Assembly (NCBI GenBank): GCA_945872065.1 | Contig: CAMBYH010000009.1 | Location: 1 to 64,000, forward strand | DNA from: Arsukibacterium tuosuense | Lineage (GTDB): Bacteria; Pseudomonadota; Gammaproteobacteria; Steroidobacterales; GCA-2729495 | Direction of reading: 5' to 3' | DNA: 64,000 bases | In this document: one piece after another, positions 1 through 64,000 of the stretch | Layout of the letters: every line of letters begins with the position of its first letter | Numbering within the stretch: the stretch's first letter is position 1 | Translations under genes and position numbers: made by a program | Notes under the pieces: model-generated | Databases searched by the model: none | What the model saw: the letters and a program-made list of their open reading frames with translations, nothing else | Told to the model about the DNA's origin: nothing

Positions 1-464
1 GTGAACTTGGAGGTGTGGTAGTCCGCGTTCCAGATTTCTGCATTGCTCGTGAAGCGGAACTTGTCGTTGTCCCACTCGGGCATGTCGAAGATTGGTGACG
101 CAGCGTCCGGGTCGTCGCCCAGGCACACCCAGATCAACCCGTACTTCTCAACGGTGGCATAGGCGTCGGTGCGGATACCCGGCACCACGACCTGCGCCTC
201 GTGATCGCGCCGGGACGGGATCAGGGTGCAGGCGCCATGGCCGTTGAAACGAAAGCCGTGAAACGGGCATGCGAGCGTGCCGTCCTTGTACAGGACCCCC
301 TCGGCGAGACTGGAGCCTCGATGCGGGCACACATTACTGATGCACCGGGCTGTACCGTCGGTTTCGCGAAACAGCACAAGATCAGCACCGAGGATCGTGA
401 CTTTTATGGGCTCGTTGGTCAGGTCCTGAGCGAAACCCGCTACATACCAGATGTTGGTGTACAC
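1..464 (-). CDS. Rieske 2Fe-2S aromatic-ring-hydroxylating-type oxygenase, N-terminal part (runs off the window)
   Basis: Oxygenase component of a Rieske non-heme iron system, which would hydroxylate an unknown (probably aromatic or alicyclic) substrate using electrons from a separate reductase. About 154 residues are visible and contain both halves of the Rieske site, CPHRG and, about 16 residues later, CPFHG. The mononuclear iron domain lies beyond base 1. I chose the GTG at 464 because GGGAG sits about 7 bases upstream and the protein then begins VYTNIWYVAGF, the usual start in this family. The start lies inside the last codons of the TetR gene, so the two are probably co-translated. Substrate cannot be read from this fragment. 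Confidence 0.9.
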   Translation of the reverse strand, partial: MYTNIWYVAGFAQDLTNEPIKVTILGADLVLFRETDGTARCISNVCPHRGSSLAEGVLYKDGTLACPFHGFRFNGHGACTLIPSRRDHEAQVVVPGIRTDAYATVEKYGLIWVCLGDDPDAASPIFDMPEWDNDKFRFTSNAEIWNADYHTSKF

Positions 465-1141
465 AACTTTCTCCCTTTGACGGCCACCGGGCGTGCGGGT
501 GGCTCAGGTTGTTCGCTCGCCGCGCTGGCTCTGGCGGCTACCGCCGCTGCTTCCCGGTGCGTAAGGCCAAGCATGCGCAGCACCAGCTCTGCGAATTGCA
601 TCTCCACGTCGGGCGGGGCCTTTCCCTGGAGGATGTCCTGGAGCAGCGGGTAGGCAGCACCCAGAATCACAGCGGCGACGACGCGGGCGTCGGCAATCCG
701 GAAGCGGCCGCTCCGGGCGCCGGAACTGATCATGTTCACGAGATCGTCCGCGCCCCGGGTCCGCTCAAGTTCACGCATTGCGCCCGAGCGCACCATGACC
801 CAGGCAACTGCAGGATCCCGCTTCGCCACCTGCAGGGTGTGCCTCACGTTCATCGCGATGGCCTCGGCCGGGTCGGCAATGCGGCTGAACACCTGCACCT
901 TGTAGGCGACGTCACGCTTGAAGAAGTCAGCCGCGATAGCCTCTACCAGCTGATCTTTCGACGCGAAGTGGTTGTAAAAGGACGGCTGGGAGACCCCGGC
1001 TTCCCGGACGATATCGAGGACCGTTGCGGCCTCCACGCCCTTACGGGCCAGCACTCGCCGCCCGCCGTCGAGCAGGGCGCGGCGAGTGCGCTCGCTGCGC
1101 GGATCATCCTTGCCTGCCAGTGTTCTCTGGGAATTTGCCAT
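440..1141 (-). CDS. TetR/AcrR family transcriptional regulator
   Basis: DNA-binding repressor of 233 residues. The N-terminal helix-turn-helix (about residues 15-65) shows the TetR pattern: TRRALLDGGRRVL, then VLDIVREAGVSQPSFYNHFASKDQL. The C-terminal ligand domain is not recognisable to a specific effector. The stop codon overlaps the start of the downstream Rieske oxygenase by 25 bases, so the regulator and the enzyme form one unit and the ligand is probably the oxygenase substrate or product (inference). A perfect palindrome 9 bases upstream of the ATG is a likely self-operator, and an SDR gene is transcribed divergently from the same gap. Confidence 0.93.
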   Translation of the reverse strand: MANSQRTLAGKDDPRSERTRRALLDGGRRVLARKGVEAATVLDIVREAGVSQPSFYNHFASKDQLVEAIAADFFKRDVAYKVQVFSRIADPAEAIAMNVRHTLQVAKRDPAVAWVMVRSGAMRELERTRGADDLVNMISSGARSGRFRIADARVVAAVILGAAYPLLQDILQGKAPPDVEMQFAELVLRMLGLTHREAAAVAARASAASEQPEPPARPVAVKGRKLCTPTSGM

Positions 1142-1149
1142 CGGGCAAA

Positions 1150-1172
1150 CTATTTAGCATCGCACTAAATAG
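1150..1172. promoter_or_regulatory. Palindromic operator for the TetR regulator
   Basis: Perfect inverted repeat: CTATTTAG at 1150-1157 and CTAAATAG at 1165-1172, separated by 7 bases. Its AT-richness stands out from the GC-rich surroundings. It lies 9 bases upstream of the tetR ATG and about 130 bases upstream of the divergent SDR. This is the expected placement and size of a TetR-dimer operator that autoregulates and perhaps controls the divergent gene. Binding itself is inferred. Confidence 0.75.
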
Positions 1173-1304
1173 ATGTCAACCCGGCGGCGTGGTGCGTGGC
1201 ATCGGGCAGCAACCACCTGCCGGGGCAGTGGCCTGCGAGCCTTGACGGTACCGGTCCCATCGCCGAAGCTCAATATTCCGTCGTTGACTGAGACCTGCAC
1301 CGCC

Positions 1305-2123
1305 ATGCGCACCGCTGTACTTGTGATTGCCGCCCTGCTGGCCACCGCCAGCCTGCCCGCCCTAAGCCAGGCGGCCGACGCTGTGAAGCCCGTCGTACTG
1401 ATTACGGGCGCCAACCGGGGTATCGGCCTTGAGCTGGTCCGCCAGTACTCGGCCCTGGACTGGAAGATCATCGCCACGGTCCGCGACGTGCCCGGCGCGA
1501 CCGACCTGCAGGTCCTGGCGAAGGCCGACCCGGACATTACCGTTGAGAAGCTGGACGTCACCGACCATGCCGCCGTCGACGCCCTGGCCCTGCAGTACAA
1601 GGATCAGCCCATCGACGTCTTGCTGAGCAACGCGGGCAAGACGCCGCGCTACATGTCGGCCATGAAGGGGGTGACAACCATCGACTACGAAGAGGCCATG
1701 AACAGTTACCGGATCAATGCACTGGGACCCGCGAAGCTGGTGGCCGCGTTCCTCCCCCAGGTACAGAAGTCCGGTCAGAAAAAGATCGCGGTCATCTCCA
1801 GCAAGGCGGGTTCCTTCGCCGAAGGCCCACAGATGGCGATGATGTATGAGTACCGCGCCAGCAAGGCGGCACTGAACATGATCGTGCACACGCTGGGCTA
1901 TGAGACGGCCAAGAAGAGTGTGATCATCGCCGCCATCTCGCCGGGCTCGGTGGACACCAAGCCGGTGAAGGGTGAACTGGGCTATGGCAGCAACTTCAAG
2001 CAGCCCGGCGCCGGCCAGCCGGGCGACAGTGTCGCGGGCATCATCAAGGTGATCGCCGGCCTGACGCCCGCCCAGAACGGCGAGTTCCTCGACTACAAGG
2101 ACGGGCGCGTCATTCCCTGGTAG
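1305..2123 (+). CDS. Short-chain dehydrogenase/reductase with an N-terminal signal peptide
   Basis: NAD(P)-dependent oxidoreductase of 272 residues with a classical SDR fold. The dinucleotide-binding motif TGANRGIG is at residues 34-41, an NAG-type motif (LLSNAG) follows, and the active site is Y183-x3-K187 (YRASK) with a serine cluster in ISSKAGS. The ATG at 1305 was chosen over longer in-frame starts because it gives MRTAVLVIAALLATA...ALSQAADA, a clean signal peptide. Export is unusual for an SDR, since the cofactor is cytosolic, so the segment may be an anchor or the protein may be Tat/Sec-exported. It is divergent from the tetR-Rieske unit. The stop codon TAG lies inside a REP element. 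Confidence 0.88.
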   Translation: MRTAVLVIAALLATASLPALSQAADAVKPVVLITGANRGIGLELVRQYSALDWKIIATVRDVPGATDLQVLAKADPDITVEKLDVTDHAAVDALALQYKDQPIDVLLSNAGKTPRYMSAMKGVTTIDYEEAMNSYRINALGPAKLVAAFLPQVQKSGQKKIAVISSKAGSFAEGPQMAMMYEYRASKAALNMIVHTLGYETAKKSVIIAAISPGSVDTKPVKGELGYGSNFKQPGAGQPGDSVAGIIKVIAGLTPAQNGEFLDYKDGRVIPW

Positions 2124-2143
2124 GAGCGCCGACCGGCGCGATC
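2120..2143. repeat. REP-like palindromic element, copy 1
   Basis: Begins GTAGGAGCGCC and contains the short hairpin GCGCC-gacc-GGCGC, followed by GATC. It is a single, slightly diverged half of the family seen intact at 9383-9436. The TAG of its leading GTAG serves as the stop codon of the SDR gene. Confidence 0.65.
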
Positions 2144-2148
2144 AGGCG

Positions 2149-3018
2149 TTACAGGCTTTTTGCGGCAAACGTGTCGCAGGCGTCGAGCTGGCCGCTGTCC
2201 AGTCCTTGCCTGAACCACCGGACGCGCTGCTCGGCGCTGCCGTGGGTAAATGAATCCGGCGTGACATAGCCCCGGGACTGCTGCTGGAGACGATCGTCCC
2301 CGATGGCGCTCGCGGCAGTCAGGGCCTCCTCGACGTCGCCCGTCTCCAGGATCTGCCGGGTGCGGTCGGCCCGGTGGGCCCAGATGCCTGCGAAGCAATC
2401 GGCCTGTAGCTCAAGCCGGACGGAGAGCGCGTTGGCCTCCACTTCACTGCCCTGCTGGCGGGCTTTCTGCACCTGAGCCGAGAGCCCCGTGATGTTCTGC
2501 ACGTGATGCCCGACCTCGTGGGCAATGACGTAGGCCTGGGCGAAGTCACCGGGTGCCTGGAAGCGGTCCCGGAGGTCCCGGTAGAAACTGAGGTCGATGT
2601 ACACCTTCTGGTCAGCGGGACAGTAGAAGGGCCCCATGGCCGCCTGGGCACTGCCGCAGGCGGACTGGACGCTATCGGAAAAGAGCACCAGTTTGGGCAC
2701 CTCATAGCGTTGACCGGCTTCGGCCAAGATGGCGGTCCACGTGTCCTCGGTATCCGCCAGGACGACGGAAACAAAGTCTGAGGCAGCATCCGGCTGGGCG
2801 GGGGTTCCGTCAGCACCGACAGGGGTCCCAGCCGACTGTTGTTCGCCGACCTGGCCTACCGGCGCGTTCTGCAGCAGGAAGGTTGGATCAACCCCGAAAT
2901 AGAGGGCCAGCAGGATAAGGACGATGGTACCCAGACCGCCGCCCACGAAGGCCGGCCGGCTGGTCATCCCACGCCGGTCTTCGACGTTGGAACTTCGCCG
3001 TCCGTCTTCCCATCGCAT
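2149..3018 (-). CDS. KPN_02809/YpfJ-type neutral zinc metallopeptidase
   Basis: Membrane-anchored putative zinc peptidase of 289 residues. The start at 3018 gives MRWEDGRRSSNVEDRRG, the hallmark N-terminus of this family, preceded by GAGG; a longer in-frame start adds 12 unconserved residues. One transmembrane helix (GTIVLILLALYFGV) follows, then a Gln/Ala/Pro-rich linker. The zinc motif HEVGHH starts at H167 and a further conserved acidic region lies near LQADCFAGIWAH. The length matches the family. Its physiological substrate is unknown. It stands alone, on the opposite strand to the SDR, whose REP-bearing 3' end it nearly touches. Confidence 0.92.
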   Translation of the reverse strand: MRWEDGRRSSNVEDRRGMTSRPAFVGGGLGTIVLILLALYFGVDPTFLLQNAPVGQVGEQQSAGTPVGADGTPAQPDAASDFVSVVLADTEDTWTAILAEAGQRYEVPKLVLFSDSVQSACGSAQAAMGPFYCPADQKVYIDLSFYRDLRDRFQAPGDFAQAYVIAHEVGHHVQNITGLSAQVQKARQQGSEVEANALSVRLELQADCFAGIWAHRADRTRQILETGDVEEALTAASAIGDDRLQQQSRGYVTPDSFTHGSAEQRVRWFRQGLDSGQLDACDTFAAKSL

Positions 3019-3084
3019 GCCTCTAATCCTCACCGTTTGCGGCGTGGCGGTCAACCACGGTGCCGACGTTGCCGGGCGGAGCGC

Positions 3085-4245
3085 CTACACCACTCGCAAC
3101 ACATAGCACTTCAGGTAACGCGTCTCCCGCAGCGCCAGCAGCACCGGATGATCCCGGCCAGCGCCACGCTTCTCGATGATCTGCACCTCGCGCCCTGCAT
3201 CGGCGGCAGCCGCCTGCAACATCGTCTCGAAGGCAGCCTCGTCCACGTGATGACTGCAGCTGGATGTGATCAGGTAGCCGCCAGGACCGAGCAGCTGCAT
3301 GGCCCGCAGGTTGATTTCCTTGTAGCCCCGCAGGCCCGCGGCCGTTGCATCCTTGTTCTTGGCGAAGGCTGGCGGATCTAGCACGATCGTGTCGTAACGG
3401 CGCATGGCGTCGAACTCGGCGCGGAGAAAGTCGAAGGCATTCGCCGCGAGCACGTCGATGTTGGTGATGCCGTTACGCGCGGCGTTGGCCCGGATCTGGT
3501 CACAGGCCGGCTCGGAGCTGTCCACCGCCGTCACCCGCTCTGCCCGCCGGGCCATCTGCAGGGCGAAGCCGCCGATATAGCTGAAGCAGTCGAGAACGCG
3601 ACCCCGGGCGTAGCGGCCCGCCACGACATGATTCTCCCGCTGGTCCAGGAAGCTGCCGGTCTTCTGGCCATGCTCCAGGCTCACACCCAGCTCCAGCTGA
3701 CCCTCGCGGATCACCACCGGATCCGGCACCTCGCCCCAGAGCAAACCCTTCTCCTGCGTCAGGCCCTCCAGAGCCCGTACCCCCGCGTCCGAGCGGTTCA
3801 TGATCCCCTTGCAGGCGAACTGCTCCACGAGCAGCGGCAGCAGCAGGTCACGCCGCTGGTCCATGGCGGGAGTCAGGAACTGAACGCTCAGATAGTCGCC
3901 GTAGCGATCCACGACCAGCCCGGGAAGGCCGTCGCCATCCCCGTGCACCGCCCGCCAGGTGCTCTCGCCCGGGTACATCGCCCGCCGCAGCGCTGCGGCC
4001 TCGGCAATCCGCTGACGAAAGAAGCTCGCGTCAACGGGCTGTTCCGAGCGCGTGATCCGGCGGAGCGTGATCTTCGACTGCAGGGAAACGCAGGCCTGGC
4101 CCAGGAAGCGCCCCCGCTCATCCTGCACGGGGGCTATGGCGCCAGTCTCCTGGCCCTGGGGCAGGCGGACGTCCGTGCGGTAGATCCAGGGGTGGCCGGC
4201 AGCCCAGCGGCTTGCGCCCCGGGGGCCAACAACAATGGCGTTCAG
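3085..4245 (-). CDS. RlmI-like class I SAM-dependent rRNA methyltransferase, apparently starting at CTG
   Basis: Probable 23S rRNA cytosine-5 methyltransferase. The C-terminal Rossmann domain has [16 protein letters not shown] (SAM site), DPPAFAKNK (motif IV) and SSCSHHVD. The nearest standard start is a GTG at 4128, but it would cut off most of the N-terminal PUA domain. The open frame continues upstream through [21 protein letters not shown], which matches the RlmI-family GHPWIF region. No ATG, GTG or TTG exists in frame upstream of 4128. A CTG at 4245 overlaps the mscL stop (CTGA), giving 386 residues, close to the E. coli RlmI length of about 396. I infer CTG initiation coupled to mscL. 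A base error is the alternative. Confidence 0.85.
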
Positions 4246-4652
4246 CGACTTTTCAACACGTCGCGGATCTCGGTGAGCAACTGCTGATCCGGGGTTGGCC
4301 CTGGCGGGGCCGGCGGTGGGGCCTCAGCCTTCAGGCGATTCATGGTCCGCACCATGAGGAAGATAATGAATGCCAGGATGACAAAATCGAGAATGGAATT
4401 GATAAAGACGCCGTACTTGAGCACCGGGGCACCGGCATCAGTGGCCGCTTTCAGCGTGTCGTAGGCGCCGTCGCCGAGGTTGATAAAGAGGTTGCTGAAG
4501 TCCACCTTACCCATCGCCAGGCCCACCACAGGCAGGATCAGATCGTTGGTCAGCGACGTGACGATCTTCCCGAACGCCGCGCCGATGATCACGCCAACGG
4601 CGAGATCAACGACATTGCCCCGCATCACAAAAGCCTTGAATTCCTGCAGCAT
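4242..4652 (-). CDS. mscL: Large-conductance mechanosensitive channel MscL
   Basis: Inner-membrane homopentameric channel that releases solutes on hypo-osmotic shock. The 136-residue protein matches the family: N-terminal amphipathic [31 protein letters not shown] (first transmembrane helix), a periplasmic loop, second helix [19 protein letters not shown], then the charged C-terminal helix. ATG 4652 was chosen because GGGGAG lies about 7 bases upstream; the TTG 15 bases earlier has no conserved residues after it. The TGA overlaps the probable CTG start of the rRNA methyltransferase gene by three bases. Confidence 0.96.
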
Positions 4653-4769
4653 GGACGCACTCCCCAAGTAACTGAAATTGCTCTGACTTACGGGCCGTTT
4701 TTTATTGCTGGAAGGCCCGCTTCCGCGATAGGTTAATCTGCAACCTCAGCAGATCGCAACACGAGCCAG

Positions 4770-4931
4770 ATGTCCGAGCCCTTCGAACTGGAGTTTTACG
4801 GCGCCACCCGCGAGGTCACCGGGTCCTGCCATATCCTGCGGGCCGGTAGCCGGCAGATCCTCCTCGCGTGCGGTTGTGGCCGAACGTGGCCTGCGCGTCC
4901 ATCTTCGCACGTTAATGCAGGAGCGCCCTGA
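4770..4931 (+). pseudogene. Truncated N-terminus of an MBL-fold/beta-CASP RNA exonuclease
   Basis: A 53-codon frame beginning MSEPFELEFYGATREVTGSC and continuing through HILRAGSRQILL. This is the typical first strand-loop of beta-CASP RNA-processing exonucleases (pattern GA-EVTGS-H-L, then LLDCG). Homology stops at ILLACG, where the family has LLDCG, and the remaining residues are unrelated up to a stop inside a REP copy. The metal-binding HxHxDH motif is missing altogether, so the product cannot be an active nuclease. A rearrangement at or near the REP is the likely cause. Confidence 0.72.
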
Positions 4932-4972
4932 GGCGCGATTACTATCCAGATCGCGCCTCAAGGCGCTCCTAC
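4917..4972. repeat. REP-like element pair in opposite orientations, copy 2
   Basis: Two inverted halves: 4917-4939 (GCAGGAGCGCCCTGAGGCGC...) and 4950-4972 (...GCGCCTCAAGGCGCTCCTAC). Each half folds on itself and the two can pair together into a long hairpin, the arrangement called BIME/REPIN in other Gammaproteobacteria. It ends in CTACAGGAG, where AGGAG appears to serve as the ribosome-binding site of the ATPase gene at 4985. Confidence 0.8.
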
Positions 4973-4984
4973 AGGAGACCAGCC

Positions 4985-7417
4985 ATGCAGGACTACGAGA
5001 AACTGGGATCGTTCTACCTGGGGCGCCGCTGGGATTCCGCTGCCGGGAAGCTCCAGGACGAACTGGTGCTCTACGACTCCCCGGACCTGACCACCCATGC
5101 CGTGATCATCGGCATGACCGGCAGCGGCAAGACTGGCCTCGGCATCGCCCTCCTGGAGGAAGCGGCCCTCGACAAGGTGCCCGTCATCGCCATCGACCCC
5201 AAGGGCGATCTCGGCAATCTGCTCCTGACCTTTCCTGAATTACGGCCTGCGGATTTCGAGCCCTGGGTGGGCGCCCAGGACGCGGCAGCTGCAGGCCAGA
5301 CCGCGCCGGAATTTGCGGCGGCGGAAGCTGCCCGGTGGCGGCAGGGTCTCGCCGACTGGGGCCAGGGCCCGGACCGCATCGGGCGCCTGCGCGGGGCCGC
5401 GGAGTTTGCCCTTTACACCCCGGGCAGCACGGCAGGACTACCCCTGTCGGTGCTGGGCTCCTTCAACGCCCCCGGCGAGGTGCTGCGGGGCGATGCGGAA
5501 CTCTACCGCCAGCACGTGCAGAGTGTCGCCACCGGCCTGCTGACACTCGTGGGAATCGAGGCAGACCCGATCACGAGCCGCGAGCACATCCTGCTGTCCG
5601 CCGTGCTGGACAGTCACTGGCAACAGGGTCTGAACCTGGATCTCGGTGGATTGATCGGTGCAATCCAGAACCCGGGGATCAGCAAGATCGGCGTCATCGA
5701 TCTCGAGAGCTTCTACCCCTCCAAAGACCGCTTTGCCCTCGCGATGCGCCTCAACAACCTGCTGGCCGCGCCAGGCTTCAAGGCCTGGACCGAGGGCGAG
5801 CCACTGGATGCGGGCAGGCTGCTGTTCACGGCAGACGGCCGACCGCGAGTCAGCGTGCTGTCCATTGCACATCTCGGTGACGCCGAGCGCATGTTCTTCG
5901 TCACGCTGCTGCTCAACGAGATCGTGGCCTGGATGCGGACCCAGCCAGGCACCTCGTCACTGCGCGCCATCCTGTACATGGATGAAGTGTTCGGCTTCCT
6001 GCCGCCCGTTGCCGCCCCGCCCTCCAAGCTGCTGCTGCTGACACTACTCAAACAGGCCAGGGCTTTCGGCCTGGGGGTGGTGCTGTCCACCCAGAATCCC
6101 GTGGACCTGGACTACAAGGCCCTGTCCAATGCCGGCACCTGGTTTATCGGCCGACTCCAGACCGAGCAGGACCGGAACCGGGTCCGCGACGGCCTCCTGG
6201 CCGCGGCCCCGACTGAAGGCCTGGACGCAGGCAGCCTCGATGCCACCCTGGCCTCCCTGGGCAAGCGCACCTTCCTCATGCACAACGTCCACGAGAAGTC
6301 GCCTGTGCTGCTCCAAAGCCGCTGGGCGATGGCCTACCTCCGCGGTCCACTGACCCGGGAAGACATTCGTCGGCTGACCCGGACGCCTGCAGCGGCAGCG
6401 GCAGCGCCCCAGCCCGTCCTGCCCGTCCTGCCCGTCGCTGCGGTGGCACAACGGACCGGCGCAGCGCCAGCCGGCAGTCGGCCCCTGCTGCACCCGTCGA
6501 TTCCCGTGCTGTTCGCGGTCGGCAGGACGCGGGCCGGCAGTGGGGAACGCCTGGTATACCAGCCGCGCCTGCTTGGCTCTGCCCGGGTGGCCTACGCGAG
6601 CGTCAAGTACGGCATCGACCTCCAGCGGGACCTGACCGTAGCGCTGGATGCGACAAGCGGTCCCGGCGACTGGCGGACTGCAGAATCCCTGCCGCTGGAT
6701 ACTGCCACTCTGGTGAAGGAACCGGTCGCAGCTGCCAGCTTTGCCGGTCTCGCTGCCGAGTTCAGCGATGCGGGCAACTTCAAGGCAGCACAGGACCAGT
6801 TCCGTACCTGGGTACGTACGGAACAGCCGCTGGTTCTCCGGCGCAGCGCAACTCTGAAAACAGTCTCCCGTCCGGAGGAAACGGAGGTGACCTTTCACGT
6901 CCGGTTGCAGCACGAAGCACGGGAGCAGCGGGACAGGGACACGGCCGCCCTCCGGCAGAAGTACGCCGCAAAGTTCGCGACCCTGCAGGAGCGCCTCCGC
7001 CGCTCGGAGCAGGCCATCTCCCGGGAGCAGGAGCAGGCCACCGGGTCCAAAATCGACGCGGCTATGTCGGTAGGTTCTGCCGTCCTCGGCGCACTGTTCG
7101 GCCGCAAGGCCATCTCGGCAGCATCAGCGGGTCGGGTCTCCACGGCCATGCGCAAGGCCGGCAACGTCCAACGGCAGTCTGGTGATGTGGTGCGGGCTAC
7201 CGAAACCGCGGCAGAGGTGCGGGCCCAGATCAGCGAACTCGAGGCGCAGGTGGAGAGCGGAATCGCGGCGCTGGAAAGTCGCGTCGATGCCCAAAGCGAA
7301 GTTCTGGAGGAGATCAGCCTGCGCCCGAAGGCCAGCGATATTACCGTCCGGTTCTGCGGCATCCTGTGGCTGCCCTTCCTGGAGGACAGCCAGGGGAATC
7401 TGCGTTCAGCCCTGTAG
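4985..7417 (+). CDS. HerA/DUF87-like ATP-binding protein with C-terminal coiled coil
   Basis: P-loop ATPase of 810 residues from the HerA/FtsK/VirD4-like superfamily. Walker A GMTGSGKT is at residues 43-50, followed by VIAIDPKGDLGNLL. Walker B is in AILYMDEVFGFLP, followed by a KQARAFGLGVVLSTQNPVDLDYKAL sensor region and an arginine-rich TEQDRNRVRDGL. The C-terminal third is a long charged coiled coil (about residues 640-700) interrupted by a Gly/Ala stretch (SVGSAVLGALFGRK), then a second helix and a final RFCGILWLPF. Proteins of this layout are widespread but uncharacterised; a DNA- or membrane-associated motor is inferred. The start is supported by AGGAG from the preceding REP. Confidence 0.85.
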   Translation: MQDYEKLGSFYLGRRWDSAAGKLQDELVLYDSPDLTTHAVIIGMTGSGKTGLGIALLEEAALDKVPVIAIDPKGDLGNLLLTFPELRPADFEPWVGAQDAAAAGQTAPEFAAAEAARWRQGLADWGQGPDRIGRLRGAAEFALYTPGSTAGLPLSVLGSFNAPGEVLRGDAELYRQHVQSVATGLLTLVGIEADPITSREHILLSAVLDSHWQQGLNLDLGGLIGAIQNPGISKIGVIDLESFYPSKDRFALAMRLNNLLAAPGFKAWTEGEPLDAGRLLFTADGRPRVSVLSIAHLGDAERMFFVTLLLNEIVAWMRTQPGTSSLRAILYMDEVFGFLPPVAAPPSKLLLLTLLKQARAFGLGVVLSTQNPVDLDYKALSNAGTWFIGRLQTEQDRNRVRDGLLAAAPTEGLDAGSLDATLASLGKRTFLMHNVHEKSPVLLQSRWAMAYLRGPLTREDIRRLTRTPAAAAAAPQPVLPVLPVAAVAQRTGAAPAGSRPLLHPSIPVLFAVGRTRAGSGERLVYQPRLLGSARVAYASVKYGIDLQRDLTVALDATSGPGDWRTAESLPLDTATLVKEPVAAASFAGLAAEFSDAGNFKAAQDQFRTWVRTEQPLVLRRSATLKTVSRPEETEVTFHVRLQHEAREQRDRDTAALRQKYAAKFATLQERLRRSEQAISREQEQATGSKIDAAMSVGSAVLGALFGRKAISAASAGRVSTAMRKAGNVQRQSGDVVRATETAAEVRAQISELEAQVESGIAALESRVDAQSEVLEEISLRPKASDITVRFCGILWLPFLEDSQGNLRSAL

Positions 7418-7448
7418 GAGCGCCCGTAGGAGCGCCTTTAGGCGCGAA
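7414..7448. repeat. REP-like element, copy 3 (tandem partial plus full half)
   Basis: GTAGGAGCGCC occurs twice in tandem (7414-7424 and 7426-7436), and the second is completed by TTTAGGCGCGAA to form a hairpin. The first TAG terminates the ATPase gene. The duplicated head is like the partial head copies preceding the element at 9383. Confidence 0.75.
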
Positions 7449-7464
7449 ACACTCCGCGAACCCC

Positions 7465-8034
7465 TCAGCGCCCGAAGGGAACCCCGTAGATCAGGGAAGT
7501 CGTCAGCACCCACCAGGAGCTGGCGAACTCAATGTCGACAAACTCGGCCTCGATGCGCACATGAAAGCGTTCCGAGCCCCGGAAATCCAGGCCAAAGCCC
7601 CACATCAGATCCGTGCCGTCCTCCTTGGTGGGCAGGGGAAATGACCCGAGGGTCGCTTCGCTTTCCCAGCGAATGGCGCCCAGCTTGCCGAAGGCCTTCA
7701 GGCCCGAATCAATGGGGTAGAAGCCGAGGAGCGCCAGGTCCCAGCCCGAGGTCTCGACCCGGTCATTAAGGCTGGGCTGACCCTGCTGGACCGCAACCCG
7801 GTCCTTGACGGTACCGAAATCGATATAGCCAAGTTCCAGGCCCAGGTAATCGCCGTAGCGCAGCCCGAGAAACTCGCGGGTGGCATAGGCGGAGCCCTCG
7901 AAATCCAGAGCGTCGATCTTGAAGGTTGAGTAACCGACGCCGAGCCCCCCGTACACCTCGTTATCTGCACGGACTGACTGCGCAGGCAAAGCGAAAACGG
8001 ACAGCAGCAGCAGGGCCGGGACTAGACGGGGCAT
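7465..8034 (-). CDS. Outer-membrane beta-barrel protein
   Basis: A 189-residue exported protein with a clear Sec signal peptide (MPRLVPALLLLSVFALPAQSVRA, cleavage before DNEVY). The mature part is a series of alternating amphipathic strands with aromatic girdles (YGGLGVGYSTFKI, LGLELGYIDFG, LALLGFYPI, WGFGLDFRG) and a C-terminal LTTSLIYGVPFGR. This matches the OmpA/OmpW-like eight-strand barrel class in length. No periplasmic peptidoglycan-binding domain is present. The function is unknown. It is transcribed divergently from the MFS gene at 8120 and separated from it by 85 bases. Confidence 0.82.
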   Translation of the reverse strand: MPRLVPALLLLSVFALPAQSVRADNEVYGGLGVGYSTFKIDALDFEGSAYATREFLGLRYGDYLGLELGYIDFGTVKDRVAVQQGQPSLNDRVETSGWDLALLGFYPIDSGLKAFGKLGAIRWESEATLGSFPLPTKEDGTDLMWGFGLDFRGSERFHVRIEAEFVDIEFASSWWVLTTSLIYGVPFGR

Positions 8035-8119
8035 CGGGATCTCCGGGCTTTCACCAGGCGGCAGATTAGCAGTTTAGCGGTAACAGGTCCGTGGCGTTCC
8101 ACACTATTATTGAGGAACA

Positions 8120-9397
8120 GTGCGCAAAGTTTTCTATGGCTGGTACGTCGCGGTCGCCTGCGGGCTGGGCCTGGCCTGTGGACTGGCCAGCGTCATCACC
8201 GCGACCTTCTCCATCTTCCTGGGTCCCCTCCGGGCCGAGTTTGGCTGGACCCCGTCCCAGACCTTCACGGGCCTCCTCCTGGTCACGGCGGCGGTCACCA
8301 TCGCGGCGCCTTTCATCGGCTCGCTGGTCGATCGCTTCGGCGCCCGGCGCATCATCATCTTCGGCTTCCTGATGGAAGGCGCGGTGATCGCGTCCTTTGC
8401 GACGCAGACAGAATCCCTCCTGACGTTCTACGCGCGGTACGTCGCCCTCGCCATTCTTGGGCTTGGCACCACCCACGTGGCCTTTGCCCGGGTGATTTCC
8501 GTGTGGTTCGACCGGCGGCGCGGCCTGGCACTGGGCATGGCCCTCGCTGGCCTCGGGGTCGGCGGCATCATCTGGCCGTTGCTTTCCCAGTGGGCGATCA
8601 CCGCCTACGGCTGGCGGACGGCCTACGTGATCGTGGCACTCGCGGTGGCCACCGTGGGCATCCTGGCCATCGGCCTGGTGGTCAGGGAGTCGCCGGAGTC
8701 CATGGGCCTGCGGCCTGATGGGGACGAGCAACCCAAAGCGGTGCAGGGCGTGGTACCGGAGGTGCCGGCACAGACGGGTTTCACGCTGGCCGAGACCCTG
8801 CGCCAGGGCCATTTCTGGCTGATGCTCGGGGCTTTCCTGCTGATCGGTATCGGCATACAGAGCCTGATCCTCCATCTCGTGCCGATGCTGGTCCTGCGGG
8901 ATGTGGAGCCGATGCGCGCGGCCCAGGCCCAGTCCCTGGTCGCGGCGGCCCTCATCGTCGGCCGCCTCGGCGCGGGCATGCTGATGGACCGCTTCTTCGC
9001 CCCGCGGGTGGCGATCACCTTTCTCGTGGGACCCGTCGTCGGCATCATCCTGCTGGCTTCCGGTGCCAGCGGCACGGCGGCGTTTCTAGCGGGGATGCTC
9101 ACGGGGCTCGCAGCCGGTGCCGAAGTGGACGTCACAGCCTTTCTCGCCAGCCGTTACTTCGGCCTGAAGTACTTCAGCCGGATCTACGCCTGGTTCTACA
9201 GCGCCTACTCTGCCGGCGCCGGCATCGGCCCGCTGCTGACGGCCCAGGCTGTGGAGCACTACGGGGATTACACGGAAATCCTCTACGTGCACGCGGCGCT
9301 GCTGATTGTCGCGGGGCTGATGCTGACGCGTCTGAAGCCGTTCCCGAAGTCCTTTCCCGTGGGAGCACCCGTCGGGGCGCCCGTAGGAGCGCCTTGA
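8120..9397 (+). CDS. MFS transporter with a REP-encoded C-terminal tail
   Basis: Inner-membrane permease of 425 residues with 12 predicted helices, beginning MRKVFYGWYVAVACGLGLACG. This start and the GALVDRFGARR-like loop (GSLVDRFGARRIIIFG) resemble the oxalate/formate and monocarboxylate antiporter group. It starts at GTG 8120 with GAGGAA just upstream. The last nine residues (VGAPVGAPVGAP) come from direct repeats of a REP head, GTNGGNGCNCC, so the natural end was probably near FPKSFP. The substrate is unknown. Confidence 0.87.
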   Translation: MRKVFYGWYVAVACGLGLACGLASVITATFSIFLGPLRAEFGWTPSQTFTGLLLVTAAVTIAAPFIGSLVDRFGARRIIIFGFLMEGAVIASFATQTESLLTFYARYVALAILGLGTTHVAFARVISVWFDRRRGLALGMALAGLGVGGIIWPLLSQWAITAYGWRTAYVIVALAVATVGILAIGLVVRESPESMGLRPDGDEQPKAVQGVVPEVPAQTGFTLAETLRQGHFWLMLGAFLLIGIGIQSLILHLVPMLVLRDVEPMRAAQAQSLVAAALIVGRLGAGMLMDRFFAPRVAITFLVGPVVGIILLASGASGTAAFLAGMLTGLAAGAEVDVTAFLASRYFGLKYFSRIYAWFYSAYSAGAGIGPLLTAQAVEHYGDYTEILYVHAALLIVAGLMLTRLKPFPKSFPVGAPVGAPVGAP

Positions 9398-9436
9398 GGC
9401 GCGATCGATAGGAATCGCGCCTGAAGGCGCTCCTAC
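9383..9436. repeat. REP-like inverted pair, copy 4 (best-preserved)
   Basis: Left half GTAGGAGCGCCTTGAGGCGC at 9383-9402 continuing GATC, and right half ATCGCGCC...GGCGCTCCTAC at 9414-9436: two self-palindromic halves in inverted orientation. Two degenerate heads (9357-9379) precede it in direct orientation. It lies between the convergent MFS and regA genes, so the pair may act as a bidirectional transcription stop or RNA-stabilising hairpin (inference). Confidence 0.85.
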
Positions 9437-9444
9437 GGGCGACG

Positions 9445-9975
9445 CTACCGCCGGACCGGGCGCTTCTGGAGTTTCCGCTGCAGGGTCCGGCGATGGACGC
9501 CGAGAGCCCGCGCCGTGGCGGAGATGTTGCCCTGGTTCTCCGTCAGCACCCTCTGGATGTGCTCCCACTCCACGCGCTTGACGGACAGCGGTCGCGGCGT
9601 GTCAGGCAGTGGCCCCGGGGCTGGGGCATCCGGGGCCGTCAGCGCGGCAACGATCGCCTCAATGTCCGCCGGCTTCGTCAGATACTGGCTGGCACCCAGT
9701 TTCACGGCTTCCACGGCCGTCGCGATGCTGCCATAGCCGGTAAGTACCACCGTCCGCGCCGGGCGAGGTCCCCGGGTCAGCAGCGGGATCAGTGTTAGCC
9801 CGGAGCCGGTCCCGATCCGCAGGTCCACCACTGCGAGGTCGGGCGGCGCGGCGTCAATGAGTGCGGTCGCCTGCTCGCAGGTCAGGGCTACGGTCACGTC
9901 GAAGCCCCGGCGACGGAGGGCCGTCGCCAGCACCTCACTGAATACCGGATCGTCTTCGACAACCAGTGTTTTCAC
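9445..9975 (-). CDS. regA: RegA/ActR/PrrA-type redox response regulator
   Basis: A 176-residue regulator with an N-terminal receiver (phospho-acceptor D51 in LAVVDLRIG, Thr in VVLTGYG, Lys in YLTKPAD), a Pro/Ala linker, and a C-terminal Fis-type helix-turn-helix. The sequence VEWEHIQRVLTENQGNISAT and the following RALGVHRRTLQRKLQKRPV are near-invariant in RegA/PrrA/ActR. These regulators control respiration, carbon and nitrogen fixation or cytochrome genes by redox state. The start overlaps the end of regB by 4 bases, so the pair is co-translated. Confidence 0.95.
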   Translation of the reverse strand: MKTLVVEDDPVFSEVLATALRRRGFDVTVALTCEQATALIDAAPPDLAVVDLRIGTGSGLTLIPLLTRGPRPARTVVLTGYGSIATAVEAVKLGASQYLTKPADIEAIVAALTAPDAPAPGPLPDTPRPLSVKRVEWEHIQRVLTENQGNISATARALGVHRRTLQRKLQKRPVRR

Positions 9976-11288
9976 GCGTAGCTCTCCATCGGTGGCATGA
10001 GAGGCAGCCGCAGGCGCGCCGTGGTGCCACCCTCGTCGTTGTTCGCCGCCTCGAGACTACCACCCGCCTGGGTGATGGCTGCATGGGAAAGGAACAACCC
10101 GAGACCGAGACCCCCCTCCTTGCTCGAGATGCCCAGACGGTCCAGTGAACCGGGCTGACCGGAGCGGATACCGCCGCCGCGGTCGATCACACTGATGGTC
10201 AGGCTGACAGCATCCCAGACATAGTTCACCCGGACGGCCCGGGGTGACACATCGACGGCGTTATGCAGGATGTTTAACAAGGCCTGGCGTACGGTGCGCT
10301 CGACAGCCAGCACCGGTGGTTCACCGGACGCGGCCGGGAGCTCGATGCGCACGCTGCATCCCGGCCGCAGTCGGCAGACTTCTGCAACCGTCTGGCTGAC
10401 GAAGCGGTCGAGAGACAAAGACTCGGCGGTATCTGCCCGGGCCGCCCCCGCTGATGCCGAGATGACGGACAGCGCTTCCTTGCAGCGGGCGATCTGGTCC
10501 CGGAGAACTGTGATGTCCTGGTAGAGGGCCGGGTGAGTCGCGGCCGGGTACTCCCGGGCAATCTCCCCCGTAACCACGGCCATGGTGGCCAGCGGCGTAC
10601 TCAGCTCGTGGGCAGCACCGGCGGCCAGGGTGGCCACGGCAAGCACACGCTCATCCCGCAGTGCCGACTCCCGCAACCGGGCCAGGTAGCGGTCCCGCTC
10701 CCGGACCGTCTGGGCCATCGCGGCGACGAAGGTGGCAATCAGCACGGTCAGGACCACGAAGCCCACCCACATTCCGGCCGCGTGCAGGTCCATGGCGGAC
10801 CTGCTGCTCATGTTTATAAACTCGGGAACCTCGACCCGCCAGAGCATGAGGACCGTGTAACTGACGGCGCTCAGGCCCGCAATAATCCAGGTGTAGATCT
10901 GGGGAAGCGCCGCCGCGGAGATAATCATCGGCAGCACGAAGAAGTAGACGAACGGATTCGACGCCCCACCGGTGTAGTAGAGAATACTGGTGAGCGCGAA
11001 AAGATCCACCAGCAGCTGGATGAAGAACTCCCGGTCGCTGACGGGCTCCGCCGCCTTGTGCCGCAGCCACACCCAGAAGTTGAAGAGGCACAGACCGACC
11101 ACGATCAGCAGCATCTGCAGGGCGGGAACTGGCAGGTCGTAGACCTGCCGCGCCAGCAGGAGGCACAGCGCGCAACCCGGCACCGCAATCATCCGTATCC
11201 AGATGAGTCGGCGGACGTTGAGACCCGCCGGCTGCTCCCGGGTCGACGGCGCAAGTCCTGGAGCTGGCAGAGTCCTCGTCTTGTTCAA
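9972..11288 (-). CDS. regB: RegB/PrrB-type redox-sensing histidine kinase
   Basis: Membrane histidine kinase of 438 residues. About six N-terminal transmembrane helices include the quinone-sensing heptapeptide GGASNPF at residues 107-113. The H-box has H227 in AAGAAHELSTPL, and the N, G1 and G2 boxes are in NILHNAVD, IDRGGGI and GGLGLGLFLS. C269 lies 42 residues after the His, close to the position of the redox-active Cys265 of Rhodobacter RegB (H225), so thiol sensing is plausible. The start is TTG, overlapping the preceding kinase stop as TTGA. It partners with the overlapping regA. Confidence 0.94.
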   Translation of the reverse strand: MNKTRTLPAPGLAPSTREQPAGLNVRRLIWIRMIAVPGCALCLLLARQVYDLPVPALQMLLIVVGLCLFNFWVWLRHKAAEPVSDREFFIQLLVDLFALTSILYYTGGASNPFVYFFVLPMIISAAALPQIYTWIIAGLSAVSYTVLMLWRVEVPEFINMSSRSAMDLHAAGMWVGFVVLTVLIATFVAAMAQTVRERDRYLARLRESALRDERVLAVATLAAGAAHELSTPLATMAVVTGEIAREYPAATHPALYQDITVLRDQIARCKEALSVISASAGAARADTAESLSLDRFVSQTVAEVCRLRPGCSVRIELPAASGEPPVLAVERTVRQALLNILHNAVDVSPRAVRVNYVWDAVSLTISVIDRGGGIRSGQPGSLDRLGISSKEGGLGLGLFLSHAAITQAGGSLEAANNDEGGTTARLRLPLMPPMESYA

Positions 11289-12664
11289 CTGACTGGCACT
11301 CCGGCAGGGACCTCGAGCAGGGCAACGAGCCCTGGCCGGTTGTCCTCAAGCCGCAGGCTGCCGCCGTGGAGCCTCGCCACCGCGGCGGCGAGGTTCAGAC
11401 CCAGGCCCGAGCCATCCCGGGGCGGTGCATTGCTGAGCCTCACGAAGGGCTCCACGGCCCGGGCGCGCTCATCCGCCGGTATGCCGGGACCGGAATCAGT
11501 AACGGAGATGATGAGCCGACCCTCCGCGACGCGGGTGCGCAGCTCAATACGACCGCCAGCCGGAGTGAACTTGAGGGCGTTGTCGATGAGGTTGGCCACC
11601 GCCTGGGCGAGGAGCTGGCGATGCCCAAGTACGGAACTCCCGGTTGCACAGGTAACGGACAACTCAACGCCCTGCTCCTCCGCCTGGGGCTGGTAGAGCT
11701 CCCCAAGCTCGCCCAGCATGGTGTCCAGGGCCACAGGCTCCGGCAGGGCGCCAACCGTGCCGCTCTCAGCTTCGGCGATCTGGAGCAGCGCCGTGAGCAC
11801 CCGTTGCATGTGGTCCACATCCCGCAGCGTCTGCTCCAGGGTCTCCGGCCTGGTCTGGTCCGCAGCTCCACTCTCGTCGCTGGCAGACAGGGACTGCTCC
11901 AGCCGCAGGCGCATCCGGTGCATGGGGCTGCGCAGGTCATGGGCTGCACTGTGCAGTGCTGTCCGGAGGATCTCCGTGGTCCGGGCCAGCCGGGCCAGCA
12001 GCGCGTTCACCTCGACTGCCAGGGTATCGAACTCGTCGTCGTCCCCCGCCAGCGGCAGGCGGCGGGCCAGATTGCCGCTGACGATCTCCTTGCAACTGCG
12101 GCTCACTGCTTCTACCCGGGCAAGAATGCGTTGACTCTGCCGGTAGCCTATTCCCAGAGCGAGCAGGGTCACAAGCAGGGTGCCAATGGCCGCAGCGACC
12201 GCAAACCGGCGCCCCAGATCCCGCCGGTCGCTCAGGTCCGTGCCCACCAGGAGCCGCACTCCGGGCGCGGGGTCCAGCACCAGGGCGCGCACGGGCCGGT
12301 CGGTCTCGATGCCACCCTCCCGCAGTTCAATCTCGAATTCCGCCCAGCGCCCGTCCCGTCCCCGCATCATCGGCCAGGCCGGCAGGTTGCCGGCAATGAC
12401 AAAGCCTTCACCATCGGTCAGGAGATAGACCGCGTTGATGCGGCTGAAGGTGCTGGCCCGCAGGTTCAGCTCGCTGATGATCCCCGGGGTGCCGCTGCGG
12501 CCGTAGGCCTCGAGGAGGCCCAGGGCATCGCGCTCGATGACGGCATCAACCTCGGTGTTGATAAAGCGCGTGGTGAGCAGGTAGATGACAAAGACCAGCG
12601 CCACCAGCGCCGCGGCAAAGCTGGCCGCATAGACCACCGACAGTCGCAGCGCCGAGGTGCGCAC
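11285..12664 (-). CDS. HAMP-containing sensor histidine kinase
   Basis: Inner-membrane kinase of 459 residues. TM1 is LRLSVVYAASFAAALVALVFVIYLL, followed by a periplasmic sensor of about 130 residues, TM2 (VAAAIGTLLVTLLALGIGY), HAMP, H-box AAHDLRSPMHRM, N-box LIDNALKF, G1 VTDSGPGIP and G2 GSGLGLNLA. GTG 12664 was chosen because it begins the conserved RTSALRLS N-terminus one base after the regulator stop; a longer start would overlap that gene by 32 bases. It pairs with the OmpR regulator and is followed by regB, overlapping by 4 bases. Confidence 0.92.
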   Translation of the reverse strand: MRTSALRLSVVYAASFAAALVALVFVIYLLTTRFINTEVDAVIERDALGLLEAYGRSGTPGIISELNLRASTFSRINAVYLLTDGEGFVIAGNLPAWPMMRGRDGRWAEFEIELREGGIETDRPVRALVLDPAPGVRLLVGTDLSDRRDLGRRFAVAAAIGTLLVTLLALGIGYRQSQRILARVEAVSRSCKEIVSGNLARRLPLAGDDDEFDTLAVEVNALLARLARTTEILRTALHSAAHDLRSPMHRMRLRLEQSLSASDESGAADQTRPETLEQTLRDVDHMQRVLTALLQIAEAESGTVGALPEPVALDTMLGELGELYQPQAEEQGVELSVTCATGSSVLGHRQLLAQAVANLIDNALKFTPAGGRIELRTRVAEGRLIISVTDSGPGIPADERARAVEPFVRLSNAPPRDGSGLGLNLAAAVARLHGGSLRLEDNRPGLVALLEVPAGVPVS

Positions 12665-12665
12665 G

Positions 12666-13343
12666 TCAGTCGGCCCGTAGCGTATAGCCGGCACCACGCA
12701 CGGTGTGAATGAGGGGCTTGTCGAAACCCTTGTCCACAGCCTGGCGCAGCCGGCTCAGGTGCACGTCGATGACATTGGTCTGCGGATCGAAGTGCAGGTC
12801 CCAGACGCCTTCGAGCAGCATCGTCCGGGTGACCACCTGCCCTGCCCGGCGCAGCAGGTACTCGAACAACTTGAACTCCCGGGCCGTCAGCTCGATGCGA
12901 CGTCCGCCCCGGGTGACTGTGCGCGCCAGGACATCCATTTCCAGGTCTGCGAGCCGCAGCTTCATTTCGGGCAGAGGCGCGATCTGGCCCCGGCGCAGCA
13001 GCGCTTCAATACGGGCCAGCAGTTCAGCCAGGGCAAAGGGCTTGGTCAGGTAGTCGTCACCGCCAGCCTGCAGGCCCTCAACCCGGTGATCCACGGAACC
13101 GAGGGCGGACAGAATGAGGACGGGCGTGCGGTTGCCCTGCTTGCGCAGGATCTCGATGATCGTCAGCCCGTCCAGGTACGGCAACATCCGGTCGGCCACG
13201 ATGCCGTCGTACTGATTTTCCGTCGCCCGGAAGAGCCCATCGCGGCCGTCGGCCGCGTGATCTACCCGGTAGCCGGCTTCGGTCAGCGCCTTGACCAGGT
13301 AGCCTGCGGCGTCCCGGTCGTCTTCTATCAGCAGCAGATTCAT
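12666..13343 (-). CDS. OmpR-family response regulator
   Basis: A 225-residue two-domain regulator. The receiver has the acidic pair in IEDDRD, phospho-acceptor D51 (GIVADRMLP), Ser in LILSALG and Lys in YLTKPFA. The C-terminal winged helix has ELTAREFKLFEYLLRRAGQVVTRTMLLEGVWDLHFDPQTNVIDVHLSRLR in the family pattern. It is transcribed just ahead of its kinase (1-base gap) and 58 bases after the degP/mucD-like gene. This trio often senses envelope stress or metals in Gammaproteobacteria; the signal here is unknown. Confidence 0.95.
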   Translation of the reverse strand: MNLLLIEDDRDAAGYLVKALTEAGYRVDHAADGRDGLFRATENQYDGIVADRMLPYLDGLTIIEILRKQGNRTPVLILSALGSVDHRVEGLQAGGDDYLTKPFALAELLARIEALLRRGQIAPLPEMKLRLADLEMDVLARTVTRGGRRIELTAREFKLFEYLLRRAGQVVTRTMLLEGVWDLHFDPQTNVIDVHLSRLRQAVDKGFDKPLIHTVRGAGYTLRAD

Positions 13344-13401
13344 CGCTGAATCCTAGCAGCTGCGGCTCCAGGCCAGCCCGCCCGGGGGCGACCCCCAGGT
13401 C

Positions 13402-14910
13402 CTACCCGGTGATCGTCAGTGGCAGGAATATCCGGCCCTCATTGCGCTGAATCAGCAACGGAATGGGCTGGCCCTTGGGCAGCTTGCCGGCAAGACCGGC
13501 CAGCTCCTGAGGACTGCTTACCAGCTGATCACCAACCTGGAGAATGATATCGCCGGCGTTCACGCCCGCCCGGGCTGCCGGGCCGGCAGAGACGCCGACC
13601 ACCAGCACGCCGCCGGTCTCGATGCCCGTCTGCTGGCGCTGTTCCGCCGTGAGGGCGGCAACCTGGACGTTCAGGATGCCGGGCTTCTGGTCCTCCTTCT
13701 CGGTGGCGGCCACTACTTCGCCTTCCGCAGGCTTGAGCTGGGCGACAGTCAGCTTGATCTCGCGGGACTTTTTGTCCCGCCACACGGTCAGTGCAACCTC
13801 GGTACCGGGCCGGGTCTCACCCACCAGCGGGGGCAGATCCGCTGACTGGCCGATGGGCACCCCGTTGAACGCAAGGATCACATCGCCCGGCTTCAGCCCC
13901 GCCTTGCTGGCAGGTCCGGTCTTGTCGACCTGGCCGATCAGCGCGCCCGCGGGCGTGTCCAGTCCGAAGGATTTGGCGAGGTCCCCGTTCAGGGTCTGTA
14001 TGCCCACGCCCAGCCAGCCCCGCTGCACGCTGCCCGTAGCGGCCAGCTGCCGCGCCACGCTGGTGGCAGTGTTGATGGGAATCGCGAAAGAGAGGCCCAT
14101 GTAGCCACCGCTGCGACTGTAGATCTGGGAGTTGATCCCCACGACTTCGCCCCGGGTGTTGAACAGCGGGCCGCCGGAGTTACCCGGATTGACGGCCACA
14201 TCGGTCTGGATGAAGGGCACGTAGTTGCCATCCGGCAGGCTGCGGCCCAAGGCACTGACGATGCCCTGGGTGGCGGTGTGCTCCAGACCAAAGGGCGAAC
14301 CGATGGCCAGCACCCAGTCGCCCACTTCGAGCTGCGAAGAATCGCCGACCTGCACGACCGGCAGCCCCGTAGCGTCGATCTTGAGCAGGGCAACGTCTGA
14401 AGCCTTGTCGAGACCAATGACCTTGGCCCTCTTCTCGGAATTGTCGGCGAGCTTCACGATGATCTCGTCGGCGCCATCGACCACGTGGGCATTGGTCAGG
14501 ATCTCGCCATCGGCAGAAATGATGAAGCCTGAACCCAGGGAGTTACCTTCCCGCGGGCCTGGTCCGGAGCGGGGACCCGGCATCCCGCGAAACTGACGGA
14601 AGAGCTCTTCCATGCCCGGTGGCAGGCCCTCCGGCAGGCCACTCATGCCCGCACCCTCGTCTGCCTTCTGGGTGGTGCTGATGTTGACGACGCTCGCCTG
14701 ATTGCGCTTGATGATGGCCTTGAAGTTCGGGAGTCCCGGCTGCGCCTCCGGTGCCTGGGTGGGGGCTGTCACCGGCGCGGCGGCCAGCACCGGGTTGGCT
14801 GACACCGTACCCGGCTCGGCCGGTCCGGAGACGGCAGGCCCAGACAGGGCGCTGCCGAGCATCAGGGCGGCGGTCACGGCGACGAGCACGAGAGGGACTT
14901 GGTAGCGCAT
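13402..14910 (-). CDS. Do-family periplasmic serine protease/chaperone (DegP/MucD type)
   Basis: Envelope quality-control protease of 502 residues. It has a signal peptide (VPLVLVAVTAALMLGSALSG) and a trypsin-like domain with catalytic H142 (NAHVVDG), D172 (ASDVALLK) and S245 (GNSGGPLF). Two PDZ domains follow (GWLGVGIQ..., and a second beginning ILNVQVAAL). ATG 14910 was chosen over an upstream start because AGGA precedes it and it opens the signal peptide. It is first in a same-strand run with an OmpR regulator and kinase, which suggests that protease and sensor share an envelope-stress role (inference). Confidence 0.94.
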   Translation of the reverse strand: MRYQVPLVLVAVTAALMLGSALSGPAVSGPAEPGTVSANPVLAAAPVTAPTQAPEAQPGLPNFKAIIKRNQASVVNISTTQKADEGAGMSGLPEGLPPGMEELFRQFRGMPGPRSGPGPREGNSLGSGFIISADGEILTNAHVVDGADEIIVKLADNSEKRAKVIGLDKASDVALLKIDATGLPVVQVGDSSQLEVGDWVLAIGSPFGLEHTATQGIVSALGRSLPDGNYVPFIQTDVAVNPGNSGGPLFNTRGEVVGINSQIYSRSGGYMGLSFAIPINTATSVARQLAATGSVQRGWLGVGIQTLNGDLAKSFGLDTPAGALIGQVDKTGPASKAGLKPGDVILAFNGVPIGQSADLPPLVGETRPGTEVALTVWRDKKSREIKLTVAQLKPAEGEVVAATEKEDQKPGILNVQVAALTAEQRQQTGIETGGVLVVGVSAGPAARAGVNAGDIILQVGDQLVSSPQELAGLAGKLPKGQPIPLLIQRNEGRIFLPLTITG

Positions 14911-15215
14911 GGATAAGATCCTGGATCTTTCAGATGGAAATTTTGAAGGGGAGGACAAAACTGCAACCTGGATAGTATCCGGAGTCAGGCCCGGTTCGTG
15001 ACACCGGCGGGCGGCGGAGCCGTCATCGCCTGAGACAGAGGGGGGCAGAGTTCAGGCTGTGCCCGCTTGCCCACCCACCGGTGCCACTCAGTCACGTCGT
15101 CGAAAGTCCAGGTTGGCTATACACGTCGTGCCTGGGGAGGGGGTGACTCACCAGAGCACGGGGCAATAGTGGACCCCGCCCCATCGCGGGAGCGTTGCGG
15201 GGAACTTAAGATTTC
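14911..15215. other. Intergenic region without a recognisable gene
   Basis: 305 bases between the degP-like start and the end of the NAD(P)-binding lipoprotein gene. No coding frame with homology was seen on either strand. On the minus strand, TTGCAG (near 14963) and an AT-rich AAATTT 17 bases later could be a weak promoter for the protease gene. A short AT-rich inverted repeat, TTAAGA-tttc-TTAA, lies just after the lipoprotein stop but lacks a T-tract. Confidence 0.4.
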
Positions 15216-16004
15216 TTAATTGGGGTCGGGTTTGAGGGTGGCGAAACGCTGGCGCCAGGCGCCGGGGGCAAGACTGGGGTCATTGACCAGTTCGAAAGTG
15301 ACGTTGCGGGCCCCAGGCTGGCTGAGACTTTCAATCAGGACCAGGGCCAGATCGTCCCGGGATAAGGTGCTGCGCAGCAGGGGCCGCCAGTTGTCCCCCT
15401 GATCGAGACGCAGGCCCTGCTGGCCGGCCGGCTGATTCACGAGCCCCCCGGGCCGGACGATGGTGTAGGTGAGGCCGCTGGCCCGGAGGTAGTCCTCCCC
15501 CTTCAGGCGCCAGCCCAGGGCCCCCTTCGTCGCCTTGTTGAAGGGGTGGGCCGGATCGGTCACGCCGATCGCCGTGAGCAGCACAAAGTGCTGCACCTGC
15601 TCCTGGCGGGCAGCGGCCACCAGATTGCGGACCCCGCCGTAGTCGACGAACTCCGCGCTGTTATCGTCGCCCACCGTGTTGGCGCCGATGACGCTGATGA
15701 CCCGCCCGACGCCCTGCATGGCAACTGCAACCTGGGCCGGATCACGGACGTCGCACTCCACCCAATCGACTCCGGCAAAATCCGGGCCCAGGCGCTGCCC
15801 GGCAGCGGCCCGGCTGCGGGTCATGGCCCGCAACGGGATGCCCTGCTCCTTGAGGCGCTGGAGCACATAGCGGCCGGCCCGACCAGAAGCACCGGCCACC
15901 AGGACCAGCTCGCCGTCCCGGGACGGTGCGCTGGCACAACCCGGCAGGGCGAGAATGAGCACCAGGAAAAGGCCGGTCAGGCCGGTCAGGCGCCTGGGGT
16001 TCAT
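15216..16004 (-). CDS. NAD(P)-binding (NmrA/atypical SDR) lipoprotein
   Basis: A 262-residue protein with a lipoprotein signal (LFLVLILALPGC, lipidation at the Cys) followed by an atypical SDR/NmrA Rossmann domain. The nucleotide motif is VAGASGRAGRYV, then VISVIGANTVGDDNSAEFVDYGG and LRASGLTYTIVRPGGL, as in the YwnB/NmrA-like epimerase family. Lipidation of an NAD(P)-dependent fold is odd, since the periplasm lacks free pyridine nucleotides; it may face the cytosol or be a binding protein. ATGA overlap with the preceding propeller-like gene marks an operon. Confidence 0.84.
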   Translation of the reverse strand: MNPRRLTGLTGLFLVLILALPGCASAPSRDGELVLVAGASGRAGRYVLQRLKEQGIPLRAMTRSRAAAGQRLGPDFAGVDWVECDVRDPAQVAVAMQGVGRVISVIGANTVGDDNSAEFVDYGGVRNLVAAARQEQVQHFVLLTAIGVTDPAHPFNKATKGALGWRLKGEDYLRASGLTYTIVRPGGLVNQPAGQQGLRLDQGDNWRPLLRSTLSRDDLALVLIESLSQPGARNVTFELVNDPSLAPGAWRQRFATLKPDPN

Positions 16005-16939
16005 CCCCGGAACACGGCGATCCCGGCCAGGGAACGGAAGGGCGCCGTGAAGCCGGCGTCCATCTGCTGCACGATCTTTTCCTCCCGGAGGTCGATGCGC
16101 GCGGCAACCCCGGTCCAGACGTTGGCGGCCAGCGCGTAGCGCGGGTCCACATCGGGCGTCACCTGGGCCCAGCCGTAGCCGGGGAGCGGGATGTGCTGCA
16201 GGACCTTGCCGGCCTCGTCATACACCGCGAGTCCGTCGGCGACGGTGCACAGCAGCCGCCCATCAGGGAGATAGGCCACGGCGATGAACCAGCGCTTGTC
16301 GGTGCGATCGTAGGGATCTGCGTCGGGGTAGCCGGCGAGGTCCGGCAGCTGGCGGCGATTGCGCAGGTCGTACCGCATCAGACGGCGGGCAGTCTCCGTC
16401 GTGTAGGTGATGAACTCGCCGGACGGGTGCAGCGTGGAGTGGGTGACGCCCTTGAAGCGGGTCGGCTCCGGCGCGTACTCGGTGGGGTAATCGTCCAGCA
16501 GCTTCAGGTCGGGGCTGTACTGGTAGATGTGTCCGACACCGAGCGTGCCATCCGCAAGAAACTTGGCGCTGGTGCCCTTCCAGATTTCCTTGCCGATGAA
16601 GTACTCACCGAAGTAGTGATTGCCGGCCTGGTCCCAGCTGACGCTGCCGAAGGAGCGACCCGAGTCCCAGGGGGGCAATTCCTTGCCATCGGGAGTGGCC
16701 CGCACCGCGATGTGGTCGTGGCAGTCGAAGCCCCAGAGGGTGCCGTCCGGCGCCACCGTGCAGCCGACGATGAAGTAGCGGGTGCCGCTGGTGTACCAGG
16801 TGCCCTTCGCGATCCAGTTTTTGTCGAACTGGAGGATGCGCCCCTCCCCCATGTGATCGTCATCAGGGTTGTTGAGGTAGGTGCAGCCCAGAAAAATGTC
16901 ACCCTTTGCAAAGGGCTTCAGGGTGGAGGTCTTTTGCAT
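16001..16939 (-). CDS. Conserved hypothetical protein, SMP-30/beta-propeller-like
   Basis: A 312-residue protein without a signal peptide. It contains repeated strand patterns of the form VAPDGTLWGFD, VAYLPDGRLLCTVADGLAVYD and HPSGEFITYTTE, typical of six-bladed propellers such as gluconolactonase/SMP-30. I do not see enough to name an activity. It begins MQKTSTLKPFAKG. It is the first gene of a two-gene unit with the lipoprotein, divergent from the Rieske oxygenase at 17039 (99-base gap), so a shared degradative pathway is plausible. A 19-base copy of its 5' end occurs at 19055. Confidence 0.72.
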   Translation of the reverse strand: MQKTSTLKPFAKGDIFLGCTYLNNPDDDHMGEGRILQFDKNWIAKGTWYTSGTRYFIVGCTVAPDGTLWGFDCHDHIAVRATPDGKELPPWDSGRSFGSVSWDQAGNHYFGEYFIGKEIWKGTSAKFLADGTLGVGHIYQYSPDLKLLDDYPTEYAPEPTRFKGVTHSTLHPSGEFITYTTETARRLMRYDLRNRRQLPDLAGYPDADPYDRTDKRWFIAVAYLPDGRLLCTVADGLAVYDEAGKVLQHIPLPGYGWAQVTPDVDPRYALAANVWTGVAARIDLREEKIVQQMDAGFTAPFRSLAGIAVFRG

Positions 16940-17038
16940 TGCCGGGACTCCTTGGGATATGTTCCCCCGGATTATTGCCGAATCCTTTGACCAAGTCCTG
17001 ACGAAATATCCCTATCCCGTAGTTGCGAGTAGGTCTCC

Positions 17039-18220
17039 ATGTACATCAATTTCTGGTATCCCGTCGGCCGGACGGAAGACGTGACGGACAAGCCGGCGAG
17101 CGTCCGGCTGCTGGGCCTGCCCTTCGTCGCCTGGCGGGACTCCAAAGGCACGGCTCACGTGATGAGCGATACCTGTGTCCACCGGGGGGCCTCACTCAGC
17201 AAGGGCACGGTCAAGGACGACTGCATCGTTTGCCCCTACCACGGCTGGCGGTACGAAGCCGGTGGCAAGTGCAAGACCATACCGTCCCTGGGTGCGGATG
17301 CGAAGCTGCCGTCCCGGGCCAAGATCGACAACTATCCCGTCGAAGAAAAGTACGGCCTGGTGTTTGCCTTCCTCGGTGACCTGCCGGCAGCCGAGCGGCC
17401 ACCCATCTACACGATTCCGGAGTGGGACCAGGAAGGCTGGCGGGCAACCCCGGTCACGATCATCGAACTGGATCTGTACTTCGAACGCTCCATGGAAAAC
17501 GGCCTGGATCCCGCCCATAACGAATTCGTCCATCCGTCCCAGGGGTCACCGGGTATGGAGCCGGACTACCTGAAGTACGGCCTGAACCTGGAAAACTCCG
17601 AGTGGGGCACGAAGTTCTTCGTGGCCTTCGACGAGAAGACTCACCAGCAATCCGACTTCACGGGCCTGCGCGCCTCGAAGAGTGGCGTCCGGGCCGGTTC
17701 GGGGAGTCACGGCCCCAATCACCTGCAAACCTGGATCAACTTCAGCGCCACCAACTCGTTTCACCAGTACTTCTTCGAGGCGCCGGTGGACGAGGCCCAC
17801 ACCCGGGTCTACTTCATCAACACGCGCAACTGCATGATGGATCCGAAGATGGATTCCCGGGCCTACGACGCCAACATGAAAGTGGCCAACGAGGATATTG
17901 CGGTGCTGATGCACCTCAATCCCATCCGCACGCCCGAGAGCAACATCAAGGAGATCCTGCTGCCCACCGATCAGGGGGTCGTGAAATTCCGGGAATATCT
18001 GGGCCAGTGGGAAGACCGCGGCTGGCGCGTCGACCTGAAGAAGCTGCGGGCGGATGCCGGCGACGTCGCCTACGCCATCCCCTGCCCCGACCGGCGCACG
18101 TCTGGCAACTGGGTGCTGGATGCGGTGCCGCTGCTGCCGGGAAAAGACGCGGTCACCGCCACCGTAGGAGCGGCTTTAGCCGCGACCGCCCCCCGTACCG
18201 CCGGAGTGGGTCGCGGCTGA
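17039..18220 (+). CDS. Rieske 2Fe-2S ring-hydroxylating oxygenase with a REP-encoded C-terminus
   Basis: Oxygenase alpha subunit of 393 residues. The Rieske site is CVHRGASL...CPYHGW (residues about 46-68), and the mononuclear iron motif is in NGLDPAHNEFVHP (D-x2-H-x4-H). The N-terminus MYINFWYPVGRTEDV resembles that of the partial oxygenase at base 1. The closest general class is the phenylpropionate/VanA-like group; the substrate is unknown. From about residue 377 (TVGAALAATAP...) the sequence is a translated REP element rather than protein-family sequence, so the ancestral stop was lost or displaced. No reductase or ferredoxin partner is adjacent. Confidence 0.92.
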   Translation: MYINFWYPVGRTEDVTDKPASVRLLGLPFVAWRDSKGTAHVMSDTCVHRGASLSKGTVKDDCIVCPYHGWRYEAGGKCKTIPSLGADAKLPSRAKIDNYPVEEKYGLVFAFLGDLPAAERPPIYTIPEWDQEGWRATPVTIIELDLYFERSMENGLDPAHNEFVHPSQGSPGMEPDYLKYGLNLENSEWGTKFFVAFDEKTHQQSDFTGLRASKSGVRAGSGSHGPNHLQTWINFSATNSFHQYFFEAPVDEAHTRVYFINTRNCMMDPKMDSRAYDANMKVANEDIAVLMHLNPIRTPESNIKEILLPTDQGVVKFREYLGQWEDRGWRVDLKKLRADAGDVAYAIPCPDRRTSGNWVLDAVPLLPGKDAVTATVGAALAATAPRTAGVGRG

Positions 18221-18232
18221 CGGCGCTCCTAC
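18164..18232. repeat. REP-like inverted pair, copy 5, inside the oxygenase 3' end
   Basis: GTAGGAGCGGCTTTAGCCGC continues GACC (18164-18187) and is paired with GTCGCGGCTGACGGCGCTCCTAC (18210-18232, shown here in two overlapping parts: GTCGCGGCTGACGG and GGCGCTCCTAC). The stem sequence is a variant (GCGGC/GCCGC instead of GCGCC/GGCGC) with compensatory changes, so hairpin formation is conserved. It is translated as the last residues of the Rieske oxygenase. Confidence 0.8.
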
Positions 18233-18283
18233 GGGTCCCGTTGCGCGGTCGACTTGGTGCCCGGACCTAGGCACCATCGCGCC

Positions 18284-18820
18284 ATGGCACCCGTTTCCCG
18301 GCTGGGCAGGCAGATCCAGGAAGTTATCCGCTGTCTTGATGACCTCGGGGCTGCAAGTGCCCTGATTGGCGGTCTTGCACTTGCCCCGTACCGGGTAATC
18401 CGGGCGACGACCGACGTGGATCTGCTGATCGATGCCCGCCTGGCCGAGTCCATCGACGGGGCAATTCGCTCCCTCGGGTACGAGTGCCTGCATCGGGGCG
18501 CTGACGCTGCAACCTACGTTCGCGGCGATGAGCGCGTGGACTTCCTCTACGCCAGTCGTCCTGCGGCTATGGACCTGCTGGCCGGAGCGGTGAATCACCA
18601 AACGCCATTTGGTGAACTACGGGTGGTGAGTCTGGAGGGGCTGATCGCGTTCAAACTTCAGGGGCTCGTCAACGATCCCCGCCGGAGCCAGGATCTGGAA
18701 GATATCCGGGCGTTACTTGCAGCCAACCGGGAAACGGTGGACCTCACTCTGGTCCGGCACTACTTCCGCCTGTTTGACAAGGAGGACCTGCTTGACGAAC
18801 TCCTCACCAGGGCACGCTGA
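18284..18820 (+). CDS. Nucleotidyltransferase, AbiEii/MNT-like
   Basis: A 178-residue protein of the polymerase-beta nucleotidyltransferase superfamily. It has the IGGLALAPYRVIRATTDVDLLID core: a GG motif, then the D-x-D metal pair in TDVDLLID, as in AbiEii/MNT toxins or antitoxins. The third acidic residue is likely in ERVDFLYA. ATG 18284 is preferred over a GTG 30 bases upstream. A short palindrome (TGGTGC/GCACCA, 18255-18276) lies just upstream and could be an operator. A small overlapping gene follows, so this is a candidate two-gene toxin-antitoxin-like cassette. Confidence 0.8.
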   Translation: MAPVSRLGRQIQEVIRCLDDLGAASALIGGLALAPYRVIRATTDVDLLIDARLAESIDGAIRSLGYECLHRGADAATYVRGDERVDFLYASRPAAMDLLAGAVNHQTPFGELRVVSLEGLIAFKLQGLVNDPRRSQDLEDIRALLAANRETVDLTLVRHYFRLFDKEDLLDELLTRAR

Positions 18821-19001
18821 CCCGCCCACGCCGCTGACTGCCTTTCGCGTGGCCGAGCACCAAGCGGCATACAAACGCCCCGCAGTCTCTGCGGCGGAGG
18901 CTTTCACGGTGCTCGACGATCTGATGGCGGTGATTGAGGCACTGTGCCCCTCGTGGCTGGCGAAACCGGCAGTCAAGCGGATGCCTGACCTCCGGCTCTG
19001 A
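18792..19001 (+). CDS. Small hypothetical protein coupled to the nucleotidyltransferase
   Basis: A 69-residue frame starting at TTG 18792, overlapping the 3' end of the nucleotidyltransferase gene by 29 bases. A strong ribosome-binding site, AAGGAGG, lies six bases upstream, inside the upstream coding sequence. The protein (TNSSPGHADPPTPLTAFRVA..., helical centre AFTVLDDLMAVIEALCPSW) has no family I recognise. Overlap plus a strong site suggests a real partner protein. Confidence 0.5.
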   Translation: MTNSSPGHADPPTPLTAFRVAEHQAAYKRPAVSAAEAFTVLDDLMAVIEALCPSWLAKPAVKRMPDLRL

Positions 19002-19054
19002 GCAGTCAGCAGGGTGTTCCGCTCCACCGATGGTTGACCCAGGCTTTTCAAGCG

Positions 19055-19073
19055 AGGGTGGAGGTCTTTTGCA
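19055..19073. repeat. 19-base copy of the 5' end of the propeller-like gene
   Basis: AGGGTGGAGGTCTTTTGCA is identical to 16920-16938, which encodes the first residues (QKTSTL) of the protein at 16001-16939. Here, read on the minus strand, it gives GTG-CAA-AAG-ACC-TCC-ACC-CTC-GCT-TGA, stopping after eight residues. Just upstream on the same strand, about 13 codons ending at 19098 (AIVAALDLLFTGI) look like a regulator C-terminus. The 182-base gap 19002-19183 thus appears to hold remnants of a decayed, duplicated locus. Confidence 0.5.
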
Positions 19074-19140
19074 CTGACGGACCTTCCATTTGTTGCGCTA
19101 AATGCCGGTGAAGAGCAGGTCGAGCGCCGCGACGATCGCC

Positions 19141-19165
19141 CATCGCGCCTGACGGCGCTCCTGCC
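19141..19165. repeat. REP-like element, copy 6 (single half)
   Basis: CATCGCGCCTGACGGCGCTC followed by CTGCC: the right-hand half of the REP family with one change in the terminal CTCCTAC. It lies between the nucleotidyltransferase cassette and the convergent ABC-F gene. Confidence 0.65.
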
Positions 19166-19183
19166 CAGGTAGCCGCTGCAGGC

Positions 19184-20806
19184 TTAGCGGCTCATCCGCC
19201 TCGGCAGCTGCGGCTCCCCCACACCCTGGCTGCGGAGGTAGTCGTCGTAGCCGCCGTGGAAGTCCACGATGCCATCAGTCTTCATCTCGATCACCCGGGT
19301 GGCCAGTGAGCCCACGAACTCCCGGTCGTGACTGACGAAGATGAGTGTGCCGGGATAGTTTTCCAGGGCCAGATTGAGGGCCTCGATGGATTCCATGTCC
19401 AGGTGATTGGTCGGCTCATCCATGAGGAGCACATTCGGCTTCTGGAGCATCACCTTGCCGAAAAGCAGGCGGCCTTCCTCGCCACCCGAAATCACCTTGA
19501 CCGACTTCCGGCTCTCGTCCTTCGAAAACAGCATGCGGCCGAGGGTTGCCCTTAGCGCCTGTTCATCGTCAGTCTTCTGCTGCCACTGGCGAATCCAGTC
19601 GAAGAGCGTGAGGTCGCTGGCAAAGTCCTCATTACGATCCTGGGGCACGTACCCCAGGGCCACATTCTCGGACCACTTGATCGTGCCCTTCTCCGGCGTC
19701 ACTTCCTGCATCAGGCACTTCAGCAAGGTCGTCTTGCCGACGCCATTCGCGCCGATGATCGCGATCCGCTCCCCCACCTCAACCTTGAGCTGGAGACCCT
19801 TGAACAAGGGCACGCCGTCGTAGCCCTTGGTCAGCCCCTCGACCTCCAGCGCCTGGCGGTAGAGCTTGCGGGCCTGGTCAAAGCGGATGAAGGGGCTCAC
19901 CCGGCTCGAGGGCTTCACTTCCACCACCTCGATCTTCTCGATCTGCCGGGCCCGGGAGGTGGCCTGCCGCGCCTTCGACGCGTTGGCAGAGAAGCGGCTG
20001 ACGAAGGTCTGCAGCTCGGCGATCTGGGCCTTTTTCTTCGCGTTGTCGGCCAGCAGGCGTTCCCGGGCCACCGTGGAGGCGGTCATGTACTGGTCATAGT
20101 TGCCCGGATAGAGGCGCAGCTCGCCGTAGTCCAGGTCCGCCATGTGGGTGCAGACGCTGTTCAAAAAGTGCCGGTCGTGGGAAATAATCACCATCGTGCA
20201 GTCCCGGGAGTTCAGCAGTTCCTCGACCCAGCGGATCGAATTGATGTCCAGGTTGTTGGTGGGCTCGTCGAGGAGCAGCACATCCGGTTTGCCGAACAGT
20301 GCCTGGGCGAGCAGCACGCGCAACTTCCAGCCCGGCGCCACCTCGCTCATCAGGCCCGCATCCAGCTCCGGCGGAATGCCCACGCCGCGCAGGAGCTCGC
20401 TCGCCCGGGACTCCGCCGTGTAGCCATCCATCTCGGCAAACTGGGTTTCCAGGTCGGCGACCCGCATGCCGTCTTCCTCGCTCATCTCCGGGAGGGAGTA
20501 GATCCGGTCCCGCTCCTGGCGCACCGGCCAGAGTTCCGCGTGGCCCATGATCACGGTGTCGATCACGGCAAACTCTTCAAAAGCGAACTGGTCCTGGCGC
20601 AACTTGCCGAGGCGGATGCCTGAGTCGAGAGCCACGTTGCCCGCCGAGGGCACAAGATCGCCCCCGAGGATCTTCATGAAGGTGGACTTGCCACAGCCGT
20701 TGGCGCCGATCAGGCCGTAGCGATTGCCCTCGCCGAACTTGGCCGAGACGTTCTCGAACAAGGGCTTGGCGCCGAACTGCATGGTGATATTGGCCGTGGT
20801 AATCAA
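19184..20806 (-). CDS. ybiT: ABC-F ATPase, YbiT type
   Basis: Soluble ribosome-associated ABC-F protein of 540 residues with tandem nucleotide-binding domains and no membrane part. The first Walker A is GANGCGKST, with Walker [13 protein letters not shown]; the second Walker A is GANGVGKTT, with signature ISGGEEGR and Walker [13 protein letters not shown]. The first domain lacks LSGGQ ([14 protein letters not shown]), as in E. coli YbiT. The P-site-tRNA-interaction linker ([20 protein letters not shown]) is well conserved. It starts at TTG 20806 with a weak upstream [15 protein letters not shown] aligns with the YbiT start. The role is translation regulation or ribosome rescue. Confidence 0.95.
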
Positions 20807-20932
20807 GGGGGCAATCCTGGGGTGGAAGGGGGTGGCGGCGGGCTGGAGATGCTACACGCTGGACTGCCGGTGTGCATGGCGGAAGTGCAGGCCCGCCGGG
20901 CATCAGCCCGCCAAACACCCTAGAATCCCACT

Positions 20933-21568
20933 ATGGCCATGCGACTTTTCGACTTCGACAGGGCGCCCAACCCCCGGCGGGTGCGCATCTTCCTGGCTGA
21001 GAAACAGCTCCGGATCCCCCGGGTGAGCGTCAACCTGTTCCGGATGGAACAGCTGTCTCCGGAATTCATGGCCATCAACCCGGGCGGCACGGTGCCGGTG
21101 CTGGAAACCGAGGACGGCACCTACCTTACCGAGTGTCTCGCCATCTGCCGGTATCTGGAGTTCCTGCAACCGGAGCCGCGGCTGTTTGGCGGTACGCCGC
21201 GCCAGGAAGCGCTGACCCTCATGTGGACGAACATCGTGGAGAACGAGGGCCTGCCGGCGGTCACCGAGGTATTGCGCAACCTCTCACCCGGGTTCAGGGA
21301 CCACGTGTTTCCGGGGCCAGTACCCTACCCGCAGATTCCGGCACTTGTCCCGCGGGGCCGGCAACGCACGGAGCAGTTCTTCGACCGGGTCGCGCATCAG
21401 CTGGAGCGCCACCAGTACCTGGCCGGTGGCGAGTTCTCGTTTGCCGACATCAGCCTGTTTGTCACAGCGGAGTTCGCCGGCTGGGTTGAGATCCAGCCGA
21501 TGCAGAAAAGGCCGGCCCTCCAGCGCTGGTACGAGCGGGTGGCGGCCCGCCCCAGCGTCTCGGCCTGA
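20933..21568 (+). CDS. Glutathione S-transferase family protein
   Basis: Cytosolic GST of 211 residues. The thioredoxin-like N-domain (MRLFDFDRAPNPRRVRIFLAEK, with the cis-Pro motif GGTVPVLETEDG and ESxAI-like ECLAICRYLE) is followed by an all-helical C-domain containing YLAGGEFSFADISLFV. ATG 20933 or 20939 are both possible. No Shine-Dalgarno precedes either, but a TAGAAT hexamer ends exactly six bases before 20933, so the mRNA may be leaderless. The substrate is unknown. A short frame follows with no gap. Confidence 0.9.
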   Translation: MAMRLFDFDRAPNPRRVRIFLAEKQLRIPRVSVNLFRMEQLSPEFMAINPGGTVPVLETEDGTYLTECLAICRYLEFLQPEPRLFGGTPRQEALTLMWTNIVENEGLPAVTEVLRNLSPGFRDHVFPGPVPYPQIPALVPRGRQRTEQFFDRVAHQLERHQYLAGGEFSFADISLFVTAEFAGWVEIQPMQKRPALQRWYERVAARPSVSA

Positions 21569-21910
21569 ATGCACTTTGCAGGCCCCGGACGCCCGGTGCT
21601 CTGGGAGGCCTTGCACACGCGCGATGACACCTTCGTCGTGAATCAGGAGCGCACCTTTCAGGCCCGGAAGCGGGATGCCCGGGAGAGCGAGTTACTCGTC
21701 GGCATCGAGCGGGCCGGTTCGGTTGTCGCGGAGCCCCTGCACCCGATCCCTGTGCCGGAGCAGGACTGGCTCTATCGCGGGCGACCCCTCCGCCGGATAG
21801 TCGCCGGCCTTGCTTCCCGTCCGGCGGCGCTGATCTGGACCGCCCTACACGAACGCATGCCACATTTCCCGGTGTTCGACCAACTCTCTCAGCAGCCCTC
21901 AGTATTCTGA
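21569..21910 (+). CDS. Hypothetical protein downstream of the GST
   Basis: A 113-residue frame whose ATG directly abuts the GST stop (TGAATG), so translation could be coupled. It contains no signal peptide, transmembrane helix or motif I recognise. The composition is rich in Arg, Pro and Ala (LYRGRPLRRIVAGLASRPAALIW). It is convergent with the TPR gene ending at 21925. It may be a small accessory protein or a chance open frame. Confidence 0.4.
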   Translation: MHFAGPGRPVLWEALHTRDDTFVVNQERTFQARKRDARESELLVGIERAGSVVAEPLHPIPVPEQDWLYRGRPLRRIVAGLASRPAALIWTALHERMPHFPVFDQLSQQPSVF

Positions 21911-21924
21911 GTGCAACAGCACAC

Positions 21925-23454
21925 TCAGGTTGCTGGTGGGTTTAAAGAGGGCATGACATCAAAGGCTACGCTGATCCGTTCCCCCGGCTGGGCAAAGGGC
22001 AGCGTGCGATGCCAGAACCAGGAGGGAAACAGCACGAGCCGCCCGGGCGTCGCGCTCACCCGGCGCCGGTCCGGTTCGGTCTGGAACTGGATGCGGGCGG
22101 GAGGCTCGCCGAACTCCAGAGCACCGTCATCACCCAGTCCCGGGGGAACCGCCACGTAGTAGACCCCGCTCAGCCAGGCCAGCGGGTGCAGGTGGGGCAG
22201 CTGGTGGCCTCCCGGGCCGAGCAGCGTGCCCCAGATCCGCAGCGTCCAGCGGTCCGCAGCCCAGGCCATGGCCGGGTGCCGGCCAAAGCCCTCCCGGTGT
22301 AACTCCGCGATCACCTGACCCAACTCCGCATTGAGTGTGTCCCGGAACGCACCAAGCACGGGCGATGAATCGGGATCCAGCTCGCCGGTCTGGGCACCGC
22401 CCCGGGTAGCTTTGCTCAGCGGACTCGCCAGCAGGGAGAAATCCGCCCGCAGCAGGTCCGCGAGCCGGGCATTGAAGTCCGCGTGGTCGGCGTACCCGCG
22501 GGGAACCGGCAGCTCGCGAATTCTCACCAGTCTTTCCAGGTCGACAAGTTCCCGGGCCGCGTCGGACTGGCCGGCGTCCCGCAAGGCCACCCCGCGGGCC
22601 GCGAGCACCAGCCGTTCACCCGGATGGCGTTGCAGAAAGTCCGCACTCAGGCGCAGCGCCTCACTACTCCGGCCGGCCACCGACAGCAGCGTGGTGAGAT
22701 CGGCAGTGGCCCGCGCGTTGTCCGGGTTGACGCGCACTGCCGTGTCCAGCGCAGCCCTGGCCTCCTCGGCCTGGCCGAGGTGCTGATGGGCGAGGCCCAG
22801 GTTGATGAGCGCCATGTCGTCCGGGCCGGTCGCAAGGGCGGCTTCGAGCAGCGGCAGGGCAGCGGCGTACTGGCCGAGGCCCACGAGCACCGCACCCTTG
22901 GTGGCCAGCAGCGCCGGGCGGTCCGGGAACCCAGCCAGCGCGAGGTCGCACTCGGCCACTGCTTCCTCGCCCCGGCCGGCCTCGACCAGCGTGGTGGCCA
23001 GATTGCAGCGCACCTCGAGATCGTCCGGGTCCAGCCCGAGCACCCGCCGATGACACTCGATGGACTCTTTTATATGACCCCGGTACTGCAGCAGCGCGCC
23101 GAGATTGGCAAGCGCCTTCGTGGAGTCGGGATCCCGGGCCAGGGCCTTGCGGAAGGCGGCTTCGGCCAGGTGCAGATAGCCGCTGGCCAGATAGCTCAGG
23201 CCCAGCTCAGCGGCGGGCTCGGGATCCAGCGGCGCCGCGTCGGTGGCCCTGCGCAGCAGCTTGAGCGAACGCTCGAGATCGCCGAGGTCCCGGGCCAGGA
23301 TGCCCTGGAGACGGAGCGCCTGGGCATGGACATGGACATGGGGCTGGGCCGGCTCGACGCGCAGGACGGCGGAGTACTGGGCGTCCGCCTCCTGCACCCG
23401 CCCCGCCCGGTGCAGGGCCATAGCCTGGCGCAAGAGGTCACTCGCAGCGCTCAT
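21925..23454 (-). CDS. TPR-repeat protein with C-terminal 2OG-Fe(II) oxygenase-like domain
   Basis: A 509-residue two-part protein. About nine tetratricopeptide repeats fill residues 1-290 (for example LANLGALLQYRGHIKESIECHRRVLGLDPD). The C-terminal roughly 190 residues match the 2OG-FeII_Oxy_5 type: HLHPLAWLSGVYYV carries the first metal ligands, FPSWFWHRTLPF the distal His, and RISVAFDV the oxoglutarate Arg. A hydroxylase acting on a protein or small molecule bound by the TPRs is likely. ATG 23454 was chosen; it lies five bases after the upstream nucleotidyltransferase stop, with a GGAATGAG site. Confidence 0.87.
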   Translation of the reverse strand: MSAASDLLRQAMALHRAGRVQEADAQYSAVLRVEPAQPHVHVHAQALRLQGILARDLGDLERSLKLLRRATDAAPLDPEPAAELGLSYLASGYLHLAEAAFRKALARDPDSTKALANLGALLQYRGHIKESIECHRRVLGLDPDDLEVRCNLATTLVEAGRGEEAVAECDLALAGFPDRPALLATKGAVLVGLGQYAAALPLLEAALATGPDDMALINLGLAHQHLGQAEEARAALDTAVRVNPDNARATADLTTLLSVAGRSSEALRLSADFLQRHPGERLVLAARGVALRDAGQSDAARELVDLERLVRIRELPVPRGYADHADFNARLADLLRADFSLLASPLSKATRGGAQTGELDPDSSPVLGAFRDTLNAELGQVIAELHREGFGRHPAMAWAADRWTLRIWGTLLGPGGHQLPHLHPLAWLSGVYYVAVPPGLGDDGALEFGEPPARIQFQTEPDRRRVSATPGRLVLFPSWFWHRTLPFAQPGERISVAFDVMPSLNPPAT

Positions 23455-23458
23455 CGAC

Positions 23459-23986
23459 TCATTCCCGTTTCGGCAGCAGTTCACCCAGGGCATACAGGGT
23501 CTTCTGCGGGAAGCGCTCCAGCGGATAGAAGCGGGTGATGGTCTTAATGGCGTCTTCGAAGGCCGCGATATTCAGGTGCCGAAGCAGATAGCGGACGTCG
23601 TCCTCGTCGTGGAACTCCGCACCGATCCGCATCGCCAGGCATTTCATCGCCAGCAGGTACCCGGGCTGCGCCACCATGACCCGCAGGTGGTCCAGCGCCA
23701 GGAACGCGCTGAACTCGCCGCGCTCACTTAAAAAACCCTTCACGCCATCGTTCAGCCAGTCGGGCTGCATACCTGCACGCTGCGCCACCCGTGCGGCCGC
23801 CTCGCGCACCTGCCGTGCCGGGCGAAACACGCCATCCACATCCTGGGTAGATGGCCGCGCGGCGTAGGCCAGGCACATCACCGCGCCGCCCACGAGGAAC
23901 AGTTCGCCTTCGGTGCCCGCCTTGCCCAACTCCTCGTTCAGCAGGGCGAACAGCCGGCGCAGATCCGCATCAGTAAGGGCAGGCAT
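23459..23986 (-). CDS. DUF6036-type nucleotidyltransferase
   Basis: A 175-residue protein of the nucleotidyltransferase superfamily: FLVGGAVMCLAYAARPSTQDVDGVF has the GG motif followed by the D-x-D metal pair. Related proteins are usually encoded next to small ribbon-helix-helix or HTH proteins and are thought to be toxin or antitoxin components. Here it follows such a gene with a one-base gap (TGA-A-ATG). It also sits five bases before the TPR gene, so all three may be transcribed together. Confidence 0.8.
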   Translation of the reverse strand: MPALTDADLRRLFALLNEELGKAGTEGELFLVGGAVMCLAYAARPSTQDVDGVFRPARQVREAAARVAQRAGMQPDWLNDGVKGFLSERGEFSAFLALDHLRVMVAQPGYLLAMKCLAMRIGAEFHDEDDVRYLLRHLNIAAFEDAIKTITRFYPLERFPQKTLYALGELLPKRE

Positions 23987-23987
23987 T

Positions 23988-24488
23988 TCAGACCCGCGCG
24001 CCGATGCTGGCGTCGATGAAAATATTGCGGCGCCGGAAGGTGGGCGGCGAGTGCGTCAGCAGGTAGAGCCGCAGGCTCTCCAGCTGGGAACCAAAGAACG
24101 GGCTAACCAGGGGCGCGATCTGGCCAGTCCACGCGGGCACCTCAATACCACGCCTCCCGCAAGCCTCTTCCACCATGGCCGCAATGTAGTTGGCCGGAAT
24201 GTCGGCAAGGCGGGCCGTCGGCCCCGACAAGACCGCGTCCCGTAGCTCGCCATCGGCGAGTCCGGAAAGAAAGGCGTTCAGTTCGGCCAGTGCAAACCGG
24301 CCAGCAGCCTCCTGCTCGCCGCAAGCTGACGTCAGTTCCTGAAAACGTGCGCTCAACGGGGGCAACAGTCGGCCCAGCACAAAAGCCGACATATCCATGC
24401 CGGCCCGCCGGGCCGCACGCTGGATGGCAGCCTTTTCTGCAGCTGAAACCCGAATCTGCAGCTGGGCTGTCTTGGGGCTGGCGCTCAT
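23988..24488 (-). CDS. Ribbon-helix-helix (DUF1778-like) protein, probable antitoxin
   Basis: A 166-residue protein. Residues about 5-40 (AQLQIRVSAAEKAAIQRAARRAGMDMSAFVLGRLLP) form a strand-helix-helix resembling DUF1778/CopG antitoxins. The remaining 120 residues are helical and unassigned, longer than a simple antitoxin (about 90 residues). ATG 24488 replaces a TTG start 36 bases upstream that would overlap the operator. A 10-bp-arm palindrome lies 30 bases upstream, suggesting autorepression. It is co-transcribed with the DUF6036 nucleotidyltransferase. Confidence 0.78.
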   Translation of the reverse strand: MSASPKTAQLQIRVSAAEKAAIQRAARRAGMDMSAFVLGRLLPPLSARFQELTSACGEQEAAGRFALAELNAFLSGLADGELRDAVLSGPTARLADIPANYIAAMVEEACGRRGIEVPAWTGQIAPLVSPFFGSQLESLRLYLLTHSPPTFRRRNIFIDASIGARV

Positions 24489-24517
24489 GGGGCCGAGGAT
24501 AGGCGAGTGGCGCACAT

Positions 24518-24541
24518 TCGTCAATACTCATGTATTGACGA
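24518..24541. promoter_or_regulatory. Palindromic operator upstream of the RHH-nucleotidyltransferase cassette
   Basis: Perfect inverted repeat with 10-base arms: TCGTCAATAC (24518-24527) and GTATTGACGA (24532-24541), spacer TCAT. It lies 30 bases upstream of the RHH start and immediately after the end of the PNPOx-like gene. Without a T-tract it is unlikely to be a terminator. An RHH-dimer operator controlling the cassette is the simplest interpretation. Confidence 0.7.
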
Positions 24542-24548
24542 CGCCACG

Positions 24549-25067
24549 CTAGCCGGCCTTGAGCCATTTCTGCTTCGCACCAAAGCCCAGCTTCCACAGC
24601 CAGGTCTCGGTGTAGAGGATCCGCTCGGGAACCACCTTCAGCACCTGCCGCTCAAAGGGCTTGCTGGTGTCCATGGCGAGATCGCTCATCCACTCGTGCC
24701 AGCGGAAGATCTTCATCCCCCGGTCCCAGCCAGGCGCGTGGGGCTCGATGATGTGGGCCGTGCCAAAGATCTGGGCGCCCCGGGCGCTGTGCCAGCCGTG
24801 ATACGCGCCGTGCACCGCGACCGAGATGCGGGGGTCGCGCTGCAGCGCTTTGACTTTCGGCGTGCCGGGGTCGGGCAGCATGTAGAGATCCAGCCCGTCG
24901 GCATAGAACTCAATGGGGCTGGCGATGGGCTGGCCCTTCGCCGTCACGGTAGCCATTACGCACATGTTGGAGACGCCCAGCAGTTGCTGGATGCGGTCTT
25001 CCAGCTGGTCGCGGGGCAGTTCAGTGAGGGGCCAGGGTGGCTCGACCCAGCGATAGGCGGTGCTCAT
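24549..25067 (-). CDS. Pyridoxamine 5'-phosphate oxidase-like flavin/F420-binding protein
   Basis: A 172-residue split-barrel protein of the PNPOx/FMN-binding superfamily. The core is CVMATVTAKGQPIASPIEFYADGLDLYMLPDPGTPKVKALQRDPRISVAVHG in family order (shown here as its two motifs ATVTAKGQPIASPIEF and LQRDPRISVAV). ATG 25067 was preferred to 25073 because AAGGAG then lies 7 bases upstream. The cofactor may be FMN, heme or F420; I cannot tell. It is divergent from the zinc-type operon with a gap of only 32 bases. Confidence 0.83.
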   Translation of the reverse strand: MSTAYRWVEPPWPLTELPRDQLEDRIQQLLGVSNMCVMATVTAKGQPIASPIEFYADGLDLYMLPDPGTPKVKALQRDPRISVAVHGAYHGWHSARGAQIFGTAHIIEPHAPGWDRGMKIFRWHEWMSDLAMDTSKPFERQVLKVVPERILYTETWLWKLGFGAKQKWLKAG

Positions 25068-25084
25068 GGGCATTCTCCTTGCGG

Positions 25085-25093
25085 TGTTATAGT
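25085..25093 (+). promoter_or_regulatory. Extended -10 element/possible Zur half-site of the zinc-type operon
   Basis: TGTTATAGT: TG-N-TATAGT is an extended -10 that ends exactly six bases before the ATG at 25100, where no ribosome-binding site exists, so the first gene may be translated from a leaderless mRNA. The same nine bases match the left half of the gammaproteobacterial Zur box (TGTTATANT), but the right half (ATAACA) is not preserved. Regulation by zinc is inferred mainly from the operon content. Confidence 0.4.
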
Positions 25094-25099
25094 CATTTT

Positions 25100-25378
25100 A
25101 TGCTCACACGAGGCCGCAGCCGACTCCTCATCATCGCGCTGGTTGTCCATTTCGCGCTGTTGCTGCCCATCACCGAGATAGCCCACGGCGCCGTTCATTC
25201 CGACGACGGGAACTGCGGCGTCTGCCTGCAGCTCGGCTCCCTGCAGCAGGGGGTCGCGCCGGCGGTTGCCGCCGGTACCCCACCACCGGCCAGGCACGCA
25301 CCGGTTCGGTCCATGACGCTTGCCGATACCCCGACTGCTCCCACCTGGCCCTCGCCCCGGGGTCCGCCAGCCTCCTAA
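25100..25378 (+). CDS. Small exported His/Cys protein, DUF2946-like
   Basis: A 92-residue protein with an N-terminal hydrophobic segment (LLIIALVVHFALLLPITEIAHGA), a metal-ligand-like cluster HSDDGNCGVCLQL, and a Pro/Ala tail. DUF2946 proteins share this size and an HxxxxxCxxC arrangement near a membrane anchor and often sit in metal-uptake operons. It is the first gene of the DUF2796/ABC/DUF3299 group, 87 bases ahead of the next gene. Confidence 0.65.
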   Translation: MLTRGRSRLLIIALVVHFALLLPITEIAHGAVHSDDGNCGVCLQLGSLQQGVAPAVAAGTPPPARHAPVRSMTLADTPTAPTWPSPRGPPAS

Positions 25379-25465
25379 CCCCGTCAGAGCGCGTCTTGCT
25401 GGAACGCAGGCACCCCGGCTACGGGGCCGCCCGGTGGCCGCAACCAATCAGGGAGTCAGGGAACA

Positions 25466-26007
25466 ATGCGGAAGATCATTCTCAGTTTTTTGCTGGTCAC
25501 CACCATGGCCACCTCCGGACGACTGCTGGCGGAAACCCGTTCTGCCGGGAAGCACGAGCATGGCAGCAGCAGCGTGGGTATCGCCGTGGATGGCAACGAC
25601 ATGGCCATTGATCTGGACGGCCCGGCAGCCAACCTCATCGGCTTCGAGCACAAGCCTTCCACCCCGGAGCAGAACGCGGTGCTGGCCAGGGCGCTGGACG
25701 TACTGCGGGTCGGCGATGCCCTGTTCCTGACGCCACCAGAGGCCAACTGCCGGATGGTTTCGGCAGGAGTATCGCCCCCGGAGTTTGGCGCCGACGGGCA
25801 CTCGGATCTGGAAGCGTCCTGGGAGTTCCGCTGCGGCAAGCCGTCGGCATTGCAGTGGGTGGACGTGCAGCTTCTGGCGAAGTTCCCGGGCATCGCGAAG
25901 CTGGCCACCAGCATCGTTACCCCCGCGGGCCAGAAAGCGGTCGTCCTGACTCCCGGTACAACCAGGGTTCTGCTGCCGCGCCCGGCGTCGGGGTTGGGTT
26001 CGGCGCC

Positions 26008-26011
<4 letters not shown>
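25466..26011 (+). CDS. DUF2796 (ZrgA-type) periplasmic zinc-binding protein
   Basis: A 181-residue exported protein (signal MRKIILSFLLVTTMATSGRLLA). The mature part starts near KHEHGSSSVGIAVDGNDMAIDLDGPAANLIGFEH, the DUF2796 pattern: KHEHG followed by a strand pair and GFEH. A conserved Cys pair (ANCRM, EFRCGK) is present. ZrgA of Vibrio belongs to this family and takes part in zinc uptake. The stop overlaps the GTG start of the ABC ATPase gene (GTGA). Confidence 0.85.
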
Positions 26012-26708
<697 letters not shown>

Positions 26709-26712
<4 letters not shown>

Positions 26713-27980
26713 GTGGTCTCGCAACCATTGTCGGCCTCGCCGTCCGCAGCCTCTGGAACCGGCGCGGCACCGCGCTGCTCACGATCTTCTCCATTGCCGT
26801 CAGCGTCACGCTGCTGCTTGGTGTGGAGCGCGTGCGCACGGAGGCCCGGGCGAGTTTCGCCAACACGATCTCCGGCACCGACCTGATCGTTGGCGCCCGG
26901 AGCGGCGACCTGAACCTGCTCCTCTACTCCGTGTTCCGGATCGGTAACGCCACCAACAACATCACGTGGCAGACCTACAAAGACCTGGCCCAGCGCAGGG
27001 AAGTTGCCTGGACCATCCCCATCTCCCTGGGAGATTCCCACCGGGGCTTCCGGGTGCTGGGCACCAGTGCTGACTACTACCAGCACTACCGGTTCGCCGG
27101 CGACCGCACGCTGCAGTTTGCCGCTGGTGGGCCCGTGGCAGACCTGTTCGATGCCGTCATCGGTGCCGACGTTGCCCGGCAGCTCGGGTACGTGGTGGGG
27201 CAGCCAGTAGTAGTGGCCCATGGCCTCGGGGCTACGAGCTTCATGAACCACGACGACAAGCCCTTCGTGATCCGTGGGATCCTGAAGAAGACGGGCACGC
27301 CCGTGGACCGCACGGTCCACGTGAGCCTGGAAGCCATCGAGGCGATCCACGCGGACTGGCAGAGCGGCACGCGGATCCGGGGCCAGGAGATTTCGCCGGA
27401 GCAGGTCCGCACGCTGGACCTGACGCCCAAAGCCATCACCGCCGTGCTGGTCGGCCTCAAGTCCCGGGCGGCCTCTTTCCGCCTGCAGCGCGCGCTGAAT
27501 GAGTACCCGGAGGAACCCCTGTCGGCGATCATCCCGGGAGTAGCCCTGCAACAGCTGTGGGATCTCGTTGGCGTCGTGGAAATCGCGCTGCTCGCCATCA
27601 GCGGCTTCGTGGTGCTCGGCGGACTCCTCGGCATGCTGACGGCCATCCTCACCAGCCTCAATGAGCGCCGCCGGGAAATGGCCATCCTCCGCTCGGTTGG
27701 CGCACGGCCCTGGCACATCTTTGGACTGCTGGTGAGCGAAGCAGGACTGCTGGCGCTCGCGGGCGTGATCCTGGGCTTCGCCACGCTGTATCTCCTGCTC
27801 GCAGGCCTGGCGCCGCTCATCGAAGAGCGCTTCGGCCTCTTCGTCGCGCTCCGCCCACCGGGCCAGTGGGACCTGACCATCGCCGGGGTGGTGATCGCGG
27901 CGGCTCTGCTCATGGGCGTGCTGCCGGCCTGGCGTGCCTATCGCAACGCACTCTCTGACGGCCTCACCATTCGGGTATAG
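26709..27980 (+). CDS. FtsX-like ABC permease
   Basis: A 423-residue membrane protein of the MacB/FtsX class. It has one N-terminal helix (TALLTIFSIAVSVTLLLGVERV), a large periplasmic domain (about residues 45-265), then three C-terminal helices (ALLAISGFVVLGGLLGMLTAI and two others) with the conserved cytoplasmic loop RREMAILRSVGARPWHIFGLL. It pairs with the overlapping ATPase. This class usually transmits mechanical force rather than translocating small ions, so its role in the zinc-type operon may be extraction or delivery of an envelope component. Confidence 0.92.
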
Positions 27981-27991
27981 GATTCGGGACC

Positions 27992-28516
27992 ATGAACAAG
28001 CTGATTGCTATCGCCGTACTGGGGCTGTCGCTGGCCGCGACCACCGTCTCCGCCGCGCCGGCCAAGCCGAAGGAACTGAGCTGGGACGACCTGATGCCGC
28101 CGGTGAGCGCCCCACCACCACCCGCGTTTCCCGGTTCGGGCATTCCTGGCAAGGGCGGGCCAGACCAGCAACCCGGCTCTCCCTATGTGCCGCTCTATTC
28201 CTATAACCCGGTTAAATCTCTGGATGGGAAGTACGTGAAGCTGCCCGGCTACATCGTGCCCCTGGAGTCCGACGAGGGCGGAGAGCTTAGTGAGTTTCTG
28301 CTCGTCCCCTACTTCGGCGCCTGCATCCACGTGCCACCGCCGCCACCCAATCAGATCGTCTACGTGAAGCTGAAAAAGCCCTTCAACCTCAAGTCCATGG
28401 CCGATCCCTACTGGATCACCGGCACCATCACCACTAAACCCTGGACGGGCGAGATGGCGGATACGGACTACGTCATGACGGGGGACAAGGTTGAGCTGTT
28501 TGAGTGGAAGGACTGA
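27992..28516 (+). CDS. DUF3299 periplasmic protein
   Basis: A 174-residue exported protein (signal MNKLIAIAVLGLSLAATTVSA). The DUF3299 core is present: LDGKYVKLPGYIVPLE, then FLLVPYFGACIHVPPPPPNQIVYV, and a C-terminal ITGTITTKPWTGEMADTDYVMTGDKVE. The Cys-His pair in GACIHVPPPPPNQ is invariant in the family and may bind metal. The gene order DUF2796-ATPase-permease-DUF3299 matches the zinc-starvation locus PA4063-PA4066 of Pseudomonas aeruginosa as I recall it. Confidence 0.88.
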   Translation: MNKLIAIAVLGLSLAATTVSAAPAKPKELSWDDLMPPVSAPPPPAFPGSGIPGKGGPDQQPGSPYVPLYSYNPVKSLDGKYVKLPGYIVPLESDEGGELSEFLLVPYFGACIHVPPPPPNQIVYVKLKKPFNLKSMADPYWITGTITTKPWTGEMADTDYVMTGDKVELFEWKD

Positions 28517-28522
28517 ACCGGT

Positions 28523-29410
28523 TCAGGCCGGCAGCCGCGGCCGATGCCGGCTGACCGGTGACCGATAGCCCACCGGCTTGACGACAAACACATCGCATTC
28601 CACCCGGTCGATCACCCGCTCGGCCGTGGTGCCGATGAACGGCTGGCCCAGGCGGCTGCGGGAAACGGCGCCGAGCAGCAGGATATCCGCCCCTACGTGC
28701 CACACCGCTTCCGGCAGGACACGGGTTGCCTCGCCCGGGAACAGGTAGCGATTGGCCGGCAGGATGCCGTGGCGATTGCCCAGGCGTTCCACGGCATCGA
28801 TCCGGCTGTGCTCCACGTCATCCGCGTGGATGATGCTGATAGTCCCACCGATGCTGGCGACGAGGGCCTGGGCAGCACCAATCAGCCGGGTATCGAGCCG
28901 GGAGCGGCCGGCCTGAACGTGCGCGGGATCCACGGCGACCAGCACCTTCGGTTTCTTCGGCAGCGCACCGCCCCGCACCAGCCACAGGGGACAGGGACAG
29001 CTGCGGATCAGTTCCCAGTCGGTGTTCGAGAGAATCCACCGGACCAGCCGGTTGTGGTGGCTGGTCTCGGCAACGAGCAGGTCCGGGCGGGCCGCCAGCA
29101 CATACCGGACCACCGCCTCGTGCTCGGGGTAATCCCACTCGACCACGCACTGCACCCGCAGACCCCGCCGCCGCAGAGTTACCGCCAGGGCTTCCAGCTT
29201 CCGGCGCCGCTCCCGCAGGGCGGAGTCGATAATCTCTGACGCTGAGATCCCCGCGACGTTGGCCGTGGGCTGGGGCATGACAAACGTATTGAGCAGAGTC
29301 AGGCGGGCACCGGAACTCTCCGCCAGCACAGCCGCCTTCTGCAGGGCCGGATGGACCTTCTGCAGCGGATCGACGACGACGGCAATGGACTTCCAGGAAC
29401 CGGCTGGCAT
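28523..29410 (-). CDS. Tandem universal stress protein (UspE-like)
   Basis: A 295-residue cytosolic protein made of two Usp domains, residues about 7-145 and 152-290. The first begins KSIAVVVDPL and the second KVLVAVDPAH. The second ends LLLGAVSRSRLGQPFIGTTAERVIDRVECDVFVVKP, carrying the G-x9-G-(S/T) type ATP motif in degenerate form. This resembles E. coli UspE, which affects motility and stress survival. It is convergent with the DUF3299 gene (six-base gap) and lies downstream of cytochrome c. Confidence 0.9.
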   Translation of the reverse strand: MPAGSWKSIAVVVDPLQKVHPALQKAAVLAESSGARLTLLNTFVMPQPTANVAGISASEIIDSALRERRRKLEALAVTLRRRGLRVQCVVEWDYPEHEAVVRYVLAARPDLLVAETSHHNRLVRWILSNTDWELIRSCPCPLWLVRGGALPKKPKVLVAVDPAHVQAGRSRLDTRLIGAAQALVASIGGTISIIHADDVEHSRIDAVERLGNRHGILPANRYLFPGEATRVLPEAVWHVGADILLLGAVSRSRLGQPFIGTTAERVIDRVECDVFVVKPVGYRSPVSRHRPRLPA

Positions 29411-29415
29411 GGCGG

Positions 29416-29832
29416 CTACCGCTGTATGGAGCTCAAGTAATCGACCAGCCGGTCGATCAGGCCCTGGGCAGCGGCCCGGCTCGGCTGGTCCTCCGGCACC
29501 TGCGCCTCGAGCTCGTAGCCCCAGACCGGCATGGGCCGGGTGCCGTGGGCGGGCAGCACGGCCCGCCCGTCAATGATCTCCCGAACGCGATCCGCCGGGA
29601 AACGACCACCCGAGCGCTTCGACAGCTGGGTGAGATCAGGGATCAGAACCTTGATGGCAGGTGCCACAGGCCCGTCCCCATAACCAAACTTGCCATGGCA
29701 GCTGGCGCAGAAGCGCTGGAAGAGCTGGTCGCCGTTGTAGTCCAGAAACGGGGCGAGGTCAGTGGCCTGCACCACGGGGGCAGCCGCGAGAAGTACGGCC
29801 AGCAGCAATGACTTGTGAATCCTGATCGCCAT
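29416..29832 (-). CDS. Periplasmic c-type cytochrome
   Basis: A 138-residue protein with a signal peptide (SLLLAVLLAAAPVVQA) and a single heme site CASCH, followed by GKFGYGDGPVAP. The probable axial Met is in RPMPVWG. It is a class I cytochrome c domain of ordinary size. Ends 5 bases before the Usp gene on the same strand, so they may be co-transcribed. The partner enzyme is unknown; the neighbouring Rieske protein is a possible electron acceptor, but that is speculative. Confidence 0.9.
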   Translation of the reverse strand: MAIRIHKSLLLAVLLAAAPVVQATDLAPFLDYNGDQLFQRFCASCHGKFGYGDGPVAPAIKVLIPDLTQLSKRSGGRFPADRVREIIDGRAVLPAHGTRPMPVWGYELEAQVPEDQPSRAAAQGLIDRLVDYLSSIQR

Positions 29833-29881
29833 TAGGTCACCATAGTGGCCAAAGCCACCTCCCCAGAATCGGGGAAACTAC

Positions 29882-30847
29882 CTACCCGCTGGCAGCCCGG
29901 CTCTGCGCATCCAGAACCACGCGCCGCCGCTCCGCGTAAGCCACATCCTCGATCCACAAGCGCGACGCCCGCCGCTCGAGCCAGGGACGCGCCCAGCGGG
30001 CCAGGGGCAAAACGTACTTCATCTGTGGCCGGTCGGACGTGGCGAGCGTGGCCTCGATGACCGCACAGCGCGTGTCGTCGATGGGCGTGGCGTGGGTTTC
30101 CACCACCGAGCCGGCACCATCGCCAGCGACGATGGTCATGACGATGGTGCGCGGGTCGGGGCAGTGAAAGCGGGCGTCCACCTCGACGGCCAGCCGCCCC
30201 AGAACGGCAAAGGCCACCCGGACCGTGATCTCGTCGTCCCGCCGCTCGACAACCCGCAGGCGGCGAAAGGTGTGGGGGTGATAGTGCACGCCGTGCCAGG
30301 GATCGAGCCGGTTCGCGAGCAGATCCTCCGGGCGGCAGCGGGCCTCCAGGCGCACGACCGCATCGATGTAGCGGTCAGGACGCAGGGGCAGGAAGGGCCG
30401 CTCGGTGGGCGCCTCCCCCGCGTCGTCCAGCCGGACCCAGACGAGCACGCCATCGTCATGCAGGGGCAGTGGCCGCCAGGCACCCTGGGGCTTGTCGCCC
30501 AGTTCCATGCCGTGCCAGGGGCACTTAAGCCGGCCCTGCCGCACGCAACCGGCGGCCAGCGACGCGCCCATGTGGGGGCAGGCATCCGGCGCTGCCATGA
30601 GCCCGTTGGGACCATGCCAGATGACGAACTCCCGGTCGTCGATGCAGTAGCGGCGCGGCGGTGACTTGCTGGCTTCGACGCCGAAGCGGCGCCGCTCGTC
30701 CACCACGAACCAGCCACCGCCGGAACGGCCCAGCGCGATCTGCAGGGCACTCGCCATCCACCGCGGATCCGCCTGCTGCCAGTCCGGCAGCGTCGACGCG
30801 GGGGGCAACGCGGGCAGCGGTCGCCCGAAGAGGATGAGTTCGCTCAT
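29882..30847 (-). CDS. Rieske (2Fe-2S) oxygenase-like protein, DUF5914 type
   Basis: A 321-residue protein. The Rieske site is CPHMGASL...CPWHGMEL (residues about 85-110). The C-terminal domain contains RLDPWHGVHYHPHTFRRL, resembling the D-x2-H-x4-H iron site (DPWHGVHYH). ATG 30847 overlaps the carotenoid oxidoreductase stop (ATGA). DUF5914 proteins are typically paired with a CrtU/phytoene-desaturase-like enzyme, as here. In cyanobacterial synechoxanthin synthesis a Rieske protein (CruH) oxidises ring methyl groups made aromatic by CruE. An analogous pair is inferred. Confidence 0.85.
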   Translation of the reverse strand: MSELILFGRPLPALPPASTLPDWQQADPRWMASALQIALGRSGGGWFVVDERRRFGVEASKSPPRRYCIDDREFVIWHGPNGLMAAPDACPHMGASLAAGCVRQGRLKCPWHGMELGDKPQGAWRPLPLHDDGVLVWVRLDDAGEAPTERPFLPLRPDRYIDAVVRLEARCRPEDLLANRLDPWHGVHYHPHTFRRLRVVERRDDEITVRVAFAVLGRLAVEVDARFHCPDPRTIVMTIVAGDGAGSVVETHATPIDDTRCAVIEATLATSDRPQMKYVLPLARWARPWLERRASRLWIEDVAYAERRRVVLDAQSRAASG

Positions 30848-32361
30848 GACGACCTGGCAAAGGGACCGCGCACGGCCACGGACCACAGCGGCTCGGGGCG
30901 GACGCCCAGGCCATCGAGCAGTGTGCTGGCGGCCAGCATGCCCGCCGACGCGGCACGCTCCATGAGTGCGGTGGGAAAGGGCAACTGCACAAAGTCTCCA
31001 GCCAGGCTGAGACCCCGGAAGGGGGTACGCACCTCCGGCCGAAGCAGGTAGCTGCCCGGCGCGAAGGCCGGGCAATCCTGCCGCAGCAGAAAGCGGTCTT
31101 CAATGATCCCTGCGGCTGCAGTCTCCGGGTAGAGCGTGTGCAGACCCGCGAGCAACTGCTTTTTCACTGCCGTCTCGTCGGCACCGGCGGGCAAAGCGTA
31201 GGCGTGGAGTTCCACCACGGAGCCACCGGTGCGGGCCGCCCAGGCACGGCTTTCATCCTCAAGACTCTCGTAGACGGAGATATTGTCGAGAGGACCGACA
31301 CCCGCGGTGCCGGCAAAGGCCGCCCGGCCGGCCGCCACGGGCCGGTCCAGCCACAGGCGCCAGACGGCAAAGGCATTGGTCACGCGGAGGGAGTGGATAC
31401 GCTGGCGCCAGTCGGCGTCGTCGAGGCCGCGGGAAGCGCCGACGATGGTCTTGATGCCCGGCACTTCAGTGGCCAGAACGACCAGATCGGTGGTCAGCGC
31501 TTCACCGTCGGTCTCCACGACCCACTGTCCGTCACCGACGTCGCTCTGCCGGAGCAGGGCCCGCGCACTGGTGCCCTTACGCACCGTGGCCCCCAAGCGG
31601 CCCAGCAGTTCGGCCAGCGGCTGGAAGATACCCCGGGAGAAGGGCCGGTCGGCCACATCAAACACGAGCCCGTCGTAATTGGCCGTGAAATAGAAGTGCA
31701 TCATCTGCAGCAACTCTGCCGCCGACATGTCCGCCTGGGGATTGAAGCAGGAGTGGGCGAAAACGTGCAGCAGGCGCTGGCGGGCCAGGGCTGGAAAGTT
31801 GAGTGAGTCCAGGTAGGCCCCCGCCGTGCCCTGGTCGAATTCCGCGTAGGTTTGCGGGCGGTCAAAACGCAGCATGGCCATGGCCGCGGGCACGTTCACC
31901 TTCATCAGGTCCCGAATCCCCAGGGTCTCGGTGCGCCAGGTGAGCTTCGCCACGTTGAAGAGCGGTGCATGGGTCAATCCGGCGAAGGACTCGTTGCCGG
32001 TGGGCGTCAGGATCGGGTAGTCGGTGGTGGGTTTCAGGAAGCCGAGCTCCGGATCCACCCGCCGCAGCAGTTGCCGCAGGTTGTAGTACTGGCGGAAAAA
32101 GCCGTGAAAGCCCCGCTCCATGTCGAAGGTCGTGCCATCCTTCAGCCGGTCCGTCCAGGCGCCAGCCCGGCCGCCGAGGAAGGTCTCACGCTCAAGCACC
32201 GTCACCCGGACGCCACGCTCAGCCAGGACTACAGCAGCCGCAAGACCAGCGAGGCCACCGCCAATGACGATCGCTGAGGTCGGGACGGATGGCCGTTCCA
32301 GGCGCCCATTGAAGGCTGGCAGGGCAACGGGCCTGGCGTGTCTGGAGGGCGGTGGAGACAT
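30844..32361 (-). CDS. FAD-dependent CrtU/CruE-like carotenoid desaturase/methyltransferase
   Basis: A 505-residue flavoprotein amine-oxidase-fold enzyme. The dinucleotide motif is AIVIGGGLAGLAAAVVLAERG, followed by ERETFLGGRAGAW and the C-terminal FAD motif GLSLAGDFVQLPFPTALMERAASAG. The segment MERGFHGFFRQYYNLRQLLRRVDP is characteristic of beta-carotene desaturase/methyltransferases (CrtU, CruE), which create aromatic carotenoid end groups. No crtB, crtI or crtY lies in the window, so substrate supply is unproven. It abuts the ydcZ gene with no gap and overlaps the Rieske gene. Confidence 0.85.
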   Translation of the reverse strand: MSPPPSRHARPVALPAFNGRLERPSVPTSAIVIGGGLAGLAAAVVLAERGVRVTVLERETFLGGRAGAWTDRLKDGTTFDMERGFHGFFRQYYNLRQLLRRVDPELGFLKPTTDYPILTPTGNESFAGLTHAPLFNVAKLTWRTETLGIRDLMKVNVPAAMAMLRFDRPQTYAEFDQGTAGAYLDSLNFPALARQRLLHVFAHSCFNPQADMSAAELLQMMHFYFTANYDGLVFDVADRPFSRGIFQPLAELLGRLGATVRKGTSARALLRQSDVGDGQWVVETDGEALTTDLVVLATEVPGIKTIVGASRGLDDADWRQRIHSLRVTNAFAVWRLWLDRPVAAGRAAFAGTAGVGPLDNISVYESLEDESRAWAARTGGSVVELHAYALPAGADETAVKKQLLAGLHTLYPETAAAGIIEDRFLLRQDCPAFAPGSYLLRPEVRTPFRGLSLAGDFVQLPFPTALMERAASAGMLAASTLLDGLGVRPEPLWSVAVRGPFARSS

Positions 32362-32805
32362 CTAGTGCCGCACGATCAGCACTACACCCGCAATCAGCAG
32401 CGCAGCACCGAGGATCCGCCAGCCATTCATCTCGTGAGGTGCAAACCCCAGCCAGCCGTAGTGGTCCAGCACCAGCGACATCAGGAACTGCCCGCCGATC
32501 AGGAGGGCCAGCAGCGGCGCCGAGCCGAGCCGTGGCGCCAGGAACGCAGACGCCGCCACGTAGGTCGCCCCGAACAGGCCACCCAGCCAGTTGACCGGCG
32601 GCACGCCCCGCAGCGCCGCTGCAGAGGGCCAGTTGGCCCGCATCAGCAGCAGGTAGATCAGGATGGCCACGGTGCCGACCAGGAAGTTGCCGAGGGCAGC
32701 GAGGCCGGGATCACCGAGATACTGGCGCAACTGGGAGTTCAGCCCCACCTGCACTGAAAGACCGCCGCCGATCAGCAGCGCAATCGCCATCAGCCACAGA
32801 GACAC
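32362..32805 (-). CDS. DMT-superfamily membrane protein, YdcZ/DUF606
   Basis: A 147-residue protein with five hydrophobic helices, beginning MSLWLMAIALLIGGGLSVQVGLNSQL, the signature start of the DUF606/YdcZ family (half-size drug/metabolite transporters). It also has NWLGGLFGATYVAASAFLAPRLG and a C-terminal ILGAALLIAGVVLIV. It starts at GTG 32805, four bases after the gabT stop. The transported compound is unknown. The position within a gabT-crtU-Rieske run is odd and may simply reflect operon assembly. Confidence 0.87.
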   Translation of the reverse strand: MSLWLMAIALLIGGGLSVQVGLNSQLRQYLGDPGLAALGNFLVGTVAILIYLLLMRANWPSAAALRGVPPVNWLGGLFGATYVAASAFLAPRLGSAPLLALLIGGQFLMSLVLDHYGWLGFAPHEMNGWRILGAALLIAGVVLIVRH

Positions 32806-32809
32806 CGGG

Positions 32810-34117
32810 TCAGGCCTGACGCTGACGGGAAGCTAGCGGGGCGCGCAGCTCGACGAGCGTGCGCTCCAGAATATCGAGCCCCTCGTTCACCAGCGCATCG
32901 CTGGCCGTCAGTGCCACCAGGAAACGTACCACGTTCTTGTGCTGACCACAGGACAGCAGGATGAGCCCATTGCAGGCTGCCGCCAGCACCAGCTCCCGCG
33001 TGAGTTCGGCATCTGGCTGCTCTGCCTTCCCGTCCCGCACGAGTTCCATCGCCACCATCGCGCCCAGCCCGCGCACGTCGCCGATGCAGCTGAACCGGCT
33101 GGCGAGACTGCGGAGCCGCCCCGTGATGAGCGCGCCGATGGCGTTGGCCCGGGCCGGCAGCTGTTCCTTTTCCATCGCCTCCAGGACAGCCAGTCCGGCG
33201 GCGCAGCCAATCGGTGAAGCGGCATAAGTGCCGCCAAGACCGCCAGGCGCCGGGGCATCCATGATCGCGGCCTTGCCGATGACGCCTGCCAGCGGAAAGC
33301 CACCCGCCAGGCTCTTGGCGACGGTCATCAGGTCCGCCTCCACACCGGAGTGGTCCATCGCAAACATCTTGCCCGTGCGGCCGAAACCGGTCTGGATCTC
33401 GTCGGCGATAAGGACGATCCCGTGCTGATCGCACAGCGCGCGTAGCGCTTTCAGGAATTCGGCTGGGGCGATGTAGAAGCCACCCTCCCCCTGCACGGGC
33501 TCCACGATGATGGCCGCCACCCGGGAAGGCTCGATGTCCTCGATAAACAGGCGCTCGAGACCGGCGAGCGCATCGGCCACGCTGACCCCGTGATAGGCAA
33601 TGGGAAAGGGCGCGTGATAGATCTCGGGAGGAAACGGGCCGAAACCTGCCTTGTAGGGCGTGACCTTGCCCGTCAGGCCCATGGCCAGCAGCGTGCGGCC
33701 GTGGAAAGCACCACCAAAGCTGATGACGCCGGTGCGCCCGGTGTGGACCCGGGCGATCTTCACCGCGTTCTCGACGGCTTCTGCGCCCGTCGTGACGAAC
33801 AGCGTCTTCTTGGGTGTCTTGCCCGGTGCGAGGGCGTTCAGTTTCTCGGCGAGGGCCACCGCCGACTCGTAGGGGGTGACCATGAAACAGGTGTGGCTGA
33901 AGCGGTCCAGCTGCTCACGGACCGCGGCCTGGACACCCGGGTGCAGGTGGCCGGTGTTCAGCACGGCGATGCCGGTGCCAAAGTCGATGTAGCGGCGGCC
34001 CTCCACGTCCCAGAGCTCCGCGTTCGCCGCCCGGTCTACGTAGACCGCCAGCTGGCTCGGCATGCCCCGGGCCATGGCCTGTTCCCGGCGCTGCTGCAGT
34101 TCTTTGTTGCTGCTCAT
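32810..34117 (-). CDS. gabT: 4-aminobutyrate-2-oxoglutarate aminotransferase
   Basis: PLP-dependent class III aminotransferase of 435 residues converting GABA to succinate semialdehyde. PLP contacts are visible in [32 protein letters not shown] (the cofactor-binding Asp in IADEIQ) and the Schiff-base lysine in [28 protein letters not shown] and [18 protein letters not shown] are typical of GabT. No gabD (succinate semialdehyde dehydrogenase) is adjacent. It is the first gene of the four-gene run to 29882. Confidence 0.94.
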
Positions 34118-34188
34118 GGTTGCTCCCGGTCGTTCGTCCTAGGGGTGGGCCCGGAGGCCATTGTACGGCGGCTTTCCAGTGACCGAGC

Positions 34189-35016
34189 CTACTTCCAGGC
34201 CGCCCGGAAGTCCCGGTGCACGGCGAGAGGATCCTCGCCCGTACCCGCGGACTTGGCGATTTCCGCGGGCCTAAAGCCCGAGCTGATCACCAGCACGCGG
34301 ACTTCGCGCTGCGTCAGCGCAAACTGCACCCGCCACTCCTTCACCTTGAGCCTGAAGTCCGCACCGTCCCGCCGGATCCGCCGGTAGGCATGAGGCTGGG
34401 GCCCCAGCAGGAGCGTGGCCGTGATCCGCCCCCGCAGCCCGAACCCGGTCCGGGCCTCGATCCAGGCGGCCTGCTCCTCGGCCAGCGGCTCGAAGTGCAC
34501 GGTGTACGCAGCGATGGGATCGGGTGGCGTGCTGCCACCCATGGCGCGCTGGCCGGCCAGGGCTTCGTCCTGGAGCCAGCCTGTCGCTGCATCCGGATAG
34601 GCATCGGTGTAGGGAACGTAGGGTTTGATGTCGAGCACCGGCGTGCCATCCACCAGATCAACGTCCCGGATGAAAAGCGTCAGCCCCTCGATACGCTCCA
34701 GGCGCACCGCCGACAGGCCCAGCGGATTCGGCCGGTAGGGCGAGCGGGTGGCGAAGACGCCCTTGCGGCCCGACGCGCTCCGGGGTGGCAGCACCTTGGG
34801 TCGCCAGGTGGTATTCAGATGAAACCAGAACACGACCCAGATCCGCTCCCAGCCCTCCAGATCCTCCAGCGCGTGCTCGAAGTGCCGGTCGGGATAGAGC
34901 TCGATGCGGGCTGTGGCATCGGTCGCCGCTGCGGGCTGGCGGGCAGCCTCCGCTTTGGATTTCAGCGGGCTGTGGACGACGCCGATGGGGTCGAGGGTGA
35001 GGCCTGAAGGCAGCAT
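34189..35016 (-). CDS. trmO: tRNA (N6-threonylcarbamoyladenosine-37) methyltransferase TrmO
   Basis: SAM-dependent enzyme that methylates t6A37 in tRNA-Thr, formerly YaeB/TsaA. Its 275 residues cover the beta-barrel TsaA domain (PIGVVHSPLKSK..., WVVFWFHLN, GVFATRSPYRPNPLGLSAVRLE, DLVDGTPVLDIKPYVPYTDA) plus the C-terminal TrmO domain. ATG 35016 replaces an upstream start; no Shine-Dalgarno is present, but CATAAT ends exactly six bases before it, suggesting a leaderless message. Confidence 0.94.
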   Translation of the reverse strand: MLPSGLTLDPIGVVHSPLKSKAEAARQPAAATDATARIELYPDRHFEHALEDLEGWERIWVVFWFHLNTTWRPKVLPPRSASGRKGVFATRSPYRPNPLGLSAVRLERIEGLTLFIRDVDLVDGTPVLDIKPYVPYTDAYPDAATGWLQDEALAGQRAMGGSTPPDPIAAYTVHFEPLAEEQAAWIEARTGFGLRGRITATLLLGPQPHAYRRIRRDGADFRLKVKEWRVQFALTQREVRVLVISSGFRPAEIAKSAGTGEDPLAVHRDFRAAWK

Positions 35017-35085
35017 CGCGCCATTATGGAGACGACTGCCGCTATATTGTAGGCATTGCATCCGGGAGGGATCGCTGGCCAGTCC

Positions 35086-35745
35086 ATGAGCGCAGAGACA
35101 GGAATCGGGCGGTCGCGGCTGTCAAGGCAGTTGCCACTGCTCATCATCGGGGTGATCGTCGCCGCGCTCCTGGCTTATTCGGAGGAAATCCACCGGCAGG
35201 TCGTAACTGTCATTGCGCTTGCGGAGCCCGTGATCGCCACATCGCCTCTGACTGGCGCGGTCGTCTTTGTGCTGCTGGCCGCCCTCTCGGCAATGCTGGT
35301 GTTCTTTTCGGGCCTGCTGCTGGTGCCCATCGGCATCGACGCCTGGGGTCCGCTGGGTTGTTTCGTGTTGCTGTGGAGCGGCTGGTTCCTGGGCGGGGTG
35401 ATCACCTACTCGATTGGCCGGCGCTTCGGGCGCCCCGCCGTCCTGCGGCTGGTATCGGCAGAGAAGATGGCCCGTTACGAGAACCGTATTCCCCAGGCGA
35501 GCTCCTTCCTGGCGGCCCTGCTCACCCAGCTGGTGCTGCCGTCGGACATCTCCGGGTACCTCTTCGGGCTGCTGGGCTACCGGGCACGGGTGTATTTCGG
35601 CAGCCTGGCTCTGGCCGAACTTCCCTACGCGCTCGGCACCGTCTATCTGGGTACTGCCTTCATGGAACGGCAGTATCTTTTGCTGCTGTCCATCGCGGCA
35701 GTGGGCCTGCTGATCTTCGGCATCGTCTGGTTGCGCCGGCCCTGA
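35086..35745 (+). CDS. VTT-domain (TVP38/DedA-like) inner-membrane protein
   Basis: A 219-residue membrane protein with about six helices. It has the VTT (SNARE-associated) core: FFSGLLLVPIGIDAWGPLGCFVLLWSGWFLGGVITYSIGRRFGRP and, later, a reentrant LTQLVLPSDISGYLFGLLGYRARVYFGSLALAELPYALGTVYLG. The family acts in membrane-lipid flipping or homeostasis. ATG 35086 is used; the nearest GGGAGGG is about 15 bases upstream, rather far. It is divergent from trmO with a 69-base gap. Confidence 0.83.
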   Translation: MSAETGIGRSRLSRQLPLLIIGVIVAALLAYSEEIHRQVVTVIALAEPVIATSPLTGAVVFVLLAALSAMLVFFSGLLLVPIGIDAWGPLGCFVLLWSGWFLGGVITYSIGRRFGRPAVLRLVSAEKMARYENRIPQASSFLAALLTQLVLPSDISGYLFGLLGYRARVYFGSLALAELPYALGTVYLGTAFMERQYLLLLSIAAVGLLIFGIVWLRRP

Positions 35746-35785
35746 CCATCGGGGTCACACCGCGACCTTGTGGCATGCGGCCGGC

Positions 35786-36790
35786 CTAACTCCAGAACCC
35801 GGACACCCGCTCGAAGAGCCAGTAGCTGGCGAGCGCGCCAATGGCGTAGGCAGGCACCGGCGTCAGGCGGGCGAGGTCGAAGCGCCCTGCCAGCAGCTTG
35901 GCCAGCAGCCTGTAGGTCGCCAGCACCGCCACGATGAACAGCACCTGCCCGACTTCGACGCCGATGTTGAAGAACAGCAGGGCCAGCGGAATCGAATTCT
36001 CCGGCAGACCGACTTCTGCCAGCGCGCCGGCGAAACCCAGCCCGTGCAGCAGCCCGAAGGCAAAGGCCACGACCCAGGGGCTGCGGGCCGTCAGCCCTTC
36101 CCGCCCCTGCCGCTGATGGATGATCTCACTGGCGACAAACACGATGGACAGCGCGATGCTGGCTTCCACCGGCGGCCCGGGCCCGTGCAGCACGCCCAGA
36201 GTGGCCAGGCTGAGGGTGATCGAGTGGGCCACTGTGAAGGCGGTGACGGTGACCAGCAGGCGCCGGGTGGATTTCACGATCATCACGAGAGCCAGCACGA
36301 ACAGCAGGTGATCGAAGCCGAGCAGGATGTGCCCGATACCGATGCTGACGTAGGTGCTGGCCACCTCATAAGGGCCAGGACTGGCCCTGGCGGTGAAGCC
36401 TGGCTGCCCCGGCAGGATGCGCTCGAGTTGCACGCTGCCGTCCAGACGTTCCAGCCGCACCAGGATATCGATGCGCGTTTCTGTCAGCCCGGGAAACTGG
36501 ATCGTCTTGCCGTTGAGGCCGCCGGGAACAGTGATTCCCCAGCGCTGGCGCAGCGTGCCGGCGGCGAAGCTGCTGCGCCGGCTGCCCTGCTCCGTGACTC
36601 CCGCCGGAAATGCAGGACGGACTTTCAGCGGCGTGTTTTCGTCGAGCGCCGGGGATTTCCACAGGACATCGTAGGATTCGGCGCCGGTCTGGGTCAGCTG
36701 CAGGTAAGCCGGCCGGAACTCGTCGGCATGTGCGGGCAACGCACAGGCCACCAGCAGGATCGCGAACAGTGCGAGTGCGCGGCGCCTCAT
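35786..36790 (-). CDS. HupE/UreJ-like membrane protein
   Basis: A 334-residue protein with a signal peptide (ALALFAILLVACALPAHA), a periplasmic domain of about 130 residues and seven C-terminal helices of the HupE/UreJ_2 type. The motif STYVSIGIGHILLGFDHLLFVLALV and the later FTVAHSITLSLATLG and GFGLLHGLGFAGAL carry the conserved His-rich helices that bind nickel or cobalt in HupE/UreJ. No urease or hydrogenase gene is nearby, so the metal role is unproven. ATGA overlap with the parvulin gene. Confidence 0.88.
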   Translation of the reverse strand: MRRRALALFAILLVACALPAHADEFRPAYLQLTQTGAESYDVLWKSPALDENTPLKVRPAFPAGVTEQGSRRSSFAAGTLRQRWGITVPGGLNGKTIQFPGLTETRIDILVRLERLDGSVQLERILPGQPGFTARASPGPYEVASTYVSIGIGHILLGFDHLLFVLALVMIVKSTRRLLVTVTAFTVAHSITLSLATLGVLHGPGPPVEASIALSIVFVASEIIHQRQGREGLTARSPWVVAFAFGLLHGLGFAGALAEVGLPENSIPLALLFFNIGVEVGQVLFIVAVLATYRLLAKLLAGRFDLARLTPVPAYAIGALASYWLFERVSGFWS

Positions 36791-37647
36791 CTGGCAGCCG
36801 CTTCGTCGTTATCGCCGTCAATCACCACGGCGTAGTCCTTGCGCAGCCGTGCATAGTTGCTGGCCAGTGCGGCTTCCCGCTGGTCGTTCTCCCACTCACG
36901 AGTGACGGCCTTGCGGGCCTCGTCCAGGGAGGGCAGATAGCCCGGCTTGCGCGCGCTGATGCGGACCAGATGCAGGCCGAAACCCGAAGGCACCGGTCCA
37001 GCCCACTGCCCCACCGGCGCGGACTCCAGTGCTTTGCCGAACTCCTCACCAAAGTCCCGGACCACCAGGTCCAGCGGCAGCTGGTCAACGCGGGCGGGCA
37101 GCATGCTGCCCCTGCCCTGGGATTCGGGCGTGGCGCCCTTGGTCAGCGCGGCAAGCGACGCTGTTACCGCCGACTCGAGCTGATCGCCATAGCGGGCCGG
37201 ATCGAAGAACACCTGATCGAAGCTGAGCACCGGCGGCATCCGGAATTTGGCAGCGTTCTTGCTCAGGTAGTCAGTCAGCTGCGTGTCGCTCGCCCCGCGG
37301 GAGCTACCCTCCTCTTCAATCAGCACTTCCAGCTTCTGGCGCACCCGGCGCTTGATCACCGGATCATCCTTGACGAGGCCAAGGGCGACACCTTCACGAA
37401 ACAGGATTTCGTCCCGCACATAACTGTCGACCAGTCCGTTCAGCTCAACGGCTGTCGGCGGCCGGGACCAGGTCGCCTGGAACTGGGTGGCGAGGCCCGC
37501 GATCACCCCGCGACTGACGGTAACTCGATTGCCGTCAGCGGACGTGGGCGCCACCTTGCCGTAGAGCAGGAACAGCAGGAGGCCTAAGAGCAGAAAGTGC
37601 AGCAGCGGCTCCTTCAGCAGCGCGGTGATTTTCAAACCCGGCTCCAC
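36787..37647 (-). CDS. Membrane-anchored parvulin-like peptidyl-prolyl isomerase
   Basis: A 286-residue protein with an N-terminal anchor (LLHFLLLGLLLFLLYG), a SurA/PpiD-like helical region (YVRDEILFREGVALGLVKDDPVIKRRVRQKLE) and a PpiC rotamase-like segment (FGEEFGKALESAPVGQWAGPVPSGFGLHLVRI). It probably helps fold envelope proteins, perhaps the adjacent HupE-like protein. GTG 37647 gives the frame shown; TTG 37635, with GGAG five bases upstream, is an equally good start. The preceding terminator separates it from the DUF3604 genes. Confidence 0.88.
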   Translation of the reverse strand: MEPGLKITALLKEPLLHFLLLGLLLFLLYGKVAPTSADGNRVTVSRGVIAGLATQFQATWSRPPTAVELNGLVDSYVRDEILFREGVALGLVKDDPVIKRRVRQKLEVLIEEEGSSRGASDTQLTDYLSKNAAKFRMPPVLSFDQVFFDPARYGDQLESAVTASLAALTKGATPESQGRGSMLPARVDQLPLDLVVRDFGEEFGKALESAPVGQWAGPVPSGFGLHLVRISARKPGYLPSLDEARKAVTREWENDQREAALASNYARLRKDYAVVIDGDNDEAAAR

Positions 37648-37648
37648 A

Positions 37649-37681
37649 TAAAAATGCGGCGGAGCTCGAGGCTCCGCCGCA
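37649..37681 (-). terminator. Rho-independent terminator after the DUF3604 genes
   Basis: Inverted repeat with 11-base arms TGCGGCGGAGC (37655-37665) and GCTCCGCCGCA (37671-37681), loop of five bases, followed on the minus strand by TTTTTAT. It lies 29 bases after the stop of the first DUF3604 gene and ends that transcript. The T-tract runs right up to the start of the parvulin gene. Confidence 0.88.
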
Positions 37682-37710
37682 GAGGGGTACGCGAATCGAT
37701 CAGCCCGACA

Positions 37711-39609
37711 TCAGTTTGGCGTGTACCAGATCGGCGAGGTAAAGGCGCGCTCCTGATGGATCATGGCGACATTCTTCGCCATCGAGACCTTGTAGCGCAC
37801 CGCATCGTAGGCCGTCCACCGGGGCGTCGGGATTTCCAGGACGCGGACGTAGTAGACGGCCTTGAGCTTTGCATCGAACTCGGGATCACTCCAGCTGGTC
37901 ACCAGTTCCGGGGCACCGATGCTGTTGACGTAGGTGGCCGTCTTCAGGTCCACCGTATTGCCCACTGGCGGCAACTTGCCACTGGCATCCGGTTTGCGGT
38001 CACCTGCCCATTTCACGTCAAAAACCTTTTCCTGCGTCTGGCCATCAGCGCCCAGCCAGCCCTTGATGACCTGCACGCGATCAAGATTGGCGCCGTCTGG
38101 ATCCTTCAGCGCGGCTATCAGGAAGACGGGGGCCTTGCCCTCGGGGGCGGCCTTCAGGTCGCCACCCATGGGCACACCCTTGGTATAGCCGGCTTTCACC
38201 AGGTCGGGGGTATCGCTGTCCGCAAGGTCGAAGCCACCGAAAAACCGCACTTTCATGCGCGGACCGGTGGTTGCGTAGGTTTCCTTGCGCTTCATCGCAT
38301 CCCACAGCGCTTCGCGGGTATTGGCGGTGGCCCACACCCCCATCCAGCCCGCTGCGGCCTGCTCCCAGCCGTACATCGCGCCCGGTTTGCCCGCGCCGAC
38401 AATCGCGGGCTTCCAGCGCGTTGGCGAGGGCTCCACAGTCTTGAACTTACCCCAGAAATTGTCATCGTCCGCCGTGGTAAGCCCCGTGTGCGTATCGGTA
38501 GCGCCGTTCGCGCCGTACTTGAAGGGATTGGCGCCAAGCATCGCTTCCAGGCGCAAACCGGACTTCAGGGCCTCGCGCCAGTATTCGGCGCGGTACATTC
38601 CCGGAGTTTTGGCATTGCCATTGAGATTGCCCCGGTCCCACAAATCCCAGCTGGCGAATTCATCCTCCGGCGACAGGCTTGGCTGACTCTCGCTCTGCCC
38701 CTTGATCTGGGTCACTTCGTACAGCGGCTCCCATTTCTGGCGCGCCTCGGCGTAACCCTTGGTCAGCGGACCACCGGTGAAGGTGGTCTCCTCGAACATG
38801 CGGCCGTTCGACAGATTGCCATTGTGAGGAATGGCAAGAAGCCGGCCGCCGGTTTTCGCCTCGTATTTTTCCATCCATTCCCAGAGTTCTTCCGGGTCCT
38901 GGGTCTGGAAGGTCGTCAATGGCAGCTCCTGACCCGCCTTGTCGGCACCGTCGCGGTAGATAACATTGCGATGCAGGTTGTCACCACCGCCGGCGTTGAC
39001 CGTCCACTCGTAGCCGATCAAGGCGCTGAACTTGCCGGGGTTGTTGTATTTATCCGCAATCCGGATGGTCTTTTCCCAGGCCGTCACCATCCACTTTGGA
39101 TCCATGACCTGCTTCGGCAACTTGCCGTTCGACTGCAAGTCGATCAATTCGAACGTGGCGGCCGCTGACTTCGCCTCGTCGGTGCCACTCATGGCCTCAT
39201 ACATCCGCTTCAGGAACGGCTCGGCAATCATCTCGGGGTTACCGGCGCGGATCTCATTGATGGTGCCCATGCCATCGGAATGGTCGGTAATCACCATCCA
39301 GTCGAGCGGCCGCTTGAGCCTGGCCATCTGACCCGTGTTGGACTTCACCTCATCACCGCGGGCGAAGCGGAAGGCGTCTTCCGGCGAGGTGACGGCGCCG
39401 TCGAGTCCCGCATCCGCCGACCAGCCGGTGTGGACGTGGGTATCGCCCCAGTACACGTTCTCCGGGTACGGGGTGGCGGCCGGCTCTGTTGCCGCCGCCG
39501 GAGCAGCGGGCGGCGGCGTCGCGACCACCGGGTCCTGCTTGCTGCAGGCGGCGAGGGCTGCGGCGCCCAGGGTCACGACGATGAGTACGGAGAGGCTGTT
39601 GGTCTTCAT
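37711..39609 (-). CDS. DUF3604 lipoprotein, copy A
   Basis: A 632-residue lipoprotein (signal VVTLGAAALAAC). DUF3604 proteins have a PHP-like metallohydrolase start, here VYWGDTHVHTGWSADAG, with other ligand-like sites in VITDHSDGMG, IPHNGNLSNG and GATDTHTGL. The C-terminal part (WAGDRKPDASGKLPPVGNTVDL, YVRVLEIPTPRWTAYDAV) is shared with copy B. The enzymatic activity of the family is not established. It follows copy B by 31 bases, and a strong terminator lies downstream. Confidence 0.92.
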   Translation of the reverse strand: MKTNSLSVLIVVTLGAAALAACSKQDPVVATPPPAAPAAATEPAATPYPENVYWGDTHVHTGWSADAGLDGAVTSPEDAFRFARGDEVKSNTGQMARLKRPLDWMVITDHSDGMGTINEIRAGNPEMIAEPFLKRMYEAMSGTDEAKSAAATFELIDLQSNGKLPKQVMDPKWMVTAWEKTIRIADKYNNPGKFSALIGYEWTVNAGGGDNLHRNVIYRDGADKAGQELPLTTFQTQDPEELWEWMEKYEAKTGGRLLAIPHNGNLSNGRMFEETTFTGGPLTKGYAEARQKWEPLYEVTQIKGQSESQPSLSPEDEFASWDLWDRGNLNGNAKTPGMYRAEYWREALKSGLRLEAMLGANPFKYGANGATDTHTGLTTADDDNFWGKFKTVEPSPTRWKPAIVGAGKPGAMYGWEQAAAGWMGVWATANTREALWDAMKRKETYATTGPRMKVRFFGGFDLADSDTPDLVKAGYTKGVPMGGDLKAAPEGKAPVFLIAALKDPDGANLDRVQVIKGWLGADGQTQEKVFDVKWAGDRKPDASGKLPPVGNTVDLKTATYVNSIGAPELVTSWSDPEFDAKLKAVYYVRVLEIPTPRWTAYDAVRYKVSMAKNVAMIHQERAFTSPIWYTPN

Positions 39610-39640
39610 AAGCCGCCTTTAGTGATTTCGACGTTCAGTT

Positions 39641-41575
39641 CTAATTCGGCGCGTACCAGATGGGCGAACTCCACGCCCGCTCCTGGATAGTCGCCGGCAC
39701 CTTGGTCAGCGGCGGCATGTTCAGCCGGGCCGCATCGTAGGTGTTCCACCGCGGCGTCGGAATCTCGAGCACGCGGGCATAGTAGAAGGCGCGCTCGCCG
39801 GGCTTGAACTCCGGATCGGTCCAGCCGGTGGCGAGTTGCGGGGCACCGATGGCGTCAGTGTAGGTCGCGGTCTTCAGGTCAACCGTGTTGCCCACGGGCG
39901 GCAGCTTGCCATCGGCGCCGATCCTCCGGTCGCCGGACCAGGCGACATCAAAGATCTTCTCGTGCTGCTTGCCGGCCGCGTCGAGCCAGCCCTTGACGAT
40001 CTGGACACGGTCCAGGTTACCGCTCTTGGGGTCCTTCATCGCCATGACGAGGAAGGTGGGCGACTTGCCCGCGACCGGCTTCAGGTCGCCGCCCATCGGC
40101 ACACCCTTGGCGTAGGCGACCTTCACGAAGTCCGGCTGGTTCACGTCGTCCGCCGCGTAGTCGAAGCTGCCGAAGAAGCGCACCTTCATCATCGGGCCCG
40201 AGGTGCCGAAGGTCTCCTTGCGTTGCATGGCATCCCAGATCGCCTCCCGGGTGTTCTGGGGGGCCCAGACGCCGGCCAAACCACCCGAACTGAACTCCTG
40301 GATCTGCTGGATCTGGCCCGCCGGCGCACCGGGGACGCCGGTCAGTCGTTCCTTCGCATTGTTCTCGAAGGCGAACTTGCCGGTGAAGTTGAACTCCTCG
40401 TTAGTAGCCGCCGCATTGTGGGTGTCGGTATCGCCTATGAAGCCGTACTTGAACGGGTTGCCCGCGCCGGCCGACGCCTGGCTCATGCCATCCAGCAGGG
40501 CCTGGCGGGCGTAGCTGCCCTTGGCACGAGTGGGCCGCTCGAAGTCCGCTGAGAGCGTGTAGTTCCACAACTCGAAACCGGCGAACTCGTCGGTCGGCGA
40601 CAGCTCCGGCGTGGTTTCCGAGGTGCCCTTGATCTGTGTGATCTCATACAGCGGCTCGTTGGCGGCGCGAGTCTGGTTGTAGGCCGCATCGATGGGCTTC
40701 CCATCCCGCTTCACCAGATCGAACATCAGGCCGTCGCTGGCGTTGCCATTGTGGGGAATCGCGAAGAGCGTCGCCCCCTTGGCGCGCTGGTCGTCCATCC
40801 ACTTCCACAGCACCTCCGGATCATCGGAGTCGAGCGCCGACAGAACCAGGTCGGGCAACGATTTGGTATCGCGGAAGACAACGACACGGTGCAGGTTGCG
40901 TTTCTGCGGGTTCGAGGTCCACTCAAAGCCGGCAAAGGTCGTGAACTTCCCGGGGACGTAGTTGGCCTCCGCCGCCTTGACGATATCGGCCCAGACGGTG
41001 CGCGCCAGCGCCGGATCGCTCAATTGTGGGTCACGCTTGCCCTCGCTCATATCGCGGAGGATCTTGGCAAAAGTCTGGATGCGCACATTGGCATCGGGCG
41101 ACGTAACGCCCTTGGCAAGTTCCGTCTTGCTGATGGGGTTCTCCGGGTTGGTCATCTGGTTGAACACCCCCATGTACTCCGCATGGTCGGCCACCATATA
41201 GAAGTCCAGCGGGGTCTTGATCTGCATCTCCGGCCCGCCGCTGCCGGTGATCGCCTTGCCCTGGGCCCAGGCATAGGCATCCATGGGCGTGGTTTTGGAG
41301 CCATTGGTCAGCGCGTCAAAGGACCAGCCCGTGTGCACGTGGACGTCGCCGAAGTAGGCGTTGTTCTCCGGGTTCGTTGGCGGCAGAGCCGCTGCGGGTG
41401 CAGGCGGTGGGGTTGCAGAGTCCGGTGCCGGAGGAGTGGCAGGCGGCGGCGAGCAGCCCGCCAGGCCCAGCGCGAGAGTCAGGCCTGTGAGCAGGGCTGT
41501 GAGCAGGGCTGTGGATTGCAGAGCGCTGGATTGCAGGGCGCTGGATTGCAGGGCGCTGCGGGTTATCGCTGACAT
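39641..41575 (-). CDS. DUF3604 lipoprotein, copy B
   Basis: A 644-residue paralogue of copy A: AYFGDVHVHTGWSFDALT, VADHAEYMG, IPHNGNASDG, GDTDTHNAA and the same C-terminal WSGDRRIGADGKLPPVGNTVDL. ATG 41575 (GGAGAG about 8 bases upstream) starts a lipoprotein signal ending GLALAGC-type (LGLAGC). The n-region is unusual: SALQSSALQSSALQSTALLTALLTG is encoded by two arrays of short DNA repeats. Tandem duplication with copy A is evident from the matching architecture. Confidence 0.92.
   Translation of the reverse strand: MSAITRSALQSSALQSSALQSTALLTALLTGLTLALGLAGCSPPPATPPAPDSATPPPAPAAALPPTNPENNAYFGDVHVHTGWSFDALTNGSKTTPMDAYAWAQGKAITGSGGPEMQIKTPLDFYMVADHAEYMGVFNQMTNPENPISKTELAKGVTSPDANVRIQTFAKILRDMSEGKRDPQLSDPALARTVWADIVKAAEANYVPGKFTTFAGFEWTSNPQKRNLHRVVVFRDTKSLPDLVLSALDSDDPEVLWKWMDDQRAKGATLFAIPHNGNASDGLMFDLVKRDGKPIDAAYNQTRAANEPLYEITQIKGTSETTPELSPTDEFAGFELWNYTLSADFERPTRAKGSYARQALLDGMSQASAGAGNPFKYGFIGDTDTHNAAATNEEFNFTGKFAFENNAKERLTGVPGAPAGQIQQIQEFSSGGLAGVWAPQNTREAIWDAMQRKETFGTSGPMMKVRFFGSFDYAADDVNQPDFVKVAYAKGVPMGGDLKPVAGKSPTFLVMAMKDPKSGNLDRVQIVKGWLDAAGKQHEKIFDVAWSGDRRIGADGKLPPVGNTVDLKTATYTDAIGAPQLATGWTDPEFKPGERAFYYARVLEIPTPRWNTYDAARLNMPPLTKVPATIQERAWSSPIWYAPN
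41485..41557. repeat. Short tandem repeats within the signal peptide of DUF3604 copy B
   Basis: Three copies of a 15-base unit GGATTGCAG(A/G)GCGCT at 41513-41557, and two copies plus a partial of a 12-base unit CTGTGAGCAGGG at 41485-41508. On the minus strand they encode SALQS and LLTA/LLTG repeats. Both unit lengths are multiples of three, so slippage changes length without breaking the frame. Confidence 0.85.
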
Positions 41576-41655
41576 GGCATCTCTCCGGATGGCGGAATGT
41601 TGTTCCAAATGATGTATCAAAGCGGCAAGCCGGGCCAGAGGGTCCGGGAACCCGT

Positions 41656-43345
41656 TTACGGACTGCGGGGCGATTGCAGACTGTCTACCGCGGCACCGAC
41701 GCTGTAGAAGCACAAGCCCTGCTCCGTCTCTGCCAGTTCCCAGCCGCGTCCCAGGCGTTCCCGGACAGGGCCCACCAGGCCGGCAATGAGCAGGCGAGTG
41801 CCCCGGGCCCGGAGCTGTTCGTGAATCTCGCCAATGGCCTCGCAGCCTGACAGGTCCAGATCCGCAATCGCCGCCGCATCCAGGACGAACGCGTTCAGGG
41901 GCTCCGGCGCCGCCTCAATCAGTTCCTCGATGCGGTCCCGGAAGCGCCCGCAGTTGGCAAAAAACAGGGGGCTGGAAAAGCGATACACGATGGCACCGGG
42001 AACCGGCGTGGCCTCGGGGTGGCGCGTCGTATCCTTATAGGTGTCGTCCCCTACCAGTCCCAGCACGGCGTCGTCGGGAAACGCCAGCGCCTGTACCAGC
42101 AGGACCAGGGACAGCACGACGCCGATGCCGATACCCTCCAGCACCCCCATGCCGGCCACGCCCACCAGCGTGAGCAACGCGGTTCCAAAGCCAGGGCGGC
42201 GAAAGTGCCAGAGGCGCCGGAACTCCCCAAAGTCGCAGAGGCTCCAGGCGGCCGCCAGCAGGATGCCGCCGAGGGCGGCCTGAGGCAGCAACGCCAGGAA
42301 CCCCGTCAGGAACAGCATCACGCCGGCCACCACCAGCGCCGCGATGATCGACGTCACCTGGGTACGGCTGCCAGTGGCCTCAGCCACTGCCGTGCGGGAC
42401 CCGCTGCCGCTGACTGGCAAGCCCTGGGTCAGGCCCGACACGATATTGCCGACGCCGAGCGCCAGCAGTTCCTGGCTGGCATCAATCCGATAGCGATTGC
42501 GGGAGGCCGAAGCCCCGGGCCGTCACGATGGTGTCGGAGAAGGCCACCAGGGCCGCTGCGAAGGCGATGGGCAGCAGTGCCTCGACATCGTGGATGCTGA
42601 AGACCAGCAGCTGCAGGCGCGGGAGGCCCGAAGGTATCGCGCCAACCACGGCGACGCCGGCCCCCTCGAGGCCAAAGAGCGTGACGGCGAGGAGCGCCAG
42701 CGCCAGCGCGACGATCTGGCCCGGAACCCTCGGCAGCCAGCGGCGACAGGCAAGAATGACCCCGAAGGAGCCCGCGCCGATCGCCAGAGTGATGGCATGG
42801 GTGGCGCCGAGACTGCGCAGCACCGTCAGCAACTGCTCGACCGCGGTCTCCCCGCCCCCGGGTACGCCCAGGATCTTCGGCAGTTGGCCGACAGCGATCA
42901 CCAGAGCGAGACCGTGCATGAAGCCCGTGATGACCGACTTCGACAGAAAATCGGCCATGAAGCCAAAGCGTAGCAGCGCTCCCGCGATGCAGATGACGCC
43001 AACGAGCAGCGCGAGGACGACCGCCAGCAGGGCCAGCCGGCCAGCGTCGCCGGCGGCCAGTGGCGCGACGCTGATCGCCACGAGGGCCGCCATCGACGCA
43101 TCGGGGCCGATGATCAGCTGGCGCGAACTGCCAAACAGTGCGTAGGCAATGAGGGGCAGCATCCCCGCGTACAGGCCGGCGAGGGGCACACCGGCCAGGG
43201 CGCCGAAGGCGAGGCCGACCGGCACCATGACGGCGCCCAGGGTGATGCCCGCTGCAAGATCATTGGGTAACCAGGCCAGCCGGTAGGAGCGCAGCATCTG
43301 GAGGCCGGGAACCCAGCGCGCCAGGGCTCCGGTGACGCTGGCCAT
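41656..43345 (-). pseudogene. SulP-family anion transporter with STAS domain, frameshifted
   Basis: Two adjacent frames make one SulP protein. The N-part (42482-43345) has the transporter helices and ends ...SDTIVTARGFG before going out of frame. The C-part continues RNRYRIDASQELLALGVGNIVSGLTQGLPVSGSGSRTAV, further helices and a C-terminal STAS domain (YRFSSPLFFANCGRFRDRI, FVLDAAAIADLDLSGCEAI). Removing one of the two C bases at 42507-42508 restores GF-ASRNRYRIDASQ, the normal family sequence. It is either a genuine single-base mutation or a sequencing error. The start (ATG 43345) overlaps the patatin stop. Confidence 0.87.
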
Positions 43346-45612
43346 CACCGCACCTCGTCGAGGATCGAACCCTCGGTGATGGGCCGGCCAATCGCAACTT
43401 GCAGGGCCCAGCTGTCGTTGTCCACGTAGCCCAGCGACAGGACGATGGGGCCCAGGGGCGTATTGGCTCCCAGGCTGCCGGCAAGCCCGTAGACCGCTCC
43501 ATCGTCCGCCTCGTCGATGGGTTCACCCATACGCCCGGCCTGGAGCCGCAGACCGGCGTAGATAGCCTGACCGAACAGGGACTGGATATCGGCGATCTTC
43601 CAGTTATAGCGGGTCCCCGCTACCCAGTAGCTGTCACCCCGCAACTCTCCGTACTGGAGGCCGGGAAAGGTTCGGATGCCGCCCAGCTGGAACTCCTGGG
43701 TCGGCGGCAGCTGGCCGTTGAGCCGCTTGCCGCCACCCAGAATGAAGGAGAGGGCATCCCCCCTGAAGGGGTAGAACTTGCTCAGGACCCCCTCGGCCAG
43801 GCCGTAGGACTCCTGGCCACCGAGCCACGCCCCCGAGCTTACGAGCCGTGCGTTCAGAAAAGTGCCGCGGGTTGGCAGGCTCACGTCGTTGCGGGTGTCG
43901 TAGACGAACCGGAGCTGGGCGCTGGAATCAACCTGCCTGTCGATGTTGGGGAGAACAGTTGCCCCGGTATCCCGCTGCGCTTCGAGCCAGCCGCTACGCA
44001 GCCCGGCGCGGATCTGGGCCCGGGTGCCCAGGTTCATGCCTGCATCGATCTGGCCATAGAGCTGGCGGAGTGCGTAGGTAGCAACCCTGTCGCCGTTGTC
44101 GTAGAGGTCTTCCAGATCGTTCTCGAACCTGACCAGGGGCTCGATGAAGAAGCGCTGGGGCGCATCGAGGGGCTGGTAAAGGCTGGTCTGCAGCAGCGAC
44201 TGCTGGCCGAACTGAATGGCGTTGCGCCACTCGCCGCCCCGCTGATTCAGCCAGGTCCGGTCATAGTCGGCACGAATCACGGCTTCCAGATTACCGACGC
44301 CGCTCGCCGTAAACCCCAGGTCGAAGCGCACGAATGCCGGACCCCAGGACTTTTCCACGGCCCGGATTTCCAGAGTCGTTGCTTCCGGGGGCCCGGAAAG
44401 CACGTACTCAACCCGCTCGAAATCGCCGAGCGCGTAGATCCGGGCGGTGTCGTCGACGATCTGCGCCGTGGTCACCTCCCGGCCCGGGGCAACGACCTCC
44501 AGCTGGGTGCGCACGTAGTCAGCATTGACGCGCTCAAGGCCCGTCACTTTCACTTCGGCCAGCCGCATCGGGTTACCGCTCTCCCGCTGCAACGACTGGC
44601 GCCAGGCCAGGTACTGGTCCTCCGGCAGGGCGTAACGCCGGAGTTCAGCCTCTTGTGCCAGCGCGGCTGCACGCCCAAGAGGCACGGCCTCCGGAACCCG
44701 CTCGAAGGAGGCTGAGCCGATATCGCCCATGGGCACCACGATGCTCACGTCAACCTCCGTGAGGGTGGCCACCTGAGCCTTCTGGTTGGCCTCGATCATC
44801 ACGTCCAGGGAGCGGCCGGCCAGGTCCAGCGTGGTCGTCAGGTTTTCCGGCTTCGGTGCCGGCGATTCCAGGGACACGGCGATCACCACGTCGGCGCAGA
44901 GCTCCCGGGCGATGTCCACGGGCAGGTTGCGCATCATGCCGCCGTCGGCCAGCACCTTGCCCTCCATAAGCACGGGGGAGAAGGCTCCGGGAACCGACAT
45001 GCTGGCCCGCATGGCCACCGACAGGTCCCCGTCTTCGAGCACCACCATATCGCCGGCCAGCATGTCCGTGGCCACGGCACGGAAGGGGATCGGCAAATCA
45101 TCGAAGTCCTTCGTGGACCGGGCATTGGTCACGAGACCGCGGATGACATCCTCGATGTTCTGGCTCTTGAGCAGGCCGCCACCCCCCTGCAACCGCCCAC
45201 CCTTGATGCCGAGATCAAGCCTGTTGGTGTAGGTGATGCCCGCCAGTTTCCGGTTGATGGGCGTCTGGTCCCGCGCGCCCTCGGAGCCCACAGTCCTGGA
45301 CCAGTTGATGGCCAGTACCTCCCGCTCGATTTCCTCCGGCGGCATGCCGGACGCAAAAGTGCCGCCGACGAGCGCACCCATGCTGGTGCCCACGACGCAA
45401 CTGATCGGAATACGCATCTCGTCGAGGACCCGGAGCACGCCGATGTGGGCCGCGCCCTTCGCGCCACCACCGCCGAGCACGAGGCCGATGCGGGGTCCGG
45501 CAGGGCTGACGGGTGGGACGACCTCCCCTGCGGCCACCTGGAATGCCAGTAGCAGGCTGATTGCGATCAGCCCTGATCCAACCCGAAAAGCCTGTTCAGC
45601 GTTTGCTTGCAT
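43345..45612 (-). CDS. Patatin-like phospholipase with outer-membrane barrel (PlpD-type, type Vd)
   Basis: A 755-residue exported protein. It has a signal peptide, then a patatin lipase domain: oxyanion GGGGAKG, nucleophile S77 in GTSMG, and catalytic D223 in ADGG. A POTRA-like domain follows (VKVTGLERVNADYVRTQLEV), then a C-terminal 16-strand Omp85-like barrel ending IVLSLGYVDNDSWALQVAIGRPI. This is the patatin-POTRA-barrel order of type Vd autotransporters such as PlpD. It probably hydrolyses phospholipid at the cell surface. ATG 45612 was preferred to a TTG 18 bases upstream. Confidence 0.92.
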   Translation of the reverse strand: MQANAEQAFRVGSGLIAISLLLAFQVAAGEVVPPVSPAGPRIGLVLGGGGAKGAAHIGVLRVLDEMRIPISCVVGTSMGALVGGTFASGMPPEEIEREVLAINWSRTVGSEGARDQTPINRKLAGITYTNRLDLGIKGGRLQGGGGLLKSQNIEDVIRGLVTNARSTKDFDDLPIPFRAVATDMLAGDMVVLEDGDLSVAMRASMSVPGAFSPVLMEGKVLADGGMMRNLPVDIARELCADVVIAVSLESPAPKPENLTTTLDLAGRSLDVMIEANQKAQVATLTEVDVSIVVPMGDIGSASFERVPEAVPLGRAAALAQEAELRRYALPEDQYLAWRQSLQRESGNPMRLAEVKVTGLERVNADYVRTQLEVVAPGREVTTAQIVDDTARIYALGDFERVEYVLSGPPEATTLEIRAVEKSWGPAFVRFDLGFTASGVGNLEAVIRADYDRTWLNQRGGEWRNAIQFGQQSLLQTSLYQPLDAPQRFFIEPLVRFENDLEDLYDNGDRVATYALRQLYGQIDAGMNLGTRAQIRAGLRSGWLEAQRDTGATVLPNIDRQVDSSAQLRFVYDTRNDVSLPTRGTFLNARLVSSGAWLGGQESYGLAEGVLSKFYPFRGDALSFILGGGKRLNGQLPPTQEFQLGGIRTFPGLQYGELRGDSYWVAGTRYNWKIADIQSLFGQAIYAGLRLQAGRMGEPIDEADDGAVYGLAGSLGANTPLGPIVLSLGYVDNDSWALQVAIGRPITEGSILDEVR

Positions 45613-45632
45613 ACCCCGAGGCCGCGCCAAAC

Positions 45633-45980
45633 TCAGGCGACCCTCGATGCCTGGCGGGAGCGCCGCTTGGGCGGGATCGGGGCGGGCGCTACCGTAAACC
45701 GCATGCCAATAGCCGCCAGAACTCTTCGTAGCGTCTTGAAACCCGGATTGCCGTTCCTCGACAAGGTTCGATAGAGCTGCGTCGTATTCACGCCGGCGCG
45801 CCGGGCTGTGGCCGGTAACCCACCCAACGCCGTCGTGACGAGCCGAATCGCCAGATTGATTTCCGCGTCACTGCCGCCAGCGAGAGCATCGTTCAGGTAG
45901 TCAACCGCCAGGACCGGATCCTCGCGGAGAGCCTCAACAAGCACTTCATCGTTGGTCCGAAAAGATCTGGTGTGCTTCAT
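45633..45980 (-). CDS. HigA-family antitoxin (COG3636-type HTH)
   Basis: A 115-residue protein: RTNDEVLVEALREDPVLAVDYLNDALAGGSDAEINLAIRLV leads into the HTH LPATARRAGVNTTQLYRTLSRNGNPGFKTLRRVLAAIGM. It matches the 'addiction module antidote' family that neutralises RelE/HigB-like toxins. The ATG overlaps the stop of the upstream toxin remnant (ATGA), the normal HigB-HigA order. Without a working toxin it may persist as a solitary regulator. Confidence 0.88.
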   Translation of the reverse strand: MKHTRSFRTNDEVLVEALREDPVLAVDYLNDALAGGSDAEINLAIRLVTTALGGLPATARRAGVNTTQLYRTLSRNGNPGFKTLRRVLAAIGMRFTVAPAPIPPKRRSRQASRVA

Positions 45981-46152
45981 CGCCCTTCCTCGAACTCAAT
46001 CAAGTAACGGATCGCCTGCGGAATGTCCCGGCCTTGCGACTTTTTCCGGCCCGCCAGCAGCAGTAGCACGGAATCCCGGCCAATCACACTGTAGTACACC
46101 CGATAGCCCGGACCGCTGTGAATACGGAGTTCCCAGACACCACTGCCGCAGG
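45977..46152 (-). pseudogene. Decayed RelE/HigB-type toxin gene
   Basis: The open frame reads GSGVWELRIHSGPGYRVYYS, then LLLLAGRKKSQGRDIPQAIRYLIEFEEGR, the C-terminal half of a HigB-like toxin (G-V-E-LR-x-GPGYRVYY core). No ATG, GTG or TTG precedes it in frame back to an in-frame stop near 46209, and the usual N-terminal 40-50 residues are missing. An additional frameshift near 46150 is possible. Residual toxin activity is unlikely. Confidence 0.75.
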
Positions 46153-46177
46153 GACCGCAGAAAGTCAGGGACCGGTT

Positions 46178-46195
46178 CGACCCCGCTCGGGGTCG
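46178..46195. other. Strong hairpin upstream of the toxin remnant
   Basis: CGACCCC (46178-46184), loop GCTC, GGGGTCG (46189-46195): a perfect seven-base stem. The left side, GGTTCGACCCC, resembles a tRNA T-arm, but no acceptor or anticodon arms are found around it. Without a T-tract it is not a standard terminator. It could be a fragment left from an insertion at a tRNA. Confidence 0.45.
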
Positions 46196-46223
46196 CGTAG
46201 TGGTAAATAGCTTATGTCATTTT

Positions 46224-46243
46224 CGTCTATGGACGAATAGACG
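46224..46243. promoter_or_regulatory. Palindrome upstream of the HigBA remnant
   Basis: Perfect inverted repeat CGTCTAT (46224-46230) and ATAGACG (46237-46243) with a six-base spacer. It lies where the higBA operator would be on the minus strand. The rest of the gap to 46462 shows no gene; it may hold the promoter of the exported protein at 46463, but no clear -35/-10 pair is visible. Confidence 0.5.
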
Positions 46244-46462
46244 CATGCAGGCGTGACTGACTCGGCACTGGCATATTCTCCAAATAAAGCCAGTATCCGC
46301 AGGCATAGTCGGCGAGTCAGGCGGCGTTTCCCGGGATTTCGTCGGGAAACCGACCGTGGCCGAGCAGGTGCCGCGGCTGCGGATGAACGACAAAGCCTGC
46401 GTGACAACGCAAGCGGGAGGCCTCTAGACTCGGCAGCTGCACTTCCATACCGGGATTCCCCC

Positions 46463-46996
46463 ATGCGATCGACGCTTCTTACCCTTGTTGCTCTGGCGTT
46501 GACCACCGCCACCCTCCCCTCCCTGGCCGTTGCCCAGGGAGATCCGGCGCTTTCGGACCTCGATCAAGCCACTGAGGAAGCGCGCTCCGTGCTGCAAACC
46601 GAGCGCAAGACGATCGTCGCCCAGGGGCTAGCGCTGTCAGTGGCTGAGGAGAAGGCCTTCTGGCCCGTCTATGACCGGTACATGGCAGAGCTGAAAGTCG
46701 CCGGTGATCTGCGCCTGAAGGTGATTACCGAGTATGCTGCGAGCTACGACGACCTCAGTGACGACACAGCACGGGAGCTGCTCGCAAATTCCCTGAAGTA
46801 CCAGGAGAAGATCCTGGACATTCGCAAAAGCTACGTCCGCAAGTTCCGGCAGGTGTTGCCCGAGATCAAGCTGGCCCGGTTCTACCAGATCGAGAACAAG
46901 ATCGATGCCATTACCACTTTTGTCCTCGCCCGGGAGATTCCGCTGGTGCCTGCCGCGCCGACGTCCCAGCCCATCGCGCCGCCGGGGCGACAGTAA
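46463..46996 (+). CDS. Periplasmic helical protein of unknown function
   Basis: A 177-residue protein with a signal peptide (STLLTLVALALTTATLPSLAVA). The mature part is almost all charged alpha-helix (EEARSVLQTERKTIVAQGLALSVAEEKAFWPVYDRYMAELKVAGDLRLKVI is one region, recognisable by its ALSxAEExAFWPVYDRY motif). The layout resembles Spy/CpxP-like periplasmic proteins, but I do not see their LTxxQ motifs. The upstream in-frame extension lacks conserved sequence, so ATG 46463 was chosen. It lies 158 bases ahead of the DUF481 gene. Confidence 0.78.
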   Translation: MRSTLLTLVALALTTATLPSLAVAQGDPALSDLDQATEEARSVLQTERKTIVAQGLALSVAEEKAFWPVYDRYMAELKVAGDLRLKVITEYAASYDDLSDDTARELLANSLKYQEKILDIRKSYVRKFRQVLPEIKLARFYQIENKIDAITTFVLAREIPLVPAAPTSQPIAPPGRQ

Positions 46997-47144
46997 TCAG
47001 GGCCGGCTGCTGGAAGCCTTGAGGTTGGCTTTCTCCCAGGCGCGCACTTTCACCCGGGCGGTATCGAACAGCCGCGCGTAGTTGCCCCTGCGGACTTTTT
47101 CCCGGGCGTCCGGGGTGAGCAGCGCCCACACCTGAACGCACAGA
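46997..47144 (-). pseudogene. C-terminal remnant of an amidohydrolase-like gene
   Basis: About 48 codons on the minus strand ending at 46997: VQVWALLTPDAREKVRRGNY followed by ARLFDTARVKVRAWEKANL. The pattern L-x-P-E-A-R-x-K-I-x-x-G-N-x-A-R-L-F is the usual C-terminus of metal-dependent amidohydrolases of the amidohydrolase_2 type. Everything upstream is gone; the DUF481 gene begins on the other strand 10 bases past the break. This is a deletion scar. Confidence 0.68.
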
Positions 47145-47154
47145 GACCGCAGCT

Positions 47155-48288
47155 ATGCTCCAGCGCATCCCGCCAGCCTGGTACCGGCTTTGCGCTGGAC
47201 AGTGGGACTCCACTAAATCGCCTGAGGAAGTCCGGGGCGTTGGTTGCGCAATCCTTGGCGCCCTCCTCTGCGTCTTTGCGACCCCCGCTCTCGCCCGGGA
47301 CAAGACCGACATCGTATACCTGCGCAACGGGGACCGGGTGACCTGCGAGATCAAGCGCCTGGAGCGCGGCCGGCTGGAGGTGAGCACCAACGGCATGGGC
47401 ACCGTATATATAGAGTGGGACGACATCGAACGGGTCACCAGCACAGAGCTCTATATCGTGGAACTGGCGAATGGCACCCGCTTCGAGGGCACCCTGGCCG
47501 CGACGGACGCCCAGGGCCAGCTGGTCCTGCGCAAGCAGGGCGAAGCGGATGGGGCGGACAGTGTCGGGGAGCAGGCGCTGGACATGGAGGACGTGGTCTG
47601 GGTAGATCCGCTGAAGCTGGACGCCCGGCGCATCAATCGCTGGGACGGCTCGGTGAGCGCCGGTTTTGATGCGACGAAAGCCAATAGTGACAAGTCGCTG
47701 AGCGCCAGCTTCGACGCCCGGCGGCGAGCCGAAAACTTCCAGCTCAGCTTCGACGGCTCGGTGTACTCCCGCTCCCAGGACGGCACGGAGGACAGCCTCC
47801 GGGCCAACTTCAACGGTGTGTACCGGGGCCTGCTGGAGGATCGCTGGTACTGGGCCGGGCTGGGCGGCCTGGAGCGCAACGACGAACTGGGTATCGATCT
47901 GCGCTCCTTTGGTGGTGCGGGCTATGGGCGCTTTCTGGTCCAGTCGAGCCGGGCACTCTGGTCGGTCACCGGCGGCCTCGTGGTCGTGAACGAGCAGCTG
48001 GCGGGTGAATCCCAGGGTGACACCAACCTGGACGCATTGCTCAATACCGACTTTGAGTTCTTCACCTACGACTCGCCGAAGACGACCCTGAAGACCTCCC
48101 TGGCGGTTTTCCCCCGCCTGACCGGCGATGGGGGAGTCCGCCTGGACCTGGATTTCAGCGTCCGCCAGGAGCTAATCACGGACCTTTTCCTGGAGCTGAG
48201 CCTCTACGGAACCTACGACAGTACACCGCCCGAAGACGGGACGTCGAACGATTGGGGTATCGTGACCGGACTGGGCTATACGTTCTGA
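47155..48288 (+). CDS. DUF481 outer-membrane-type protein
   Basis: A 377-residue exported protein. A signal segment (AILGALLCVFATPALA, residues about 31-46) follows an unusually long n-region, so the true start may lie downstream, although no better start codon is evident. An SH3-like domain (DIVYLRNGDRVTCEIKRLERGRLEVSTNGMGTVYIEWDDI) precedes a DUF481 beta-rich barrel (WDGSVSAGFDATKANSDKSLSASFDARR ... WGIVTGLGYTF). DUF481 proteins are induced by salt or stress in related bacteria, as I recall; the role here is unknown. Confidence 0.84.
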   Translation: MLQRIPPAWYRLCAGQWDSTKSPEEVRGVGCAILGALLCVFATPALARDKTDIVYLRNGDRVTCEIKRLERGRLEVSTNGMGTVYIEWDDIERVTSTELYIVELANGTRFEGTLAATDAQGQLVLRKQGEADGADSVGEQALDMEDVVWVDPLKLDARRINRWDGSVSAGFDATKANSDKSLSASFDARRRAENFQLSFDGSVYSRSQDGTEDSLRANFNGVYRGLLEDRWYWAGLGGLERNDELGIDLRSFGGAGYGRFLVQSSRALWSVTGGLVVVNEQLAGESQGDTNLDALLNTDFEFFTYDSPKTTLKTSLAVFPRLTGDGGVRLDLDFSVRQELITDLFLELSLYGTYDSTPPEDGTSNDWGIVTGLGYTF

Positions 48289-48335
48289 CCGCCCGACGAC
48301 AGGAAATACACACCAGGACTGACCGACGACGAGCA

Positions 48336-48584
48336 GTGCTTCGCTGCAGGGGCCTGGCAGCCGTGGTGATCGCGATCTTTTCCCTCGGTGCCATGGCGGG
48401 TGCAAGCGCCGGCGCTGGGGCCAGTGATGTACCGCCCCTCACGGACCCGCCCACCGGCACCTGGCAGCGGGGCAAGCTGGTGTGGATTGACCTCGTGACC
48501 GTCGATCTGCCTGCGGCCCGGCGCTTCTACGGCGCCCTGTTTGGCTGGACCTTTACCGACAGCGGCACTGGCCGGGGCCGCTGA
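48336..48584 (+). pseudogene. Truncated exported VOC-family (glyoxalase fold) protein
   Basis: A frame of 82 codons from GTG 48336: signal peptide LAAVVIAIFSLGAMAGASAGAGA, then GKLVWIDLVTVDLPAARRFYGALFGWTF, the first strand-helix of a VOC domain. It then runs into a stop after TDSGTGRGR. Intact VOC proteins need at least about 120 residues and this group usually has two domains, so most of the protein is lost. It lies between DUF481 and another disrupted gene. Confidence 0.72.
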
Positions 48585-48597
48585 CGGCGGGAATGTG

Positions 48598-49008
48598 ATG
48601 GTGGCGAGACACGCTGCGCACCCGGGGACTTCGTGGCTCTCGCTGCGCCCGTCGCCAGCCCTGTCACTGGTCATCCTGGTCCTCTGCACCAGCTGCGGTG
48701 GCAACTCGGTGGCGACCGACCAGGCCTTCGCCGATAGCCTGATCACCCGCGAACTGCAGCCACCGCTGACCTTCGAGGAGGTCCGCACGGTACTCGCCCG
48801 CCATGGCGCAAACCCCGTCCTGCAAAAGGGCTGCAGCCTGGTCAAGAGCACGCACGCGGACTGCGTCTACAGCAGCATCACCCTGATTCTCCTCCCCCGC
48901 AATCACTGGTGACGGGGTCAGGGCGACCTGCAGATCGCCATGGAATCCGATGTGCAGGAGCAGCTGCTTTCCGTGGAGTACGAGCTGACTTACCCGGGTA
49001 ACCGGTAG
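48598..49008 (+). pseudogene. Small lipoprotein gene interrupted by an in-frame TGA
   Basis: From ATG 48598 the frame encodes a lipoprotein signal (LSLVILVLCTSC), then LITRELQPPLTFEEVRTVLARHGANPVLQKGC. It meets TGA at 48910-48912 after RNHW. The same frame then stays open for 31 codons (RGQGDLQIAMESDVQEQLLSVEYELTYPGNR) to a TAG. The downstream part is protein-like and finishes the fold plausibly, so a nonsense mutation (for example from TGG or CGA) is likely. The family is unknown. Confidence 0.65.
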
Positions 49009-49016
49009 CGGGGTTT

Positions 49017-50879
49017 CTAGGGCGCGTCCGGGCCAGAAGATCCCGCCGAGCCTGAGAGTTCGGCCAGAGCGCGTTCCACTTCCTCATCGGACATCGCATC
49101 GATCTCCCGCTCGAGAACGACAGTAGCGTCGCGCTCACCGGCTTTCGCCCGCTCGACAGCCTGGACAAGTTCCGCGATGGTCGGGTGATGGAACAGCGCG
49201 GTGGCGACGAGCTCCACGCCCTGCGCCCTGCTGATCGCAGCAGCGGCACGGATGCCGCTCAGCGAGTCACCACCCAGGGCGAAAAAGTTGTCGTCCAGAC
49301 CCAGGCGGCTGACGCCGAGGATCGTGCGCAGGACGGACTCAATCGAGCGTTCGATATCGGTGGTCGGGGGCCTGAAATCCACGGCGAGCAGCGGTCCCAG
49401 GCGCTTTTCCAGCGAGCTGCGCTGGATCTTTCCGGTGGTTCCCTTGGGAATCTCGTCGACGAAAATGATACGGGACGGGATCTTGTAGCCGACCAGCCGG
49501 GCGAAGAGGAAGTCGCGGAGCGCTGGTGCATCGAGGTGCGAGCCGGCTTTGCGTACCACCACAGCGACCAGGTCCTCGCCCAGCGTCGGATGGCCAACGC
49601 CAAACGCGGCGGCCTCGGCAACTTCCTGGTGCTCCAGCAGGGCTTCATCCACCTCCCGGGGCGAGACCTTTTCGCCGCCGCGATTCACGACTTCCTTCAG
49701 ACGCCCGGTAATGAACAGGTAGCCCTCCGGATCGAGGCGACCCAGATCGCCCGTGCGAAACCACCCGTGGGTAAAGGCAGTGACAGTCTTCCCGGCCTCG
49801 CCGCCGTAGCCGGACAGAACCCCGGGGCCGCGAATCACCACCTCGCCGGCCTGTTCCGCCCCCAGGAGATTTCCGGCGTCGTCCATGATGGCAATCTCCG
49901 CGCCGGCCGGCAGCCCGACGGAACCCGGCTTCCGCAGCCCGGGCGGCAACGGATTGCTGGCCATCTGGTGGGATGCTTCGGTCATGCCATAGGCCTCGAT
50001 GACGGGAGCGCCGGTGCCTGCTTCGAGCAGGCGCATCGTTACGGGCGACAGTGCCGCCGACGACGAACGGACAAAGCGGAAGCGGTGCCGGGGCAGTCGA
50101 CTGCGATACTGGTCAGCCATCGACGCCACAACCTGATGAATGGTCGGCACGGCGGAGTACCAGGTCGGCTGAAACTCCTCGACCCAGGCGAGAAACGCGG
50201 CAGCACTGAAGCCCGGCGCACAAACCACGCTCGACCCTGCCGCGAGTGACGACAGCAGAACCCCGACCAGCCCGTGAATATGGAAGAGTGGCATGACGTT
50301 CAGGCAACGATCAGCAGGCTCCAGCGCCAGACCCTGCGCGATGTTGCGCGCCGATGCCAGCAGATTGGCCTGGGTGAGTGGCACGAGCTTGGGCTTGGAT
50401 GTCGTTCCCGAGGTGTGCAGGATCAGGGCGATGTCGCCGGGATCCGGGTAGGACGCAGGGATCATGGCCGGTGACCCGACGGTCAAGGCGGATCCTGCCC
50501 CGATCTCCACCACGGTGAGGCCCAGGTCCCGCGCTGTCTGCCGCACAGGGCTATCGAGATCCTGGTCCAGGACGACGAACCGGACCCGTGCGTCCTCCAG
50601 ATAGAAGCGCATTTCCTCGGCAGGCAACGCAACGTTGAGCGGCACGCACGTAAAGCGCGATACCACGCCGAGAAAACCAAGCGCCGCCCCAGGCCCATTC
50701 GGCAGCACTGTCGCCACGGGCACCCCGGGCGTCGCGCCTGCCGCAGCCAGGCGGTCAGCCAGAACCTGCACCTGCTGCCACAAACCGGCGTAGGTCTGGG
50801 GCAAGCACCGCGGCGCAAGCAGAGCCATCGCTTCCGGTTGCTCCCGGGCCCGGGTTTCGAGAAGCGCTGCCAGGATCAT
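49017..50879 (-). CDS. Acyl-AMP ligase fused to a carrier protein (PCP/ACP)
   Basis: A 620-residue two-domain protein. Residues 1-510 form an ANL adenylating enzyme: P-loop LHTSGTTSKPKLV, YGMTEAS, WFRTGDLGRLDPEGYLFITGRLKEVVNRGG, and catalytic lysine in KGTTGKIQRSS. Residues about 530-600 form a carrier domain with the phosphopantetheine serine in NFFALGGDSLSG. It most likely activates a fatty or other carboxylic acid and loads it onto its own carrier, to start the peptide built by the NRPS at 52541. It is divergent from the flippase-NRPS unit (157-base gap). Confidence 0.9.
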   Translation of the reverse strand: MILAALLETRAREQPEAMALLAPRCLPQTYAGLWQQVQVLADRLAAAGATPGVPVATVLPNGPGAALGFLGVVSRFTCVPLNVALPAEEMRFYLEDARVRFVVLDQDLDSPVRQTARDLGLTVVEIGAGSALTVGSPAMIPASYPDPGDIALILHTSGTTSKPKLVPLTQANLLASARNIAQGLALEPADRCLNVMPLFHIHGLVGVLLSSLAAGSSVVCAPGFSAAAFLAWVEEFQPTWYSAVPTIHQVVASMADQYRSRLPRHRFRFVRSSSAALSPVTMRLLEAGTGAPVIEAYGMTEASHQMASNPLPPGLRKPGSVGLPAGAEIAIMDDAGNLLGAEQAGEVVIRGPGVLSGYGGEAGKTVTAFTHGWFRTGDLGRLDPEGYLFITGRLKEVVNRGGEKVSPREVDEALLEHQEVAEAAAFGVGHPTLGEDLVAVVVRKAGSHLDAPALRDFLFARLVGYKIPSRIIFVDEIPKGTTGKIQRSSLEKRLGPLLAVDFRPPTTDIERSIESVLRTILGVSRLGLDDNFFALGGDSLSGIRAAAAISRAQGVELVATALFHHPTIAELVQAVERAKAGERDATVVLEREIDAMSDEEVERALAELSGSAGSSGPDAP

Positions 50880-50929
50880 CTTCGGGATTACCTCAAAGGT
50901 CGAACAGACATCACATTCCGGCGGTTTGG

Positions 50930-50946
50930 CGCCCGGAAACCGGGCG
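50930..50946. other. Tight hairpin in the divergent promoter region
   Basis: CGCCCGG, loop AAA, CCGGGCG: a perfect seven-base stem with a three-base loop, in the gap between the ligase and the flippase. It could be an operator, attenuator or 5'-UTR structure for either transcript. A TATTCTAT sequence about 20 bases downstream could be a -10 for the flippase-NRPS transcript. Confidence 0.35.
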
Positions 50947-51036
50947 GGTTTCCCTTGGTGAAGGGTATTCTATGGGACCCATGACGCCACCTCTCAATCT
51001 CACAAAAGGGCTCGGCCACGCAGTGGCCCGGGGGCC

Positions 51037-52536
51037 ATGACGTCGGTCAACAGCCGCATGGCGACCGGCGCCGCCTGGATGGTCCTCCTGCGGATCAGCG
51101 ATCGGACCATCGGTCTCATCAGCACGGTCGTCCTGGCCCGCCTGTTGATGCCGGGAGACTTTGGTCTGATCGCCATTGCCGCCGCCGTGATCGGCATGCT
51201 CGAAGTGCTTGGGGCGGTCGGCCTCGACGTGGCGCTGATCCAGCGGGCCGACGCACGGCGGGCGCACTTCGATACGGCCTGGACCTTCCACATCCTGTTT
51301 GGGCTCGCTGTAGCATTGGTGGTGGCAGGCATTGCCCAGCCGGTCGCTGCCTTCTACGCCGACCCACGCCTGGTTGGGGTCATGCTGATGCTTGCCGCAA
51401 CTTCGGCACTCCAGGCACTTGAGAACATCGGCGTGGTCACCTTCAGGAAGGAGCTCGAGTTCGACAGGGAGTTCCGCTACCGCATCACTCAGCGTGTGCT
51501 CACGACCTTCGTGGTGACGATGCCTCTGGCGTTCACGCTCAAGAACTACTGGGCGCTCCTGTTCGGCAGCCTGGCAGGCGCCGCCATCAAAGTGGTTCTG
51601 AGCTACCGTCTCCACCCATATCGACCCCGGTTCTCCCTCGCGGCCCTGGGGGAACTCATGGCGTTCTCGAAGTGGTACCTGATCACCAGCATCATCGAGT
51701 ATGTCTACGGGCGAATGACGGGTCTGATCATCGGCAAGTGGGCTGGCGTGGCGGCGGTGGGCACCTATACGCTCGCAGACGAAATCGCCACCCTGGCCAC
51801 CCGGGAGATCTCCGCGCCGGTGCAACGGGCGGTATTCCCCGGCTACGCCAAGATCGCGGGTGACCGGCAGGAGTTGCGCCGCGTATTCCTCAAAGTCAGC
51901 TCCATTCTGCTCCTCATCGTCCTGCCCAGCGGCATTGGCATCGGCCTGCTGGCCGAGCCGATCGTCCTGGTTGTCCTTGGGGCAAAATGGGAGGCAGCCA
52001 TTCCACTGGTCCAGGTGCTCGGGCTGAACGGAATACTCACGGTTTTGCTCAGCACCGGTCACTATCTCAACCTGGCCGTCGGCATGGCGCGCTCAACCAG
52101 CCTGGTGCTCGGGGCCCATGTGGCGATCACCATTCCACTCGTGCTCTGGTCAGTGCGCGACTATGGCGCGCAGGGCGCGGTCGTAGCGATGCTGGTCGCC
52201 TCCCTGCTGATCACCCCCTTCAACTACTACCTGGTCTCCAAGGCAGTCAACTTCGGCTGGGTCGAACTCAGAAATCTGATGTGGCGCCCCCTGGTGGGTG
52301 GCCTGGTCATGAGTGGCGTCATCATTACCCTTCAGCAGCAGTGGCCACTGCCGTCCGGCACCCCGATGCAGCTTGCCTATGCGGTAGTTCTTGCCGCGAC
52401 TGGCGCCGTCACCTATGGCGCAACGGTCTATCTACTCTGGCGCCGGGGCAGCGACCCGGACAGCGGGGAGGCCTGGATGCTGGAACGTGCAGCGGCGCTT
52501 GTCGGTCTGTCCCCCGCCCAATTGGGACTCCGCTAG
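51037..52536 (+). CDS. MOP-superfamily flippase (Wzx/polysaccharide_synt type)
   Basis: A 499-residue inner-membrane protein with about 12-14 helices. N-terminus MATGAAWMVLLRISDRTIGLISTVVLARLLMPGDFGLIAIA is the conserved Wzx/RfbX start with the LLxPxDFG motif. FSKWYLITSIIEYVYGRMTGLIIGKWAG and YTLADEIATLATREISAPVQRAVFPGYAKI also match. Such proteins flip lipid-linked oligosaccharides. Four bases ahead of the NRPS, it is probably the exporter of, or works on, the NRPS product. No glycosyltransferase lies in the window. Confidence 0.9.
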   Translation: MTSVNSRMATGAAWMVLLRISDRTIGLISTVVLARLLMPGDFGLIAIAAAVIGMLEVLGAVGLDVALIQRADARRAHFDTAWTFHILFGLAVALVVAGIAQPVAAFYADPRLVGVMLMLAATSALQALENIGVVTFRKELEFDREFRYRITQRVLTTFVVTMPLAFTLKNYWALLFGSLAGAAIKVVLSYRLHPYRPRFSLAALGELMAFSKWYLITSIIEYVYGRMTGLIIGKWAGVAAVGTYTLADEIATLATREISAPVQRAVFPGYAKIAGDRQELRRVFLKVSSILLLIVLPSGIGIGLLAEPIVLVVLGAKWEAAIPLVQVLGLNGILTVLLSTGHYLNLAVGMARSTSLVLGAHVAITIPLVLWSVRDYGAQGAVVAMLVASLLITPFNYYLVSKAVNFGWVELRNLMWRPLVGGLVMSGVIITLQQQWPLPSGTPMQLAYAVVLAATGAVTYGATVYLLWRRGSDPDSGEAWMLERAAALVGLSPAQLGLR

Positions 52537-52540
52537 GTCA

Positions 52541-55500
52541 ATGGAACAGCCAGTCCAGCCCGGCAGTGCGGGCATCCCACCCTCGCGGCGGCAACTGCTG
52601 CTGGAACTGCGCCTTCGGCAACAGCAGGCGGACAAGGCCGGCGCGACACTCAAACCCCGCACGAACCAGGCCCCGGCGCCCCTGACTCACACCCAGCGGC
52701 GCGCCTGGTTTCTCGCGCAGCTTGATCCCGACAGCATTGCCTACCATGAGGCCCGGGCCTATCACCTCAGCGGCCGTCTGGACATCACCGTGCTGAAGGA
52801 ATGCCTTCTCGCCCTGATCACACGTCACGAGATCCTGCGCACGACCTTTGTAATGATCGGTGACGAGCCCGGGCAGTTAGTGCACGACGAGCCCGCCGTT
52901 GATCTGGAAGTTCTCGACCGGACATCGCGAGACGGCCTGGAGCGTGGGTCGGTCCTCGCCGAGACGCTCGCTGAAGCGACGCGGGAATCCTTCGATCTTG
53001 TCCGGGGCCCGCTACTGCGCCTGCGGGTTATTCGCCTTGGCGAGAATGACCACGTGCTGCTGCGGATCTGGCACCACATCAACTCGGATGGCTGGTCCGC
53101 GCAGGTCTTCGACCGTGAGCTCTCAGCGCTCTACAACGGACAGCTGGCCGGGCAGCCAACGCAGTTGCCCGCACTACCGATCCAGTACGCGGACTACGCA
53201 GTCTGGCAACGCCAGTGGCTGGCCGGACCGGTGCTCGAGCAGCAACTGGGCTACTGGCGGACGCAGCTCGCCGGGCTGGCCACGCTGGAACTGCCCACGG
53301 ACCGGACCCGGCCAGCGCTGCAGAGCTACCAGGGGGCCCGGCTGGACATCACGCTGCCCGGCACTGTGGGCGAAAGACTTCGGGCGCTGAGTCGCAGGTC
53401 AGGCGCCACGCCATTCATGACCGGGCTGGCCGCCTTCAACGTACTGCTATACCGCTACAGCGGCACGACGGACGTTGCGGTTGGCACGCCCATCGCCGGG
53501 CGGAGCCAACTCGAACTGGAAGGCCTCATCGGCTTCTTTGCCAACACCCTGGTGCTGCGCACCGACCTGTCCGGGGGCCCCACCTTCCGCCAGCTCCTGG
53601 CCCGGGTGCGGGACGGTGCCCTGGACGCGTATTCCCATCAGGACGTGCCCTTCGAGAAGCTGGTGGAAGTCCTGGCCCCGGCCCGTGACCTCTCCCGGAA
53701 CCCGCTCTTCCAGGTGTGCTTCGCGCTGCAGAACCTGGCGGGCAGCAACCTCCAGTTGCCAGGACTCGAGGTCGCACGCCTCGACCTGCCGACCACCCAG
53801 GCGAAGTTTGACCTGTCCCTCGACTTGCGGGACAGGGACGGCGTGCTGGACGCCAGCTTCGAGTACTGCACGGACCTCTTCGACCGGGAAACGATTGAGC
53901 GCCTGGCGCGGCACTTCACCGTTCTGCTGGACTCTTTGCTGGCTGATCCCGATCAGTGCATCGACACAGTGCCGTTGCTCGACGCGGAAGAACGGCAGCG
54001 ACTGCTCGTGGACTGGAACGCCACCGCGCGGAACTACCCGCTGCACCTGTGTACCCAGGAACTGTTCGAGGCCCAGGTGCGGCAGACACCAGCAGCCGTC
54101 GCGTTAGTCCACGCCAAGCGGCACGTGACCTACGCCGATCTCAACCGGCGCGCCAACCAGCTGGCCCACCGGCTTCGCGAACTGGGTGTCGGACCGGACG
54201 TCCTCGTGGGCGCCTGCCTGGAGCGCTCCGTCGAGCTGCTGGTCGCCTTTTTCGGCATCCTCAAGGCAGGCGGTGCCTGGTTGCCACTGGACCCGGACTA
54301 TCCGGCAGAGCGGCTGGCCTTTATGGTCCGGGATAGCGCGGCGGGAGTGCTCCTCACGCAGGGCGCCGGTACCGATCTGATGCGGGGGTTGCCGGCGTCG
54401 CTGAACGTGTTGCGCCTGGATGCGGACTGGCCTCTCCTCGCCAGCTATCCGGACACTGACCCGCCGGTGGTGAACTCACCCGACGACATTGCCTACGCCA
54501 TCTATACCTCGGGATCCACCGGCCAGCCCAAGGGCGCGCTGATTCCCCATCGCGGCCTCTGCAACCACGTGCACTGGTTCAACGAGATCCTGGCCACCGG
54601 CCCGCAGGATCGGCTGCTCCAGAATACGTCCATCGGCTTCGACGCTTCGATCTGGACATTCATCGTGCCATTGACTGCGGGCGCGACGATCGTGCTCGCC
54701 CAGCCGGGCGGCCAGCGGGATAACGGCTATATCGTGCGCACCATCAGTGAGGAGGCCATTACCCTGGCGCAGGCCGTGCCCTCGCAGCTGCAGGCCCTGG
54801 TGGCGGAGCCCGGGCTTGGCACCTGCCGCTCCCTGCGCTACATGCTCGTTGGTGGTGAAGCCCTCGCGTCTGATCTGGCCGCCGACTTCCAGCGCCTGCT
54901 ACCCACCACCACCCTGGGCAACTTTTATGGCGCCACCGAAGCGAGCGACGACTCCACCCGCTTCGAGCTCGGCTCCGCGCCGTTTTCCACACCGACAGTG
55001 CCCATCGGCCGGCCGATGGCCAACGCGCAGTGCTACATCCTCGATGGCCACCGGTCGCCCGTGCCCATAGGCGTTACCGGGGAACTCTACGTGGGGGGTT
55101 ACGGCCTGGCGCGGGGCTACCTGAACCGCCCGGACCTCACGGCGGAGCGCTTTGTTCCCCATCCGTTCCGGGCCGGGGAGCGCCTCTACCGGACCGGCGA
55201 CTTCTGCCGCTACCTGGCCACGGGCGACATCGAGTACCTGGGGCGGGGCGATCAGCAGATCAAGCTGCGCGGCTTTCGCATCGAGGTCGGCGAAATCGAG
55301 GCGGCGCTCCGGGACTGCGCGGGGGTCCGGCACTGCGTAGTGATGGTGCGGGAAGACCAGCCCGGGCTGCAGCGCCTCGTGGCCTACGTGGCCGGCGAGC
55401 AGCTGACGACGGCCGCACTGCTTGGCCAGCTGAAGGCCGGGCTGCCGGACTACATGGTGCCCACGGCGATCGTCCTCCTCGACCCGCTCCCGCGCCTGCC

Positions 55501-58500
55501 CAACGGCAAGCTCGACCGCCGCGCCCTGCCCGTGCCGGACTACCAGCAGCTGGGAACCCAGGGCGGTTACGTGGCGCCGGGGACGGCGATGGAGAGCCTG
55601 ATTGCCGACGTCTGGGCCGAATTGCTGGGACTGCAGCGCGTGGGTGTGCACGACGACTTCTTCGCGCTGGGCGGGCACTCGCTGCTGGCCGGGCAGCTGG
55701 CGGCGCGACTGGTCAGGGTAACCGGGGTGGAGTTGCCCCTCCGGCGGATCTTCGAAAGCCCCACCGTCGCCGGCCTCGCACGCGACATCGAGGGACGCCG
55801 GCGGGCAGACCCGACGGCCCATTCCCAGCCAATTCTCCCGGCGGCACGGACTGGCCCACTGCCCCTCTCTTTCGCCCAGCAGCGACTGTGGTTCATCGAG
55901 CAGCTGAGTCCGGGCACCAGCACCTACAGCCTGCCCACGGTCCTGCGCCTGCGGGGCGTGCTGCAAAGGCAGGCCTTGCTTGAGTCCCTGACCGTTCTGA
56001 TCGCCCGGCATGAGTCCTTGCGGACGCGCCTCGCCATTGTCGAGGGCGAAGCCCACCAGGTCATCGGTGCTGCAGGCCCCGCGGTCCTCATGGAGGAGGA
56101 CCTTCGGGCACTGGGCGAGCGGGCGGCGGGAGATCGCGCCGGAGAACTCGCGGTGGACGAAGCGGAGCGCCCCTTTGATCTGGTGCGTGGGCCCTTGTTC
56201 CGCGTGCTCCTGATCCGGCTGACCGAACAGGAGCACCTGCTGGTGATCAACCAGCACCACATCATCTCCGATGGCTGGTCGATCGGCGTGTTCGAGCAGG
56301 AACTGTCAGCGCTGTACAACGGACAGTTGGCCGGTCAGCCGGCGCAGTTGCCCGCGCTGCCGATCCAGTACGCGGACTACGCAGTCTGGCAACGCCAGTG
56401 GCTGGCCGGACCGGTGCTCGAGCAGCAACTGGGCTACTGGCGGACGCAGCTCGCCGGGCTGGCCACACTGGAGCTGCCCACCGACCGGCCCCGGCCAGTG
56501 CTGCAGAGCTACCGGGGTACGCGGCTGGACGTGGTCCTGCCGGGCCCGGCCAGCGCGCAACTCCGGGCCCTGGGTCGCAGCGCTGGCACGACGCTGTTCA
56601 TGACCGGGCTGGCCGTCTTCAAAGTTCTGCTGTATCGCTACAGCGGCACGACGGACATTGTGGTCGGCACACCCATCGCCGGGCGGGGCCACACAGAGAT
56701 CGAGGGACTGATCGGCTTCTTCGCCAACACGCTGGTGCTGCGCACGAATCTTTCCGGGGCCCCCAGGGCCCCCACCTTCAGGCAACTGCTCGCCCGGGTC
56801 CGGGAAACGGCCCTGGGAGCGTACAGCCACCAGGATCTGCCCTTCGACAAACTGGTGGAAGATCTCGCGCCGGTGCGTGACCCTTCCCGCAATCCCCTTT
56901 TTCAGGTGTGTTTTGCCCTCGTCGAGGAGCAGGCACGCACCCTGCAACTTGCTGGACTCGAGCTGGACCATGTCCCTGCAGGCACCGAACAGTCGAAGTT
57001 TGACCTCACGTTGACGCTGGCCGAACGCCCTGGCGAGCTCCAGGCGCACTTCGAGTACTGCACTGATCTGTTCGAGCGGGACACGATCGAACGGCTGGCC
57101 AGGCACTTCGGTGTTTTGCTCGAAGGACTGCTGGCGAACCCGGACCAGAGCATCGACACACTACCCCTGATGAGCAATGCCGAGCGTCAGCAGCTCATCG
57201 AGGTGGGCAACGAACCGGCACTGGCGGCCACCGGGGACCAGACTCTGGCCGGGTTGTTCGAGGTTCAGGTACAGCGTGCGCCCGATGCCGTCGCGGTGAC
57301 TGACGGGAACCAGGCACTGACCTACGCCCAGCTCAACGGCCGGGCCAACCAGCTGGCCCACTTTCTCCGCGCCCGCGGCGTTGGCCCCGGCGTCACCGTG
57401 GCCCTCTGCCTGGAGCGCAGCCTCACACTGATCGTCGGGCTTATGGGCATCGTCAAGGCGGGCGGCGCCTACCTGCCGCTGGATGCCGATCAGCCGGTCG
57501 AGCGCCTGGCTTTGCTGCTGGCAGACTCGGGGGCGCAGCTGGTGCTCACGCAGACAGCGCTGCTCGGGCGCCTGCCCACTGACGCTGGCCGGCACGTCTG
57601 CCTGGACCAGGACTGGCCAGAGATTGCCGCGTGCGGCACCGGCCCTGTGTCAGTGGTGAGCACTCCCCGGGAACTGGCCTATATCATCTACACCTCCGGC
57701 TCGACCGGCACCCCGAAAGGCGTGGCAGTCCGGCAGGAAGGCGTCATCCGGCTCGTGATGCAGCCCAACTACGTGGACCTCGGACCCGGAGACACTCTGG
57801 CCCAGGTGGCCAACATCGCCTTCGACGCAGCAACCTTTGAGATCTGGGGCGCGCTCCTGAACGGTGCGCGCCTGACGATACTGCCCCGGGACACCATCCT
57901 GTCACCACCCGCGTTCGTGGCAGCACTGCGGGCGAACGGCATTTCCTGCCTGTTCCTCACCACTGCCCTCTTCAACCGGGTGAGCAGCGAAATCCCCGAC
58001 GCCTTCAGGTCGCTGCGTCACGTGCTCTTCGGCGGAGAGGCCTGCGACCCGGACCAGGTCCGGGCGGTGATGCGGGCAGGCCCGCCCACGCGCCTCGTCC
58101 ACGTCTATGGCCCTACCGAGACCACGACGTTCGCAACTTTTCATGTCGTGAGCGCCCACGAAGACCGCGCGACGATCCCCATCGGCGGTCCGATCAGCGG
58201 CACACAGATCCTGCTGCTTGATGTCCATGGCGAGCTGGTGCCAACCGGGGTGGTGGGTGAGATCCATATTGGCGGACCGGGCGTGGCCGCGGGCTACGTC
58301 AATCGGCCAGTGGAAACCTGGGCGCGATTCGTCCCCTCACCGCTCGACCCTGCCGGCAATACCCTGCTGTACCGGACCGGGGACCTGGCCCGCTGGCTCC
58401 CGGAAGGCGAACTCGAGTTCCTCGGCCGGAACGACGATCAGGTGAAGATCCGGGGCTTTCGCATTGAGCCTGCAGAGATCAGCACCCTGCTTGCCACCCA

Positions 58501-59920
58501 CCCCCAGGTGCGCGCCTGTCACGTCCTGGCGCGGCAACAGCCGGGCGGCGAGCTCGGCCTGATCGCCTACGTCGTGCCCGGGACCGGTGAGCAACCCGCC
58601 CCGGCCGAACTGCGCGCCTTCCTTGCCGAGCGACTCCCCGCGCACATGGTGCCTCTGGCATTCGTGCCCCTCACCGCACTGCCCCTGACCCCGAACGGCA
58701 AGATCGATAGCCGGGCCTTGCCGGAACCGCAGGGCCGCGATGTCCGGGAGCCCGGCGCCTATGCCGCACCCCGGGACGCCATTGAGCGGATGCTGTGCCA
58801 GGTCTGGTCGCAGGTACTCAAGATCGAGCAGGTGGGCCTGGACGACAACTTTTTCGAGATTGGCGGCCACTCGCTCCTGGCCGCGAAACTGTTTGCCCGG
58901 CTGGACGAGGCCACTGGCCAGTCTCTGACTCTCGGTGTTCTGTTCAGCGCGCCGACGGTGCGCCAGCTCGCGGAACGCTACCGGCACTTGTCCACGCTGA
59001 GCAATGCGCCGGCGCAGGCACTGGTAGCACTGCGGCGGGAAGGCACGCGGCCACCCCTGTATTTTCTGCCTGGCGTTTTCGGCAACGTGGTGGGCTATGC
59101 GGATTTCGTGCGTGCACTCGGCGCTGACCAGCCTGTCTATGGCTTGCAGGCGCTGGGCCTCGATGGGCGTACCGCGCCCTTAGACTCTATCGAGGCAATG
59201 GCCAGCCACTACCTGACCGAGATTCGCGTACAGCAGGCCTACGGCCCCTACGCCCTTGTCGGCGCCTGTTTCGGCGCCACGGTGGCTTATGAAATGGCCC
59301 GCCAGCTCCTGGCGACCGGTGAGGTGGTCGCGTTCCTCGGGCTGATCGCGCCAACTGGCCGGGAGGGTGATGAAGCCGGAGAACCGCTGATGCGGGCCCC
59401 ACGCGCCGTCCGGCGTGCAGTGGCCCTGGCGAACCTGGTGCGCGAACGGCTGCAGGTGTATCTGCAGGACATGCGGGGCCAGAGCCTTAGGTCGCGCCTC
59501 CGCTACCTGGCGGGCAAGGTGCAGTCGCTCAGCAGCACGGCAGTCCAGCCCCATGGGTTGAAAGGCGCTGAACGGGAACTCAATCAGCTCGAAGTCTATC
59601 GGGCCAACCTGCAGGCCCTGGACAGCTACCTGCGACTGCCGCTGACCGGTCCGCTGGTGGCCTTCGAAATCCTGGAGACGAGACCAGCAAGTCCTGCTGT
59701 CAAGGCGGTAACCAACGCGTCCGGCATCGGTTGGCAGGAATACTGGCAGGGTCCCCTGCCTGTGCATTACCTGCCGGGCCGGGATTCGGGGGACATGCTG
59801 GCCGGCGCCAATGCCGCCCAAGCCGCCCGGGTGCTGAATGAAAGACTGCGTGCTGCCTTCGAGCGGTCGGTCAACGCAGCTTCGGCATCACCTGCTCGGC
59901 AAACAGACGCGTCTGCCTGA
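52541..59920 (+). CDS. Two-module non-ribosomal peptide synthetase, C-A-PCP-C-A-PCP-TE
   Basis: A 2459-residue cytosolic synthetase. C1 is at about residues 47-480 (HHINSDG at H178). A1 is 490-1000 (YTSGSTGQPKG near 656), PCP1 has Ser1047 in GGHSLLA, C2 is 1108-1550 (HHIISDG at H1239), A2 is 1567-2065 (YTSGSTGTPKG near 1717), PCP2 has Ser2111, and TE is about 2160-2430. My hand-read specificity codes are DAWQLGFDDK for A1 (polar; Gln-like at best) and DAFFLGVTFK for A2 (Ile/Val-like); both are tentative. A condensation domain at the N-terminus implies an acyl donor, probably the ligase-PCP at 49017. The TE has Cys2243 (GACFGA) for the usual Ser, and the expected Asp and His are absent. ATG 52541 lies four bases after the flippase stop. 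Confidence 0.95.
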   Translation: MEQPVQPGSAGIPPSRRQLLLELRLRQQQADKAGATLKPRTNQAPAPLTHTQRRAWFLAQLDPDSIAYHEARAYHLSGRLDITVLKECLLALITRHEILRTTFVMIGDEPGQLVHDEPAVDLEVLDRTSRDGLERGSVLAETLAEATRESFDLVRGPLLRLRVIRLGENDHVLLRIWHHINSDGWSAQVFDRELSALYNGQLAGQPTQLPALPIQYADYAVWQRQWLAGPVLEQQLGYWRTQLAGLATLELPTDRTRPALQSYQGARLDITLPGTVGERLRALSRRSGATPFMTGLAAFNVLLYRYSGTTDVAVGTPIAGRSQLELEGLIGFFANTLVLRTDLSGGPTFRQLLARVRDGALDAYSHQDVPFEKLVEVLAPARDLSRNPLFQVCFALQNLAGSNLQLPGLEVARLDLPTTQAKFDLSLDLRDRDGVLDASFEYCTDLFDRETIERLARHFTVLLDSLLADPDQCIDTVPLLDAEERQRLLVDWNATARNYPLHLCTQELFEAQVRQTPAAVALVHAKRHVTYADLNRRANQLAHRLRELGVGPDVLVGACLERSVELLVAFFGILKAGGAWLPLDPDYPAERLAFMVRDSAAGVLLTQGAGTDLMRGLPASLNVLRLDADWPLLASYPDTDPPVVNSPDDIAYAIYTSGSTGQPKGALIPHRGLCNHVHWFNEILATGPQDRLLQNTSIGFDASIWTFIVPLTAGATIVLAQPGGQRDNGYIVRTISEEAITLAQAVPSQLQALVAEPGLGTCRSLRYMLVGGEALASDLAADFQRLLPTTTLGNFYGATEASDDSTRFELGSAPFSTPTVPIGRPMANAQCYILDGHRSPVPIGVTGELYVGGYGLARGYLNRPDLTAERFVPHPFRAGERLYRTGDFCRYLATGDIEYLGRGDQQIKLRGFRIEVGEIEAALRDCAGVRHCVVMVREDQPGLQRLVAYVAGEQLTTAALLGQLKAGLPDYMVPTAIVLLDPLPRLPNGKLDRRALPVPDYQQLGTQGGYVAPGTAMESLIADVWAELLGLQRVGVHDDFFALGGHSLLAGQLAARLVRVTGVELPLRRIFESPTVAGLARDIEGRRRADPTAHSQPILPAARTGPLPLSFAQQRLWFIEQLSPGTSTYSLPTVLRLRGVLQRQALLESLTVLIARHESLRTRLAIVEGEAHQVIGAAGPAVLMEEDLRALGERAAGDRAGELAVDEAERPFDLVRGPLFRVLLIRLTEQEHLLVINQHHIISDGWSIGVFEQELSALYNGQLAGQPAQLPALPIQYADYAVWQRQWLAGPVLEQQLGYWRTQLAGLATLELPTDRPRPVLQSYRGTRLDVVLPGPASAQLRALGRSAGTTLFMTGLAVFKVLLYRYSGTTDIVVGTPIAGRGHTEIEGLIGFFANTLVLRTNLSGAPRAPTFRQLLARVRETALGAYSHQDLPFDKLVEDLAPVRDPSRNPLFQVCFALVEEQARTLQLAGLELDHVPAGTEQSKFDLTLTLAERPGELQAHFEYCTDLFERDTIERLARHFGVLLEGLLANPDQSIDTLPLMSNAERQQLIEVGNEPALAATGDQTLAGLFEVQVQRAPDAVAVTDGNQALTYAQLNGRANQLAHFLRARGVGPGVTVALCLERSLTLIVGLMGIVKAGGAYLPLDADQPVERLALLLADSGAQLVLTQTALLGRLPTDAGRHVCLDQDWPEIAACGTGPVSVVSTPRELAYIIYTSGSTGTPKGVAVRQEGVIRLVMQPNYVDLGPGDTLAQVANIAFDAATFEIWGALLNGARLTILPRDTILSPPAFVAALRANGISCLFLTTALFNRVSSEIPDAFRSLRHVLFGGEACDPDQVRAVMRAGPPTRLVHVYGPTETTTFATFHVVSAHEDRATIPIGGPISGTQILLLDVHGELVPTGVVGEIHIGGPGVAAGYVNRPVETWARFVPSPLDPAGNTLLYRTGDLARWLPEGELEFLGRNDDQVKIRGFRIEPAEISTLLATHPQVRACHVLARQQPGGELGLIAYVVPGTGEQPAPAELRAFLAERLPAHMVPLAFVPLTALPLTPNGKIDSRALPEPQGRDVREPGAYAAPRDAIERMLCQVWSQVLKIEQVGLDDNFFEIGGHSLLAAKLFARLDEATGQSLTLGVLFSAPTVRQLAERYRHLSTLSNAPAQALVALRREGTRPPLYFLPGVFGNVVGYADFVRALGADQPVYGLQALGLDGRTAPLDSIEAMASHYLTEIRVQQAYGPYALVGACFGATVAYEMARQLLATGEVVAFLGLIAPTGREGDEAGEPLMRAPRAVRRAVALANLVRERLQVYLQDMRGQSLRSRLRYLAGKVQSLSSTAVQPHGLKGAERELNQLEVYRANLQALDSYLRLPLTGPLVAFEILETRPASPAVKAVTNASGIGWQEYWQGPLPVHYLPGRDSGDMLAGANAAQAARVLNERLRAAFERSVNAASASPARQTDASA
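53177..53283. repeat. 107-base identical segment in C1 (pairs with 56360-56466)
   Basis: Encodes PIQYADYAVWQRQWLAGPVL and on to GLAT in the first condensation domain. It is identical base for base to 56360-56466 in the second condensation domain, while flanks diverge to roughly 80-90 percent. Such perfect patches in otherwise diverged modules are the mark of recent gene conversion or recombination. Confidence 0.9.
56360..56466. repeat. 107-base identical segment in C2 (pairs with 53177-53283)
   Basis: Second copy of the identical stretch, within the second condensation domain, 3183 bases downstream in direct orientation. A recombination between the copies would delete or duplicate exactly one module (1061 codons, in frame). 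Confidence 0.9.
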
Positions 59921-60905
59921 TCATGGCCTCCTGGCGCGCGCCGTGGGGCGTGGCTACCGGGGATCCACCCAGCAGATTGACGTGGTCCAGACCCATCCCG
60001 ATCAGCGCCTGCAGCCGGTCGAAGCACTTCGCCGGCGGGCCGCAGATCGAAAACCAGTCGACGAACTCATCGTCCACCATCTGCAGGTGTGAGCCGTCAT
60101 TCTGGGCGTGGTGGGCCATGTCATAGCCCGACTTCATCTGCACGGCCAGCGCCTTGAGTTGCGGCGGCAGGTGTTCCACGGGCGAATCCTTCATGCCCGC
60201 AAAGTGCGCCACCATCCCGGAAATCATGCGACCGAGGTTGATAGCCCGCTTTTCATCCGGGTCACACACCAGGTTGATGTAGGCACCCACACTGAGGGTC
60301 GACCGCTCCCGGCCGGTTTCTTTCAGCCGGGCATTCAGGGTATTCAGGGCCCACTCGATGCGCTCCGGTGCACTGCCGACCGCAAAGGTGATCCGGTCTG
60401 CCACATCGGCCGCCATGCGAATCGTCGCCGGACCCGTGCAGGCAATATCCATCGGCACGGCAGGCAGTTCGCCCGGCTCGAGCCAGCGCATCTTCGAAGG
60501 GGTCTCGCCCCGCAGGATCGTCTCGCCCCGGAGGTAGCCCCGCACCTGCTCGACGTAGGTGCGCAACTCGGCTGTCTTGGCGTTGCGCTGACCGATATGG
60601 GCCGCCGATGAATCACCGCGGCCGATGCCGCAGCGGGCGCGCCCGCCGGACTCCAGCTGCAGGGTTGCCAGGGCGCCAGCCGTCACCGAAGAGTCCCGGG
60701 TGATCGGATTGGTGACTCCGGTGCTGAGAAAGAGCCGGGTCGTGCGCACGGCGGCGAGATTGAGCTGGCCGTAAGGCTCCGGGCTCAGGCACTGGGTATC
60801 GGGGCACAGCAGCGCATCAAACCCCAGCGCCTCAATCTCCACTGCCAGTCGCGCGGTATAGCCCGCCGACGGCTCCATCACGATGCCGAATTCAGTCCTG
60901 CTCAT
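59871..60905 (-). CDS. LLM-class (luciferase-like) flavin or F420-dependent oxidoreductase
   Basis: A 344-residue TIM-barrel enzyme of the bacterial luciferase superfamily: VEIEALGFDALLCPDTQ, LFLSTGVTNPITRDSSVTAGALATLQLESGGRARCGIGRGDSS and DVADRITFAVGSAPERIEWAL follow the family order. FMN or F420 use cannot be decided; no F420 biosynthesis gene is present, and the flavin reductase at 62456 could supply FMNH2. The 3' end overlaps the NRPS 3' end by 50 bases in convergent orientation, so it may not belong to the NRPS cluster. Confidence 0.88.
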   Translation of the reverse strand: MSRTEFGIVMEPSAGYTARLAVEIEALGFDALLCPDTQCLSPEPYGQLNLAAVRTTRLFLSTGVTNPITRDSSVTAGALATLQLESGGRARCGIGRGDSSAAHIGQRNAKTAELRTYVEQVRGYLRGETILRGETPSKMRWLEPGELPAVPMDIACTGPATIRMAADVADRITFAVGSAPERIEWALNTLNARLKETGRERSTLSVGAYINLVCDPDEKRAINLGRMISGMVAHFAGMKDSPVEHLPPQLKALAVQMKSGYDMAHHAQNDGSHLQMVDDEFVDWFSICGPPAKCFDRLQALIGMGLDHVNLLGGSPVATPHGARQEAMIRQTRLFAEQVMPKLR

Positions 60906-60940
60906 GGCCGTCGGGGTTCCTTCGCAGTCTGTCGCGCTGT

Positions 60941-62308
60941 CTAGTGCGCACCGAGACCCAGCGTACTGGATGAGCGGGATTCACTGGGATCGATTTTCAC
61001 GGGCCGGCCACTGCGCAGCCATACGATCAGTGCAAAGGCGAAAGCGGCCAGGTTTGCCAGGCCCACCAGGATGATGGGACCCGAGATCCGCCAGTAGTCG
61101 AACAGAAAGCCCCCCACGAAGCTGGTGACGAGGATGCCCACCGAGCCACAGAACCCGGCAAGGCCGATCACGGAGCCCCGGACGTTCACGGGAGTCTCCT
61201 GGCCCAGCAGACCCGTAACGGACAGGATCACGCTCATCTGGCCGATACCCACCAGCATGCAACCGAGGTAGCCGAGGGGCGAGAACGGGTGTTCCTGGAC
61301 GCCAAGCAGCGTGTAGCCCACCGCGCCGAGCAGCAGGGCTCCCACCACGCAGGCCAGCCGGTGAAAGCGATCGATGAGATACCCCGCCACGGGCGCCCAC
61401 AGGAGGGCCGTGCCCTGGATGAGCGCAAACAGGAGGCCGGCCTTCGCCAGCGCCTCGGGCCCATCGAGGCCCTCATCCCGCGCGACGCGCTGCAGCCAGA
61501 GGGACACGAAGGTGGCCACGAGGGTCAGGTCCGCCCGGGAAATGAACGAGCCTGCATAGCAGACCAGCAGCCTGGGATTCTCCCGGCCCTGCTGCACACC
61601 AATCTCGATGACCCGACGCAGGCTTAACCGGGCGCTGACGCCGGTTGGGGTCCCGCCCTTCAGGCCCCACTGCATCATCAGCGCCGTAAACGCCGCCAGA
61701 CCGGCCATGACAAACAACATGTAGCGCCCGGCATCCGCGCTGCTCAGCCCCTGAGCCTGAAAGACCGCAGGGAGCGTCGCAAAGAGCGCCGTGGCCAGGC
61801 CAATACCGAGGCCATTGAGCACTCCGCTGGCACCGGCCAGCTTGCCCCGGGACTCTTCGGCCGGGTAGTCGGCCGCCGTCACGGCGATCATCACGCCAAC
61901 GCCAGCCAGACCAACAGCGTAGATGAACCGGCCGACGTAGAGATCCGCCACGCTGTTGGCGAGGCCGTACACGGCGAAGCCGGCGCCGGCAATCAGCGTG
62001 CCTGCCGCGTAGATCGGCCGGCGGCCAACCCGGTCAGACAGACCGCCCGCAAAGCTCACCAGAAGCAGCACCACGATCTCGTGCATGGTGATGAGCAGGC
62101 CGGTCACCTGGCCGTGCTTCGCCGGGGGTATCCCGATCATTTCGGTCAGGACGTAGGGCTGGGAGAAGCTGAGAAAGCTGATGACCGGCATGATGGCCAT
62201 GCAGACGTATAAGTAGGTCCAGGCGTTGCGCCCGGTCATGCCCGTGGCGAATTCGATGGGTCCCAGCCGGTAGCCGGGCGCGGCGGCGGCAGACAGTGTG
62301 TTGCTCAA
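60941..62308 (-). CDS. MFS transporter
   Basis: A 455-residue, 12-helix permease: GQVTGLLITMHEIVVLLLVSFAGGLSDRVGRRPIYAAGTLIAGAGF contains the MFS loop GGLSDRVGRRP. The central cytoplasmic loop is between helices 6 and 7 (KGGTPTGVSARLSLRRVIEI). No ATG opens the frame; TTG 62308 with GGAG nine bases upstream is the best start, giving SNTLSAAAAPGYRLG. Drug or metabolite efflux is likely. It ends 36 bases ahead of the LLM gene on the same strand, so they may form a unit. Confidence 0.88.
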   Translation of the reverse strand: MSNTLSAAAAPGYRLGPIEFATGMTGRNAWTYLYVCMAIMPVISFLSFSQPYVLTEMIGIPPAKHGQVTGLLITMHEIVVLLLVSFAGGLSDRVGRRPIYAAGTLIAGAGFAVYGLANSVADLYVGRFIYAVGLAGVGVMIAVTAADYPAEESRGKLAGASGVLNGLGIGLATALFATLPAVFQAQGLSSADAGRYMLFVMAGLAAFTALMMQWGLKGGTPTGVSARLSLRRVIEIGVQQGRENPRLLVCYAGSFISRADLTLVATFVSLWLQRVARDEGLDGPEALAKAGLLFALIQGTALLWAPVAGYLIDRFHRLACVVGALLLGAVGYTLLGVQEHPFSPLGYLGCMLVGIGQMSVILSVTGLLGQETPVNVRGSVIGLAGFCGSVGILVTSFVGGFLFDYWRISGPIILVGLANLAAFAFALIVWLRSGRPVKIDPSESRSSSTLGLGAH

Positions 62309-62455
62309 GGTTCTGGTCTCCGTGTCCGCAGCAGGGTCAGGGGTGCTGGGCGGAGTATGGCGCAGGAGTCCCCGGGCCCGCACAGGGGTTACAGTTTGTT
62401 ACAGTCACCCGTCCGGTGCGCGGATAACGTTTCGCCAGCTGTCAGGAGAATGCTC

Positions 62456-63292
62456 ATGAAAAAAGAAGCCAAGATCCGCCCCTTCTGGTACTCGGACGTC
62501 TGGCTGTTCCCGAAGCTCATTACGATCGTCACGAGCCTCGACAAGGACGGCAAGGTCAACGCGGCGCCCTACTCCCACATCATGCAGTACGACGTGATGA
62601 CAAAGAACCCGCGCATGATCATCGGCTTTCGCCAGGACTCCCACACGTTCCAGAACATCTGTGCAACGAAAGAGTTCGTGGTCAATTGCCCAACCGCGGA
62701 CTATCTGGACGACATGATGGAGACGGCGCGCTTCTATCCGGAAGGCGTCAACGAACTGGACCACACGCGCTTCACGATGATTCCCTCCCTGCACGTAAAG
62801 CCGCCCACCATCGAGCAGTGCCCGCAGATCGCCGAGTGTGTCGCCGAAGAGATCGTCAGGCTCGACAAGAGCAGCGGCATCGTGATTGCGCAGATCAAGG
62901 CGCTGGTTTTTGACGAAGAACTCATCGAGATGGGCCGTGAAGACCGGATCCGCAAGATGAACCTGCCCATCGGCCTGGGCGATGAAGACCGCCAGGACTA
63001 CTTCCACACCACCATCGGCGGCCATCTGTCCGTGCACCAGCTGGGTGAAGCCCCCGGCTCCACCCGGGGCAGTGAAGTGCGGCTGAGCATGGCCTGGGAT
63101 GCAGACGCCCTCCAGTCCCTGATGACCATCCCGCCCATGGTGCGCAAGATGGTGACGGACCAGACCGAGGAGTACTGCAAGTCCAGGGGTGACGACAAGG
63201 TGACCAAGGCCCGGATGGATGCCCACGCCGTGGAGCAGGGCATGACGCCGGAGCTGATGGAACGGTTCCAGAAGAAGAAAAAGACGGTCTGA
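62456..63292 (+). CDS. Flavin reductase family (FMN-binding split barrel) protein
   Basis: A 278-residue protein. The N-terminal 200 residues form the flavin reductase split barrel: LFPKLITIVTSLDKDGKVNAAPYSHIM, then NPRMIIGFRQDSHTFQNICATKEFVVNCPT. The C-terminal 80 residues are helical and Lys-rich (ERFQKKKKTV). It could reduce FMN for a monooxygenase such as the LLM protein. ATG 62456 was preferred to 62450 because AGGAG then lies eight bases upstream. It is 18 bases ahead of the hydrolase gene, probably co-transcribed. Confidence 0.88.
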   Translation: MKKEAKIRPFWYSDVWLFPKLITIVTSLDKDGKVNAAPYSHIMQYDVMTKNPRMIIGFRQDSHTFQNICATKEFVVNCPTADYLDDMMETARFYPEGVNELDHTRFTMIPSLHVKPPTIEQCPQIAECVAEEIVRLDKSSGIVIAQIKALVFDEELIEMGREDRIRKMNLPIGLGDEDRQDYFHTTIGGHLSVHQLGEAPGSTRGSEVRLSMAWDADALQSLMTIPPMVRKMVTDQTEEYCKSRGDDKVTKARMDAHAVEQGMTPELMERFQKKKKTV

Positions 63293-63310
63293 TACAGAGG
63301 AGTTGCGATT

Positions 63311-64000
63311 ATGGCCGTGGGGCGTTTCATTCTCCGGAGCCTGGGTGTGCTGGCGGTAGCTGGTCTGGTCGGCCTCGGCGTCGCGCTGTGGGCCTACCGG
63401 GACATTCCCGCGGCTGAACTGGAGGCCCGCTACGCCGGGCCCACGTCGCGCTTCATCAATATCGACGGCGTCCGGATGCACTACCGGGACGAGGGTACGG
63501 GCCCCGTCGTGATCCTGTTCCACGCCAATTTCTCCAACCTGATCGACTGGGATCCCTGGGTGGAACTGCTCAAGGACCGTTACCGGGTGGTGCGGGTCGA
63601 CATGACCAGCCACGGCCTCACCGGCCCCGACCTGACCGGGGACTACACGCTGCCCCGGACCCTGGAACTGACCGAGCGCTTCATTGATGCGCTGGGTATC
63701 GAGAAGGCGACGCTGGGCGGCACGTCCCTCGGCGGTACCGTGGCGATTCACTACACCAATCGCCATCCGGAACGAGTCGAACGGTTGATACTGCTCAGCC
63801 CCGGCTCCCTGGAAGGCAAGGAGAAGATGGAACGCGGTACCGTGCCGAAGGCCGGATACGTGCTGAAGTACATCATGCCCCGCGCCCTGCCTGAGTTCAT
63901 GCTGCGGAGTGGGTTCGGCGATCCGACCAAACTCCCCGAGTCCCTGGTTGACCGGTGGTACGACCTCTGGATGCGGGAAGGCCAGCGGGAGGCCCAGCTG
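63311..64000 (+). CDS. Membrane-anchored alpha/beta hydrolase, N-terminal part (runs off the window)
   Basis: 230 residues are visible: an N-terminal anchor (LGVLAVAGLVGLGVALWAY) followed by an alpha/beta hydrolase fold with VRMHYRDEGTGPVVILFHANFSNLIDWDPWVELLK, VVRVDMTSHGLTG, and the nucleophile elbow GGTSLGG. The family sequence usually reads HGFG where this has HANF, so the oxyanion loop is slightly unusual. The catalytic Asp and His lie beyond the window. ATG 63311 follows GAGGAG by about 10 bases. Esterase or epoxide/haloalkane hydrolase activity is possible. Confidence 0.88.
   Translation, partial: MAVGRFILRSLGVLAVAGLVGLGVALWAYRDIPAAELEARYAGPTSRFINIDGVRMHYRDEGTGPVVILFHANFSNLIDWDPWVELLKDRYRVVRVDMTSHGLTGPDLTGDYTLPRTLELTERFIDALGIEKATLGGTSLGGTVAIHYTNRHPERVERLILLSPGSLEGKEKMERGTVPKAGYVLKYIMPRALPEFMLRSGFGDPTKLPESLVDRWYDLWMREGQREAQL

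Follow-up and report, generated by a model that had tools for sequence, protein, structure and literature searches.

A ligase-carrier protein of the oxalyl-CoA synthetase family as putative loading module of a dimodular nonribosomal peptide synthetase

Stand-alone ligase-carrier proteins load fatty acids in some pathways. In PvdL-type lipopeptide initiation, a fatty acyl-AMP ligase (FAAL) with its ACP supplies the cap to the first condensation (C) domain, which is a starter C domain. Oxalate, in turn, is activated by the oxalyl-CoA synthetases (OXS; AAE3/Pcs60 family), of which AtAAE3 (5IE0-5IE3), LsOCS (6QJZ) and yeast Pcs60 (8AFF) have been solved; we presume that the AAE3 residues H214, S289 and H319 contact the oxalate. 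N-oxalyl amino acids are within reach of AAE3-type enzymes: LsAAE3 was proposed to form oxalyl-AMP that is used for ODAP synthesis (PMC9935904). Compounds of this kind can be bioactive, as is the case for beta-ODAP of grass pea.

The locus described here lies in a stretch of 64,000 nucleotides, referred to below as the window. It resembles PvdL-type initiation in that a ligase with a carrier would supply a non-amino-acid cap to the first C domain, but the ligase is of a different family and C1 falls outside the FAAL-linked C domains. ORF calls and Pfam matches bore out the three genes of the initial annotation and the order of their domains, with the following features:

49017 to 50879, minus strand: ligase-PCP protein, putative loading protein, 620 aa (ORF; Pfam AMP-binding, AMP-binding_C and PP-binding)
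49428 to 50861, minus strand: ligase domain, oxalyl-CoA synthetase family (Pfam limits, alignment)
49155 to 49343, minus strand: PCP of the loading protein with GGDSL site (PF00550, residues 513-575; motif)
50880 to 51036, no strand: divergent intergenic region, 157 bp, with two terminator-like stems
51037 to 52536, plus strand: MOP/Wzx-family flippase, 499 aa (Polysacc_synt_3, 2.5e-74)
52541 to 59920, plus strand: dimodular NRPS, 2459 aa (ATG 5 bp past the flippase stop)
52676 to 54025, plus strand: C1 (Pfam; sister of the C domain behind the fused ligase-PCP of locus L093)
54065 to 55540, plus strand: A1, code DAWQLGFDD(K), tentatively polar (specificity code)
55598 to 55783, plus strand: PCP1 (Pfam)
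55841 to 57205, plus strand: C2 (Pfam; 64% identity between C1 and C2)
57221 to 58720, plus strand: A2, code DAFFLGVTF(K), Ile/Val-like (specificity code)
58766 to 59005, plus strand: PCP2 (motif)
59021 to 59917, plus strand: atypical thioesterase (TE) with Cys codon at 59267-59269 (GACFG), GRDSGDML and a predicted alpha/beta-hydrolase TE fold

The NRPS most likely starts at the ATG at 52541, giving 2459 aa rather than the 2509 aa of the maximal frame. Since this start lies just behind the flippase stop (TAG, 52534-52536), flippase and NRPS probably form one transcription unit; a sigma-70 consensus was not found in the 157-bp region between ligase and flippase. Two Condensation, two AMP-binding, two PP-binding and one Thioesterase domain are arranged as C-A-PCP-C-A-PCP-TE up to position 59920, and the core motifs are intact in C1 and C2 (HHxxxDG), in both A domains and in all three PCPs of the locus (GGDSL/GGHSL), as expected of a type I NRPS. 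As noted before, neither a regulator nor a glycosyltransferase is present beside the locus. The host genome (2.7 Mb, 130 contigs) contains PPTase genes and two further NRPS regions, on contigs C17 and C42.

Among PDB entries, the ligase best matched the oxalate-CoA ligases from Arabidopsis (385 bits), grass pea (382 bits) and yeast (333 bits); LgrA (223 bits, in two stretches) and malonyl-CoA synthetase (199 bits) came next, whereas solved fatty-acyl ligases reached at most 196 bits. The AF2 model of the ligase (mean pLDDT 80) gave 5ie0, 5ie3, 5ie2, 6qjz and 8aff, all of them OXS, as best Foldseek matches, with about 40% identity to the plant enzyme in the Foldseek alignment. The best NCBIfam match, 'FadD7 family fatty acid-CoA ligase', remained far under its cut-off (403 of 650), and the ligase was not closest to fatty-acyl ligases of the FAAL or fatty acyl-CoA ligase loader type in PDB, NCBIfam or Foldseek comparisons. 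In a tree built without the longest branches, it was placed inside the OXS family, bracketed by plant and yeast OXS and by bacterial standalone OXS (93/95, 91/94); the placement was less clear in the tree keeping all long branches. Judged by closest sequence and predicted fold, the ligase is thus an enzyme of the oxalyl-CoA synthetase family and not a fatty acyl-AMP ligase. It lies on a long branch outside the crown of bacterial OXS (98/97), for which reason its substrate may have shifted. Unlike the solved OXS, it carries a C-terminal carrier domain and adjoins an NRPS, and the fused PCP suggests that the acyl acceptor is this carrier rather than CoA.

The active site was compared over 43 OXS-specific columns. 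To count as such, a residue had to show at least 97% conservation across a set of 37 panE-linked OXS and the three characterised enzymes, and to be almost missing in an outgroup of malonyl type. Of these columns, 34 are kept in the window ligase and nine differ. Its residues H200, S274 and H304 align with H214, S289 and H319 of AtAAE3, and the OXS motifs PLFHxHGL, WYxAVPTxHQ, RSxS and TEASHQMASNPLPP are retained, so that it shares fold, family and the conserved active-site signature, including the H319 equivalent, with the solved OXS. Thirteen further relatives that possess a carrier domain, or one resembling it, keep only 12 to 27 of the 43 columns, and none of the 13 has H319.

Standalone bacterial relatives that share 46-54% identity with the window ligase occur widely. 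Of 47 distinct loci with a standalone OXS, 38 have a panE-like (oxalyl-CoA reductase-like) gene within about 1.5 kb of it, among them the locus on contig C19 that encodes the host genome's own enzyme. As PanE of Methylobacterium interconverts oxalyl-CoA and glyoxylate (PMC9485241), this genomic context supports an oxalyl-CoA function of the bacterial OXS clade. Several relatives have an aminotransferase beside panE/OXS, whose nearest NCBIfam models, all under cut-off, include an aspartate-glyoxylate enzyme. Oxalyl-CoA decarboxylase, not found in 30 relatives, was rejected as the OXS partner in this bacterial group in favour of panE. The ORFs beside the OXS of locus L088 are probably antisense ORFs.

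We regard oxalate as the leading substrate of the loading protein. The main rival is a shift of the ligase to a different small acid, be it malonate-like, a hydroxy or keto acid or an unsaturated short one, in which case the product would be a non-oxalyl N-acyl dipeptide. Such a drift would fit the long branch, the nine differing columns and the absence of His319 from the other carrier-fused ligases of the group, a loss that makes a substrate shift look common after carrier fusion; the window ligase has, however, kept intact the shared motifs of the OXS clade that surround the presumed acyl pocket, and we consider drift possible rather than probable.

Further OXS-related ligase-PCP proteins with differing C-terminal parts were seen in L089, L090 and L025, which suggests that small-acid ligases linked to a carrier form a wider set. 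A scan of viral contigs returned a single OXS-like contig, an IMG/VR entry listed as viral (L042) and possibly cellular, whose ligase reads TETASQ, not TEASHQ.

The initial annotation had the ligase and its own carrier feed C1, and this is well supported by locus L093 from a soil Betaproteobacteria MAG (VBCA01000006.1), the one close relative that turned up when genome contigs were scanned with the flippase as query. In L093, a flippase 59% identical to that of the window is directly followed by one protein of the order ligase-PCP-C-A-PCP-TE and then by a PPTase-like gene (assigned by eye). The view that ligase, flippase and NRPS form one system is supported. The two loci have in common a related flippase, C1 (60% identity), PCP2 (74%), a Cys-type TE (52%) and the order flippase then NRPS; L093 differs in that its ligase-PCP is fused to the NRPS, in having one module fewer and in a pocket that is not OXS-like. 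As the L093 ligase lacks the OXS signature, oxalate is not a prerequisite of the conserved system. The C domain of L093 is the sister of C1 (96/97) with C2 next (100/99), although the AU test did not exclude a grouping of C1 with C2 (p 0.09). Since this sister domain is fused to a ligase-PCP, C1 most likely takes its cap from the ligase-PCP of the window, and a non-amino-acid donor is also in keeping with its position as N-terminal C domain.

In a tree of 70 C domains, C1 and C2 fell in an LCL-like group, apart from the C domains that follow epimerisation domains and from those behind FAAL loaders, so that C1 does not join the acyl-specific starter clade as defined by the latter. The initial annotation had named, as a case against itself, a C1 of a non-starter clade supplied by another NRPS; the first part agrees with what we found, the second is countered by L093. 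We consider it very improbable that the ligase-PCP serves another pathway and that C1 receives its donor from the NRPS of C17 or C42: two more NRPS regions do exist in the genome, that of C42 running off the contig end, and C1 is LCL-like, but the sister C domain stands in cis to a ligase-PCP in L093 and the C17 region has a TE of its own.

The arrangement of a ligase-PCP ahead of a C domain recurs outside the order. OXS-type ligase-PCP heads longer NRPS proteins in seven genomes of another genus, one of these proteins being ligase-PCP-C only. The ligase-PCP-C-A-PCP-C proteins of genus g181 (L082, L083, L085-L087) follow the same loading logic as the window locus, as does L091, where ligase-PCP and C-A-PCP are split into separate proteins. 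Unlike in the window ligase, the H319 equivalent is replaced in the ligases of g181 and L091, and a flippase is absent beside these loaders in the stretches checked. Among 396 genomes of the window's order, OXS-type ligase-PCP modules were found in the host genome only.

The specificity codes of the A domains were read with a segment of GrsA as ruler; at other loci the same procedure gave well-known codes, among them DVWHFSLID and DILQLGLIW. The code of A2 (DAFFLGVTF) supported the Ile/Val-like assignment made before, and that of A1 (DAWQLGFDD) points, with some uncertainty, to a polar residue. A C1 fed by a ligase-PCP, together with a dimodular NRPS, upholds the predicted N-acyl dipeptide, whereas its acyl group was not upheld as a fatty acid in view of the ligase family and of the position of C1. 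As the cap loader is built like oxalic-acid-activating enzymes, the product is likely an oxalyl-type peptide and not a lipopeptide.

Our preferred reading, to which we assign a probability of roughly 0.55, is that the NRPS is primed by an oxalate-type loading module and that its N-oxalyl dipeptide is exported by the flippase. The ligase domain would adenylate oxalate, or an acid of similarly small size, and hand the acyl group not to CoA but to the Ppant arm of the PCP fused to it. C1 would condense this group with the module 1 amino acid, C2 would add the Ile/Val-like residue, the Cys-type TE would release or transfer the N-oxalyl dipeptide, and the flippase, encoded directly upstream of the NRPS, would carry the product through the inner membrane. 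Should the loader take oxalate, a starter unit would be added to NRPS chemistry and a catabolic ligase would be seen to have turned into a biosynthetic loading module; a literature search of partial coverage found no paper describing an oxalate-loaded NRPS. Annotation pipelines would also be warned against calling every NRPS-adjoining ligase-carrier protein a lipopeptide loader.

Loading of a fatty acid, which would give a lipodipeptide that is lipid-anchored or built into an envelope polymer, is improbable in our view. The flippase belongs to the MOP/Wzx family, with a Polysacc_synt match over most of the protein that stays under the curated cut-offs of specific NCBIfam models, and this family generally moves lipid-linked substrates; ligase-carrier proteins with fatty acids as substrates are also known. 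Set against this are the bit scores of the ligase, nearly twice as high for OXS as for any solved fatty-acyl ligase, the weak FadD7 match and a C1 that is not among the C domains behind FAAL-type loaders. Fatty-acid loading was rejected on ligase family and pocket, and with it the lipid-anchored product that had been put forward loses its main basis. From its co-occurrence with an NRPS in only two loci, that of the window and L093, the flippase may export the NRPS product. It was rejected as an order-wide partner, its best homologues in the 396 genomes being at most 42% identical. Literature on NRPSs together with Wzx proteins yielded nothing useful.

The usual GxSxG reads GACFG in this TE, and the DHxxML seen in the ordinary TEs used for comparison is replaced by GRDSGDML. 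Of the type I triad (Ser/Cys-Asp-His), the Cys is present and the His is missing at its usual site; the Asp kept by the L093 TE is absent as well, and the predicted fold is that of an ordinary TE (pLDDT 73). Like the TEs of SulM (sulfazecin) and ObiF (obafluorin), it has a Cys nucleophile on a small-peptide NRPS, but those enzymes keep the catalytic His and Asp (PMC11298585). With Cys for Ser and without the usual His, product release is uncertain. The Cys/DSGxML form is common to L093 and the NRPS of contig C17, which makes it a conserved subtype rather than a fresh lesion; a search for this subtype in 369 genomes of the class found it in the host genome only. The second NRPS of the host that ends in this TE type is located at 4986-9140 on the minus strand of L144 (G000, C17).

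In the closest genome, G007, the flanking genes on both sides are conserved at about 90% DNA identity, and some 340 bp stand in place of window positions 46990-59713. What is left of the NRPS there is a scar, its final ~200 bp, at about 90% DNA identity (L158, 7161-7370). As this 3' remnant stands beside matching flanking genes, the locus was most likely present in the common ancestor and deleted in G007. A recent horizontal insertion was rejected on account of this scar and of a locus composition like that of the rest of the window. The deletion in G007 would also suit a locus that is decaying or inactive, with a defective TE that no longer releases the product, as would the lack of Ser, His and, in the window, Asp in the TE. 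We hold such decay to be improbable too, given that L093 and the C17 NRPS have the same TE form and that all other motifs and frames are intact.

Beyond the N-oxalyl dipeptide of this locus, one may think of an oxalate-starter NRPS family whose N-oxalyl peptides a His-less Cys TE releases onto an acceptor and a flippase of the polysaccharide type transports. We put this forward as a doubtful generalisation; if true, the peptides could be metal chelators or 2-oxoglutarate mimics.

Elsewhere in the window, the adjacent ORFs at 41656-42441 and 42482-43348 (both minus strand) correspond to the C-terminal and the N-terminal portion, respectively, of a single sulfate permease (PF00916 plus STAS); the gene may be split or frameshifted, or the assembly may be wrong here. 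Tandem DUF3604 paralogues are encoded at 37711-39609 and 39641-41713 (both minus strand). The ORF at 60941-62383 (minus strand) encodes an MFS transporter whose best NCBIfam match, the magnetosome transporter MamH, is far under cut-off (153 of 300 bits) and whose homologues in the genus are 60-96% identical.
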